DNA from: Gammaproteobacteria bacterium
GTDB lineage: Bacteria > Pseudomonadota > Gammaproteobacteria > S012-40
Direction: 5' to 3'
Length of the DNA stretch: 44,338 nt
NCBI GenBank assembly: GCA_029884425.1
Contig: JAOUHV010000022.1
Coordinates: forward strand, 1 to 44,338
Positions 1 to 44,338 of this stretch are shown in pieces. The notes under the pieces were generated by a model. The model saw only the letters and a program-made list of their open reading frames with translations. It was not told where the DNA came from and ran no database searches. Position 1 is the first letter of the stretch; the number at the start of each line of letters is the position of its first letter. Made by a program: the position numbers and the translations under genes.

Positions 1-1
1 G

Positions 2-3000
2 ACTCCGGTGGTGGAAATTGCCACCTCCACGGTCAAAGTGAACAACGTGACCGTGGCCAGCGGCGCCGCCTCTGGTGCGGTTGCTCTGGCGGTGGGTGTG
101 AACACCATTAACGTGGTTGTGACTGCCGAAGACAGCGTTACTGTCAAAACCTATACCCTGAGCGTGACCCGTCAGGGGGCCGGCGATGCCAACCTGTCTA
201 ACCTGGTTCTGTCCACCGGCGCGATGGACCAAGGCTTTGTGGCCACCACCACCGGCTACAGTCAGACCGTAGCCAATACCGTGACCAGCCTGACCATTAC
301 TCCCACTCTGGCCGACAGCAACGCCAGTGTGAAAGTGAACAACGTCGCGGTCCCCAGTGGCAACGCCTCTGGCAGTATTGCGCTGACCGTGGGCACCAAT
401 CCCATTAACGTGTTGGTGACTGCTCAAGACGGCGTGACCCAGAAGAATTACCTGGTGACTGTTACCCGTCAGGCCAACACTGACGCGACCCTGAGTGGTT
501 TGAGCCTGTCCAGCGGCAGCCTCAGCCCCGTGTTTGCCAGCGGCACCCTGAGCTACACCGCCAGCGTGGCCAACACCACCAGCCAGATCACCTTGACGGC
601 AACGGCGAACAACGCCAATTACCAGTCCATCACCGTGAACAACAACCCAGTGACCTCGGGTCTGAGCAGCGGCTGGGTGAGTCTTGCCGTGGGCAGCAAC
701 ACCATCGACATCGTGGTGACTGCACAAGATGGCCAGACCGTGAAAAACTACAGCGTGGTGGTGACTCGTGCGGCTAGCACCAACGCCAACCTGTCAGCAC
801 TGAGCCTGTCTACCGGTACCCTGAGTCCAGTGTTTGCCTCGGCTACAACGGCTTACACCGTGACCGTGGCTAACGCCACCAGCTCGGTGCAGTTTGTGGC
901 GACGGCCGAAGACAGCAACTACTCCAGCCTGAAAGTGAACAACGTCGCAGCGACCTCCGGTCTGGCCAGTGCCGCGGTGTCGTTGGCGGTGGGTGACAAC
1001 GCCATCCCAGTGCAAGTGATCGCCCAAGATGGCACAACCACCAAGACTTATACCGTGACCATTCATCGCAAGAGTGCCGATGCCAACCTGAGTGGATTGA
1101 GTCTGTCTTCTGGCAGCCTCAGCCCCGTGTTTGCCGGCGGCACGACCGGTTATACCGCGTCAGTGGCCAACGGCGTAAGCAATCTGACCGTAACGGCAAC
1201 TGCCAGTGACGCGGCCAACATCACCGGTTTGACTATCAACGGTGTGGCAGCGACCTCTGGTGTGGCCAGTGGTGCGATCAACCTGGTGGTGGGTGCCAAT
1301 GCCATCCCCGTGGTGGTGACTGCCGAAGACAGCACGGTTACCAAGACTTATACCGTGACAGTGACTCGTCTGCCTGTGGCCGGTTCGGATGCGACCTTGA
1401 GCAGCCTGGTGCCCTCAACGGGTGCGCTGGATCAGATCTTCCAGAGCAGCTCGACTGCCTACACCATGAGCGTGGATTACTTTGCAACCACACTGGCGGT
1501 GACACCAACCATGTCTGATCCTCTGGCAACCATGACAGTGAATGGTCAGGCTGTGACGGATGCGACACTCAGCCAGTCTGTTGCGCTGACAGCCGGTGCC
1601 GTGACCAGCATCAATGTTGTGGTGACTGCCCAGGACCTGGTGACTACCAAGACCTATACCATTGATGTGACTCGTCAAGCTGCAGCCAGTTTTGCCCAGC
1701 GTGCCTACATCAAGGCATCCAACAGCGAAACCCTGGATGAGTTTGGTACGGCGGTAGCGATTTCCGGCAATACCATGGTGGTGGGCGCACCTTTCGAGGA
1801 TAGCGCAGCAACCGGTATTGATGGCAATCAGGTGGATGATTGCGGTACGACTAACCTGAACTGTGCAAGTAACAGTGGTGCGGTCTATGTGTTCGTCAAG
1901 GACAGCGTGACCGGTTTGTGGAGTCAGCAGGCATATATCAAGGCCCCAGATACCGATCTGGACGACAACTTCGGCTACGCCGTTGATATCGAAGGCGATA
2001 CGATTCTGGTTGGTGCGCCACGTGAAGACAGTAACGTGACTAATGTAACCAATGCGGCCGGTTTCCCAGCGGCTTGGAATGACAGCACTAAAGGCAGTTC
2101 CGGTGCGGTGTATGTGTACAAACGTACTGGTACCGCCTGGGCGCTGGAAGCCTTCTTGAAGGCCAGCAATACCACCAATGGTGATCGTTTCGGTATCAGT
2201 GTGGCGTTGTCTGGCAATCACGCAGCCGTGGGTGCTTATTATCAAGGCACCACTGCGGTTCAGTCCGGTGCGGCCTATACCTTTACTCGCAGCGGTAGCA
2301 TCTGGAGTGCTGGTGAATTCCTGAAAGCCACTAGTCCTGCGACCAGTGATGAGTTCGGTTTCGAGCTGGGGCTGAGCGGTGACACGCTGGTAGTGGGCGC
2401 CCCCCTGGAAAATGTGGGTGGTTCGTCCAATGTGGGTGCGGCTTATGTGTTCACCTATAACGGCGCTACCTGCGGCAGCCCAACACGTCTGCAGGCGAGC
2501 GATGCAAACATCAACGACCAGTTTGGTCATGCCATTGATATCAAGGGCGACATGTTGATCATTGCCTCTCCCCATGAGGCCAGCATCCTGACTGATACCA
2601 CCAAAGAGTGGAAATACGGTGCAGGTACGGTCTACGCGTTTACCCGCAGTGGCGGTGTATGGACCGAAATCCAGCGTATTCGTGCCAATACCCCGACTGA
2701 AGTTGAAGCCAATGACTTCTTTGGCCGTAGCCTGGCCCTGGGTGATGGCGTGTTGGTGATCACTGCCCCAGGTGAAGACAGTGCTGCCACTACGGTTGGT
2801 GGTTCGCAGGCTGATAACACGTCCCTGCAGTCGGGTGCGGCCTATGTCTTGGTATGGAATGGTACAAGCTGGGTACATAACAAGTTCGTAAAAGTGATCA
2901 ACAACACTGCTGGTGATGAGCTGGGTGGTCCAATCGGCACCAACTATCCATCCGTTGGTGTGGATGTGGACGGTTCTGTAATGGTCGTTGGATCACGTCT

Positions 3001-3097
3001 GGAAGATGGCAGTAACACCGGTGTTAATAATGACCCGCTAGCTGCCACTTATGATGACGCTGCTGCCAGCGCCGGTGCCGCCTACATCTTCCAATAA
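2..3097 (+). CDS. Giant cadherin-like / FG-GAP repeat surface protein, 5' end cut by window edge
   Basis: The frame is open to the first base, so the start and signal peptide lie outside the window. What is visible is about 1031 residues. It opens inside one repeat and continues with five complete repeats of about 90 residues, each starting like DANLSNLVLSTGAMDQGF and ending near VTAQDGVTxKxYxVTVTR; this is the pattern of the cadherin-like beta-sandwich family (Pfam Cadherin-like). From about visible residue 562 (nt 1688) there are seven FG-GAP-type blades, each with a core like FGYAVDIEGDTILVGAPRED and separated by phrases such as YIKAS, FLKAS and RLQAS, giving a predicted seven-bladed propeller. 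It ends in AAYIFQ and a strong terminator. It is the first of four tandem paralogs and, like the others, is probably a lipoprotein exposed at the cell surface. Role inferred: adhesion or matrix. No enzyme motif seen. Confidence 0.88.
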   Translation, partial: TPVVEIATSTVKVNNVTVASGAASGAVALAVGVNTINVVVTAEDSVTVKTYTLSVTRQGAGDANLSNLVLSTGAMDQGFVATTTGYSQTVANTVTSLTITPTLADSNASVKVNNVAVPSGNASGSIALTVGTNPINVLVTAQDGVTQKNYLVTVTRQANTDATLSGLSLSSGSLSPVFASGTLSYTASVANTTSQITLTATANNANYQSITVNNNPVTSGLSSGWVSLAVGSNTIDIVVTAQDGQTVKNYSVVVTRAASTNANLSALSLSTGTLSPVFASATTAYTVTVANATSSVQFVATAEDSNYSSLKVNNVAATSGLASAAVSLAVGDNAIPVQVIAQDGTTTKTYTVTIHRKSADANLSGLSLSSGSLSPVFAGGTTGYTASVANGVSNLTVTATASDAANITGLTINGVAATSGVASGAINLVVGANAIPVVVTAEDSTVTKTYTVTVTRLPVAGSDATLSSLVPSTGALDQIFQSSSTAYTMSVDYFATTLAVTPTMSDPLATMTVNGQAVTDATLSQSVALTAGAVTSINVVVTAQDLVTTKTYTIDVTRQAAASFAQRAYIKASNSETLDEFGTAVAISGNTMVVGAPFEDSAATGIDGNQVDDCGTTNLNCASNSGAVYVFVKDSVTGLWSQQAYIKAPDTDLDDNFGYAVDIEGDTILVGAPREDSNVTNVTNAAGFPAAWNDSTKGSSGAVYVYKRTGTAWALEAFLKASNTTNGDRFGISVALSGNHAAVGAYYQGTTAVQSGAAYTFTRSGSIWSAGEFLKATSPATSDEFGFELGLSGDTLVVGAPLENVGGSSNVGAAYVFTYNGATCGSPTRLQASDANINDQFGHAIDIKGDMLIIASPHEASILTDTTKEWKYGAGTVYAFTRSGGVWTEIQRIRANTPTEVEANDFFGRSLALGDGVLVITAPGEDSAATTVGGSQADNTSLQSGAAYVLVWNGTSWVHNKFVKVINNTAGDELGGPIGTNYPSVGVDVDGSVMVVGSRLEDGSNTGVNNDPLAATYDDAAASAGAAYIFQ

Positions 3098-3125
3098 TCA
3101 CCTTGCGAAAAAACAGTGCATGCGC

Positions 3126-3151
3126 GAGGCCCCGCAAGGGGCCTCTTTTTT
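3126..3151 (+). terminator. Rho-independent terminator after the first giant gene
   Basis: Perfect 8-bp stem GAGGCCCC / GGGGCCTC (3126-3133 and 3138-3145) with a GCAA loop, followed by six T. It lies 28 bases past the stop codon, so the next giant gene most likely has its own promoter in 3152-3291. Confidence 0.93.
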
Positions 3152-3291
3152 AACCAGGTCGGGGAAAAGTGTGAACGGGTTAGGGTTTTATTGATGCTTG
3201 ATGCAGGTCTCTATGCCGATATCCAACGTATCCAGGTTGCTGTTGCAACAGGTATAGTTGTGTTTGTGTCAGGCCAGTCGGAGTAGACGGT

Positions 3292-6200
3292 GTGGGACGA
3301 TTGTTACGGTGGATCAGTTATTTCTTGCTCCTGGTGCTGCTGACTGCGTGCGGTAGTGCTGAGCATGGAGGAAGCAGTAGCGCCAATACCTACATGACCG
3401 AGGTGATCCTGTCGGACGATGTCACGCTGGATCAGCCATTTGATCGCAACACTACTGACTACACCGCCAGCGTGGCCAATAATGTCACCAGCTTTACCCT
3501 GACGCCTGCGGCGGAAGATCCCAATTCGACGATTACCATTAATGGCCAGACCGTGGTGACAGGGCGTCCCAGTCCGGCTTTTCCGTTGGAGATCGGACGT
3601 AACGTCATCGTCATGGTGGTGACGGCGGCCGATGGACGCACCCAGCGAGCCTACACGTTTGTGGTGACCCGCGAGGCCGGCGTGAATGCCAATCTGGTGG
3701 GGTTGACACTGTCTACTGGCACACTGGATCAATCTTTCAATACCAATCTGCTGGAATACACGGCGACCGTGCCGAATGCGGTTTCCAGCATCAGTCTTGT
3801 TCCTACCTCGGAGTCAGCCAATTCAACCATTGCGGTCAATGGCATACCGGTGAATTCCGGCCAAACCAGTGCGTCGATTTCCCTGGCGGTGGGAAGTACC
3901 GCCATCAGCGTGGTGGTAACGGCGCAAGATGACTGGACGCAAAGAGTTTATCGTCTGACGGTGACGCGTTCCGATGTGGTGTTGCGCAGTAACAATGCAA
4001 ATTTGTTCAGTTTGAATGCGAACGGGGTGACATTGTCGCCGGCATTTTCTCCCAGCGTAACTTACTACACCGCCAGCGTTGCCAATAATGTCTCCAGTTT
4101 GGCGTTGACGCCAAAACTGGTCGATAGCCGGGCTGGTGTAACGGTTAACAGCAGTGTGGCGGTGGATGGACAGAGCAGTAATGTGGCGCTGAATGTGGGT
4201 GACAATCCGATCACTGTGCTGGTGACGGCGGAAGATGGTTTTACGCAGAAAAATTACACGCTGCTGGTGAAACGTCAGGCGCGCACCAATGCGGATTTGA
4301 GCAATCTGGTGTTGTTGCCGGCGGGGATGAGTCCGGCGTTTTCTGCGGGTGTGTTCAGCTATTCACTGTCGGTGGCGGATACGGTTCACAGTGTGTCGTT
4401 GACGCCGGTATTGGCGGACAACGCAGCGACGGTCAAAATCAATGGCCTGGGTGTTCCCGGTGGTGTGGCCAGTAGCGTGGCGGTCAGCCCCGGCAGTAAT
4501 CAAATCCGAGTGCAAGTTATTGCGCAAGACGGGGTGACGACCAACACCTATGTGGTCAACATTTCCCGCGCCAGTGTTGTGAATGTCGATCTGGCTTCGT
4601 TGGCGTTGTCTACTGGCGCCATGGGACAACCATTTTCCTCGGGCACCACGGCGTATTCGCAAAGCGTGGCCAATAACGTGTCCAGTGTGACGGTGACGCC
4701 AACGCTGGTTGATCCGGCCGCGACAATGAAGGTCAATAATGTTGCAGTAGCTTCTGGTGCGAGCAGCGGTTCAATTGCCTTGAATGTGGGCAACAACACG
4801 ATTACCGTGGTGGTGACTGGCAGCGATGGTGTTACGCAAAAAATCTACAGCGTGACAGTGACGCGTTCATCGGGTCTGTCGAGCAATGCAAACTTGAGTG
4901 CGTTGACACTTTCCAGTGGCACGCTCAGCCCGGTGTTTGATGCTGCAACCACAAGTTACACTGCAGCTGTGGCCAACACGGTTTCGACGTTGACGCTAAC
5001 ACCGACGCTGGCAGACAACAAAGCCAGTGTGCTGGTGAACAATGCGGCGGCCAGCACGCCAGTGTCGCTGGCGGTGGGCAGCAATACCATTAGCGTGATG
5101 GTGATGGCGGAAAATGGCAGCAGTAAAACCTACACGGTGGCGGTGACGCGAGCGGCGTCCACCAATACCAATTTGTCGGCGTTGCAGATTTCCACTGGCG
5201 CGTATTCGCCCGCGTTCGAGGCATCGGTTACCAGTTATAACCAGTTGGTTGCCAACACCATCACCTCGGTGACGGTGACGGCATCGACCGAGTTGAGCGT
5301 GTCCTCGCTTAAAATTAACAACGTGGCGGTCACCAGTGGCCAGCCATCGGCGGTGATTAATTTGATCACTGGACTGAATGCGATCAACGTTACCGTCATC
5401 GCGCAAGATGGCATCAATTCCAAAAACTATGTGCTTAATATCACCCGTCTGGGTAGCAGCAATGCGAACCTGAGCAATCTGGTTTTTTCCAGCGGTGCGT
5501 TGCTGCCGGCGTTTTCATCAGGTACGACGACGTACAGCCAAAATCTGCCATACGCTATCGCATCGTTGACGGTGACGCCGACGCTCGCTGATCTTAATGC
5601 GACCAGTCTGAAGATCAATGGCGCGGATGTGTTGTCAGGCACCGTCAGTAATAATTTGAACTTGAATGTTGGTGCCAATACCATCAACACCGTGGTGGTT
5701 GCGGAGGATGGCACCACCAGTAAAACCTATGCGGTAACGGTTAATCGCGCAGCACCGGCTGCGGATGCCAATCTGGCAGCGCTGACGATTTCCAACGGTG
5801 TGTTCTTACCTGCATTTGCTGCAGCGACGACATCGTACAGCGTGTCGGTTGCCAATTCAGTCAGTGCATTGGTGATCACGCCTACGGCCAACGACAGCAA
5901 GTATTTCAGTATCACCGTTGCTGGTGCGGCGACCGCGTCGGGCAGTGCGAACAGTGTGAATTTAGCGGTTGGCACAAATGTCGTGAAAGTGATTGTCACG
6001 GCGGAAGATGGCATTACCAGCAAAACCTATACGCTGAATATCACTCGTGCAGCGGGTAGCAGCACCGCGCTGATTTTGCATCCGTCGAGTCTGGCGAATA
6101 ATCCCGGAAGTTACAGCGTGACGGGAGGTACCTGGGCGGACGCGATGGACAGTAATGATGGTGATACCAGTTATGCATCGCGCTGCTGTACCGGGCCGAC

Positions 6201-8862
6201 GGTGAAATTCTGGATGGACATGGATGATGCCACTGGACTTTCGAACGTGGCCATCAATGGCGTGACAGTGCATGCGGTAGTGAAAAATACCAGCACTACT
6301 CAGGATGTGAATATCGGCTACATGACCGATGGTGTAAACACCGTGTGGCAAGGCGCAACGTCGGTAACGGCGGGTTCCTATGTGCTGGTGTCTTCATCCA
6401 AATTCACCACCGATTCTGCCGGTGGCACACTGGATTTAGCCGATATCGATAATCTGCAAATCGCGGTGGATCGTATTGGCACTGGCCCTTCGGCACTGCG
6501 GGTGACTGAAATCTACGCCACGGTTGATTACACCGTGATTGTTCCAACCAAAACGGTGTGCAGCGCCGGTTGTGATTACAGCACAATACAAAGTGCGGTT
6601 GATGGTGTTGCTGCAGGCACGCTGATTGAGGTGAGCAATGGCAGTTATCCCGAGGCGATTACCATCGGCAGCAAGAGTCTGACGATTCGTTCCAAAAATG
6701 GTGCGGCCCTTACGTCATTGATAGGCAACTACACCAACGCACCCGTAGTGACGTTCAATGGTGCGGCGTCGGCGGTGCTGGATGGATTTACTATCGATAA
6801 TGGATACGCCAACGGTTGTGCCAGTCGTGGTGTGGTGATTACCAATGGCTCGGGAGTGACTATCAGCAACAGCGTGATCACCAATAATCAAATTCAGGGT
6901 TTGAATGCGACGTGCGTTGGCGCAGGCATTCTGGCGCAAAACAATACTGGCGAGATTGTTTTGCACAACAGCAGTGTTAGCAGCAACACCAGCAAATTTG
7001 GTGCAGGCGGTATTATGCTGGATCATTCCAGCATGACGATTACCGGCGTGACGCACATTGATAACAATTCGGTTGTGCAAGGTGAGGCCGGCGCCATTCT
7101 GGCTAAGAATGGAAGCTCGCTCAATATCAATGCTTCCGGAGTGGGCAGCAGTACAATCAGTGGCAATTCAGTTTATGGCCGAGCGGCAGGCGTTTCATTT
7201 GATGGCAGTGCCGGCGGTAGTTTGGCCATTGCCAATATCACTATCAACGGTAACACCGCGCCGAACAATTACGGCGGAGGTGTGACCATTCTCAATACGC
7301 CGACGTTGACTACGATTACCAGCAGCAATATCACGGGTAACACGGCCAAGTCGGGTGGTGGCGGTATTTATGCCAGTGCATCACCTCTGTCATTGCAAAC
7401 GGTGAATGTGGAAAATAATTCTACTACTCAGGGGGGCGGTGCCGGTGTTTGGATTACCGGCGGTTCAACCTCGATTGTTGATTCCAACATTAGTCATAAC
7501 AGCAGTAATTACGGCGGTATCGGTTTGTACATGGACGGTTCCGCAACGGCGACTTTGTCGATTTCCGGTAGTAATTTTGACAGCAACAATACCGTGGGTA
7601 ATCCGTTCAGTTTTGGTGGTGGTATGTATTTGCTGAACATCGCGGGAATTACCAGTATCAGTGACACCAGTGCAAGCTTCAACGATCAGAAAACTGGAGG
7701 CGGTGGTATTTATGCCAGCGGAGCGCCACTCAATTTAACCAACGTAAAGGCTAACGGTAATCGTCTAAGTCAGGGCTCGGGTGGTGGTTTGTGGGTGAAC
7801 ACCGGCAGCGTGATCAGTTTCAGTCAATTTAACGAGAATGTTACTGCTTCCAGCAATGGTGGAGGTATTTATGCAACGGCGGCGCTGGTGATTGATCGAA
7901 CTGAAATTCGCGGTAATACGGCCAGCAATGACGGCGGTGGTTTGTTTAGCAATGCAGACCTGACCATGACCAACAGTGTCGTTAGCGGCAACGTGACCAG
8001 TGTCACCGTGTGCTGTGGTCGCGATGGCGGCGGCATTCATTTGGCCGGTACGACCACCACCAGTGCGTTGACCAACGTGACGGTGGCTGGTAACGCATCG
8101 CAGGATTTCGCGGGCATTTATGTGGCTGGTGGCTCAACGATGATTAACAACAGCATCCTGTATGGTAATACCGCTGCAACAACAGGGGATGGCGATGATC
8201 AGCTCAACAAACTGGGTACGGTCACGCTGAATTACTCGGTTATTCAGGACGGTTGGACTGGCAGTGGCAGTAATAATTTGATGTTTGATCCGGCGTTCGT
8301 TGATTTGCAGCAGGCAGTAGGCGCGACCCCGACTTCGCTGGGAGATTACCGGCTGTGCCTGAATGCCAATACGCCAGAGGTGAGCTGTCCAGATACTGGG
8401 GTGACATATCCATCAATGGCCATTGATTCAGTTCCTTCCAGCAGTTCGCCACAAACAGTCGATGTGCGGGGTTATTTCCGGGCGGTAGATGTTGCCGGAG
8501 TGGGTGCCGACGGTAGCAATTTCTATGATCGTGGCGCTTACGAAATGCAGTCCGGCAGTGAGAATTACACCAATGCAGGTATTGTGACAGCACGGAAGGC
8601 ATCGGCGACATCCATTTTGGTGACTATGCCGTACAGTAGTGACGCCAACGCGGACAACACCTACACAGTGGAATATAAACTGGCCACGGATAGCGCGTGG
8701 ACGACATGGGTGAGCAATACTGGCCACGTGTCCGATGCATATACAACCACCATCACAGGTTTGGCAAGCGGCGCGACCTACGATGTACGCGCAACCTATC
8801 TGGATACGGACGGGGTTGGTGGTGATATGGTACAGACGGTTATTGATGTTTTGCTGCAGTAG
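3292..8862 (+). CDS. Giant lipoprotein: nine cadherin-like repeats, beta-helix and FnIII-like end
   Basis: 1856 residues. GTG start chosen because GGAG (3280-3283) lies 8 bases upstream and the product begins with a lipoprotein signal ending LLTAC (Cys20; +2 residue is Gly, compatible with outer-membrane sorting). Nine cadherin-like beta-sandwich repeats fill about residues 35-920. Residues about 924-1085 form a separate domain with Asp-rich loops and a CC pair, perhaps a jelly-roll. From about residue 1087 (CSAGCDYSTIQSAVDGVAAG) a right-handed parallel beta-helix runs to about 1735, with repeated GGGGIYAS-type turns reminiscent of polymorphic outer-membrane proteins. The last 95 residues resemble a fibronectin III domain. 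Its three paralogs carry a FG-GAP propeller instead, so the C-terminal module has been swapped. Role inferred: surface adhesion or glycan binding; no lyase catalytic residues could be assigned. Confidence 0.9.
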   Translation: MGRLLRWISYFLLLVLLTACGSAEHGGSSSANTYMTEVILSDDVTLDQPFDRNTTDYTASVANNVTSFTLTPAAEDPNSTITINGQTVVTGRPSPAFPLEIGRNVIVMVVTAADGRTQRAYTFVVTREAGVNANLVGLTLSTGTLDQSFNTNLLEYTATVPNAVSSISLVPTSESANSTIAVNGIPVNSGQTSASISLAVGSTAISVVVTAQDDWTQRVYRLTVTRSDVVLRSNNANLFSLNANGVTLSPAFSPSVTYYTASVANNVSSLALTPKLVDSRAGVTVNSSVAVDGQSSNVALNVGDNPITVLVTAEDGFTQKNYTLLVKRQARTNADLSNLVLLPAGMSPAFSAGVFSYSLSVADTVHSVSLTPVLADNAATVKINGLGVPGGVASSVAVSPGSNQIRVQVIAQDGVTTNTYVVNISRASVVNVDLASLALSTGAMGQPFSSGTTAYSQSVANNVSSVTVTPTLVDPAATMKVNNVAVASGASSGSIALNVGNNTITVVVTGSDGVTQKIYSVTVTRSSGLSSNANLSALTLSSGTLSPVFDAATTSYTAAVANTVSTLTLTPTLADNKASVLVNNAAASTPVSLAVGSNTISVMVMAENGSSKTYTVAVTRAASTNTNLSALQISTGAYSPAFEASVTSYNQLVANTITSVTVTASTELSVSSLKINNVAVTSGQPSAVINLITGLNAINVTVIAQDGINSKNYVLNITRLGSSNANLSNLVFSSGALLPAFSSGTTTYSQNLPYAIASLTVTPTLADLNATSLKINGADVLSGTVSNNLNLNVGANTINTVVVAEDGTTSKTYAVTVNRAAPAADANLAALTISNGVFLPAFAAATTSYSVSVANSVSALVITPTANDSKYFSITVAGAATASGSANSVNLAVGTNVVKVIVTAEDGITSKTYTLNITRAAGSSTALILHPSSLANNPGSYSVTGGTWADAMDSNDGDTSYASRCCTGPTVKFWMDMDDATGLSNVAINGVTVHAVVKNTSTTQDVNIGYMTDGVNTVWQGATSVTAGSYVLVSSSKFTTDSAGGTLDLADIDNLQIAVDRIGTGPSALRVTEIYATVDYTVIVPTKTVCSAGCDYSTIQSAVDGVAAGTLIEVSNGSYPEAITIGSKSLTIRSKNGAALTSLIGNYTNAPVVTFNGAASAVLDGFTIDNGYANGCASRGVVITNGSGVTISNSVITNNQIQGLNATCVGAGILAQNNTGEIVLHNSSVSSNTSKFGAGGIMLDHSSMTITGVTHIDNNSVVQGEAGAILAKNGSSLNINASGVGSSTISGNSVYGRAAGVSFDGSAGGSLAIANITINGNTAPNNYGGGVTILNTPTLTTITSSNITGNTAKSGGGGIYASASPLSLQTVNVENNSTTQGGGAGVWITGGSTSIVDSNISHNSSNYGGIGLYMDGSATATLSISGSNFDSNNTVGNPFSFGGGMYLLNIAGITSISDTSASFNDQKTGGGGIYASGAPLNLTNVKANGNRLSQGSGGGLWVNTGSVISFSQFNENVTASSNGGGIYATAALVIDRTEIRGNTASNDGGGLFSNADLTMTNSVVSGNVTSVTVCCGRDGGGIHLAGTTTTSALTNVTVAGNASQDFAGIYVAGGSTMINNSILYGNTAATTGDGDDQLNKLGTVTLNYSVIQDGWTGSGSNNLMFDPAFVDLQQAVGATPTSLGDYRLCLNANTPEVSCPDTGVTYPSMAIDSVPSSSSPQTVDVRGYFRAVDVAGVGADGSNFYDRGAYEMQSGSENYTNAGIVTARKASATSILVTMPYSSDANADNTYTVEYKLATDSAWTTWVSNTGHVSDAYTTTITGLASGATYDVRATYLDTDGVGGDMVQTVIDVLLQ

Positions 8863-9052
8863 CAGGGCGGGTTTGGAACGATTTCCTGAATTTGGTTGAG
8901 AATTCGGCGATTGCTGGTTTGTCGCTTGGCAAAGCGCGATAAACTGTGACGTATTTGGCACTTGGTGCGCAGGGGGCGTCTGAAAGGAAACTGTAAACAG
9001 GACGATACTTTTTGCATGGCTGGTGGTATGGCCGCAGATATGCGGTGGGTGA

Positions 9053-12000
9053 ATGTTGATGCGTTGGCTATCGGTGTTACTACTCCTGCTGTTAGTGGGC
9101 GGATGTGGTGGCGGAGGGGTGCCCATTGGGGCAACCAGTGCCAATGCGTACCTGAATAATGTGACATTGTCTAATGGAGTGTTGAATCGTGAGTTTCGAC
9201 GCAACGTCGATACCTACACGGCAGCGGTGGCCAATGATGTCACCAGTATCAAGATCAGTCCCGAGACCGCTGACTTGCATGCGGTAGCCTATGTGAACGA
9301 TATCGAAGTCGGCAGCGGCCGCTACAGCGGTGAAATTCCGTTGCAAGTCGGTGAAAACGTCATTCGCGTAAAAGTGATTGCCCCCGATGAAGTGACCTCG
9401 CGTAACTATCATTTCACCATCATTCGTGAACCCGGACGTAATGCCAATTTGGACAGTTTGATGTTGTCCGGTGGCAGTCTGAACGAATATTTCCTACCCA
9501 ATATTTTTTCGTATACCGCCAGGGTTCCCTTTGAAACCGAAGGCGTCGCGTTGATTCCCAGTGTTGAGCAGATTACGGCATCGGTGACGGTCAATGGGAT
9601 ATTGGTGGCCTCGGGCAGTGCCAGCCAGGTGGTGCCGCTGTTCGTTGGTAGTAACATCATCGGTGTCACGGTGACGGCGCAGGATGGCCGCAAGCAGCAG
9701 ACTTATACCGTGACCGTTACCCGGGCAGACCCAGTGGCGGTGAGTAATGATGGCACGCTGAAAAACCTATTGCTGTCCAGTGGGGCGATGGATCAATCGT
9801 TCGTGTCCAACGGTTACAGCTATACGCAAACAGTCGGGCCTGACGTGACCCACGCGATGGTGACGCCGGTGGCCAATACTGATGGTGCGCAGATCCAGGT
9901 CAATGGCGTGATTACCGCGTCAGGTTCACCCAGTTCGCCTATTACACTTGTCGCCGGTGCTGAAACGGTTATCGCTATTCTGGTGACCGCGCAAGATGGC
10001 AAAACCTCGCAAAGCTACTCGATCAGGATTTATCGTCAAGCGCGTACCGATGCGTTGTTGGCCAATTTGCTCGTTTCGCAGGGCAGCCTTTCACCCGTGT
10101 TTAGCGCCGATGTATACGCCTACAGCATGACCCTGGCCAATGCGATTGCCAGTTTGACGATTACGCCTACTGCGCTCGACAGCCAGGCGTCGGTTGTGGT
10201 GAATGGCACTACCCTGAGTGCAACTCAGCCCAGTCGTACCATCAGCCTGGTGACGGGGACAAACCAAGTTGATGTTGTTGTGACGGCGCAAGATGGCCGT
10301 AGTCAAAAAAATTATTCCATCATGGTGATCCGTCAGGGTGGCGCCAATGTGAATTTACTGTCGCTGGTGCCCTCTGCAGGCGCGCTTAATCCCGTATTCG
10401 CATCGACGACACTGAGTTACTCCATCGATGTAGTTAATGCGACATCTTCGTTGACGTTGACGCCAACGGCTGTCGACGGCACTGCGGTGATACGGGTCAA
10501 TGGTGGGGTTGTCCCCAGCGGTAATGCCAGTGGATCCATCTCGCTGAATGTGGGCGCAAATGATATTCCGGTGACGGTAACCAGTGCGGATGGCCAGACT
10601 TCGCAGGCGTATGTTGTGCGCGTAAATCGTGCCGGTGTGACGGCGGATTTGAATTCATTGGTGCCGTCACTGGGCAGTTTAACGCCGGCGTTTTCGCGTG
10701 GTACTAGCAGTTACACGCTCAGTGTGGGTAACACCACCAGCCAGATTAGTTTTACCCCGACCGTAGTAGATCCTGCATCGACGCTGACCGTGGCGAATGT
10801 GGCGGTTGTCTCTGGTGTGGTGAGTTCACCGGTGGCATTGGCGGTGGGCAATAATGCGATTGATGTGGTTGTGACCGCCAGTGATGCGTCCACCAGAACC
10901 TATACGGTGACGGTTGTCCGCGCGGGTGCAGAAAATGCGGATCTAAGTGGTTTGGCGGTGTCCTCGGGAAGTCTTAGCCCAGTATTCGACAGCGCTAAAA
11001 CCGCGTATCTCCTGGAAGTTCTGTCATCTGCCACATCGCTGAATGTGACACCTACGCTCAGTGATTCCAGCGCAACGGTTAAGGTAGGAAATGTGTCTAC
11101 CTTCTCAGGGATAGGGGTGAGTGTCAGCCTGGTCGTGGGCAACAATTCGATCCCTGTGCGGGTCACTGCTCAGGATAATGTGACAACGAAGCTCTACACC
11201 CTGGATGTGCATCGTCCTTCTGCCAGCAATAAAGACCTGATTTCATTGCAGCCCTCGCAAGGTGTGCTCAGTCCGACGTTTAGTTCAGCAGTGCTTGCCT
11301 ATAACCTGACACTGCCAAACAGTGCGACGACCCTGGCGCTGACGCCCACTGCCGATGCCGTGGGTGCCAGCATCAAGGTTAACGGTGTCAGTGTGGCGTC
11401 CGGAGCGACCAGCGGTGCAATAAGTTTGAACGTGGGTAGCAATATTATTTCTGTGGTGGTAACGCCCGAAGATGGTTCGACGCCGCGTACCTATACGGTG
11501 ACCGCCGAGCGTGCGGCCAGTAACGATGCCACGTTATCGGGTTTAAGTTTGTCACAAGGTGGAATGACGCCGTCGTTTGCCTCGGGCGTGACAGCTTACT
11601 CGCTGAATGTAGCCAACAGCGTGAGCTCCGTGACAATTACGCCCACGGCAACGTTTGCGCAGGCGAGTATCCAGGTAAACGGAGCGGTGGTCGCATCGGG
11701 TAACAGCAGCGGCCCGATTGCGCTGAACACGGGCAATAACAGCATATCGATACGTGTGGCCGCGCAAGATGGTGTGACAACAAAAAATTATTCGGTGGTG
11801 GTATATCGCGCTGCCAGCAGCAATCCGAATTTGGCAACCCTGTCACTGTCCAGTGGCTCGTTGACACCGGTATTCGACGGTGCGGTGACCGATTATGCGG
11901 TCGAGGTGAATAATGCCGTCAGCAGCATTTATGCGGTGGCAACAGGGGTTAGTACGCTGGGGCAGTTGCAGGTCAATGGCATCAGCGTAGTGCCCGGCAA

Positions 12001-13774
12001 CCCCAGTCAGACTATGGCGCTGGTGGTTGGGGATAACACGCTGCTGGTGGATACGGTGTCTCAGGATGGTAGCGCCAGTAAGCGCTATACCGTGACTATC
12101 AAGCGCTTGCCGGCCAGCCAGATCAATGCCGATTTGGTGGATTTGCGCCTGAGCGTGGGTCATCTGGACCAGGTTTTCCAGACCGCGCAGCGTAACTACA
12201 GCGCGAATTTTGGTTATTTGCAGCCAGACGTGAAAGTCATTGCCACTGCGGCGCAGCAGGCGACCACCATTAAAGTGAACGGTGTGAGCGTGGCTTCCGG
12301 ACAGGCCAGTCAGGCCATCAGCCTGCTGGAGGGGGGCGACACGCTGATCAGCATTGATGTTACCGGCAGTGATGGAGTAACCAGCCAAACATACGCTATC
12401 AACGTTGCGCGTGCGGCGCTGGCCAGTTTTGCCCAACAGGCATACATCAAAGCCAGCAACACCGGAGCGGGTGATAATTTTGGTTACAGCGTCGCGCTGT
12501 CTGGCGATACCCTGGCGGTGGGGGCGTGGCAGGAAGATGGCAATGCCAGTGCCGATGGTTATCCGGGCAGTGCGGACAACAATTTAGCGGCAGATGCCGG
12601 TGCAGTGTACATTTTCGTGCGCGATGCGGCGGGTGCGTGGTCGCAACAGGCCTATCTGAAACCCGCGTCGCTGGATGCAGGCGATCAGTTCGGTAGTGAC
12701 GTCGCGTTACAGGGCGATGTGTTGGTGGTGGGTTCACCTCGTGAAGACAGTTCGTCGACGGGAGTGAATGGCGCAGAAACCAACTATGACGCTGGCTATG
12801 ACTCCGGGGCGGTGTTTGTGTTTGAACGCTCCAGCGGGGTGTGGAGTAAAACCGCTTATCTCAAACCGGCAGTGAATGCGCTGAACCCGTCGTTTGGCTG
12901 GTCGGTGGATATTTCCGGCGATGTGATCGTGGTGGGGACGCCTTGGGATGATGGCTCTGACAGCGGGGTGCAAAACAGTGCGACGGGTGGTTATACCAAT
13001 CTGTCATCCACGAACGCAGGCTCGGCTACCGTATTTGTGCGTAGCGGTGGCAGTTGGGGGCAGCAGGCTTACCTCAAGGCGGACAATCCCGGTGGTTCGG
13101 CACAGTTTGGTTACGATGTGGCGGTGGACGGTGAAACCATTGTGGTGGGGGCGCCGTACGAGGACAGCGGGTTTAATGACAGCGGCGCGGCCTATGTGTT
13201 TGTGCGAAACAGTGGTTTGTGGGCACAGCAGGCACGCTTGAAGGCTGTGACGGCGATTAATGCCGATTTGCGCACGGGATTGGCGGTGGATATTTCTGGA
13301 GACACGGTGGTGGCGGGGGCAACCAAGCAGGATAGTTCGACCACCGACTCCGGGGCAGTTTATGTGTTTGTGCGTAACAGTGGTGCCTGGAGCGAGCAGA
13401 CCCTGCTCAAAACCAGTATCGCAGGCCCATCGGATCAGTTGGGTTTGTCTGTGCACCTTGACGGGAATAATCTGCTGGTAGGTGCCTTGGGTGAGGACGG
13501 TGGCAATACGGGTGTAAACGGTGACGCCAGCAACAACGGCGTGACGGATGCCGGGGCGGGTTATGTGTTTGTGCGCAGCAACGGGGTTTGGACGCAGCGG
13601 TTTTACCTCAAACCGCACAATAACAGCGTTTCGGATCAGTTTTGTCGGATCAATGCGCTGGATGGCGATACGGTGGTTTGTGCTTCGTACCTGGAAGATG
13701 GATCTTCGATGGGCGTGAACAATGCCAGTAACGACAGTGCCACGGATGCCGGTGCGGTGTACGTGTTCCGTTAG
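9053..13774 (+). CDS. Giant lipoprotein: eleven cadherin-like repeats and seven-bladed FG-GAP propeller
   Basis: 1573 residues. ATG at 9053 has GGTGGGTGA just upstream; a second in-frame ATG at 9059 is also possible. Lipoprotein signal with a run of Leu and lipobox LVGGC (Cys18, then Gly). I count eleven cadherin-like beta-sandwich repeats to about residue 1120, each beginning with a NADLSGLAVSSGSLSPVF-like strand pair. Residues about 1123-1573 hold seven FG-GAP blades (FGYSVALSGDTLAVGA, FGSDVALQGDVLVVGS and so on), separated by QQAYLKP- or ARLKA-like linkers. The protein ends directly after the last blade (AVYVFR). There is 190 bp between it and the preceding paralog and 101 bp to the next, with no clear terminator on either side, so cotranscription with the fourth copy is possible. 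Likely surface-exposed; function inferred only. Confidence 0.9.
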   Translation: MLMRWLSVLLLLLLVGGCGGGGVPIGATSANAYLNNVTLSNGVLNREFRRNVDTYTAAVANDVTSIKISPETADLHAVAYVNDIEVGSGRYSGEIPLQVGENVIRVKVIAPDEVTSRNYHFTIIREPGRNANLDSLMLSGGSLNEYFLPNIFSYTARVPFETEGVALIPSVEQITASVTVNGILVASGSASQVVPLFVGSNIIGVTVTAQDGRKQQTYTVTVTRADPVAVSNDGTLKNLLLSSGAMDQSFVSNGYSYTQTVGPDVTHAMVTPVANTDGAQIQVNGVITASGSPSSPITLVAGAETVIAILVTAQDGKTSQSYSIRIYRQARTDALLANLLVSQGSLSPVFSADVYAYSMTLANAIASLTITPTALDSQASVVVNGTTLSATQPSRTISLVTGTNQVDVVVTAQDGRSQKNYSIMVIRQGGANVNLLSLVPSAGALNPVFASTTLSYSIDVVNATSSLTLTPTAVDGTAVIRVNGGVVPSGNASGSISLNVGANDIPVTVTSADGQTSQAYVVRVNRAGVTADLNSLVPSLGSLTPAFSRGTSSYTLSVGNTTSQISFTPTVVDPASTLTVANVAVVSGVVSSPVALAVGNNAIDVVVTASDASTRTYTVTVVRAGAENADLSGLAVSSGSLSPVFDSAKTAYLLEVLSSATSLNVTPTLSDSSATVKVGNVSTFSGIGVSVSLVVGNNSIPVRVTAQDNVTTKLYTLDVHRPSASNKDLISLQPSQGVLSPTFSSAVLAYNLTLPNSATTLALTPTADAVGASIKVNGVSVASGATSGAISLNVGSNIISVVVTPEDGSTPRTYTVTAERAASNDATLSGLSLSQGGMTPSFASGVTAYSLNVANSVSSVTITPTATFAQASIQVNGAVVASGNSSGPIALNTGNNSISIRVAAQDGVTTKNYSVVVYRAASSNPNLATLSLSSGSLTPVFDGAVTDYAVEVNNAVSSIYAVATGVSTLGQLQVNGISVVPGNPSQTMALVVGDNTLLVDTVSQDGSASKRYTVTIKRLPASQINADLVDLRLSVGHLDQVFQTAQRNYSANFGYLQPDVKVIATAAQQATTIKVNGVSVASGQASQAISLLEGGDTLISIDVTGSDGVTSQTYAINVARAALASFAQQAYIKASNTGAGDNFGYSVALSGDTLAVGAWQEDGNASADGYPGSADNNLAADAGAVYIFVRDAAGAWSQQAYLKPASLDAGDQFGSDVALQGDVLVVGSPREDSSSTGVNGAETNYDAGYDSGAVFVFERSSGVWSKTAYLKPAVNALNPSFGWSVDISGDVIVVGTPWDDGSDSGVQNSATGGYTNLSSTNAGSATVFVRSGGSWGQQAYLKADNPGGSAQFGYDVAVDGETIVVGAPYEDSGFNDSGAAYVFVRNSGLWAQQARLKAVTAINADLRTGLAVDISGDTVVAGATKQDSSTTDSGAVYVFVRNSGAWSEQTLLKTSIAGPSDQLGLSVHLDGNNLLVGALGEDGGNTGVNGDASNNGVTDAGAGYVFVRSNGVWTQRFYLKPHNNSVSDQFCRINALDGDTVVCASYLEDGSSMGVNNASNDSATDAGAVYVFR

Positions 13775-13875
13775 TATCAAGGGTTGGGGTCAGGCTGGAT
13801 TCATTCCAGGGTAACAAATCGCGGCGGTTGGACGATATACCTCGTTAAAGTCCGGGTTTTTGCGGCGGAGAACTG

Positions 13876-16800
13876 ATGCGCTTATTCTGGTTTTTACTCG
13901 TGTTCTTGGCGTTGGCTGGCTGTTCTCTCAGCGGTGTGCCCGTGGATGCCAGGTCGGGCAACGCGTTTCTGAGTGGTTTGGTCATGTCCGACGGTGATCT
14001 GGATCGGCCTTTTGCGCGCGATGTACGCAGTTACGTCAGTCGGGTGCCTTTTGAAGTCAGCTCAGTCCAGTTTACCCTTGTTCCCGAAGACGATCGTGCC
14101 AAAATTTTGTTGGATGGCCAGATCGTGCCCAACAGTCTGGCCAGTGCGCCCGTACCTTTGGCGGTGGGCGACAACATGCTTACTTTCAAAGTGCTGGCCG
14201 AAGACGAAGTTACCCAGCTCAGCTACAGCGTGTTCATCCTGCGCGATGCCAGCGAAAATGCATTTTTGAGCAATCTTACGCTCAGCACCGGCCAGACCAA
14301 CGAGCAATTTCTTCCCACGCTCTATGACTATTCGGCCAATGTTGCAGACACGGTTGAAACCATTCAATTGACGGCAACTGCTCAAGATTCGACGTCGACC
14401 ATTTCCATTAACGGCAGAACCTTTGCCAGTGGCGAACCTAGTCAGGCGATTCCTTTGTTTTTGGGCAGTAATGTCATCGGGATCAGGGTGACGGCGCAGG
14501 ACGGGCGTTCCAAGCGGAATTACATTTTAGCTGTCGAGCGAGGCACTGCACCTCAATGGCAGGGGCAGTTATCCAACGTGGCATCGCTGGCGAATTTGAG
14601 TTTGTCTACTGGCACCTTGGACCCGTTGTTTAACACCCAGCAGCGTGAATATACCCAAACGGTAGATAACGGTGTTTATCAAGTGCAACTGCTGCCGGTG
14701 GCTACGGATTTGCGGTCGAGCATTACTGTTAACGGCGAGGCGGTGACCTCGGGCACGCTCAGTCCGTACATTGGTCTTGGGCTGGGTAAAAATATTATCA
14801 ACGTGGCGGTTAAATCACAGGATGGTCTGAATCAGAAAACCTATACGATTAACGTGGTGCGCTTGCCTAAGAGTAACGCATCGCTGGCCAGTGTGAGTTT
14901 ATCCGAGGGCACGTTGCAGCCGTTTAGTGCGGGGGTGTCCGAGTTGACGGCCTCGGTGGGTAACGCAATCTCCAGCATCAGTGTTGCGCCTCAGCCGCAG
15001 GACGTGGTGGCTACCATGAAAGTGAACACTCTGCCGGTACTTTACGGTCAGAGTTCGGATCCGCTGCTGCTGGCAGAAGGCGCGAATGTTATTCCCATTC
15101 AGGTCACTGCCGAGGATGGCGTGACCCAGCGTGACTATACCCTGACAGTCACTCGCCAGGGATCGGCAACGGTGTCGCTGTCGGGATTGACGGTGTCGTC
15201 GGGAGTGCTCAGTCCGGCGTTCTCGTCCGGCACCAAGTTGTACGCAGTGAACGTGGACAATAGTGTCAGCAGCATCACCCTGACACCGGCCCTGACCGAT
15301 GCCACCAACAGTATGACGATTAACGGCGATGTTGCCAGCGGCGGCGCGGGATATGTACTGCCGCTGACGGTTGGCCAGAATGACGCGTTGATCAAGCTGG
15401 TTAGCAGTGATGGCAAGAGCAGTAGTGTCTACAAAGTGGTAATTACCCGTAGCGGTTTGGCAACCTCGGACTTGGCCAGCCTGGCGGTTTTGGCTGGCGG
15501 TGTGCAGGCCAAAGCGCTACTGGCCGGTACGCTCGATTACACCGTGAATCTGCTTTCTGATTTCAGTGCTGGAACGACGGTCTACAATTTGCGCGTAGCC
15601 AATGACACCGGCTCGATACAGATTGTGCCGGTGGCGCAGACTGCGGGCGCGACGATTACCGTGGATGGCAGCCCGGTGATTTCCGGCCAAAACAGCCAGA
15701 GTATCGCGTTGGCGGCGGGGGCGACCAAGGCGATCAATGTGGTGGTGACCTCCAGCGACAGTTTGAGTAACAAAAATTATTTGATTACCGTGTACCGCGA
15801 AGGCGCTGGCAACGCGGATCTGGCGTCGTTGACAGTGGCAGGGCTGAACTATTCGCCCAATTTTAATGCGGCGCTGACTGAGTACAGCGTTGATGTGCCC
15901 TGGAATACAACTTCCGTAGCGATTACCCCGGTACTGGCGGACACGACGGCATCGGTGAAGATCAAAAATGTCATTACCCCTAGTGGCAGTCCCTACAGCG
16001 TGACGGTGCAGTCGGGCAGCAATGTTATTCCCATTGAGGTAACGGCGCAGAATTACAGCACCAAGCGGTTGTATAACCTCACAGTGAACGTCGACAGCGG
16101 ACAAACGGCCAATTTGTCTCGGTTAAGCCTGTCCAGTGGCGTGCTGTCGCCAGCGTTTAATCCAGCAGTGACTTCATACGATTTGAGGGTATCCAACCAG
16201 GTTAGTAGTCTGACATTGGTGCCTGAAGTGAGCATGGTGGGTTCGACCGTGCAGGTGAATGGTGCGGTAGTGAACAGTGGCAGCCCCAGTGCCAGCATCG
16301 CTTTGTCGGGTGCGACCAGTGTGATCACGGTCAATGTGACTTCGGCAGATGGTTCGTCGATGACAAGCTATAACATCACGGTAATCCCTACCGACGCTAC
16401 TTTGGATGGAATTAGCTTGTCCACGGGGACATTATCACCCGGATTTTCTCCCAACACAGTGTCGTATTCTGTAGCGCTGGCCAATACCGTCAGCAGTATT
16501 GCGGTGACGCCGATCACCTATGTGGAAGGTGTGGTAACGCAAATTACCGCCAATGGTGCGACAGTGGCTTCCGGCGCGAATATCCCGCTGAATGTGGGCC
16601 CCAATAACGTGACCATTCTGGTGACCGCAGCTGATGGTGTGACCCAGCGCTCGTACAGCGTGGTGGTGAACCGTGCAGCCAGCGCCAGTACGTCACTGCA
16701 AACCCTGTTGCCGCCCAAAAACACCGGCAGTTTGTTGCCTGCATTTGCTGCGGATGTTTTTTCCTACATGGTGGTGGTGCCCAACAGCGTGATCAGTTTT

Positions 16801-18786
16801 ATGCTGACGCCATATGCCGTAGACACGACCTCGACGATCAAGGTGAATGGTTTGTATGTGGCGTCGGGTACGCCCAGTCCGGCGACGGCACTGAAGGTGG
16901 GCGACAATATCTTTACCGTGACGGTGACTGCAGAAAACGGTGCGACCAGTGTCAGTTACACCGTGACGGTGGTGCGCCAGGCCGATTTTGGCAAGGTATA
17001 TCTGCTCAGTTTGACGCCGTCGGCGGGATCATTGTCGCCGACATTTGACAGTGCGGTTACTTCTTATACCAGTACGGTTTCCAACAGTGTCAGCACATAC
17101 CGGGTAACGCCAGTGGTCAATAGCACCAGTGCAACGATTACGGTGAATGGCTGGCGTACTGCGTCCGGTTCGTCGAGTGCGGATATTCCGTTGAATGTGG
17201 GTGAAAATACCATCAGTACGGTGGTTAGCTTGACCGATGGTTCGTTCAAAACCTACAACATTTTCGTAACTCGCAGCGCGTTGGTGAAGGGCAGTGTCTC
17301 GCGTGCATCGGCGGATGCGTCGCTGGTCGCGTTAATGCCGCTGCAGGGCAAGCTCGATAGCGCATTCACCGCCAGCCAAACGGCGTATCACATGACAGTG
17401 CCGTATCTGGCCTCGGCAGTGCGCATCAGTGCGACAACCAACGATGCCAAGGCGGCACTGAAAATTAACGGCAATGCAGTGCCCAGTGGGCAGCCCAGCG
17501 GGTATCTCGCGTTGCAGGAAGGCAATAATCAGTTGCAACTGGAAGTGACGGCCGCAGATGGCGTGACCCGGCAGTTGTATACCGTGGATGTTGTACGGCA
17601 GACACGCACTGATTTTGTTGCCCATCTATCGCATTACCTCAAAGCGTCCAATACCGATGTTGGCGATGAATTTGGTCATGCGCTGGCGATGGATGGCCAA
17701 ACGCTGGTGATTGGCGCACGCCATGAAGACGGTGATTCACTGGCAGACGGTGTGCCCAGCGGGCATGACAACAATAACGCGGTCAATGCCGGCGGTGTGT
17801 ACGTGTTTGAGCAGGATGCGTTGGCGCGCTGGACTCAAGTGGTTTACCTAAAGCCGACAGATATTGGTGCAGAGGATTTATTTGGTTCGGCAGTCGCGAT
17901 TGATCGTGGCGTGTTGGCGATAGGCGCAGCGGGAGCGGACGCGGTGTATGTGTATCGTCGTGTTGCGTCGCAGTGGCAGCAGGAATTTAAACTCACAGGC
18001 GTGACGAACAGCGGCTTTGGTGGTGCACTGGATGTGCGCGATAACACGCTGATGGTTGGCAGTGCCGCCAAGCAGGCAGGCGCGGTGGATATTTTTGTTC
18101 GCGATGCGCAGGGCCGCTGGCAGTCTCAGGCGCATTTGACTGCCGCCAATGCCGTTGCTGGCGCGCAGTTTGGTGCAGCCGTGGTGCTGGGCGAGGACAT
18201 CGCCGTGGTGGGGGCGCCACTGGATGACGGTAAGGCCGGCATCGACAGCGGTGCGGTATATCTGTTTGCTCGCAGCAGTGGCGTGTGGAGCCAGCAGAGC
18301 GTATTGGCCGGACCACGTGCCGGTGATCAATTCGGTGGCAGTGTGGCGCTGGATGCGGATAGTTTGGTAATCGGTGCGGTCGGTGAAGATAGCTCTGTGG
18401 CGGATTCTGGCGCGGTCTATGTGATGCAGCGCGTCAACGGCGCATGGCGGGAGCAGGCCAAGCTGAAAGCCGGTAAGCCAGTCAGCCAGGAAAAATTTGG
18501 TACGGCCGTCGCTATCCAGGGTGATACCGTGGTGATCGGCGCCAGTGGTGCGGGCAGCGGCGCAGGGGCGGGCTATGTGTTTATGCGTCGCGATGGCTTG
18601 TGGCAGCAGCAACTTCAGCTAAAGGCGACCAATGCGGGCGCTGGGGATGGTTTGGGCCACAGCCTGGCGCTGGATAATGGCCAGTTGCTGCTGGGCACAC
18701 CGCTGGAAGACGGGGATGCGGTCGGCATAGACGGCGCGGACAGCAACCTGCTCAAGGACAGTGGTGCGGTGTACATCTACCGCTAG
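13876..18786 (+). CDS. Giant lipoprotein: about twelve cadherin-like repeats and FG-GAP propeller
   Basis: 1636 residues. ATG with GGAG (13867-13870) five bases upstream. Short lipoprotein signal with lipobox LALAGC (Cys16, then Ser, so predicted to reach the outer membrane). About twelve cadherin-like repeats extend to roughly residue 1240, followed by seven FG-GAP-type blades (residues about 1245-1636) ending AVYIYR. The blades at nt 17880-18060 are shorter and poorer in Asp than those of the paralogs. The sixth repeat (nt about 15470-15600) is irregular: a first half-repeat ending LLAGTLDYTVNLL runs straight into a new FSAGTTVYNLRVAND strand, as if two repeats were joined by recombination. 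A strong terminator follows. Function inferred from domains: surface adhesion or assembly. Confidence 0.9.
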   Translation: MRLFWFLLVFLALAGCSLSGVPVDARSGNAFLSGLVMSDGDLDRPFARDVRSYVSRVPFEVSSVQFTLVPEDDRAKILLDGQIVPNSLASAPVPLAVGDNMLTFKVLAEDEVTQLSYSVFILRDASENAFLSNLTLSTGQTNEQFLPTLYDYSANVADTVETIQLTATAQDSTSTISINGRTFASGEPSQAIPLFLGSNVIGIRVTAQDGRSKRNYILAVERGTAPQWQGQLSNVASLANLSLSTGTLDPLFNTQQREYTQTVDNGVYQVQLLPVATDLRSSITVNGEAVTSGTLSPYIGLGLGKNIINVAVKSQDGLNQKTYTINVVRLPKSNASLASVSLSEGTLQPFSAGVSELTASVGNAISSISVAPQPQDVVATMKVNTLPVLYGQSSDPLLLAEGANVIPIQVTAEDGVTQRDYTLTVTRQGSATVSLSGLTVSSGVLSPAFSSGTKLYAVNVDNSVSSITLTPALTDATNSMTINGDVASGGAGYVLPLTVGQNDALIKLVSSDGKSSSVYKVVITRSGLATSDLASLAVLAGGVQAKALLAGTLDYTVNLLSDFSAGTTVYNLRVANDTGSIQIVPVAQTAGATITVDGSPVISGQNSQSIALAAGATKAINVVVTSSDSLSNKNYLITVYREGAGNADLASLTVAGLNYSPNFNAALTEYSVDVPWNTTSVAITPVLADTTASVKIKNVITPSGSPYSVTVQSGSNVIPIEVTAQNYSTKRLYNLTVNVDSGQTANLSRLSLSSGVLSPAFNPAVTSYDLRVSNQVSSLTLVPEVSMVGSTVQVNGAVVNSGSPSASIALSGATSVITVNVTSADGSSMTSYNITVIPTDATLDGISLSTGTLSPGFSPNTVSYSVALANTVSSIAVTPITYVEGVVTQITANGATVASGANIPLNVGPNNVTILVTAADGVTQRSYSVVVNRAASASTSLQTLLPPKNTGSLLPAFAADVFSYMVVVPNSVISFMLTPYAVDTTSTIKVNGLYVASGTPSPATALKVGDNIFTVTVTAENGATSVSYTVTVVRQADFGKVYLLSLTPSAGSLSPTFDSAVTSYTSTVSNSVSTYRVTPVVNSTSATITVNGWRTASGSSSADIPLNVGENTISTVVSLTDGSFKTYNIFVTRSALVKGSVSRASADASLVALMPLQGKLDSAFTASQTAYHMTVPYLASAVRISATTNDAKAALKINGNAVPSGQPSGYLALQEGNNQLQLEVTAADGVTRQLYTVDVVRQTRTDFVAHLSHYLKASNTDVGDEFGHALAMDGQTLVIGARHEDGDSLADGVPSGHDNNNAVNAGGVYVFEQDALARWTQVVYLKPTDIGAEDLFGSAVAIDRGVLAIGAAGADAVYVYRRVASQWQQEFKLTGVTNSGFGGALDVRDNTLMVGSAAKQAGAVDIFVRDAQGRWQSQAHLTAANAVAGAQFGAAVVLGEDIAVVGAPLDDGKAGIDSGAVYLFARSSGVWSQQSVLAGPRAGDQFGGSVALDADSLVIGAVGEDSSVADSGAVYVMQRVNGAWREQAKLKAGKPVSQEKFGTAVAIQGDTVVIGASGAGSGAGAGYVFMRRDGLWQQQLQLKATNAGAGDGLGHSLALDNGQLLLGTPLEDGDAVGIDGADSNLLKDSGAVYIYR

Positions 18787-18811
18787 GTTCGTTTGGCGTG
18801 ACGCTCAAAAG

Positions 18812-18840
18812 CAAACAGCCCCGCGATGCGGGGCTGTTTG
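18812..18840 (+). terminator. Bidirectional terminator between giant gene 4 and the minus-strand gene
   Basis: Perfect 13-bp inverted repeat CAAACAGCCCCGC / GCGGGGCTGTTTG (18812-18824 and 18828-18840) with a 3-base loop. It stands between convergent genes, and the stem supplies a short T run on both strands, so it probably serves both. Confidence 0.87.
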
Positions 18841-18865
18841 TATGTAACGAAAACGGTGGACGGGA

Positions 18866-19186
18866 TTAATCTTCGGCAGCGATTTCGGTGTCGGGATCCC
18901 AGCCGGATTGCTTGGCTTTCTCAAACGCATCGGCGTGGATGCGAGTGTGACGCTCGAGCAATTCAGGCGGTAAACTGGAAACCAGGAAACCGTACTTTTC
19001 CCATTCGGCGTTGACTTTGCCCCACAGGTCTTCAATACCCTGGATCAGCCAGCCTTCGCAGGTCGTGCCTTCTGGAATCAAACCGAATACCCATGCATCA
19101 CGGATGATGCGGCCAGTGGCAGTCATGCCCTGGTTGGTATCTTTGTCCAGCCCTATATACTTACGTTGTTCAGATGATCTTCTCAT
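18866..19186 (-). CDS. Small soluble hypothetical protein, 106 residues
   Basis: Start set at the ATG ending at 19186, giving MRRSSEQRKY; a longer frame begins upstream at 19222 but lacks support. No signal peptide or membrane segment. The central part (TATGRIIRDAWVFGLIPE, then CEGWxxxGIEDLW) looks like a compact folded, conserved domain, and the tail is acidic (DPDTEIAAED). I do not recognise the family and assign no function. It is convergent with the fourth giant gene, sharing its terminator, and divergent from the outer-membrane gene at 19287. Confidence 0.7.
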   Translation of the reverse strand: MRRSSEQRKYIGLDKDTNQGMTATGRIIRDAWVFGLIPEGTTCEGWLIQGIEDLWGKVNAEWEKYGFLVSSLPPELLERHTRIHADAFEKAKQSGWDPDTEIAAED

Positions 19187-19286
19187 AGCGCGGATTATTA
19201 CCTGTGTTGGCCGTCGGGTCAATCACAGAAACACTTCTGACTACGCTGGGTTTTGGCGGATAATGCGCTCAGGTGATGGAGGTCGC

Positions 19287-19895
19287 ATGAATAATTTTAG
19301 ACTGAGTGCAATATTTGCGCTGGCATTGATCAGCAGCGACGCATCGGCGGTATTGGCGTTTTCTCCGGGTGTGCAGGTGAACAGCATTGACGGCAACCCC
19401 ACGCCAATGCTGGGGGGAAATGCGCATTGGCTGTTGAACCAGGAAGCACGGATCGGGGTGGAAGGTTGGGTGTCGCGACAGGAAGTCAGCCCTCTGTACG
19501 GTCGGTTTGCGCAGTTGGGCGGAAGTTTTATGCGTGTGTACGACGCCCAGAGTGAGGTTGGAATTTATAACGAATTATTTGTCGGTGCCGGGCAGATGCT
19601 GCGCAAGGCCAACGCATTGTCCCAGTATCCGGCAGTGCGTGATCGGTTTGTGTTGCTGGAGCCGGGCCTGGGGTTGAACGTACCACTGAGCAAGCATTTG
19701 GCGCTGCAGGCGGGCTTGCGGTATCGCTGGGTGACCAAGGTGGATATATTGGGCACCAGTGAAAATGATCTTTATGGGGTGTCGCTGAATGCCAGGATAC
19801 AGTGGCTGCTGGGCGGAGGGAGTGATCCCCGAATCGAACCGGCGGCCATGCCAGGTTCTTTGACGCCAGAACTGGATTGGCCGCCGCTGGAGTAG
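19287..19895 (+). CDS. Small outer-membrane beta-barrel-like protein, 202 residues
   Basis: The ATG at 19287 has GGAGGT four bases upstream; the open frame extends further upstream but without such a site. Signal peptide MNNFRLSAIFALALISSDASA. The mature part alternates polar and hydrophobic residues in strand-length stretches separated by Gly/Asn/Asp turns (for example YNELFVGAGQMLRK, LALQAGLRYRWVTKVDIL), as in small 8-stranded barrels. It does not end in the usual aromatic residue: after the last strand (NARIQWLLGG) there is a Pro-rich tail of about 28 residues, so a periplasmic or surface tail is likely. Convergent with the carbonic anhydrase gene, stop codons 2 bp apart. Exact family not recognised. 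Confidence 0.75.
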   Translation: MNNFRLSAIFALALISSDASAVLAFSPGVQVNSIDGNPTPMLGGNAHWLLNQEARIGVEGWVSRQEVSPLYGRFAQLGGSFMRVYDAQSEVGIYNELFVGAGQMLRKANALSQYPAVRDRFVLLEPGLGLNVPLSKHLALQAGLRYRWVTKVDILGTSENDLYGVSLNARIQWLLGGGSDPRIEPAAMPGSLTPELDWPPLE

Positions 19896-19897
19896 AA

Positions 19898-20527
19898 TTA
19901 ATCCGGGACGCCGTCGAAAAAATCGACAATCCCGGTTTCCAGTGAATATTCGGCACCAACGATGAGCAAGTTATCGTTGAGTACGGCCCGCTCCAGGATC
20001 GTTGAGCCGGTTTTCAGGTGCTGAACCGAGGCGCGAACATTGGCGCGTACCGCCTGATCCTGTAAGGTCGCGATATCCATGTGCGCTGCGCCGCACATCA
20101 GCCCCTGCACCGCTGGCTTGACGCGATCCACAATCGACTTGATATTCACCGAGTCGTTATTGGCGCCATGCAGCAGTTCATCAATCGTGGAGTTAATGGC
20201 GCCGCAGTTGGAGTGGCCCAGCACCACCACCAGCTTGGTTTTGAACCGTGAAATGGCGAACTCGACGCTGCCGACCTGCGATGGCGCGACGATGTTGCCG
20301 GCAACACGGATAACGAACAAATCTCCCAAACCCTGATCGAAAACGATTTCCGCAGGAACGCGTGAGTCCGAACAGCCGACGATAACCGCGAAAGGCTCCT
20401 GGCCGTCGATTAATTCTGCACGCTTGCTCGAGGCCAGCGGTTGTTTGTTGCGTAAATTGGCAGCAAAGCGCAGATTGCCTTCAATGAGTTGTTGCAGCGC
20501 TAGTTTTGCTTCAGAAATATTTGACAT
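19898..20527 (-). CDS. Beta-class carbonic anhydrase
   Basis: 209 residues, the usual length for a bacterial beta-carbonic anhydrase. It interconverts CO2 and bicarbonate in the cytoplasm. The zinc site is intact: CSDSR gives Cys52 and the Asp54-Arg56 dyad, and HSNCG gives His105 and Cys108. No signal peptide is present (MSNISEAKLALQQLIEGN), so it is cytosolic. It lies on the same strand as, and downstream of, the RuBisCO regulator gene, 142 bp away, which fits a job in supplying inorganic carbon for fixation, though the gap leaves its own promoter possible. The plant-type/Can-type distinction cannot be settled here, so no symbol is given. Confidence 0.94.
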   Translation of the reverse strand: MSNISEAKLALQQLIEGNLRFAANLRNKQPLASSKRAELIDGQEPFAVIVGCSDSRVPAEIVFDQGLGDLFVIRVAGNIVAPSQVGSVEFAISRFKTKLVVVLGHSNCGAINSTIDELLHGANNDSVNIKSIVDRVKPAVQGLMCGAAHMDIATLQDQAVRANVRASVQHLKTGSTILERAVLNDNLLIVGAEYSLETGIVDFFDGVPD

Positions 20528-20669
20528 GTTGTCTCGTTCATTGCATTTGAGCCAGGTCTGCAGCGAGTGTTTGTTATATCTGTAGACCGATGGCGTTGGC
20601 CTTAAACACTAGAGGCGCGTAGCGAGCCACACCTTGACGCGTTGTCTGTGAACAGGACGCGAAAAACGG

Positions 20670-21596
20670 CTAATTATCGTTGATTATGCGCATAGAGTCA
20701 TCAACGATTTGATTTCCCTTCTGCAGCATGAAATCCAAAAAGGTCTGGGCAGCCAGTGGCAGACGCTTGCCTTTGAGGTGTACTGCATACCAGCGGCGCT
20801 TGATCGGAAAATGCTCAACATTGAGCACCACCAGCTTGTTGGCGTTGATTTCCAGTGTCAGTGAATGCAGCGACAGCACGGCCACGCCCAGGCCGGCCAT
20901 AACCGCCTGCTTGATGGCTTCGCTGTTGCCCAATTCCATATAGGGTTCGATCACCATGCCCTGTTCATTGAACACCCGGTCGGTCGCCTTGCGGGTACCT
21001 GAACCCAGTTCGCGTTCAATAAAACGCTCTTTGGCCAGTTGCTCCAGCGAGATTTTTTTCTTTTTCGCCAGCGGGTGACCAGGGTGGGCGACTACCACCA
21101 GAATGTTTTCCATGAACGGAAATGCTTCCACATCCTTGTCTTCGGGGACCTGTCCCATCACCACAAAGTCATCCTGATTGTCCTGCAGGCGCTGCAGAAC
21201 GATTTCCCGGTTGGTGAAGGTCAGTTTGGGGTCGACCTCGGGATATTGCTGTAAAAAAGCGCCCAGCATGTGCGGCATGAAATACAGCGTGGTACTGACC
21301 ACCGATAGCAGCATCGGTCCTTTTACCGAGCCCTCCAGGTCCTGCACGCTGAGTTTTAGCTGACTGACTCGGTTGAGAATATCCAGGCTGGCGGAATAAA
21401 GCTCCTCGCCGGCACGGGTCAAAAAGATCTTGCGGCCTACATGATCAAACAAGGGAAGTCCGACTTGTTCCTCCAGGCGTTTGATCTGGATCGACACGGC
21501 GGGCTGGGTCAAAAACAGCTCTTCGGCGGCGCGGGTAAAGCTGCGGTGGCGTGACACCGCCTCGAACAGGCGCAACTGCTGTAGCGTCAGATGCAT
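20670..21596 (-). CDS. cbbR: LysR-type regulator of the RuBisCO operon
   Basis: 308 residues, standard LysR length. The N-terminus (residues about 4-63: LTLQQLRLFEAVSRHRSFTRAAEELFLTQPAVSIQIKRLEE) is the winged helix-turn-helix, followed by a linker helix and a periplasmic-binding-protein-like effector domain from about residue 90 (KGPMLLSVVSTTLYFMPHML). AGAGGA lies about 9 bases before the ATG. It is transcribed divergently from cbbL across a 308-bp gap, the classical cbbR-cbbL arrangement; CbbR proteins sense Calvin-cycle metabolites and activate cbb transcription. The family assignment is certain from sequence; the CbbR role rests on the position and typical sequence features such as the conserved SRHRSFTRAAEEL segment. 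Confidence 0.93.
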   Translation of the reverse strand: MHLTLQQLRLFEAVSRHRSFTRAAEELFLTQPAVSIQIKRLEEQVGLPLFDHVGRKIFLTRAGEELYSASLDILNRVSQLKLSVQDLEGSVKGPMLLSVVSTTLYFMPHMLGAFLQQYPEVDPKLTFTNREIVLQRLQDNQDDFVVMGQVPEDKDVEAFPFMENILVVVAHPGHPLAKKKKISLEQLAKERFIERELGSGTRKATDRVFNEQGMVIEPYMELGNSEAIKQAVMAGLGVAVLSLHSLTLEINANKLVVLNVEHFPIKRRWYAVHLKGKRLPLAAQTFLDFMLQKGNQIVDDSMRIINDN

Positions 21597-21641
21597 GGAT
21601 GATCCTCTATGTATAACCTTATGTTAATAACAAATATTAAT

Positions 21642-21656
21642 ATTATTAAGTTTTGT
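21642..21656 (+). repeat. 15-bp direct repeat, copy 1 (candidate CbbR site)
   Basis: ATTATTAAGTTTTGT, identical to 21765-21779. This copy lies in the cbbR-proximal half of the divergent region, right beside the TTAATA-N5-TATTAA palindrome. Confidence 0.65.
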
Positions 21657-21764
21657 TAATCAACATTTGTTTGTAGGATTGCTCTCGTTCCACGGGGAAT
21701 CGCCGTGAAGCAGAAGCTGAGCGTTTTACATAGGTATAAGCTTCTGTAAATGTAAAGAATAAGA

Positions 21765-21779
21765 ATTATTAAGTTTTGT
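21765..21779 (+). repeat. 15-bp direct repeat, copy 2 (overlaps the candidate cbbL -35)
   Basis: ATTATTAAGTTTTGT, identical to 21642-21656, starting 123 bp later. It touches the predicted -35 of cbbL, where LysR-type activators commonly bind. Confidence 0.65.
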
Positions 21780-21802
21780 ATATGTCTCGTTTTGCATATA
21801 GT
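21776..21802 (+). promoter_or_regulatory. Candidate sigma-70 promoter of cbbL
   Basis: TTGTAT (21776-21781) and TATAGT (21797-21802) with a 15-base spacer. The short spacer would make it weak alone, as expected for an activator-dependent promoter. Transcription would start near 21809. Confidence 0.42.
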
Positions 21803-21888
21803 GCACTTAGATTTTCGCACTAAGCAATAACAAAAAGGTTTTAAGAGGCTACAACCATTTCGGGGGTAGTCAATTGAAAAAGCAAACT

Positions 21889-21895
21889 AGAGAGG
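21889..21895 (+). promoter_or_regulatory. Ribosome binding site deciding the cbbL start
   Basis: AGAGAGG ends 9 bases before the ATG at 21905 but directly abuts the in-frame ATG at 21896. The spacing selects 21905 (MAEKKYSAG) as the start. Confidence 0.7.
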
Positions 21896-21904
21896 ATGCT
21901 TACC

Positions 21905-23326
21905 ATGGCAGAAAAGAAATACAGCGCGGGTGTAAAAGAATACCGCGAAACTTACTGGTTGCCAAATTACACTCCTGCTGAGAGTGATTTGCTGGCATGT
22001 TTCAAAGTTATTCCACAAGCTGGCGTTCCACGCGAAGAAGCTGCTGCTGCGGTTGCTGCTGAATCTTCAACTGGCACCTGGACTACCGTATGGACTGACC
22101 TGCTGACCGACCTGGATCACTACAAAGGTAAGGCCTACGCGATCGAAGACGTACCTGGCAACGACGACGCGTTCTACGCGTTCATTGCTTACCCAATCGA
22201 TCTGTTCGAAGAAGGTTCTGTTGTAAACGTATTTACCTCTCTGGTAGGTAACGTGTTTGGTTTCAAAGCTGTACGCTCTCTGCGTCTGGAAGACGTTCGC
22301 TTCCCGCTGGCGTACGTAATGACTTGTAACGGTCCACCCCACGGTATCCAGGTTGAACGCGACAAGATGAACAAGTACGGCCGTCCAATGTTGGGCTGTA
22401 CCATCAAGCCAAAACTGGGTCTGTCTGCGAAGAACTACGGCCGTGCAGTATATGAGTGTCTGCGTGGTGGTCTGGACTTCACTAAGGACGACGAAAACGT
22501 TAACTCTCAGCCTTTCATGCGCTGGCGCGATCGCTTCCAGTTCGTACAGGAAGCAACTCTGAAAGCTGAACAGGAGACTGGTGAGCGTAAAGGTCACTAC
22601 CTGAACGTAACTGCTCCAACTCCTGATGAAATGTTCAAGCGCGCAGAATACGCAAAAGAAATCGGCGCTCCGATCATCATGCACGACTACCTGACTGGCG
22701 GCTTCTGTGCCAACACTGGTCTGGCTCAGTGGTGTCGTGACAACGGCATGTTGCTGCACATCCACCGTGCAATGCACGCCGTATTGGATCGTAACCCCAA
22801 CCACGGTATCCACTTCCGCGTGTTGACCAAGGCTCTGCGTCTGTCCGGTGGTGACCACCTGCACTCAGGTACTGTTGTAGGTAAGCTGGAAGGTGATCGT
22901 GAAGCCACTCTGGGCTGGATCGACATCATGCGCGATTCTTACATCAAAGAAGATCGTTCACGCGGCATCATGTTCGACCAGGACTGGGGCGCAATGCCTG
23001 GCGTAATGCCAGTAGCTTCTGGTGGTATCCACGTATGGCACATGCCTGCGCTGGTTAACATCTTCGGCGACGACTCTGTGCTGCAGTTCGGTGGCGGTAC
23101 TCTGGGTCACCCATGGGGTAACGCTGCGGGCGCTGCTGCCAACCGTGTTGCTCTGGAAGCGTGTGTTGAAGCTCGTAACCAAGGCCGTCAGTTGGAAAAA
23201 GAAGGTAAAGACATTCTTACCACTGCAGCTAAGTCTAGCCCAGAACTGAAGATTGCTCTGGAAACTTGGAAAGAGATCAAGTTCGAATTCGACACAGTTG
23301 ACAAACTGGACGTAGCGCACAAGTAA
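21905..23326 (+). CDS. cbbL: RuBisCO large subunit, form IA
   Basis: 473 residues from the ATG at 21905, the usual form I length. It carboxylates ribulose-1,5-bisphosphate in the Calvin cycle as part of an L8S8 enzyme. Active-site features are intact: Lys168 in [10 protein letters not shown], the carbamylated Lys194 with Asp196 and Glu197 in [17 protein letters not shown], and loop 6 in [13 protein letters not shown]. The N-terminus ([15 protein letters not shown]) and overall sequence match form IA rather than the form IC type. No carboxysome shell genes follow; instead cbbS, cbbQ and cbbO do, the arrangement of the non-carboxysomal form IA operons. Codon use is markedly biased to CGT, GGT, GTA and AAC, unlike many neighbours, as expected for a very highly expressed gene. 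Confidence 0.98.
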
Positions 23327-23355
23327 AACTTGTTGCACAGGTTCTGCGTAGCGTT

Positions 23356-23393
23356 GGTGGGGCTTCGGGGTCCTCTGAACCCCCACCTTTTTT
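23356..23393 (+). terminator. Terminator-like hairpin between cbbL and cbbS
   Basis: GGTGGGG (23356-23362) pairs with CCCCACC (23381-23387), with an inner TTC/GAA pairing across a C-C mismatch, followed by six T (23388-23393). It lies 29 bases past the cbbL stop and 37 bases before the cbbS start. It could partly terminate or stabilise the cbbL message and so set the large-to-small subunit ratio. Confidence 0.78.
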
Positions 23394-23430
23394 AAACGCG
23401 TCGAATCCAACTTACTTTGAGGATTAAACA

Positions 23431-23787
23431 ATGAGTGAAATGCAAGATTACAAATCAAGCTTGAGCGACGTATCAAGCCGTAAGTTTGAAACTTTCTCTT
23501 ACCTGCCAGCCATGTCTGACAAGCAGATCAGAGAACAGGTTCAGTACATCGTATCTCGTGGCTGGAACCCAGCTATCGAGCACACCGAGCCTCAGAATGC
23601 TACCGGTTCTTACTGGTACATGTGGAAACTGCCTATGTTCGGTGAAACCGACGTAGACCGTATCCTGAACGAAGCTGCAGCAGCTCACAAGGCGCACCCA
23701 AAGAACCACGTGCGTCTGGTAGGTTACGATAACTTCGCACAGTCTCAAGGTGCGTCCATGGTTATCTACCGCGGTACTCCAGCCTAA
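23431..23787 (+). CDS. cbbS: RuBisCO small subunit
   Basis: 118 residues, typical of bacterial form I small subunits. ATG preceded by GAGGA about 7 bases upstream. Conserved features are visible: [28 protein letters not shown] near the N-terminus, then [14 protein letters not shown] and [14 protein letters not shown]. It caps the L8 core and is needed for full activity. It lies 104 bp after cbbL, separated by a terminator-like hairpin, and its biased codon use matches cbbL, consistent with a shared high-output unit. Confidence 0.98.
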
Positions 23788-23809
23788 TTTTTTAGGTTAG
23801 CTGTATCTT

Positions 23810-23832
23810 GTGGCCCGGCGTTGCCGGGCCAC
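23810..23832 (+). terminator. GC-rich hairpin after cbbS
   Basis: Perfect 10-bp stem GTGGCCCGGC / GCCGGGCCAC (23810-23819 and 23823-23832) with a GTT loop. The following TTCTCCTT is only weakly T-rich, so it may be a leaky terminator or an mRNA 3'-end stabiliser that lowers expression of cbbQ and cbbO relative to cbbLS. Confidence 0.7.
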
Positions 23833-23915
23833 TTCTCCTTCACCAAACATTTTTTAAATAATTTCCTGCCGAGATTATTCAGAAAATGTCTGGGTCACAC
23901 ATCGAGGATCTGATT

Positions 23916-24746
23916 ATGAGCCAAGTTGCCAAGTTGAATACCGAACACGCAATCTCCCAATACCTGGTAAAAACCGAGCCTTACTACCGTCCTGTTGCTG
24001 ACGAAGTAGAAACCTACGAAGCAGCCTATGCAGCGCGTCTGCCGATGATGCTTAAAGGTCCAACCGGTTGTGGTAAATCCCGCTTTGTTGAATACATGGC
24101 GTGGAAACTGGGCAAACCTCTGATTACGGTTGCCTGTAACGAAGACATGACTGCATCGGATCTGGTGGGTCGTTTTCTGTTGGACAAAGACGGCACCAAA
24201 TGGCAGGACGGTCCACTGACTCTGGCTGCACGTATTGGCGCGATTTGTTACCTGGACGAAGTGGTTGAAGCGCGTCAAGACACCACGGTTGTGATTCACC
24301 CTGTGACTGACCACCGTCGTGAGCTGCCGCTGGACAAAAAAGGCGAGCTGGTGAAATGTCATCCTGATTTCCAGTTGGTGATTTCTTACAACCCCGGTTA
24401 TCAGTCCTTGATGAAAGATTTGAAACAGTCCACCAAGCAGCGTTTTGGTGCACTGGACTTTGATTATCCTTCTGCGGAAGTCGAAGTTGAAATTATTGCC
24501 AAAGAAGGCGGTGTGGACAAAGCCACTGCCGAGAAGCTGGTGCAGATCGGCGCGCGTGGTCGAAACCTGAAAGGCCACGGTCTGGACGAAGGTATTTCTA
24601 CTCGTCTGCTGGTTTACGCAGCGCAGCTGATCAACAAAGGTGTTGCGCCTGTCGTGGCTTGTCGTGTGGCGCTGGTGCGTCCGCTGACGGATGATCCAGA
24701 CATGCGCGAAACCCTGGATGCTGCTGTTAGCACATTCTTCGAATAA
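23916..24746 (+). CDS. cbbQ: CbbQ, AAA+ ATPase of the RuBisCO activase
   Basis: 276 residues from the ATG at 23916, chosen because GAGGAT lies 6 bases upstream; an ATG at 23886 would add ten residues without a good site. MoxR-type AAA+ protein: Walker A GPTGCGKS at residues 48-55, Walker B ICYLDEV with Asp114/Glu115, and a sensor-1 Asn159 in ISYNPGY. In studied autotrophs CbbQ forms a hexamer that works with CbbO to remove tight-binding sugar phosphates from inhibited RuBisCO. The length and C-terminal part match the family. It lies 128 bp after cbbS behind a hairpin, and 201 bp before cbbO. Confidence 0.96.
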
Positions 24747-24753
24747 GTGCATT

Positions 24754-24824
24754 GGTGCGTGCGTTTATGCCCTTCGGGTACACCCTACGTCACCATACTG
24801 GATGTAGGGTGCGCCGTGCGCACC
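24754..24824 (+). repeat. Imperfect inverted repeat in the cbbQ-cbbO gap
   Basis: A 71-bp element whose ends pair (GGTGCG at 24754-24759 with CGCACC at 24819-24824) and whose inner arms pair exactly (CACCCTAC at 24781-24788 with GTAGGGTG at 24804-24811). GTAGGGTGCGC-type ends are seen in dispersed intergenic repeats of many proteobacteria, so this may be a REP- or MITE-like element. It would fold as a long hairpin in the cbbQ-cbbO message. Confidence 0.55.
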
Positions 24825-24947
24825 ACAAGACACAACGCGTTGGATAATACTTATCCCGCAGGTGACTTAAGCGACATCCAGGCATAGTTTGCCACCAGGA
24901 AGTAAAATTGCGACTGGTGTATTGCGCCTGGATTCTAGGAGAGAATC

Positions 24948-27287
24948 ATGAGCGTAAATCTCGACGATTATCGTGAAGCGCTGGAAAAAGCAGCGCCACA
25001 GCTAAAAGACACTCTCGATGCCACGTTTCATGAGGCCGCGCGCAATATGTCTGCGCAGGCGCTGCATGATTACATGGAAGGTGCGCGAGGTCTGGCCAAT
25101 CTTGGACGTGGCCCCAATCTGGTTACCTCTTTCCTGGAAGAAATGCCCGCCGTTGCCAAAGAATGTGGTGACGACATTATTCGTGACTGTATCAGCGCGG
25201 CGATGAAGCTGTCGTCGATGACTTCTGGCGAAGTCATTGCGTTGATGTTTGCCAGCTTGCCCAATGTGTCGCGCCGTCTGGGTGATCCAGAAATGGTACG
25301 CGCCTATCTGCAATTAATTCATCAGTTGTCTGCCAAGGCATCACGCGGTCTGCGGCCGATGTTGGGCGTGATGGATGAACTGCTGTCCAAGTTGACACTG
25401 AGCGGTTTGAAGCGCTGGGCCTTGTATGGTGCGCAGGCGTATGCCAAAGACCTTCCCGGTCAGGCCAGATTTTTCGCGCTGGAAACTGAAGATTCCAAAG
25501 CGATGCTGCAGCAACAGCGTCGAGGCTCGCTGTTTATCGATAATCAGCGCAAGATGAATTTCTATTTGCGCGCCTTGTGGGGCCGTGACTTTTTCCTGCG
25601 TCCTACGGCGGCAGATCACGATGGCTTTAAACCCTATATTCAAGCACGCATCATGCACTTGCCCGATGCGGTCGACCCCATCGGTGATGTGAGTGGTCAG
25701 GATCTGTATCGCGCCATGGTGGTTCACCAGGCCGCGCATTTGATGTATACCCGTGAGCCAATTTCTGCCGAGCAGCTCAGTCCCGCACAGATATTTTTTA
25801 TCGGATTCATGGAAGATGCGCGCATTGAATATTGCGCAATGCAAAACTTCCCCGGTCTGAAAAAACTGTGGGGTTCTTTGCACCGCATTGAGCGCAAAGA
25901 CAAACCGTTGCATCCGACGGTGTTGGTGTTGGAGCGTGTGGCGTTGTCACTGCTTGATGCAGAAGAAAAAGTGGGTGACGCGGAAATTGACGCCCTGGTG
26001 GAAAAATTCCGCACCAACGTTGAATCCAACAAGGACAATCCGCAGTTCTCCTGGCACATGGGTCTGGAGCTGTTTAATTTGCTGACAGCGCGCAAAGATG
26101 TGCCCAGTCTGCGTATTCTCGAATCATTGCGCATTCCTTATCGCGATGACAATCGTCTGATCTGGGATTTTGACGAATTTGCTTGGGCCGACAGCGAGGA
26201 ATACATGGCGGCCAGCCAGCGTCAGGTGCGCAAATATGTCAGCGCCGTGGAAATGGCCAACGAAGTGGATTGCGAACTGGCCGGCGATGATGCGCAGGAA
26301 GTGTGGATTTGCGCTACCGAGTTTATGCCTTACGAGGATGATCTGGAAACCACGGTCAGCTTTAATCAGATGTGGGGCAAGGAGCCGGTGTCTGATCCCT
26401 TCCACTATCAGGAGTGGGATTATCAAGTGCAGTTGCATCGCCCTGATTGGGCGACGGTGTTCGAACGTCGTCAGCCCAAGGCTGATCCGCAGATCATTGA
26501 CAATATTCTGATCGAGCACAAGCCGGTTACTCATCGCATCAAGAAAATTATCGACATGTTGCAGCCCGAGGGCGTGCAGCGTGTACGTAATCTGGAAGAT
26601 GGCGATGAGATTGATATCAACGCTGCTATTGATGCGATGATTTCGATTCGTATGGGAGAACAGCCTAATCCGCGCATCACCATGCGTAACGTGATCAAGA
26701 ATCGCGATTTGTCAGTAGTGGTGTTGCTGGATTTGTCGGAATCCACCAACGAAAAAATGAATGGCTCGGAAAAAACCGTGCTGGAGCTGACGCGCGAAGC
26801 GGCTTCACTGGTGGCTACCGCGATCAATGGCGTGGGCGATCCGTTTGCGATTCACGGTTTTGCTTCGGACGGTCGGCATGATGTGCAGTACTACCGCTTT
26901 AAGGATTTTGCCGAGAAGTGGGGCGATGATGTGAAGTCGCGCCTGGCCGGTATGAAAGGCGGATACTCCACGCGTATGGGCGCGGCATTGCGCCATGCTG
27001 GTCGTCATTTGCTTGAACAGCGCGAGCGCAAAAAATTAATTCTGGTGGTGACCGACGGTGAACCTGCAGACATTGACGAACGCGATCCGCAGCATTTGCG
27101 CATGGATACCAAGAAAGCAGTGGAAGAATTATCCACCAAGGGTGTGATGACCTACTGTCTGACCCTGGATCCTGATGCGGATGCCTATGTGAAGCGGATT
27201 TTTGGAGCCAACAGTTACACCGTCATTGATCACGTTGATCGTTTGCCGGAAAAACTGCCGTCGTTGTTTGCCAGTTTGACGCGTTAA
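24948..27287 (+). CDS. cbbO: CbbO, von Willebrand A-domain adaptor of the RuBisCO activase
   Basis: 779 residues, normal for CbbO. ATG preceded by AGGAGAG. The long N-terminal part is the helical CbbO region; the C-terminal 190 residues are a von Willebrand factor A domain with an intact metal-binding MIDAS: DLSES at about residues 595-599, a Thr in KGGYSTRMG, and the Asp of VVTDGEP. In characterised systems CbbO links the CbbQ hexamer to RuBisCO through this domain. It is the last gene of the cbb block; downstream a weak stem-loop (ATGCCG at 27293-27298 with CGGCAT at 27317-27322) lacks a T run, so the transcript end is unclear. Confidence 0.95.
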   Translation: MSVNLDDYREALEKAAPQLKDTLDATFHEAARNMSAQALHDYMEGARGLANLGRGPNLVTSFLEEMPAVAKECGDDIIRDCISAAMKLSSMTSGEVIALMFASLPNVSRRLGDPEMVRAYLQLIHQLSAKASRGLRPMLGVMDELLSKLTLSGLKRWALYGAQAYAKDLPGQARFFALETEDSKAMLQQQRRGSLFIDNQRKMNFYLRALWGRDFFLRPTAADHDGFKPYIQARIMHLPDAVDPIGDVSGQDLYRAMVVHQAAHLMYTREPISAEQLSPAQIFFIGFMEDARIEYCAMQNFPGLKKLWGSLHRIERKDKPLHPTVLVLERVALSLLDAEEKVGDAEIDALVEKFRTNVESNKDNPQFSWHMGLELFNLLTARKDVPSLRILESLRIPYRDDNRLIWDFDEFAWADSEEYMAASQRQVRKYVSAVEMANEVDCELAGDDAQEVWICATEFMPYEDDLETTVSFNQMWGKEPVSDPFHYQEWDYQVQLHRPDWATVFERRQPKADPQIIDNILIEHKPVTHRIKKIIDMLQPEGVQRVRNLEDGDEIDINAAIDAMISIRMGEQPNPRITMRNVIKNRDLSVVVLLDLSESTNEKMNGSEKTVLELTREAASLVATAINGVGDPFAIHGFASDGRHDVQYYRFKDFAEKWGDDVKSRLAGMKGGYSTRMGAALRHAGRHLLEQRERKKLILVVTDGEPADIDERDPQHLRMDTKKAVEELSTKGVMTYCLTLDPDADAYVKRIFGANSYTVIDHVDRLPEKLPSLFASLTR

Positions 27288-27422
27288 TGCTGATGCCGGC
27301 AGTGGTTTAACCTTGTCGGCATGGTTTGCGGATATCGATGTTTCGTTGGCATTTTTTGGCTGGCAAATCCGTTTCGGAGGCCGATATAGTCGATAGCGTT
27401 AACGGATTATTGCGAGGAAGCG

Positions 27423-27791
27423 GTGAGCCGAGTAGCGGACGTTCCCTATTACACGCAACGCGATGACGAGATCGATGCCAAACTTTACAATCTGTGGCGT
27501 CGTGCCAAATTGCATTTTCCTACACCGATTCGCGTACCGTTAGCGGATTACCCGCACATGACCATGGTGCTGGAAGAGCACGAATGGGTGTGTGTGGATG
27601 ATGCCAACAATGATATGCCCATTCTTGCCTGGGTGGAGTTTGAAGACAAAGGTCGCGATGCACTCCACCAACCGGTGAAGTGCAAACTTAATTATTATCA
27701 CTTCGCTGCGACAAAAGTGCGTGCCCATTCGCTGGAACTAATGCAGCAAGTATTGGAGCAGCGACTGAAAGACGAACCACCCCACCTGTGA
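27423..27791 (+). CDS. Hypothetical soluble protein, 122 residues
   Basis: GTG start with GAGGAAG (27414-27420) close upstream. No signal peptide or membrane segment. The sequence is rich in charged and aromatic residues (LYNLWRRAKLHFPTPIRVP, HEWVCVDDANNDMPILAWVEFED, KLNYYHFAATKVRAHSLELMQQVLEQRL), suggesting a small alpha/beta domain ending in a helix. I do not recognise a family. It is convergent with the methyltransferase gene, with only 5 bp between the stop codons, and follows cbbO by 135 bp, so read-through from the cbb operon is possible. Confidence 0.75.
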   Translation: MSRVADVPYYTQRDDEIDAKLYNLWRRAKLHFPTPIRVPLADYPHMTMVLEEHEWVCVDDANNDMPILAWVEFEDKGRDALHQPVKCKLNYYHFAATKVRAHSLELMQQVLEQRLKDEPPHL

Positions 27792-27796
27792 AGTTG

Positions 27797-28387
27797 TTAT
27801 TCTTTCACTGCCTTGGCCACGGTGTAGTTGGTGCCTTGTTTTAGCTTGTCGTAATTGCCAAAAAATTCTTTGAAGTTGCGTTTGATGTAGTCACGCAGGC
27901 CGTTGATGGTGACCACATAAATTTGTCCACCGGGACGCAGGTGACGATGCGCATCGCTGAGAATGATATGCATCATTTCCTTGCCCACTTTGGCGGGAAC
28001 ATTGGAGATGACAACATCGAATTGGCGATTGCCGATGTGTTCAAAGCCGTTGCTGAGCATGGCTTCGCAATTGTTTAACTGATTCAGCGCAATATTTTTC
28101 TTGGCATATTCCACGGCGACAAAATCCTTGTCGACCATCAGTGTTCTACCTTCGGGGGCCAGTTTGGCCAGGGTGATGCCGATGGGGCCATAACCACAAC
28201 CCAAATCAAAAATGTCGGCGGCGTCGTTGATCTCAACGTATTTGAGCAGTAGGCGGGTGCCTTCGTCGATTTCGCGCGGCGAAAAAATGCCCCAGGTGGA
28301 ATGGAAAGTCAGCGGTTGCTCGCACAGGGTTTCCTGGATGACCAGATCCTTGCGCAGCTGCTTGAGGTAGTCGTCGTTGTCCATCAT
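27797..28387 (-). CDS. Class I SAM-dependent methyltransferase, MTS/MJ0882-like
   Basis: 196 residues. The N-terminal HSTWGIFSPREIDEGTRLLLKYV matches the lead-in of the small-methyltransferase (MTS) family that includes RsmC and archaeal MJ0882. Motif I is DLGCGYGPIG (about residues 61-70), and an acidic motif II follows at LMVDKD. The usual N-methylation motif NPP(F/Y/I) is altered: here it reads SNVPAKVGKE. The rest (HIILSDAHRHLRPGGQIYVV) fits the fold. The substrate is not predictable; rRNA, tRNA or a small molecule are all possible. Starts with two Met codons in a row. Convergent with the 122-residue hypothetical gene. Confidence 0.85.
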   Translation of the reverse strand: MMDNDDYLKQLRKDLVIQETLCEQPLTFHSTWGIFSPREIDEGTRLLLKYVEINDAADIFDLGCGYGPIGITLAKLAPEGRTLMVDKDFVAVEYAKKNIALNQLNNCEAMLSNGFEHIGNRQFDVVISNVPAKVGKEMMHIILSDAHRHLRPGGQIYVVTINGLRDYIKRNFKEFFGNYDKLKQGTNYTVAKAVKE

Positions 28388-28493
28388 TTGGCGTTGCTCA
28401 AAAAGCTGGCATTGTAAGTGTCTGGCGGCAGAATGTCGATTTCATCACGATTGCTGGGCTATAGTTAGAAAATAAGTGAACGCTAATAATCTA

Positions 28494-28502
28494 TGCTATA
28501 GT
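28494..28502 (+). promoter_or_regulatory. Candidate extended -10 promoter of the DUF302 gene
   Basis: TGCTATAGT, an extended -10 (TGn plus TATAGT), about 36 bases before the ATG at 28539. A second TATAGT lies upstream in the same AT-rich stretch (near 28460). No good -35 is apparent, which extended -10 promoters do not require. Confidence 0.45.
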
Positions 28503-28538
28503 CAAATTTCACACTGATTCTGAGCAACGGAGGTTGGC

Positions 28539-28925
28539 ATGTACGGTTTTAGTACTCGGGTTTCTTGCGATTTTGATGCGGCTATTGTCCTGGTAACCGA
28601 AGAGTTAAAAAAAGAGGGCTTTGGCGTATTGGTGGATATCGATGTGGCGGCGACGCTCAAGGCCAAAATCAACGTGGACAAGCGTCCGTATCGCATTCTG
28701 GGTGCGTGTAATCCGCCGCTGGCGAATCAGGCGATTGATGCCGATCCGGACATTGGTTTGTTGTTGCCCTGTAACGTGCTGGTGCGTCAGGACGAAGATG
28801 GTGGCGTGACCGTGGCGTTCATGGATCCAGAAGCGGTACTGGCACTGGTGAAAAAACCGGGCGTGGTCGCACTGGCCAAGCAGGTAAAAGAGAAATTATT
28901 GAGGGTGCGCGACGCGCTGAAATAG
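28539..28925 (+). CDS. DUF302 family protein
   Basis: 128 residues. ATG with GGAGG five bases upstream. The sequence follows the DUF302 pattern closely: GFGVLVDIDVAATLKAKINVDKRPYRILGACNPPLANQAI, then IGLLLPCNVLVRQD. The conserved Cys of GACNPPLA and of LLPCNV are both present. No signal peptide, so the protein is cytoplasmic. The biochemical role of the family is not settled; it is common in sulfur-oxidising and other chemolithotrophic bacteria. It has its own likely promoter and ends at a strong bidirectional terminator, so it is probably monocistronic. Confidence 0.92.
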   Translation: MYGFSTRVSCDFDAAIVLVTEELKKEGFGVLVDIDVAATLKAKINVDKRPYRILGACNPPLANQAIDADPDIGLLLPCNVLVRQDEDGGVTVAFMDPEAVLALVKKPGVVALAKQVKEKLLRVRDALK

Positions 28926-28943
28926 TTGGTTGTGACCCGATAG

Positions 28944-28972
28944 AAAAAAGGCGGCCTAGGCCGCCTTTTTTT
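28944..28972 (+). terminator. Bidirectional terminator overlapping the CFI-box gene stop
   Basis: AAAAAAGGCGGCC-TA-GGCCGCCTTTTTTT: 7-bp GC stem (28950-28956 and 28959-28965) flanked by A and T tracts. It serves the DUF302 gene on the plus strand and the convergent 786-residue gene on the minus strand. The minus gene's stop codon (28956-28958) lies within the hairpin. Confidence 0.9.
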
Positions 28973-31316
28973 GTCTGTACAGCATCAGCGTACCGAGCAG
29001 TGTTAGCAGCAGGCTTAGGGCGAGCAGTGGATATTCGATGGCGTATACCAGTGGGGTCAGCAACCCGCGAACAATCGTGCGCAGATATTCACGGTCGCGG
29101 ATGAAGTCGGCCAGCGGTGGTGAGTAGTGGTAGTACTGCTCCACAAACCAGCGTCCCGGCGCATTGGTGAGCAACCACTGATCTCGGAAATCGCGCAGTA
29201 CTTTGACGTGTGGTTCAAAGTAGGAGCCGTAAGCGGCGGTGGCGATAAAGCAATAACCTTCCCAGGGAGCGCGTTTGACTTGCTGCAACACCGCCGCGTT
29301 GTTATTTAGCAGGTCATTGGGCAGCACCGGGTCAACCACCAGTTCCAGTCGGCCGGTGGCGGGGTTGGTTTCTTTGGGGCGAATGGCGCTGTCAGGCTCT
29401 TCGGTGGAGAATGCGTAGGCGTGGGTGATAACCTGGCGATCCGCGAGTAGGTCGCGGGGGATGGCCTCGATATGAATGTTGGCAGTTTCATTGAGTGCGA
29501 GCTGTCTGATCGTGCAGCTCACGTCGATTAGCGAGGTTTTGCAGCTGCCTTTGTCAGTGGTGGCCTTTTTATAGGTCATGCCGCCGGGTCGCTGGCGCGC
29601 ATCGCGGTATTTGTCATTGTGGAAGTAGGCGCTGGTGAGTTTGACATTGATGCAGGTGGCGACATCGTTGCTGGTGTCGCCGGTGTTGTCAGGGTCTCCC
29701 TGGTTGGTGACAGTGACGCGCATGTCATTTTCGGTGCCGACGATGAGGCTGTCGGTGTTATTGGCCAGACTGATTTTCAAATCGACTTTTTTGTCAAAGC
29801 TGTTCAGCACGTAGTACTTGTTGGTTTGGCCGCCGGTACCGCCATTGACCAGCACGTAGGTGGTGCGAAATACTTTATCGTCGACCGCTGTGCTGCGGCT
29901 TTCCAGTTTGAGGGCTTCAACCAGAATATTGCCGCCACTGAGCGGGGGTGAAACCAGCTGGTTAAGATCAAATTGATCACAGTCGTCGGAGTAATAGCTG
30001 GCCCGCATGGCCGGGGTGGAGCTGCTGTCGGTGGACAGTGAACCAATCAGTACATCGTTGTAGCGATACAGGAATTTTCCTGCCTGGCCGCCTAGTGGTG
30101 GCAGATTGCCTTCGCCTTTGTTGATACTGTTGATCAGACCGTAGGTTTGCACCAGCTCATGACGAATGGTTTTGATGACATAGCCATTTTTGTCCTTTAC
30201 GGATTCCAATGAGGGTTCTGCGCGATACCAGAGTATTGGCACGGGATTGTCGTTGTTATCCGGATACCAGCCGGTGACGGTCAAGTGGTTGGTGCTGGTG
30301 AGGGTGACGGGTGTGCTCTGGAATTTTTCTTTGACATCGGTGTACTGGTATAGCTTTTCACCTGCTTCATTCTTTACGGTGACAATATTACTGCGCTTGT
30401 GTAGTTCCACCGGATTGGCTAATTTGTTTGCGGTGACGTAGGGCCAGATTACCGGGTACTCCTCGCCGTTGGGATCGTTGTTGCGGCGCAAATAGCCGAC
30501 GACGTGAATGTCTTCGGGATCAATGGCGGCTGTGCGACCAGGGCGATATTCAAACTGGCCATAATCGTTGGCATATGCACCTAGATCGGTGGCGCTGAAG
30601 GTGGCGTTGCCGTTGTTGTCTACGCCCCGGGTCCAGATGACGGGGCGGGAGATACGGACACCAAATTCGGTGCGGTAGGAGTTGCCAATGATGAGTTCGC
30701 CGACTCCTATGCCCAGCGCTTCAGACTCGGTGTCGCAGGCGATGCGCCACGGATCGCCTTCTTTCCAATTGGGAGTTTGGCTGCAATAGGATGCTGGAAG
30801 GTTATTGGCCGAGATGTAGCAATAGGGCGGCTGGAGAGCATTTTCGGCCGATGGCTTGCACTGCGGAATGTTTTTTTCGTAGGGCGGCAGGTAGCTGTAG
30901 AGATTCTGCCCTGACTTGCGGTTGAGGTGTACGCCACGGTGCTGACCGGTAATCAGCTGGCTGGTACCGACCATGGCCTCGTCCTGGCCATCGGCGCTGG
31001 AACTGTTGCTGATGTCGATAAGACTGATGCTGGAGTAGGGGTCCAAAGGGGTTGTGCTGGCCGGTGGCACCAATAGGCTGGCGAGGTACTGGCCAGTGTT
31101 ACTGTCCGGTTCCAGTAGCACAGGGTCGCCGGTCGTCAGGTATTTGCCGACGACTTTGCCTTTGTTATTGATGTTAAAAGGCAGAATAGTTGGGTCGATT
31201 TCTTTGACCTGGAAACGCTCCATCGCCAGCACAGCCGTGCCCGTTCCGGTGAGTAGAACCACCAGTAGCAGGTTTGACAGCGATGTGCAGCACAAAGGCT
31301 TTTCTTTAAACATCAA
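28956..31316 (-). CDS. Large secreted protein with CFI-box C-terminal sorting signal
   Basis: 786 residues. Signal-like N-terminus ([16 protein letters not shown]). The N-terminal half recalls secreted proteins with repeated N-x-x-G-x-V-V-G motifs ([12 protein letters not shown]) and many Asn/Asp/Tyr turns; residues about 500-680 hold beta-rich segments resembling DUF11/CARDB-like domains. At about residue 689 comes [10 protein letters not shown], the signature of the CFI-box-CTERM class, followed by a 60-residue spacer, a hydrophobic segment ([19 protein letters not shown]) and a basic tail (RQKKAA). That layout (motif, membrane helix, positive end) is typical of C-terminal anchoring or sorting signals. 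Localisation is predicted to the envelope; the function is unknown. Its terminator hairpin includes its own stop codon. Confidence 0.82.
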
Positions 31317-31415
31317 CTATGTATCGTCCCAAAACTGTAGCGATTGTACCGTTTCATGCGGACTTGTGGGAGTTTTGTGATTGGTTTGAAAGATTTATTT
31401 GCCCGGCGTGACTAA

Positions 31416-32321
31416 CTAGAGCGGATTGTCGACCAGCCAGCTGCGGACTGATTTGACAAGTTCTTGATATTCCTGAGGGAAGCCTGCTCTCGCTGCGTTG
31501 ACTTGTTGTTGCCGATAGCGTGGATTGCCGGTTTTGTTTTGCGCCAGCTGGCGAACCTTGGCGGTGTGAGGGGAACCGACCTGCTGGTTGGCGCGACCGG
31601 CGATCTGGCTGGCGCGCAGCCGCTCCGGGGCGCTGTCGATGACGTCTGTGCGGTCATATTGGGCAAACACGTCCAGGATGGGGAGGGTAATTCCTTGCAG
31701 TTGTTCGGTGCTGTCCAGCCAGTTGCCGCTGGCCTCCCGTCCGGGCAGACTGATTAGTACCAATCCCTTGATTAGTTCTGCATTGGGTTTGGACTGTTCC
31801 GCATGCTGTCGAAGGTAATGGATGGCCGAAGCGCCGCTGTAACCGTGGGCGATGACAACGACACGAGTGGCCGGATTTTGTTCGGCAATCCACTGTAAGG
31901 CCTGATCCAGGCGGGGGGCGGACGCCTCGTACAGGCCAAGTCGTTGGTCTGGGCGGGTTTGGTCAATCAGTGGCATTTGCACGCTCAGGCTTGTCCAGCC
32001 GTAGTCGGGCAACTGCGTGCGCAGTGCCTGAATGACTTGCCGTTGATCCGGGTGTTCTTCGGGTGAAGGCAGAATCAGCGCGACTCCCTTGGGGGAGGTG
32101 ACTGGACTGGGGACGATTAGTGATAATGTCGGCGGAGTGGTGTTCAGCCAATGGATTTGGCGCTGCGGTAACAGCTTGATCAGCTGATCGGCATAGGTCT
32201 TTTCTCGCCAGTAATTACTCTCAGCCAGCACGGGTTGGGTGGCAATGCATAGCACAAGTCCCAGACCGAACATGAGCCGGGGGGGGAGTTGTATCCACGA
32301 GAACAGATGATTTTGCTGCAT
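31416..32321 (-). CDS. Secreted DUF3530-like alpha/beta hydrolase-fold protein
   Basis: 301 residues from the ATG ending at 32321, which yields a normal signal peptide (MQQNHLFSW ... LVLCIATQPVLA); a GTG at 32387 would add 22 residues before it. The mature part has the arrangement of a DUF3530 protein: a GVALILPSPEEHPD strand-turn, SLSVQMPLIDQTRPD, then VVVIAHGYSGASAIHYL. HGYSG is where hydrolases keep the nucleophile elbow G-x-S-x-G; here it reads H-G-Y-S-G, so Ser is placed as expected. A later DVFAQYDRTD could carry the acid residue and GSPHTA the His. Substrate unknown. It is divergent from rpe, 92 bp apart. Confidence 0.75.
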   Translation of the reverse strand: MQQNHLFSWIQLPPRLMFGLGLVLCIATQPVLAESNYWREKTYADQLIKLLPQRQIHWLNTTPPTLSLIVPSPVTSPKGVALILPSPEEHPDQRQVIQALRTQLPDYGWTSLSVQMPLIDQTRPDQRLGLYEASAPRLDQALQWIAEQNPATRVVVIAHGYSGASAIHYLRQHAEQSKPNAELIKGLVLISLPGREASGNWLDSTEQLQGITLPILDVFAQYDRTDVIDSAPERLRASQIAGRANQQVGSPHTAKVRQLAQNKTGNPRYRQQQVNAARAGFPQEYQELVKSVRSWLVDNPL

Positions 32322-32413
32322 TTTGGGGGCTGAAACTTCTGTTGTTTTCAGGTAAAGTGCGCGCTCTAAAAGTGTGTTGATCACCACAACTGGATTTTCA
32401 AGAGGCCAAAGTC

Positions 32414-33109
32414 ATGCCAGATTTCAAAATTGCGCCGTCGATACTGTCGGCTGATTTCGCCCGCCTGGGTGAAGAGGTTGTTAACGTGCTGGATTCTGGT
32501 GCGGATATTGTTCACTTCGACGTGATGGACAACCACTACGTGCCTAATCTGACCATCGGTCCGCTGGTGTGTGAAGCGCTGCGCAAGCATGGCGTAAAAG
32601 CAGAAATCGATGTGCATTTGATGGTTAAGCCGGTTGATCGCATCATTCCTGATTTTGCCAAGGCCGGTGCCAGCTACATTACGTTTCACCCCGAAGCGTC
32701 TGAACATGTTGACCGTACCCTGCAGCTGATCAAGAGCGAAGGTTGCAAGTCTGGTCTGGTGTTTAATCCAGCGACGCCGCTGGACGTACTTAAGTACGTG
32801 ATCGATAAGGTAGACATGGTGCTGCTGATGTCGGTGAACCCAGGTTTTGGTGGTCAGAGCTTTATTCCAGCGACACTGGGCAAACTGCGTGAAGCGCGCA
32901 AAATCATTGATGCGTCCGGTCGCAACATCCGTCTGGAAATTGATGGCGGCGTGAAAGTCGACAACATCCGCGAAATTGCCGAAGCGGGCGCGGATACGTT
33001 TGTGGCGGGTTCTGCGGTGTTTGGTGCCGGCAAGGCAACTGACTCTCATCGCTACAACAGCGTTATCGCCGCGATGCGCGCCGAGTTGGCCAAGGCCAAA
33101 ATCGGTTGA
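32414..33109 (+). CDS. rpe: Ribulose-phosphate 3-epimerase
   Basis: 231 residues, the normal length. It interconverts ribulose 5-phosphate and xylulose 5-phosphate in the Calvin and pentose phosphate cycles. Conserved TIM-barrel motifs are intact: [15 protein letters not shown] at the start, [17 protein letters not shown] and [10 protein letters not shown] with the metal-binding His/Asp residues, [12 protein letters not shown], and the phosphate-binding LEIDGGV and AGSAVFG. The stop codon overlaps by 4 bases the TTG start of an NHL lipoprotein gene, linking translation of a carbon-fixation enzyme to the cytochrome region that follows. Often in other bacteria rpe is followed by gph (phosphoglycolate phosphatase) or trp genes, which are not seen here. 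Confidence 0.97.
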
Positions 33110-34176
33110 TTGTTTTGCGGAGCGGATTAGCGCGATTATCCGCTCTGTGCCTGTCCGTCAGCCTGCTTGGGCTGGCGGGCTGCGCAACTTTTTCGTCCTC
33201 ATCTTCTGCCATTTACTGGCCAGCCCCTCCGCAGACGCCTCGCTTTGTGTATGAAGCGACGTTGCAAACAGCAGATTTTTTTCAGGCCAGCCAGCGTAGT
33301 GCGCTAGAGGCAAAACTCAATGATGTATTGCTGTCGCAGCCACTGTTGAACAAGCCGTTCGATGTGGCAGCCAACAATGGCGTTATTGCGATTACCGATA
33401 CCCAAAGCGCGCAGGTGCATGTCTACGACATGCCGCGAAAGCGGGTGTTTAGTTTTGGCTGGCGCGGCGACGGGCAACTGCAAAAACCGCTAGGTGTGGC
33501 GATGGATGCGACGAATCAAATTTATGTCGCCGACAGTGATCGCGGCATGGTTTCGGTATACACCCGTTTTGGCCATTTTCTGCGTGATGTGGGTGCGCCG
33601 ACGATGTTCGATCGCCTGAGTGATGTGGCGGTTAGCAAGGATGGTTCGCGCATTTACGCATTGGACCGTGGTGGGGTGGAATCCCAGCGACACCAGGTGA
33701 CGATATTTGACGCCGATGGTCGGATGTTGGCGACGTTTGGTGGTCGCGGTCAGGCGGATGGGCGGTTTAACCATCCGTCACAGTTAGCGTTGATGAGTAA
33801 CGGCGACGTGCTGGTGATGGATGCGGGAAATTTTCGCGTGCAGCGATTCTCTGCATCAGGTGAATTTAAATATGTCTGGGGTAAACCGGGCGCGGCCATC
33901 GGGCAGTTGGCCCGGCCACGTGGATTGGCGGTGGATTCTTATGATCACGTGTATGTGAGTGATGCAGCGTTTCAAAATGTTCAGGTTTTTACTGCCGCAG
34001 GACAATTGCTGTTAACCATTGATGCCAAACATCAATACGGCCCAGGCCATTATGTGCTGCCGGCCGGAATGAATGTGGACGAAACGAATCGCTTGTATGT
34101 GGTTGATCAGTTTTTGGGCAAGGTCGAAGTGTTGCGTTTGCTCGACGATGATGAACGAAAACGGTTGGCGAACTAA
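33106..34176 (+). CDS. NHL-repeat six-bladed propeller lipoprotein, copy 1
   Basis: 356 residues. Start taken as TTG at 33106, overlapping the rpe stop (TTGA); a TTG at 33115 is the alternative. Lipoprotein signal with lipobox LAGC (Cys26). The mature part has repeated NHL-type blades: [56 protein letters not shown] and [28 protein letters not shown], consistent with a six-bladed propeller. NHL propellers mostly bind proteins or ligands. The paralogs at 41789 and 42815 lie amid cytochrome genes, so this copy is probably the first member of that cluster. Envelope localisation (outer-membrane lipoprotein) is predicted; the function is not known. Confidence 0.88.
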
Positions 34177-34255
34177 ACCTCGGATTACGCTTGCGAAAAT
34201 TCGGGCCGTCGTCTACAGTAAAGCGTCTATTTTTAAGCGGTATTCATTTGCCGGG

Positions 34256-34364
34256 GCAGTACGGCTAGAGGATCGCTTCTGCATTACTGCGACAAGCCAT
34301 ACCAATAATAAATGTTGAGGCGGAACAGTACAGTCCAAAGGGCTGGGATTGCCGAGGGGGAGAG
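34256..34364 (+). promoter_or_regulatory. Structured leader before the first tetraheme cytochrome gene
   Basis: Two potential hairpins: GCAGTA (34256-34261) with TACTGC (34285-34290), and CAGTCC-AAA-GGGCTG (34331-34345), a 6-bp stem just before the ribosome binding site GGGGGAG. It could affect translation of the cytochrome gene. I compared it by eye with the GEMM cyclic dinucleotide riboswitch and did not find that consensus. Confidence 0.35.
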
Positions 34365-35234
34365 ATGAGAGTAAACCGCAGCCTGGTGGCTGGATGGTCA
34401 GTGTTGGCGCTCACCGGAGCGATTGTTGCGTCGGTACCATCCTGGGCAGGTATTGCCGAATCTGTTCATAATCTGGGTACAACGGGAACGGGCCCCAGTT
34501 CGAACGGCGGTGCTCGTAATCAATTCTCCGGTACTGCGGAAATTTGTGTTTTTTGTCACACCCCTCACGGCGGTGATTCCAGTGTTTCCGTGCCTCTTTG
34601 GAATCGCAAAATTAATTCAAGCTCTGCATACACCACGTATGACCAGCTGGGCACCAGTACCTTTGACGCGCAAGTGGCACCAGTCGGCTCAGTATCTATT
34701 GGCTGTCTTTCCTGTCACGACGGTTCGATTGCGTTGGACGCATTGCTGAATGAGCCAGGCTCCGGGGCGGTTAATCCTGGATTTAGTGCGGGCAACTGGT
34801 CCGGGGCGGATATTGTGAACAGTGGTGAATTGAAGCCTGGGATTGTGCAGAACCTGGGGATTGATCTGACCAATGACCATCCCATTGGTATGCAGTATGC
34901 CGGTGGAGGTATCAGTGCCTCTGCACCGCAGTTGCCACAAGGCGATACCACTGACCCTGATTTTGCACCAGTGCTGTATAAAGTCCGCGACGGTCGATTC
35001 CTGTGGTGGGTCGACAAAGATTGGCGTACCGGCGGTGATGCGCAGCGTACCAAAACCGACGTGGTCCTTTATACCCGCGATGCCAGTAATGGCTACGCGG
35101 GGCAATCGCAACAAGAGCCTTTCGTGGAGTGTGCGAGTTGCCATGATCCGCATACCACCGAAAATCCTACGTTTCTACGAATCAGCAATACAGACACGCC
35201 CAGCGGTCTGTGTCTGACCTGTCACGTGAAATAG
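34365..35234 (+). CDS. Secreted tetraheme c-type cytochrome
   Basis: 289 residues. ATG with GGGGGAG three bases upstream. Signal peptide ending near VASVPSWA. Four haem-binding CxxCH motifs: CVFCH (61-65), CLSCH (114-118), CASCH (256-260) and CLTCH (283-287). The pairs are arranged as in multihaem proteins with doubled CxxCH motifs: the first pair is followed by a long stretch without haem sites (about 138 residues), then the second pair. TPH follows the first site and DPH the third, giving possible distal His ligands. Soluble in the periplasm or exported. The last gene in the window begins with the same CVFCHxPH ... CLSCHDG layout, so the two are paralogs. It opens a plus-strand cluster with an isomerase and a barrel protein. 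Confidence 0.93.
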   Translation: MRVNRSLVAGWSVLALTGAIVASVPSWAGIAESVHNLGTTGTGPSSNGGARNQFSGTAEICVFCHTPHGGDSSVSVPLWNRKINSSSAYTTYDQLGTSTFDAQVAPVGSVSIGCLSCHDGSIALDALLNEPGSGAVNPGFSAGNWSGADIVNSGELKPGIVQNLGIDLTNDHPIGMQYAGGGISASAPQLPQGDTTDPDFAPVLYKVRDGRFLWWVDKDWRTGGDAQRTKTDVVLYTRDASNGYAGQSQQEPFVECASCHDPHTTENPTFLRISNTDTPSGLCLTCHVK

Positions 35235-35250
35235 TTTGGGTGAGCTGATT

Positions 35251-36252
35251 TTGTTGGCAGCACGAAAATACAAACGCAAATATTTAGCGTGTACCACTTG
35301 GGCGCTGCTGTGTTTTAGCGCAGTGTCGCAAGCAGTGCCTGCGGCTGAGAAACTGACGACCGCAGCCAAAAAAGTGGAATATTTTGCGGTCGTAGGCGAT
35401 CAGACGATTTTGATGAGTGAATTTGAATCCGCTTATCAGGCAGGTTTGCGCAAACGGTTTTATCATGGCAAGGTGCCGCAGGAGCAGTTGCAGGCATTTC
35501 GCAAAGAGGTATCGCAGACGCTGATTGATCGTGCGTTGCTGGTGCAGGAGGCCAAGCGAGTTGGTGTGCGTCCTGATGCGGCGGCGGTGAAAGCTCAGTT
35601 GGCGCAGTATGAGGCCAGGTACAGTCAGCAGCAGCACTGGCGACAAAACAAAGATGTCATTTTGCCAGGTTTGACGGCAGCACTGGAAGAAGAGAGTTTG
35701 TTGCAGCGCTTCGAGGAAAGAGTGCGCAAAGTTGCGTTACCGAATGATGTCGCTGTACGTGAGTATTACAAAAAACACCCAGAATTGTTCACTACGCCTG
35801 AGCAAATTCGGTTGTCGCTGATTTTGCTTAAGGTTGATCCGGCATCAACCTCTGATGTTTGGCAGGCGGCGCGTGAAGAAGCAGGGATTTTGCTGAAGCG
35901 CCTGCGTGGTGGGGCGGATTTTGCGGCCATGGCGAGAATTCATTCTGCAGACGCATCGGCATCCGCAGGTGGCGACATGGGCTATTTGCATAAAGGCATG
36001 TTGGCCGGACCTGCTCAACAGGTGATTGATCAATTGCAAATAGGCGCAGTCTCTGAGCCAGTCAGTTTGTTAACCGGTATTGCCCTGTTTCGTCTGGAAG
36101 AGCGACGCCAGGCAAAGCTGAACAAGTTTGATGATGTGGCAGAACGGGCGCGACAATTATTGGTGCGCGAGCTGAGTGATCATGCCTGGCAACAAGCGGT
36201 AAAACGCTTGCGTGATACGACAAAAGTTACCATCAATAGCGCTGCGTTGTAG
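35251..36252 (+). CDS. PpiC/SurA-type periplasmic peptidyl-prolyl isomerase
   Basis: 333 residues from TTG 35251, where GGGTGAG lies 6 bases upstream; the frame begins with another TTG at 35236, only 1 base after the cytochrome stop. Start is uncertain, but the product begins with a basic segment and hydrophobic stretch (YLACTTWALLCFSAVSQAVPA), a signal peptide. Residues about 45-115 resemble the SurA N-domain (VGDQTILMSEFESAY ... LIDRALLVQEAKRVGV). The parvulin domain is at about 185-286 (IRLSLILLKV ... ADFAAMARIHSADASASAGGDMGYLHKGML). It lies directly before the barrel gene, so it probably helps fold the outer-membrane protein or cytochromes of the cluster. Confidence 0.88.
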   Translation: MLAARKYKRKYLACTTWALLCFSAVSQAVPAAEKLTTAAKKVEYFAVVGDQTILMSEFESAYQAGLRKRFYHGKVPQEQLQAFRKEVSQTLIDRALLVQEAKRVGVRPDAAAVKAQLAQYEARYSQQQHWRQNKDVILPGLTAALEEESLLQRFEERVRKVALPNDVAVREYYKKHPELFTTPEQIRLSLILLKVDPASTSDVWQAAREEAGILLKRLRGGADFAAMARIHSADASASAGGDMGYLHKGMLAGPAQQVIDQLQIGAVSEPVSLLTGIALFRLEERRQAKLNKFDDVAERARQLLVRELSDHAWQQAVKRLRDTTKVTINSAAL

Positions 36253-36318
36253 CACTGGGGATAATCTGCGTTGGTCATTTGGGGAGATGACCAGCTGCTG
36301 AATAAAACAAAAAATAAT

Positions 36319-38175
36319 ATGCAGGGGTGCTTCGGCTTTATGCTGTTTGCAAGCGAGGGGAAAAAACGAGCGGTTGCGAAAACGCGATGTACACATGCGC
36401 GGACTCCAGGAGTGACTGGGGTGGTGCTGGCATGTGGCTTGGCGTTATCCGTGCTTGGCGCAGGTTTGCAGGCGGATGAGGCATCGCCTTCGCTGTTCGG
36501 TAACGTTGGTTTTTTCTATGGTTTGCAAGAGGCTGATGGTGGTGCTCGTAGCGAAGATTCGACCATGGTTGGATCGCTGGGTACGCGTGGCTATCTATGG
36601 CAGCCCTGGTTTGCGCAATACAGTGGTGGAGCCAGCTTCAGTGGGCATACTGCTGAAAATGAAAACGTCAACAATCAAGCAGAAATCTTGTCGGGTAATG
36701 CAGCGCTTTCGCTGTTTCCGGTGAGCCGCTTTCCCTTTAGTGCTTCGTTTAATCAAGTCAATCGTGACTATGATTGGGCAAACAAGCATACCCTGGAAGA
36801 TCATTTTTTTACCAAAACCCGTAGTAGAAGTGTAAATGCGCGTCAATCGCTGATCACCAACTGGGGTTCGCGCGTTGATGCCTGGTACGACGTTAGTATG
36901 CGGGATTTTGATGATTACGATCAGAGCCGTCCCAAGTATGATATTCAGGACACAACACTGGGTGCGAAATTTCAGCATCGCGGCGAGCGTTTTAATTTGT
37001 ACGCAAATGCTACCCAGCAACAGCAGGATAATTCGGATGTTGATCGTGCATCAACGTCGCAGATGGTGTCGCTGACCCATGATTATTTTCCGACCAGTAC
37101 CTTTTACATCAAAACGCTGGGAAGTCAGTCGGTAAATACGATTGAGGACGAGTCGAAGTACTCCGATTTTGCCTTCAAGTCGCAGAGTGAAACCACCAGC
37201 GATCAGGCAACTAGCATGTTTTACTGGCGACCAGATTATAAGCCGTATACTGCTACTGGCGCAGTCCGTTTGAATCGGCGGACACAGGTATTTCCGACCA
37301 AGGACGCACGTCAACACAGTTTCGCCGCCAATATGGCTGGCAACTATCACCTTAATCGCAAAACGCGGTTAACACTGACAGGTAATGTTTCTGATCTGGA
37401 AACCCAGGGAAGCAACAGTCTGGCGGGTAACGTGGCGGCCTTGGTGTATTTTCAGTCCGATCGCCAGTTGCTGGGTAAAATGACGTATTACTGGTTCGCA
37501 GACGGTGGTGTACAAGAGGATGTGGTCGCCGAATATCAACGGACGGAAACCGGGCAGACAGCAAATGCTGGCTTGGGTCATTCAGCTAATCGCAGCTGGA
37601 ATACCGGGAATCGCTCGAATTTGCGTGTGAGTGGTCAGCAGGCCGTCAGGCAGCTAGCCAAGTTTGGTCGTGTTGAGGATGAGTCCTTGGCGTTGACGCA
37701 TACAGCTACCGCAGCCTATGGTCTCAATGAGCGTAGTGATTCGTTTTATGCCCAGTTGACTGCAATAGATTCTCGAGAATTGGTTGTTGATGGTAGTAAT
37801 CAGGTGGCAACCTTGCAAATTTCCAAAAATTCGTCCCTCAGCAGACTAAGCACCTGGGGCGGAAATGTCTCGTCCCAGATGACCCGACGCGATGCCGGTG
37901 ATGGTTCAAATATTAGTCTAACAACCACATCAAGTGCCCAGTTGAACTACCAACATTCCCGGTTGTTTGGTATATATAGGCTCAAATTTCGAACCAAACT
38001 CGAGGGAACCAGTATTGAGAATCGTTTCGGTGCTGACCGTCTGCAGGGAGACTGGGAAAGTAGAATCAGTTATAGTGTGGGTAAGCTGAATACTGATCTA
38101 TTCTTACGGGCGATGCAGAGCGATTCCGGTATCGGTAACCGCATGGGTGTGTTGCAGATCAACAGAAGTTTCTAA
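36319..38175 (+). CDS. Large outer-membrane beta-barrel protein (porin-like)
   Basis: 618 residues from the ATG at 36319; the frame is open from TTG 36271 and another ATG occurs at 36340, so the start is unsettled. A hydrophobic signal core (GVVLACGLALSVLGAGLQA) precedes the mature DEASPSLFG. The whole mature part is made of alternating strand-length segments with Asn/Asp/Gly turns and the chain ends in Phe (LQINRSF), the standard barrel-assembly signal. No plug domain or TonB box was found, so it is not an obvious receptor. The size is near that of the MtrB/PioB and OmbB porins of porin-cytochrome complexes (roughly 650-800 residues), and its neighbours are cytochromes and an isomerase. A conduit role is inferred from context, not from similarity to a named porin. 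Confidence 0.82.
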   Translation: MQGCFGFMLFASEGKKRAVAKTRCTHARTPGVTGVVLACGLALSVLGAGLQADEASPSLFGNVGFFYGLQEADGGARSEDSTMVGSLGTRGYLWQPWFAQYSGGASFSGHTAENENVNNQAEILSGNAALSLFPVSRFPFSASFNQVNRDYDWANKHTLEDHFFTKTRSRSVNARQSLITNWGSRVDAWYDVSMRDFDDYDQSRPKYDIQDTTLGAKFQHRGERFNLYANATQQQQDNSDVDRASTSQMVSLTHDYFPTSTFYIKTLGSQSVNTIEDESKYSDFAFKSQSETTSDQATSMFYWRPDYKPYTATGAVRLNRRTQVFPTKDARQHSFAANMAGNYHLNRKTRLTLTGNVSDLETQGSNSLAGNVAALVYFQSDRQLLGKMTYYWFADGGVQEDVVAEYQRTETGQTANAGLGHSANRSWNTGNRSNLRVSGQQAVRQLAKFGRVEDESLALTHTATAAYGLNERSDSFYAQLTAIDSRELVVDGSNQVATLQISKNSSLSRLSTWGGNVSSQMTRRDAGDGSNISLTTTSSAQLNYQHSRLFGIYRLKFRTKLEGTSIENRFGADRLQGDWESRISYSVGKLNTDLFLRAMQSDSGIGNRMGVLQINRSF

Positions 38176-38250
38176 TACTCTTTAGTGCTGTTTCGCTGGG
38201 TTGAGTATTGTTGGGGCAGCGGTCGCTGGGGCGCCGTTGCGGTGTAGAAA

Positions 38251-38294
38251 AACAAAGGCAGCCTGTTCGCTTCTGGGGGTATGGCTGTTTGTTT
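38251..38294 (+). other. Hairpin between the barrel and first c7 cytochrome genes
   Basis: CAAAGGCAGCC (38253-38263) pairs with GGCTGTTTG (38283-38291) across a two-base bulge, followed by TTTC. It could be a weak terminator of the barrel gene or an mRNA-processing site. The gap to the next gene is 159 bp and may include a separate promoter (AT-rich stretch at 38292-38320). Confidence 0.4.
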
Positions 38295-38334
38295 CGGTAA
38301 AATAATTGATTAAAAACAAACGGAGAATGTAATC

Positions 38335-38769
38335 ATGAGAGCCAAATCGGAGCGCACTGCTGTTTGGAAAATCGCCCTGTTTGGGGTGTTAGCCTGGGTT
38401 GGAGTGCTTATAACACCGCAGACTGCTCAAGCAGAGTATGCAGACGTCGTCATTAACAACTATGCAGATGCCGCAGGCATGCGTCCAGTCGTATTTCCTC
38501 ATTGGTATCACCGTATTCGTTTCCGTTGTAAGGTTTGTCACGCGGACTTGGGCTTTAAGTTCAAGGCCGGTGGTAATGAAATTACCATGGCAAAAATTAT
38601 CGATGGCCAGTTCTGTGGTGCTTGCCATAACGGTGAGATCTCTTGGTCCGTAGAAAACTGCGGCCTGTGTCACTCTGGTATTCCTGGTACTCCTACTCAC
38701 ATCAGTGGAAGTACAGTTCAGCGTCTCGTAGCTCCGGCCTACAAGTCTCTGGATACCAACAAGAAATAA
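38335..38769 (+). CDS. Small triheme c-type cytochrome (c7-like), copy 1
   Basis: 144 residues. ATG follows CGGAGAATGTAATC. Signal peptide ends at TAQA (about residue 33). Three CxxCH sites: CKVCH (65-69), CGACH (94-98) and CGLCH (109-113). The first is preceded by FPHWYHRIRFRC, the FPHxxH segment typical of c3/c7-type triheme domains, where the His residues serve as sixth ligands giving bis-His haems. The tail is short. It is the smallest of three related triheme proteins in the cluster and lacks their N-terminal DGIHD region. A periplasmic electron carrier role, as for PpcA-type c7 proteins, is inferred. Confidence 0.93.
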   Translation: MRAKSERTAVWKIALFGVLAWVGVLITPQTAQAEYADVVINNYADAAGMRPVVFPHWYHRIRFRCKVCHADLGFKFKAGGNEITMAKIIDGQFCGACHNGEISWSVENCGLCHSGIPGTPTHISGSTVQRLVAPAYKSLDTNKK

Positions 38770-38801
38770 TTGTGGCGAACATAGATTAAGGATAAGAGAC
38801 C

Positions 38802-39497
38802 ATGAGAGAGATGATAAAAACGCTAGCTATTGCTGCTTCGGTCGCAGCGATGATCCCGCTGACTGTGCAAGCTGAAGGTATTTCTGTTGTGGCAGCAGCG
38901 ACCCCCGTGACTTCTGCTGAAGTTACCGGTTCAGTACCAAAGCAGGTTAGTGTTTCCAACGCGAACACTTTTAACCGCTTGTTGAAGAAAGACAAGGATC
39001 CGAATGCCGCTCCACCTGAAGATGGTATTCACGACACAGATAATGACAATACTTTTAACCTGCAGCCGCCCAAGGTGGCTTACGAGGGCTGGCCAAAAAC
39101 TAATTTTGGTAACCACGTAAACTGGGTGCAGGTGTTGGCGGAAGGTAAGATTAATCCTCGCTATGACCGCGTTGATCCAGAGGTTGAGCCCTTTGTTATG
39201 GATCTGGACATCGTGCGTCCGGTGAAAGCATCTGTGCCAGATGTGGTGTTCCCACATAAGCCGCACACTGTGTGGTTGCACTGCTCCAACTGTCATCCAA
39301 AGATCTTTGTGCCACAGGCGGGCGCAAACCAGATCAACATGTCAGCCATTATCTTGGGTGAGAAATGTGGTGTTTGTCATGGTAAGGTCTCTTTCCCTGT
39401 GACTACCTCATCCTGCAAACTGTGTCACTCCAAGCCGAAGGACAAGAACTGGACGCCTCCTTTGAGCGGTGCGACAGTGAAGAATCCTTGGCGCTAA
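38802..39497 (+). CDS. Triheme c-type cytochrome with N-terminal extension, copy 2
   Basis: 231 residues. ATG at 38802 preferred (AAGGA about 9 bases upstream); the next Met is at 38814. Signal peptide ends at TVQA (24). CxxCH sites: CSNCH (161-165), CGVCH (189-193) and CKLCH (205-209), the first preceded by FPHKPHTVWLH. The c7-like triheme domain occupies residues about 145-215. The upstream part carries PPEDGIHDTDND (71-82), LQPP (87-90), NWVQVLAEGKINPR (107-120), shared with the copy at 41232. I take this family to be close to the c(7)-type triheme-domain proteins described from metal-reducing bacteria. Periplasmic electron transfer is likely. Confidence 0.92.
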   Translation: MREMIKTLAIAASVAAMIPLTVQAEGISVVAAATPVTSAEVTGSVPKQVSVSNANTFNRLLKKDKDPNAAPPEDGIHDTDNDNTFNLQPPKVAYEGWPKTNFGNHVNWVQVLAEGKINPRYDRVDPEVEPFVMDLDIVRPVKASVPDVVFPHKPHTVWLHCSNCHPKIFVPQAGANQINMSAIILGEKCGVCHGKVSFPVTTSSCKLCHSKPKDKNWTPPLSGATVKNPWR

Positions 39498-39510
39498 GCC
39501 ATTGATTGTC

Positions 39511-39582
39511 GGGTGCCGCCTGGGTGGGCGGTACCCACAAACAAAGTACATCTGAGTTGTCGGGGTGTGCTTTGTTTGTGGG
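39511..39582 (+). other. Two overlapping inverted repeats before the cupredoxin gene
   Basis: Stem A pairs 39511-39520 (GGGTGCCGCC) with 39527-39536 (GGCGGTACCC), with one G-T pair. Stem B is a perfect 13-bp pair, 39534-39546 (CCCACAAACAAAG) with 39570-39582 (CTTTGTTTGTGGG). The two share CCC at 39534-39536, so they cannot both be fully formed. No T run follows. The region is otherwise gene-free from 39498 to 39667. Confidence 0.6.
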
Positions 39583-39667
39583 GAGCACGTTTGCGGTTCG
39601 ATTTAGTTCTGGATTGGGCCGGCCGATACATCGCGTTATGTCAAATCAACGTAAGAGTAAGGGTGTA

Positions 39668-41185
39668 ATGGCTTTGAACAAGAAAATCGTTAAGAGCTGC
39701 GTGGAAAGTTTTGCGTTGCTAGGTGTGGTTGCGGCAATGGCAGGTTGTGGCCACTTGGGCTTGAATCGGGCGTCTTCAGAATCTTCCCAACCACAAATAT
39801 CCGAAGAGCAGCGCGAGGCTGCACAGCTGGCGAAGGAAGATCAAGAAATCGAACTCATGTCAGCCCCCCCGAGTGCGGCGGATGTGAAGCCCGCTGCCGA
39901 GGCGGTGAATTTATCACCCAAAACACCGGATGCGATACCCGTCGCATCACCTTCTCCGGCAAAACCTGCGTTGGTTATTCCCAAAGAACCCAATACTGTA
40001 TTGATCTCTGTAGATAGTAAAGACAAGTCGCACCCTGAGTTTGGTGAAGGTCACCCCAATGGCTTTTTGGTAAACGGGGTGATGGGCGATGACATCATTG
40101 TCCGTCGAGGAGATAAATTCACGTTCCGTGTAGATACCGACGTCAAACATGACTTTTACATCACCACCAGTGCTGTTGGTTGGGGTGGTAGTGTATACAC
40201 CACGGGGGTGACAGGGCAGTTCACCTACAAGGGTGATGTCGTTCTGCAGACGGATGAATCCACGCCAGAGACGCTTTACTACCAATGCCGCAACCACAAA
40301 AATATGGGTGGTCGCATTGTTATCGTGGACAAAAATGCGGATGTTGCTGCGGTTAAGAAGCGATTGCTCGAAGAAAGACAAAAGGCGTTGGCCAAAAATG
40401 CGAGCGGTGCTGGTCATTCGCATGTTGATGAAGGCAAAGTGAAGCAGAAAATAGCTTACGCCAAGATGATGTTGGGCATTCGGGGTAAGCAACTTGATGC
40501 TGCAGCCAAGGCTGCCATCGAAGGCAAGATTAAGGAGTCTGATGCGGCTTTGGGCAAAGGTAATTTGGATGTTGCTTATTCAGCAGCTGAGGCAGCGGCA
40601 GATTTGCTGAAAACGCCTGGTGCCGCGCAAGCTGAAAAGAATAACTTGGTAGAAGCCAAAAAGGCTTACGAGGAAAAACTGCATTCGATTGATAGCATCA
40701 AAGAATCTCATCAACGCGCTTTTTCTCAAGCGAAGAAAAAAGGTGAAAAGGCCGTGGCCTTTGACCAAAAACGGGTCGATGAAATGTTGTCCTCAGCCAC
40801 GCAATTGGCGAAATCAGAGAAATACGCTGAAGCTAAAAAGGAGCTGACTCGTGTAGAGTATTTGATTACAACAGCGCTTAATGAGATGGTTGGGTCGCGT
40901 ACGGTGGTGTTTGAACTTAAGTTTGATACCCCTGCGGATGAATACGAATACGAAAAGAAACGTTATTTCAGTTACATCGAGTTAATTCCAACGGCGATTG
41001 AAATGCGCAAGCCTGAACAGAGCAGAATAGATGCTGCTCAACAGTTTGTGGATAAGGCTAAGTTTTATGCACAAAAGGCGGATGAATCGATGGCTGCTGG
41101 TCGTGTTGACGAGGCGATTGTTGTTATCAAGGATGCAACCTCAGAGTTGCGGGTTGCCTTGATGAGACTGGGTGTTTCCATGTAA
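39668..41185 (+). CDS. Cupredoxin-domain lipoprotein with long helical tail
   Basis: 505 residues from the ATG at 39668, where AAGGG lies six bases upstream; the frame is open further upstream without a site. Lipobox AMAGC gives Cys27. After a Pro/Ala-rich linker, residues about 110-220 look like a cupredoxin: DKFTFRVDTDVKHDFYITT with His161 and LYYQCRNHKNMGGRI with Cys207, His210 and a candidate Met213. The Cys-x2-His-x2-Met spacing is shorter than the Cys-x2-His-x4-Met of plastocyanin and pseudoazurin. Residues about 225-505 are Ala/Lys/Glu-rich helices (EEAKKAYEEKLHSIDSIKESHQRAF-like), probably a coiled-coil or helical bundle scaffold. It lies between two triheme cytochrome genes, so a copper electron-carrier role is plausible. 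Copper binding has not been shown. Confidence 0.85.
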   Translation: MALNKKIVKSCVESFALLGVVAAMAGCGHLGLNRASSESSQPQISEEQREAAQLAKEDQEIELMSAPPSAADVKPAAEAVNLSPKTPDAIPVASPSPAKPALVIPKEPNTVLISVDSKDKSHPEFGEGHPNGFLVNGVMGDDIIVRRGDKFTFRVDTDVKHDFYITTSAVGWGGSVYTTGVTGQFTYKGDVVLQTDESTPETLYYQCRNHKNMGGRIVIVDKNADVAAVKKRLLEERQKALAKNASGAGHSHVDEGKVKQKIAYAKMMLGIRGKQLDAAAKAAIEGKIKESDAALGKGNLDVAYSAAEAAADLLKTPGAAQAEKNNLVEAKKAYEEKLHSIDSIKESHQRAFSQAKKKGEKAVAFDQKRVDEMLSSATQLAKSEKYAEAKKELTRVEYLITTALNEMVGSRTVVFELKFDTPADEYEYEKKRYFSYIELIPTAIEMRKPEQSRIDAAQQFVDKAKFYAQKADESMAAGRVDEAIVVIKDATSELRVALMRLGVSM

Positions 41186-41231
41186 CTCGTTTTGTATGGA
41201 TTGATTGCTAATATTTGGATGCGGATGGGAC

Positions 41232-41834
41232 ATGAAGTTTGTTAAGACAAGGGCGAAGAGCGTGCTGGGCATGCTGATGGCCGCAGCGCTGGGGTTTGCA
41301 GCGTCGGTGATAGCCGCAGAGCAACCTAAGTTGGAGGCAACTTATGAAGCCAGCTCTGGTCATTTTCAATTGCACGGTGATGTTGTTCCTATTGCCGAGG
41401 ATGGTATTCATGATCCGTTCAATGAATCCGTTGCTATTTTGCAGCCGCCAGCGGAAGCCATGCTTAATTTTCCTCGGGATAAGCGCGGTATCATCAATTG
41501 GGTTGAAGCGCTGGATAAAGGTTTGATCAACCCTCGCACGGGCTTGACTGGCGATGAAAAAATGCACTCTGTGGATTTCGACGTCATTTTTCAGAATACG
41601 GCATCAATGCCGTATGTGCGCTTTCCCCATCGCCCCCACACGATTTGGTTAACCTGTAAAAATTGCCATCCTGGGATATTTATTCCACAGCGAGGCGCTA
41701 ACCCCGTGACCATGGCGGCCATCATGCAGGGTGAGTACTGCGGTGTGTGCCACGGTAAGGTTGCTTTTCCACCCTATGAGTGTGATCGATGCCACAAAGA
41801 ACCCCGCGAAAGCGCAGGACTGCGCTACAAATAA
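41232..41834 (+). CDS. Triheme c-type cytochrome with N-terminal extension, copy 3
   Basis: 200 residues from the ATG at 41232; upstream in-frame sequence from 41205 gives no better signal. Signal peptide ends near SVIAA (29). CxxCH sites: CKNCH (142-146), CGVCH (170-174) and CDRCH (184-188). FPHRPHTIWLTC precedes the first, and the IFIPQRGANPVTMAAIMQGEYCGVCHGKVAFP stretch is near identical in layout to copy 2. Its N-terminal part carries the same motifs in the same order: EDGIHDPFN (56-64), LQPP, NWVEALDKGLINPR. Its last 46 bases overlap the next gene, so the two are probably translationally coupled. Confidence 0.92.
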   Translation: MKFVKTRAKSVLGMLMAAALGFAASVIAAEQPKLEATYEASSGHFQLHGDVVPIAEDGIHDPFNESVAILQPPAEAMLNFPRDKRGIINWVEALDKGLINPRTGLTGDEKMHSVDFDVIFQNTASMPYVRFPHRPHTIWLTCKNCHPGIFIPQRGANPVTMAAIMQGEYCGVCHGKVAFPPYECDRCHKEPRESAGLRYK

Positions 41835-42805
41835 TAACAGGCGGATTTTTTACTCTTGCATTGCTGGGGTGCGCGAGTACTCCGGTGACTGCCCCGGTGC
41901 ACTTTTCGTCAGGCGGTCAGGCAAAAACTTTGTCGCATGTTAAAACCATTGATACCGTCAAGTTGGCGGGGGATGGTTTTTTTGTTTCGATGCTGGCTGG
42001 AAGTGCAACCTACGATATCAAGCGTCCTGCGGCCATTGGTGTGCGTAATGGGCTGCTCTATATTGCGGATGCGGGCAATGACGGTGTGTTATTGGTATAC
42101 GATTTGGCCAATGATCGAATTTCACCGTTTCGAGGCGCTGGAGAGTTAATCCAGGATGAAGCATCAGATATCTTTGTTGCAGCGGATGGCTCGTTCTATG
42201 TTGCGGATACGCAGGGTAAGCGGGTTTTATGGTTTGCCGGTGATGGTGAGCTGCGTAAGGTATACCGTGACGATTCCAATATTTCCCGCCCCATCGCGGT
42301 GGTAGTCAACGAAGCAAACAACGAAGTTTATATTGCTGACGAAGTTTATAGCAAAGTTATTGTATTCAATCGTGATGGTGAACCGTTGCGCGGTATGGGT
42401 GGGCGCGGCGAAGGAACGGGGAAATTCCGCATTATTACCGACATGATTAAAGTGCCTGGTGGCTATCTGGTCAGCGATCGAATTGAGTTAAGTGTGCAAA
42501 TGCTGGATGAGTCCGGGCAATATCAGGGTGACTTTGGTTCGGACAAGTTGGATTTTCCAACGGCGCTTGCCGTGGATAGATTCGGTCGGGTGTATGTTGC
42601 TGAAAAGTCGGACAGCACCATCAAAGTTTTTCAGCGCGGTGAGTTGATTGATGTCATCGGTAGAAATGGCTACGGCGACGGCGAATTTCGTTACATCAGC
42701 GACATGAAGCTGGTGGATGACAAGCTGTACGTTGCAGACAGCTTGAATGGCCGAATTCAGGTGTTTGATGTGATCCCGCCTGCCGCCAAAGTGGGTTCGC
42801 TGTAA
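41789..42805 (+). CDS. NHL-repeat propeller lipoprotein, copy 2
   Basis: 338 residues. ATG at 41789 lies inside the preceding cytochrome gene (46-bp overlap, +1 frame shifted); no later ATG, GTG or TTG before the signal segment offers an alternative. Strongly basic n-region (MPQRTPRKRR), then lipobox ALLGC with Cys28. NHL-type blades follow: GVRNGLLYIADAGNDGVLLVYDLAN, IFVAADGSFYVADTQGKRVLWF, VVNEANNEVYIADEVYSKVIVFNRDGE, AVDRFGRVYVAEKSDSTIKVFQ, and MKLVDDKLYVADSLNGRIQVFD. Related to the copies at 33106 and 42815. It is a probable outer-membrane lipoprotein that binds a partner; possibly a scaffold for the cytochromes. Confidence 0.87.
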   Translation: MPQRTPRKRRTALQIITGGFFTLALLGCASTPVTAPVHFSSGGQAKTLSHVKTIDTVKLAGDGFFVSMLAGSATYDIKRPAAIGVRNGLLYIADAGNDGVLLVYDLANDRISPFRGAGELIQDEASDIFVAADGSFYVADTQGKRVLWFAGDGELRKVYRDDSNISRPIAVVVNEANNEVYIADEVYSKVIVFNRDGEPLRGMGGRGEGTGKFRIITDMIKVPGGYLVSDRIELSVQMLDESGQYQGDFGSDKLDFPTALAVDRFGRVYVAEKSDSTIKVFQRGELIDVIGRNGYGDGEFRYISDMKLVDDKLYVADSLNGRIQVFDVIPPAAKVGSL

Positions 42806-42814
42806 CAGCTCACC

Positions 42815-43909
42815 ATGCTGCGTAAATCGTTTTTTTTCGTGTTGCTCATGCCGCTTTTGATAGCGGCATGCGCGTCTTCTCCCGTCGCATTGCAGTATCA
42901 GCATGCACAGTCCGCCAGTTGGCCAGTGCCGCCGGATCGGGTTCGCTTTGTCTACGTGGGCGAGTTGTCGGGCGCGAGTAATTTTTCTGAAACTACCTCA
43001 AGTAATTTTCTAAAAAAGGCCTGGTTCGTACTGACAGGCGTACTGTTGGGCGGAGATCAGCGCAGCTCTTTGCAGCGTCCGTCGTCCGGTTATACTGATG
43101 TGAGCGCAGGGCGTGTTTATGTAACTGATGTTGGCCGCAAAGGCGTGTTTGTGTTTGATCAGGCAGAAGGGCACTTGCGGTTTTGGGATGCAGCCTCTGC
43201 TAAACACGCGTTTCAAACACCCATTGCGATCAGTCAGGGCGTGAATGGGGAGCTGTGGGTCACTGATGCGGACTTGAGTGTTGTAGTTCGCCTGGATTCG
43301 GATGGTGAGCCGCTGGGCTGGGTGGGCGAAAGTGTCTTGCAACGTCCCACGGGAATTGTGTTTGATTCGACGCAGTCATTGATGTTCGTCGCCGATGCTG
43401 CAGCACATAATATTCAGGTTTTTAACGCTAGCGGCACTCTGGTGCGCACGATAGGTCAGCGCGGAGAAGGGCCTGGGCAATTTAATGGTCCCACGCATCT
43501 GGCGATTGATGGTGATCGCTTGTTGGTGACGGATACGCTGAACTCACGAGTGCAGATATTGTCGCTGCGGGGTGAATTTATTTCGTCGTTCGGTACGCGA
43601 GGCATGTATATCGGCAACATGCCGCGACCCAAGGGGGTGGCGGTTGATGGTGCGGGACACATCTATGTTGTGGAATCGTACTATGACTATCTGCTAGTAT
43701 ACGACGCGGAGGGGCGCTTACTCTTGCCTATGGGCGGTTCCGGGAAAAATCCTGGCCAGTTTTATTTGCCTGCAGGCGTGTGGACTGACGGAGATAAACG
43801 GATTTTTGTGGCCGACATGTTCAATGGTCGAGTAGTAAGCTTTGACTATGTGGGTGATGCGCAAAGCGATTCACCACCACCTGAGAATAATCATAATACC
43901 GGCGGTTAA
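42815..43909 (+). CDS. NHL-repeat propeller lipoprotein, copy 3
   Basis: 364 residues; ATG 9 bp after the previous stop. Lipobox LIAAC with Cys19. Shares with copy 1 the segment WPxPPxxxRFVYxGEL near the N-terminus and NHL blades throughout: GVNGELWVTDADLSVVVRLDSDGE, GIVFDSTQSLMFVADAAAHNIQVFNASG, HLAIDGDRLLVTDTLNSRVQILSLRGE, GVAVDGAGHIYVVESYYDYLLVYDAEGR, and a final GVWTDGDKRIFVADMFNGRVVSFDYV. Ends in a short polar tail (SDSPPPENNHNTGG). The gene after it, a tetraheme-type cytochrome, starts 2 bp past its stop. Role not known; interaction with the cytochromes or surface partner is an inference. Confidence 0.88.
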   Translation: MLRKSFFFVLLMPLLIAACASSPVALQYQHAQSASWPVPPDRVRFVYVGELSGASNFSETTSSNFLKKAWFVLTGVLLGGDQRSSLQRPSSGYTDVSAGRVYVTDVGRKGVFVFDQAEGHLRFWDAASAKHAFQTPIAISQGVNGELWVTDADLSVVVRLDSDGEPLGWVGESVLQRPTGIVFDSTQSLMFVADAAAHNIQVFNASGTLVRTIGQRGEGPGQFNGPTHLAIDGDRLLVTDTLNSRVQILSLRGEFISSFGTRGMYIGNMPRPKGVAVDGAGHIYVVESYYDYLLVYDAEGRLLLPMGGSGKNPGQFYLPAGVWTDGDKRIFVADMFNGRVVSFDYVGDAQSDSPPPENNHNTGG

Positions 43910-43911
43910 AT

Positions 43912-44338
43912 ATGCGCAAAATGGGAGTAATGCTCGCTGCGTGTCTGGGCGGAATGTTGGCCTGGAGTCACCTGGTTCTGGCGTTGGATTTTCCGTTAGC
44001 CCCTGATCGCGTTCCCGATGTTTCCAATACTCGCCATAATTTTTCCGTGGATGGCCCTGCACCGCTGAAAACCAACGAGCCGCGCAACGTCGTATCCACT
44101 AATCAAAAAGAAGTCTGCGTATTCTGCCATATCCCTCATGCTGCGGCTGCGAATGTTGGCAATCCTCGACCGTTGTGGGCGCGTGACGCCATCGAAACGG
44201 CGGGCGGTGCCGTGACGTATACGCTGTACGCATCTGGCTCAACCGATGCGACTTTGGCGCAACCTGGTAATGCTTCCAAAATGTGTTTGTCATGTCATGA
44301 CGGTACGTTGTCGGTGGCGACGGTGGGTAGTATGACTG
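43912..44338 (+). CDS. Multiheme c-type cytochrome, 3' end cut by window edge
   Basis: ATG at 43912, 2 bp after the preceding stop; 142 residues visible and the frame continues past the last base. Signal peptide MRKMGVMLAACLGGMLAWSHLVLA. Two CxxCH sites are visible: CVFCH (69-73), followed by IPH, and CLSCH (125-129), followed by DG. This matches the first tetraheme cytochrome (34365) in haem-site sequence and spacing, so further CxxCH sites are expected beyond the edge. The gene was not otherwise evident from complete open frames because it is truncated. Electron-transfer role inferred from the haem sites and context. Confidence 0.88.
   Translation, partial: MRKMGVMLAACLGGMLAWSHLVLALDFPLAPDRVPDVSNTRHNFSVDGPAPLKTNEPRNVVSTNQKEVCVFCHIPHAAAANVGNPRPLWARDAIETAGGAVTYTLYASGSTDATLAQPGNASKMCLSCHDGTLSVATVGSMT

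Follow-up and report, generated by a model that had tools for sequence, protein, structure and literature searches.

There is no settled answer to how electroautotrophs and certain iron oxidisers obtain electrons from solids; the undecaheme electron transfer (Uet) system, uetABCDEFGHIJ, is among the few named candidates. Cytochrome filaments are known from Geobacter, which polymerises OmcE into electrically conducting surface filaments. The Uet system was described, according to the papers that cite this work, for Ca. Tenderia electrophaga and Gallionella (Eddie 2022, cited in PMC10734462 and PMC12575090). It comprises a tetrahaem cytochrome (A), a prolyl isomerase (B), a barrel (C), trihaem cytochromes (D, E and G), a TPR-like protein (F), NHL proteins (H and I) and an undecahaem cytochrome (J) (PMC10734462, PMC12575090). 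The matching genes of Ca. Tenderia, a biocathode bacterium, are Tel_16515 to Tel_16545 (PMC5371394). Neither purification nor deletion of a Uet protein is reported in the Uet literature, the founding description of Eddie 2022 aside. For the osc (omcS-companion) operon of Geobacter, a citing paper names OscH as the folding factor, OscE/F/G as responsible for secretion and OscD for morphology (Shen 2025, cited in PMC13194489).

The window analysed here, the whole stretch of 44,338 nucleotides, ends with its contig JAOUHV010000022.1 and carries ten consecutive plus-strand genes at 34365-44338. They encode a tetrahaem cytochrome, a PpiC-type isomerase, a barrel, three trihaem cytochromes, a cupredoxin protein, two NHL proteins and a last cytochrome (UetJ), which is cut by the contig end. 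The original prediction had position and strand right but counted nine genes, and it left out a further NHL lipoprotein gene located just upstream. Gene content and order agree with Uet as given in PMC10734462 and PMC12575090 and with Tel_16515-Tel_16545, and by its sequence the cluster is a new member of the described Uet system, itself a predicted electron-transfer pathway. At least 15 CxxCH motifs had been claimed, and exactly 15 were found in the plus frames of 34365-44337 (four in UetA, three each in UetD, UetE and UetG, and two in the cut UetJ); 200 base shuffles gave 0.31 on average and never more than 3. Scans for sigma-70 promoters and terminators yielded scores no higher than in shuffles.

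Conservation of the locus was evaluated in 80 named loci, 64 of which had enough flanking sequence for a neighbour test. In 62 of the 64, uetA lies beside the barrel and trihaem genes, clearly arguing that the genes of the cluster are not unrelated neighbours, the point for which a synteny check had been suggested; uetB is located directly 3' of uetA in 60. Loci with a conserved neighbourhood belong to Gamma- and Betaproteobacteria; Magnetococcales and Kiloniellaceae contribute a few more. Among the carriers of the named loci are cultured strains of Ramlibacter, Dechloromonas, Azoarcus, Aromatoleum, Piscinibacter and Herbaspirillum. The locus L051, labelled Caldilineales but with a UetA resembling the gammaproteobacterial ones, may represent a mis-binned contig and was left out as evidence of spread. 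Within the family, a barrel homologue was present in all 13 genomes sampled, the own genome included. UetA ranks among the most conserved proteins of the cluster, the barrel among the least. Of 274 genomes sampled from the class, about a tenth contained a UetA-profile match at E ≤ 1e-30; a tblastn search of UetA against plasmids gave no match. A Candidatus Tenderia sp. contig (L057) keeps the same gene order over the length that it covers, the identities being 50% for UetA, 80% for UetD, 74% for UetE, 50% for the copper part of UetF and 24% over 585 residues for UetC. This contig stops inside uetF, and UetG to UetJ were compared only with a MAG labelled Chromatiaceae (L052).

The tetrahaem cytochrome UetA (34365..35234, plus strand) carries an N-terminal export signal. 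Searching the whole PDB with the UetA profile yielded only two entries under E 0.01, namely 7tfs (OmcE, E 5.6e-40) and the 16-chain cytochrome entry 9yuq (E 7.5e-38). The four CxxCH motifs and four distal histidines are invariant across 67 UetA homologues, OmcE and 9yuq. Judged by these profile matches, UetA is an OmcE-family nanowire cytochrome. AlphaFold2 prediction of UetA (76 homologues, without haems) resulted in a pLDDT of 58 and no fold match; we relied on sequence profiles, since haem-free cytochromes that contain little secondary structure are predicted poorly. An insert of ~60 residues (about residues 180-250), which is absent from OmcE, was predicted confidently.

The window holds only the N-terminal 142 residues of UetJ (43912..44338, plus strand). 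The rest of the protein is apparently encoded on another contig of the same genome (C11:12-1856), where 10 CxxCH are found in addition to the 2 in the window, with a stretch missing between the contigs; complete UetJ homologues in relatives contain 11 CxxCH. Identity to the UetJ of locus L024 is 52% for the window part and 53% for the C11 part. Full UetJ homologues match OmcE (7tfs) with their first ~230 residues (E 2.6e-19), and at this level of comparison the N-terminal part of UetJ is a second OmcE-like module. UetJ is probably not a polymer. As it has the same ligands as UetA, ligand conservation alone is no proof of polymerisation.

UetB (35236..36252, start approximate, plus strand) is a periplasmic PpiC/SurA-type prolyl isomerase (Rotamase E 5.7e-15, SurA_N_3 E 5e-10). 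It is followed by the outer-membrane barrel UetC (36271..38175, start approximate, plus strand), which ends in Phe as originally noted and was predicted by AlphaFold2 as a beta-barrel with a pLDDT of 91.2 and a pTM of 0.76. Foldseek comparison gave the highest TM-score (0.41) and the lowest rmsd (8.2) among the matches listed for MtrB (6r2q_B). A structural check had been proposed for the case of a plain nutrient porin, and its outcome is a predicted plug-free barrel of ~28 strands that is closest in size to MtrB. Searches of UetC against Pfam and NCBIfam, the MtrB/PioB family model TIGR03509 included, gave no match. A TIGR03509 search of the whole genome was likewise without a match and shows little, no control having been detected either. 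A decahaem MtrA is not encoded with the barrel, the cytochromes of the cluster carrying only 3, 4 and ~11 haems.

UetD (38335..38769), UetE (38802..39497) and UetG (41229..41834), all on the plus strand, are trihaem c7-type cytochromes matching TIGR04257 with E-values of 1e-17, 8e-16 and 2e-18, respectively. UetD has a signal peptide for export, and UetE and UetG, which share 42% identity, each have an N-terminal extension. In family relatives that carry a cluster, identity is 76-92% for UetD; for UetG it is 71-87% in those that show UetG. The best PDB match of UetE is 3ov0 (E 5.7e-26), which consists of linked trihaem modules and which we take to be GSU1996, the linear trihaem-module cytochrome of Geobacter.

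The lipoprotein UetF (39668..41185, plus strand; lipobox MAGC) combines a type-1-copper (cupredoxin-like) domain with a helical/TPR-like C-terminal part, the first in-frame ATG ahead of the signal being located at 39668. Residues H164, C210, H213 and M216 (numbered from 39659) are invariant in 28 sequences, and beta-type clusters contain two helical UetF copies without the copper domain; the type-1 copper site, as recognised from these alignments, is carried by the gammaproteobacterial lineage only, where it is invariant. Curated cupredoxin models gave only a sub-threshold match (PF25489), and searching the copper domain against the PDB by sequence yielded no match. Two NHL-repeat lipoproteins are encoded further downstream on the plus strand, UetH (41789..42805; NHL E 3e-17, lipobox LLGC) and UetI (42815..43909; NHL E 8e-19, lipobox IAAC). 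uetH overlaps uetG by 46 bases, with a similar overlap in most family relatives, in which UetI is 43-55% identical. The gene overlooked originally, which will be referred to as NHL0 (33106..34176, plus strand), encodes another NHL-repeat (beta-propeller) lipoprotein (NHL Pfam E 2.4e-24, lipobox LAGC). It is located between rpe and uetA, just 3' of rpe, outside the ten named Uet genes, and such a gene precedes uetA in 52 of the 80 named loci. The later Uet papers, Eddie 2022 aside, do not state the OmcE family of UetA, the OmcE-like module of UetJ, the ~28 strands of UetC or the copper site of UetF.

Overall, we propose that the cluster encodes a Uet-type outer-membrane conduit of an autotrophic gammaproteobacterium, and we put the probability of this reading, comprising membership in Uet, export and haem loading of the cytochromes and the large plug-free barrel UetC, at roughly 80%. 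The match to a named predicted system, the synteny and the plug-free barrel all support the outer-membrane electron conduit of the original prediction. Signal peptides and CxxCH motifs argue for export and haem loading of the cytochromes, and the high-confidence structure prediction suggests for UetC a large barrel of ~28 strands without a plug. UetB, considering its SurA/PpiC-like domains and its adjacent position, may help to fold UetA and/or the barrel. UetD, UetE and UetG, which are of one kind with the trihaem domains lined up end to end in 3ov0, might act as a haem relay through the periplasm into the barrel, replacing a decahaem MtrA. UetA would be located on the cell surface and may well polymerise like OmcE, and UetJ, with its OmcE-like module and about seven further haems, could connect the chain of UetA subunits with either the barrel or the solid. 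The outer-membrane lipoprotein UetF with its type-1 copper and the propellers UetH and UetI might hold or tune the assembly. The relay, surface-filament and accessory-lipoprotein steps are individually weaker than the conduit claim.

An accidental neighbourhood of the genes, with UetC as a nutrient porin, is extremely improbable, as the barrel gene accompanies uetA and the genes of the trihaem cytochromes in those 62 of 64 loci over several classes. TonB-dependent receptor barrels top the Foldseek matches by E-value, which is usual for any large barrel; UetC was considered as a nutrient-uptake receptor on this ground and rejected, since it has no plug domain and MtrB, closest in size, aligned at lower rmsd, so that the receptor ranks reflect general large-barrel similarity and not uptake. 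Tentatively, and at somewhat less than even odds, Uet may be a nanowire plus conduit for uptake, in which UetA forms filaments outside the cells of Gamma- and Betaproteobacteria, UetJ serves as anchor or cap, and the three trihaem proteins occupy the ~28-strand barrel in place of MtrA. A plain porin-cytochrome conduit with UetA as a monomeric surface tetrahaem cytochrome that never polymerises also has a real chance, though short of an even one. In the current Uet papers UetA figures as a tetrahaem subunit outside the cell and filaments go unmentioned, the ~60-residue insert might block stacking, and the same ligand pattern occurs in UetJ, probably no polymer. However, all eight OmcE ligand histidines are invariant in the 67 homologues, and as one of them is supplied by the neighbouring subunit in OmcE (PMC12954529), a monomer of the same fold would leave one haem without its sixth ligand. 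OmcE filaments have a rise of 34 Å (PMC12954529). Possible as well, at slightly longer odds, is a nanowire secretion and assembly operon resembling osc. UetA would then be folded by UetB, secreted through UetC, shaped by the propellers and charged by the trihaem cytochromes, and the barrel would be a channel for export instead of a conduit permanently filled with haem. This would fit the OmcE family of UetA, the large barrel predicted to be empty, the conservation of UetA compared to that of the barrel, and the osc operon, which appears to have the same set of parts: OscH is reportedly a prolyl isomerase, OscE/F/G are said to be channel-like and OscD a propeller. Secretion, however, would not need as much as three conserved trihaem cytochromes plus an 11-haem protein.

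The net direction of electrons is probably inward, as the analogy with Ca. Tenderia suggests, with an extracellular donor supplying an oxidase and CO2 fixation. CO2 fixation, as expected from the original prediction, is indicated by a RuBisCO large subunit encoded at 21896-23326, in the vicinity of CbbQ and a carbonic anhydrase; the genome has several haem-copper oxidase matches, and whole-genome searches for SoxB and DsrA yielded nothing over the curated cut-off. We consider it unlikely that the conduit runs in the outward direction and passes respiratory electrons on to minerals or partners when oxygen is low, even though OmcE and the MtrB-type barrel stem from outward systems, multihaem chains are able to run both ways, and several carriers (Dechloromonas, Azoarcus and Aromatoleum) are anaerobic heterotrophs. 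Against it stand the autotrophy and oxidase matches of this genome together with the SoxB and DsrA result, and published expression data, in which the three trihaem genes of Ca. Tenderia are among its most highly expressed on a cathode.

The placement of UetA in the OmcE family ties the question of electron uptake to a solved filament structure and predicts cytochrome filaments in cultivable carriers; with cultured strains among the named loci, this prediction is testable without the uncultured Tenderia. If the nanowire plus conduit reading is true, electroautotrophs such as Ca. Tenderia would own cytochrome nanowires that bring electrons in.

Compared to known systems, Uet shares with MtrCAB and MtoAB a large barrel in the outer membrane that has multihaem cytochromes on either side, MtrB being the size match for UetC, but the decahaem MtrA/MtoA is absent and trihaem modules are present instead, and the MtrB/PioB family model does not recognise UetC. 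The osc operon of Geobacter, likened here by description, encodes a nanowire cytochrome with its own folding, export and shape factors, as Uet would, whereas OmcS is a hexahaem cytochrome without sequence similarity to OmcE, and we know of no trihaem set or UetJ-like protein in osc. The trihaem module of 3ov0 is matched by UetE, but the modules are joined in 3ov0 and distributed over three separate proteins in Uet. The OmcE nanowire of Geobacter sulfurreducens (7tfs) is homologous to UetA over the haem-binding parts and shares its CxxCH motifs and distal histidines. In contrast to OmcE, UetA has the extra segment of ~60 residues, its filament formation is putative, and it sits in a proteobacterial operon together with barrel and trihaem genes.

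The ten plus-strand genes at 34365-44338 follow one another with small gaps and a single overlap of 46 bases. Searches against Pfam and NCBIfam identified UetA as a tetrahaem cytochrome (Paired_CXXCH), UetB as a prolyl isomerase of the SurA/PpiC type, UetD, UetE and UetG as three c7-type trihaem cytochromes (TIGR04257), UetH and UetI as NHL lipoproteins, and the start of UetJ as the initial 142 residues of a second Paired_CXXCH cytochrome. UetF was classed by these searches together with a sequence motif as a lipoprotein bearing a copper motif, and UetC, for which no Pfam or NCBIfam assignment was obtained, models as a barrel. The parts named in the original prediction were all found, and its CxxCH sites in the plus frames number exactly 15, compared with 0.31 expected from shuffles; however, it gave the number of genes as nine, although ten are listed in it and present in the sequence, and it omitted the NHL lipoprotein gene directly upstream (NHL0, 33106-34176).

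This gene set has been named in the literature. Following Eddie 2022, UetA denotes the tetrahaem cytochrome, UetB the isomerase, UetC the barrel, UetD/E/G the trihaem proteins, UetH/I the NHL proteins and UetJ an undecahaem cytochrome (PMC10734462), and uetABCDEFGHIJ is conserved in Tenderiales (PMC12575090). In Ca. Tenderia electrophaga the trihaem genes Tel_16515, 16520 and 16530 are apparently co-transcribed with the TPR gene 16525 and rank among the most highly expressed genes, and the undecahaem gene is Tel_16545 (PMC5371394). Comparison with a Ca. Tenderia contig, which stops inside uetF and has its isomerase gene split over two frames, yielded identities of 50% for UetA, 80% for UetD and 74% for UetE in the same order. 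Since the published gene set matches and these identities occur in the same order, the window carries a Uet locus, a system already known by name and prediction, in the literature examined without experiment. The earlier interpretation as an outer-membrane electron conduit is supported.

The window is an entire contig, C22, of a 2.9 Mb genome that is 98% complete, and its end cuts UetJ. The remainder of this protein, 616 C-terminal residues with ten CxxCH, appears to lie at the start of another contig, C11; complete UetJ proteins of relatives have 11 CxxCH. Downstream of uetJ, C11 encodes CcmC-type, CcmE, CcmF and CcmH/CycH-type proteins of cytochrome c maturation, and one relative has CcmB and further ccm genes in this place, which also supports the join between the two contigs. 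Haem-attachment machinery thus directly adjoins the cluster on C11 (1850-9062) and in two family relatives.

Using the barrel as query against 56 genomes, own included, a UetC-type barrel was detected in 13 of 13 same-family genomes (again own included) and in 3 of 43 other genomes of the class. Relatives keep the order NHL0-UetA-UetB-UetC-UetD-UetE-UetF-UetG-UetH-UetI-UetJ to the limit of each contig, with single genes undetected in some contigs; in the family relatives UetA, UetD, UetE and UetG are 70-92% identical to those of the window, the barrel 31-47%. In an even sample of the class, 31 of 274 genomes matched the UetA profile at E <= 1e-30, a few only to more distant members. When the UetA alignment was run against named genomes it recovered 80 loci, which come from Gamma- and Betaproteobacteria, a few from Magnetococcales and Kiloniellaceae and one from a MAG named Nitrospirae. 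Among the 64 loci with at least 9 kb downstream of UetA, the isomerase came next in 60, and a barrel and at least two trihaem genes followed in 62 each. The two barrel-less loci are lone UetA paralogues, also devoid of the isomerase; the Ramlibacter and Polaromonas genomes in which they occur each carry a full cluster as well. In betaproteobacterial-type loci a second OmcE-like tetrahaem gene often precedes NHL0.

The window further encodes a CO2-fixation block (19898-27287) comprising carbonic anhydrase, a LysR regulator, RuBisCO large subunit, CbbQ and a CbbO-like VWA protein. The genome contains several haem-copper oxidase matches and one hydrogenase-like match, and neither SoxB nor DsrA was found over curated cut-offs. 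Together these findings fit an extracellular electron donor, which is not thereby proven. Elsewhere, 2-18786 encodes four consecutive very large proteins (1031-1856 residues) with many Cadherin-like beta-sandwich domains and, in three of the four, FG-GAP repeats; these are probably surface or adhesion proteins. On the minus strand, 28956-31316 codes for an exported protein of 786 residues; it carries a C-terminal [10 protein letters not shown] motif just ahead of a membrane segment and was matched to no function.

UetE and UetG are 42% identical, extensions counted in. UetE matches 3ov0 (E 5.7e-26), a protein built of four trihaem modules in a row; this suggests that UetD, UetE and UetG may be aligned in a chain likewise. 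A fourth c7-type trihaem cytochrome, probably a lipoprotein and 46% identical to UetG, is encoded off-cluster on contig C13 (35569-35769; L131:7495-8160). UetF has a lipobox, making it a lipoprotein, and its ligands H164, C210, H213 and M216 form a type-1 copper set invariant in 28 sequences; curated cupredoxin models and solved structures did not confirm the domain. All gammaproteobacterial-type UetF proteins, Ca. Tenderia included, have the copper motif. In clusters of the betaproteobacterial type it is absent, and one or two helical proteins are present instead, mostly arranged in tandem; in loci L043-L119 these replacements of UetF comprise ~300 residues and are often paired. Because the motif is lacking there, the copper domain is a lineage trait dispensable to the system core.

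The structure of UetC, predicted from an alignment of 67 sequences (pLDDT 91.2, pTM 0.76), has 28 long strands as counted from DSSP output, a C-terminal Phe and no plug domain. Foldseek returned numerous TonB-dependent barrels; among the matches listed, MtrB of the Mtr conduit (6r2q_B) ranked first by TM-score (0.41), and in the VIA list its rmsd of 8.2 A, for 398 residues, was below that of all the other matches listed (11.4-16.8 A). UetC resembles MtrB in barrel size, but is not a member of the MtrB/PioB family by its family model. A large, plug-free barrel of this size therefore has room for a cytochrome, the point on which the original prediction was to be tested.

A single-sequence search of the PDB with UetA gave two matches under E 1, 7tfs (E 2.5e-22), the OmcE filament (PMC12954529), and the 16-chain cytochrome entry 9yuq (E 1.3e-22). 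With a profile of 76 homologues these improved to 5.6e-40 and 7.5e-38, and no other PDB sequence fell under 0.01. Every sequence in the alignment (67 UetA homologues, OmcE and 9yuq) keeps the four CxxCH histidines and the four distal ones (H35, H68, H172, H263). Judged by sequence, UetA belongs to the OmcE nanowire family. In a relative's 11-haem UetJ, the initial ~230 residues match 7tfs (E 2.6e-19); of the eight ligand histidines, seven occur in 49-52 of 53 UetJ N-termini, gaps accounting for the remainder, and the eighth is less certain (39, with 14 gapped). Two more OmcE-like cytochromes with five CxxCH each are encoded on C11 (20353-20688) and contig C49 (2106-2573), and the C49 gene has two 3-haem class I cytochromes and a further NHL lipoprotein gene as neighbours. 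In many betaproteobacterial loci, 3-haem proteins about as long as these two occur in pairs next to the Uet cluster. In the literature examined, a set outside which the founding paper (Eddie 2022) lies, we did not see UetA assigned to the OmcE family; new here are this assignment, the OmcE-like module at the UetJ N-terminus, the structural model of UetC and the copper site in UetF.

In OmcE a histidine of the next subunit ligates one haem (PMC12954529; PMC9473688). Polymerisation of UetA is plausible, and UetJ, since it starts with the same OmcE-like module, could dock onto a UetA chain. UetA also has an extra segment at ~180-250, which is confidently modelled.
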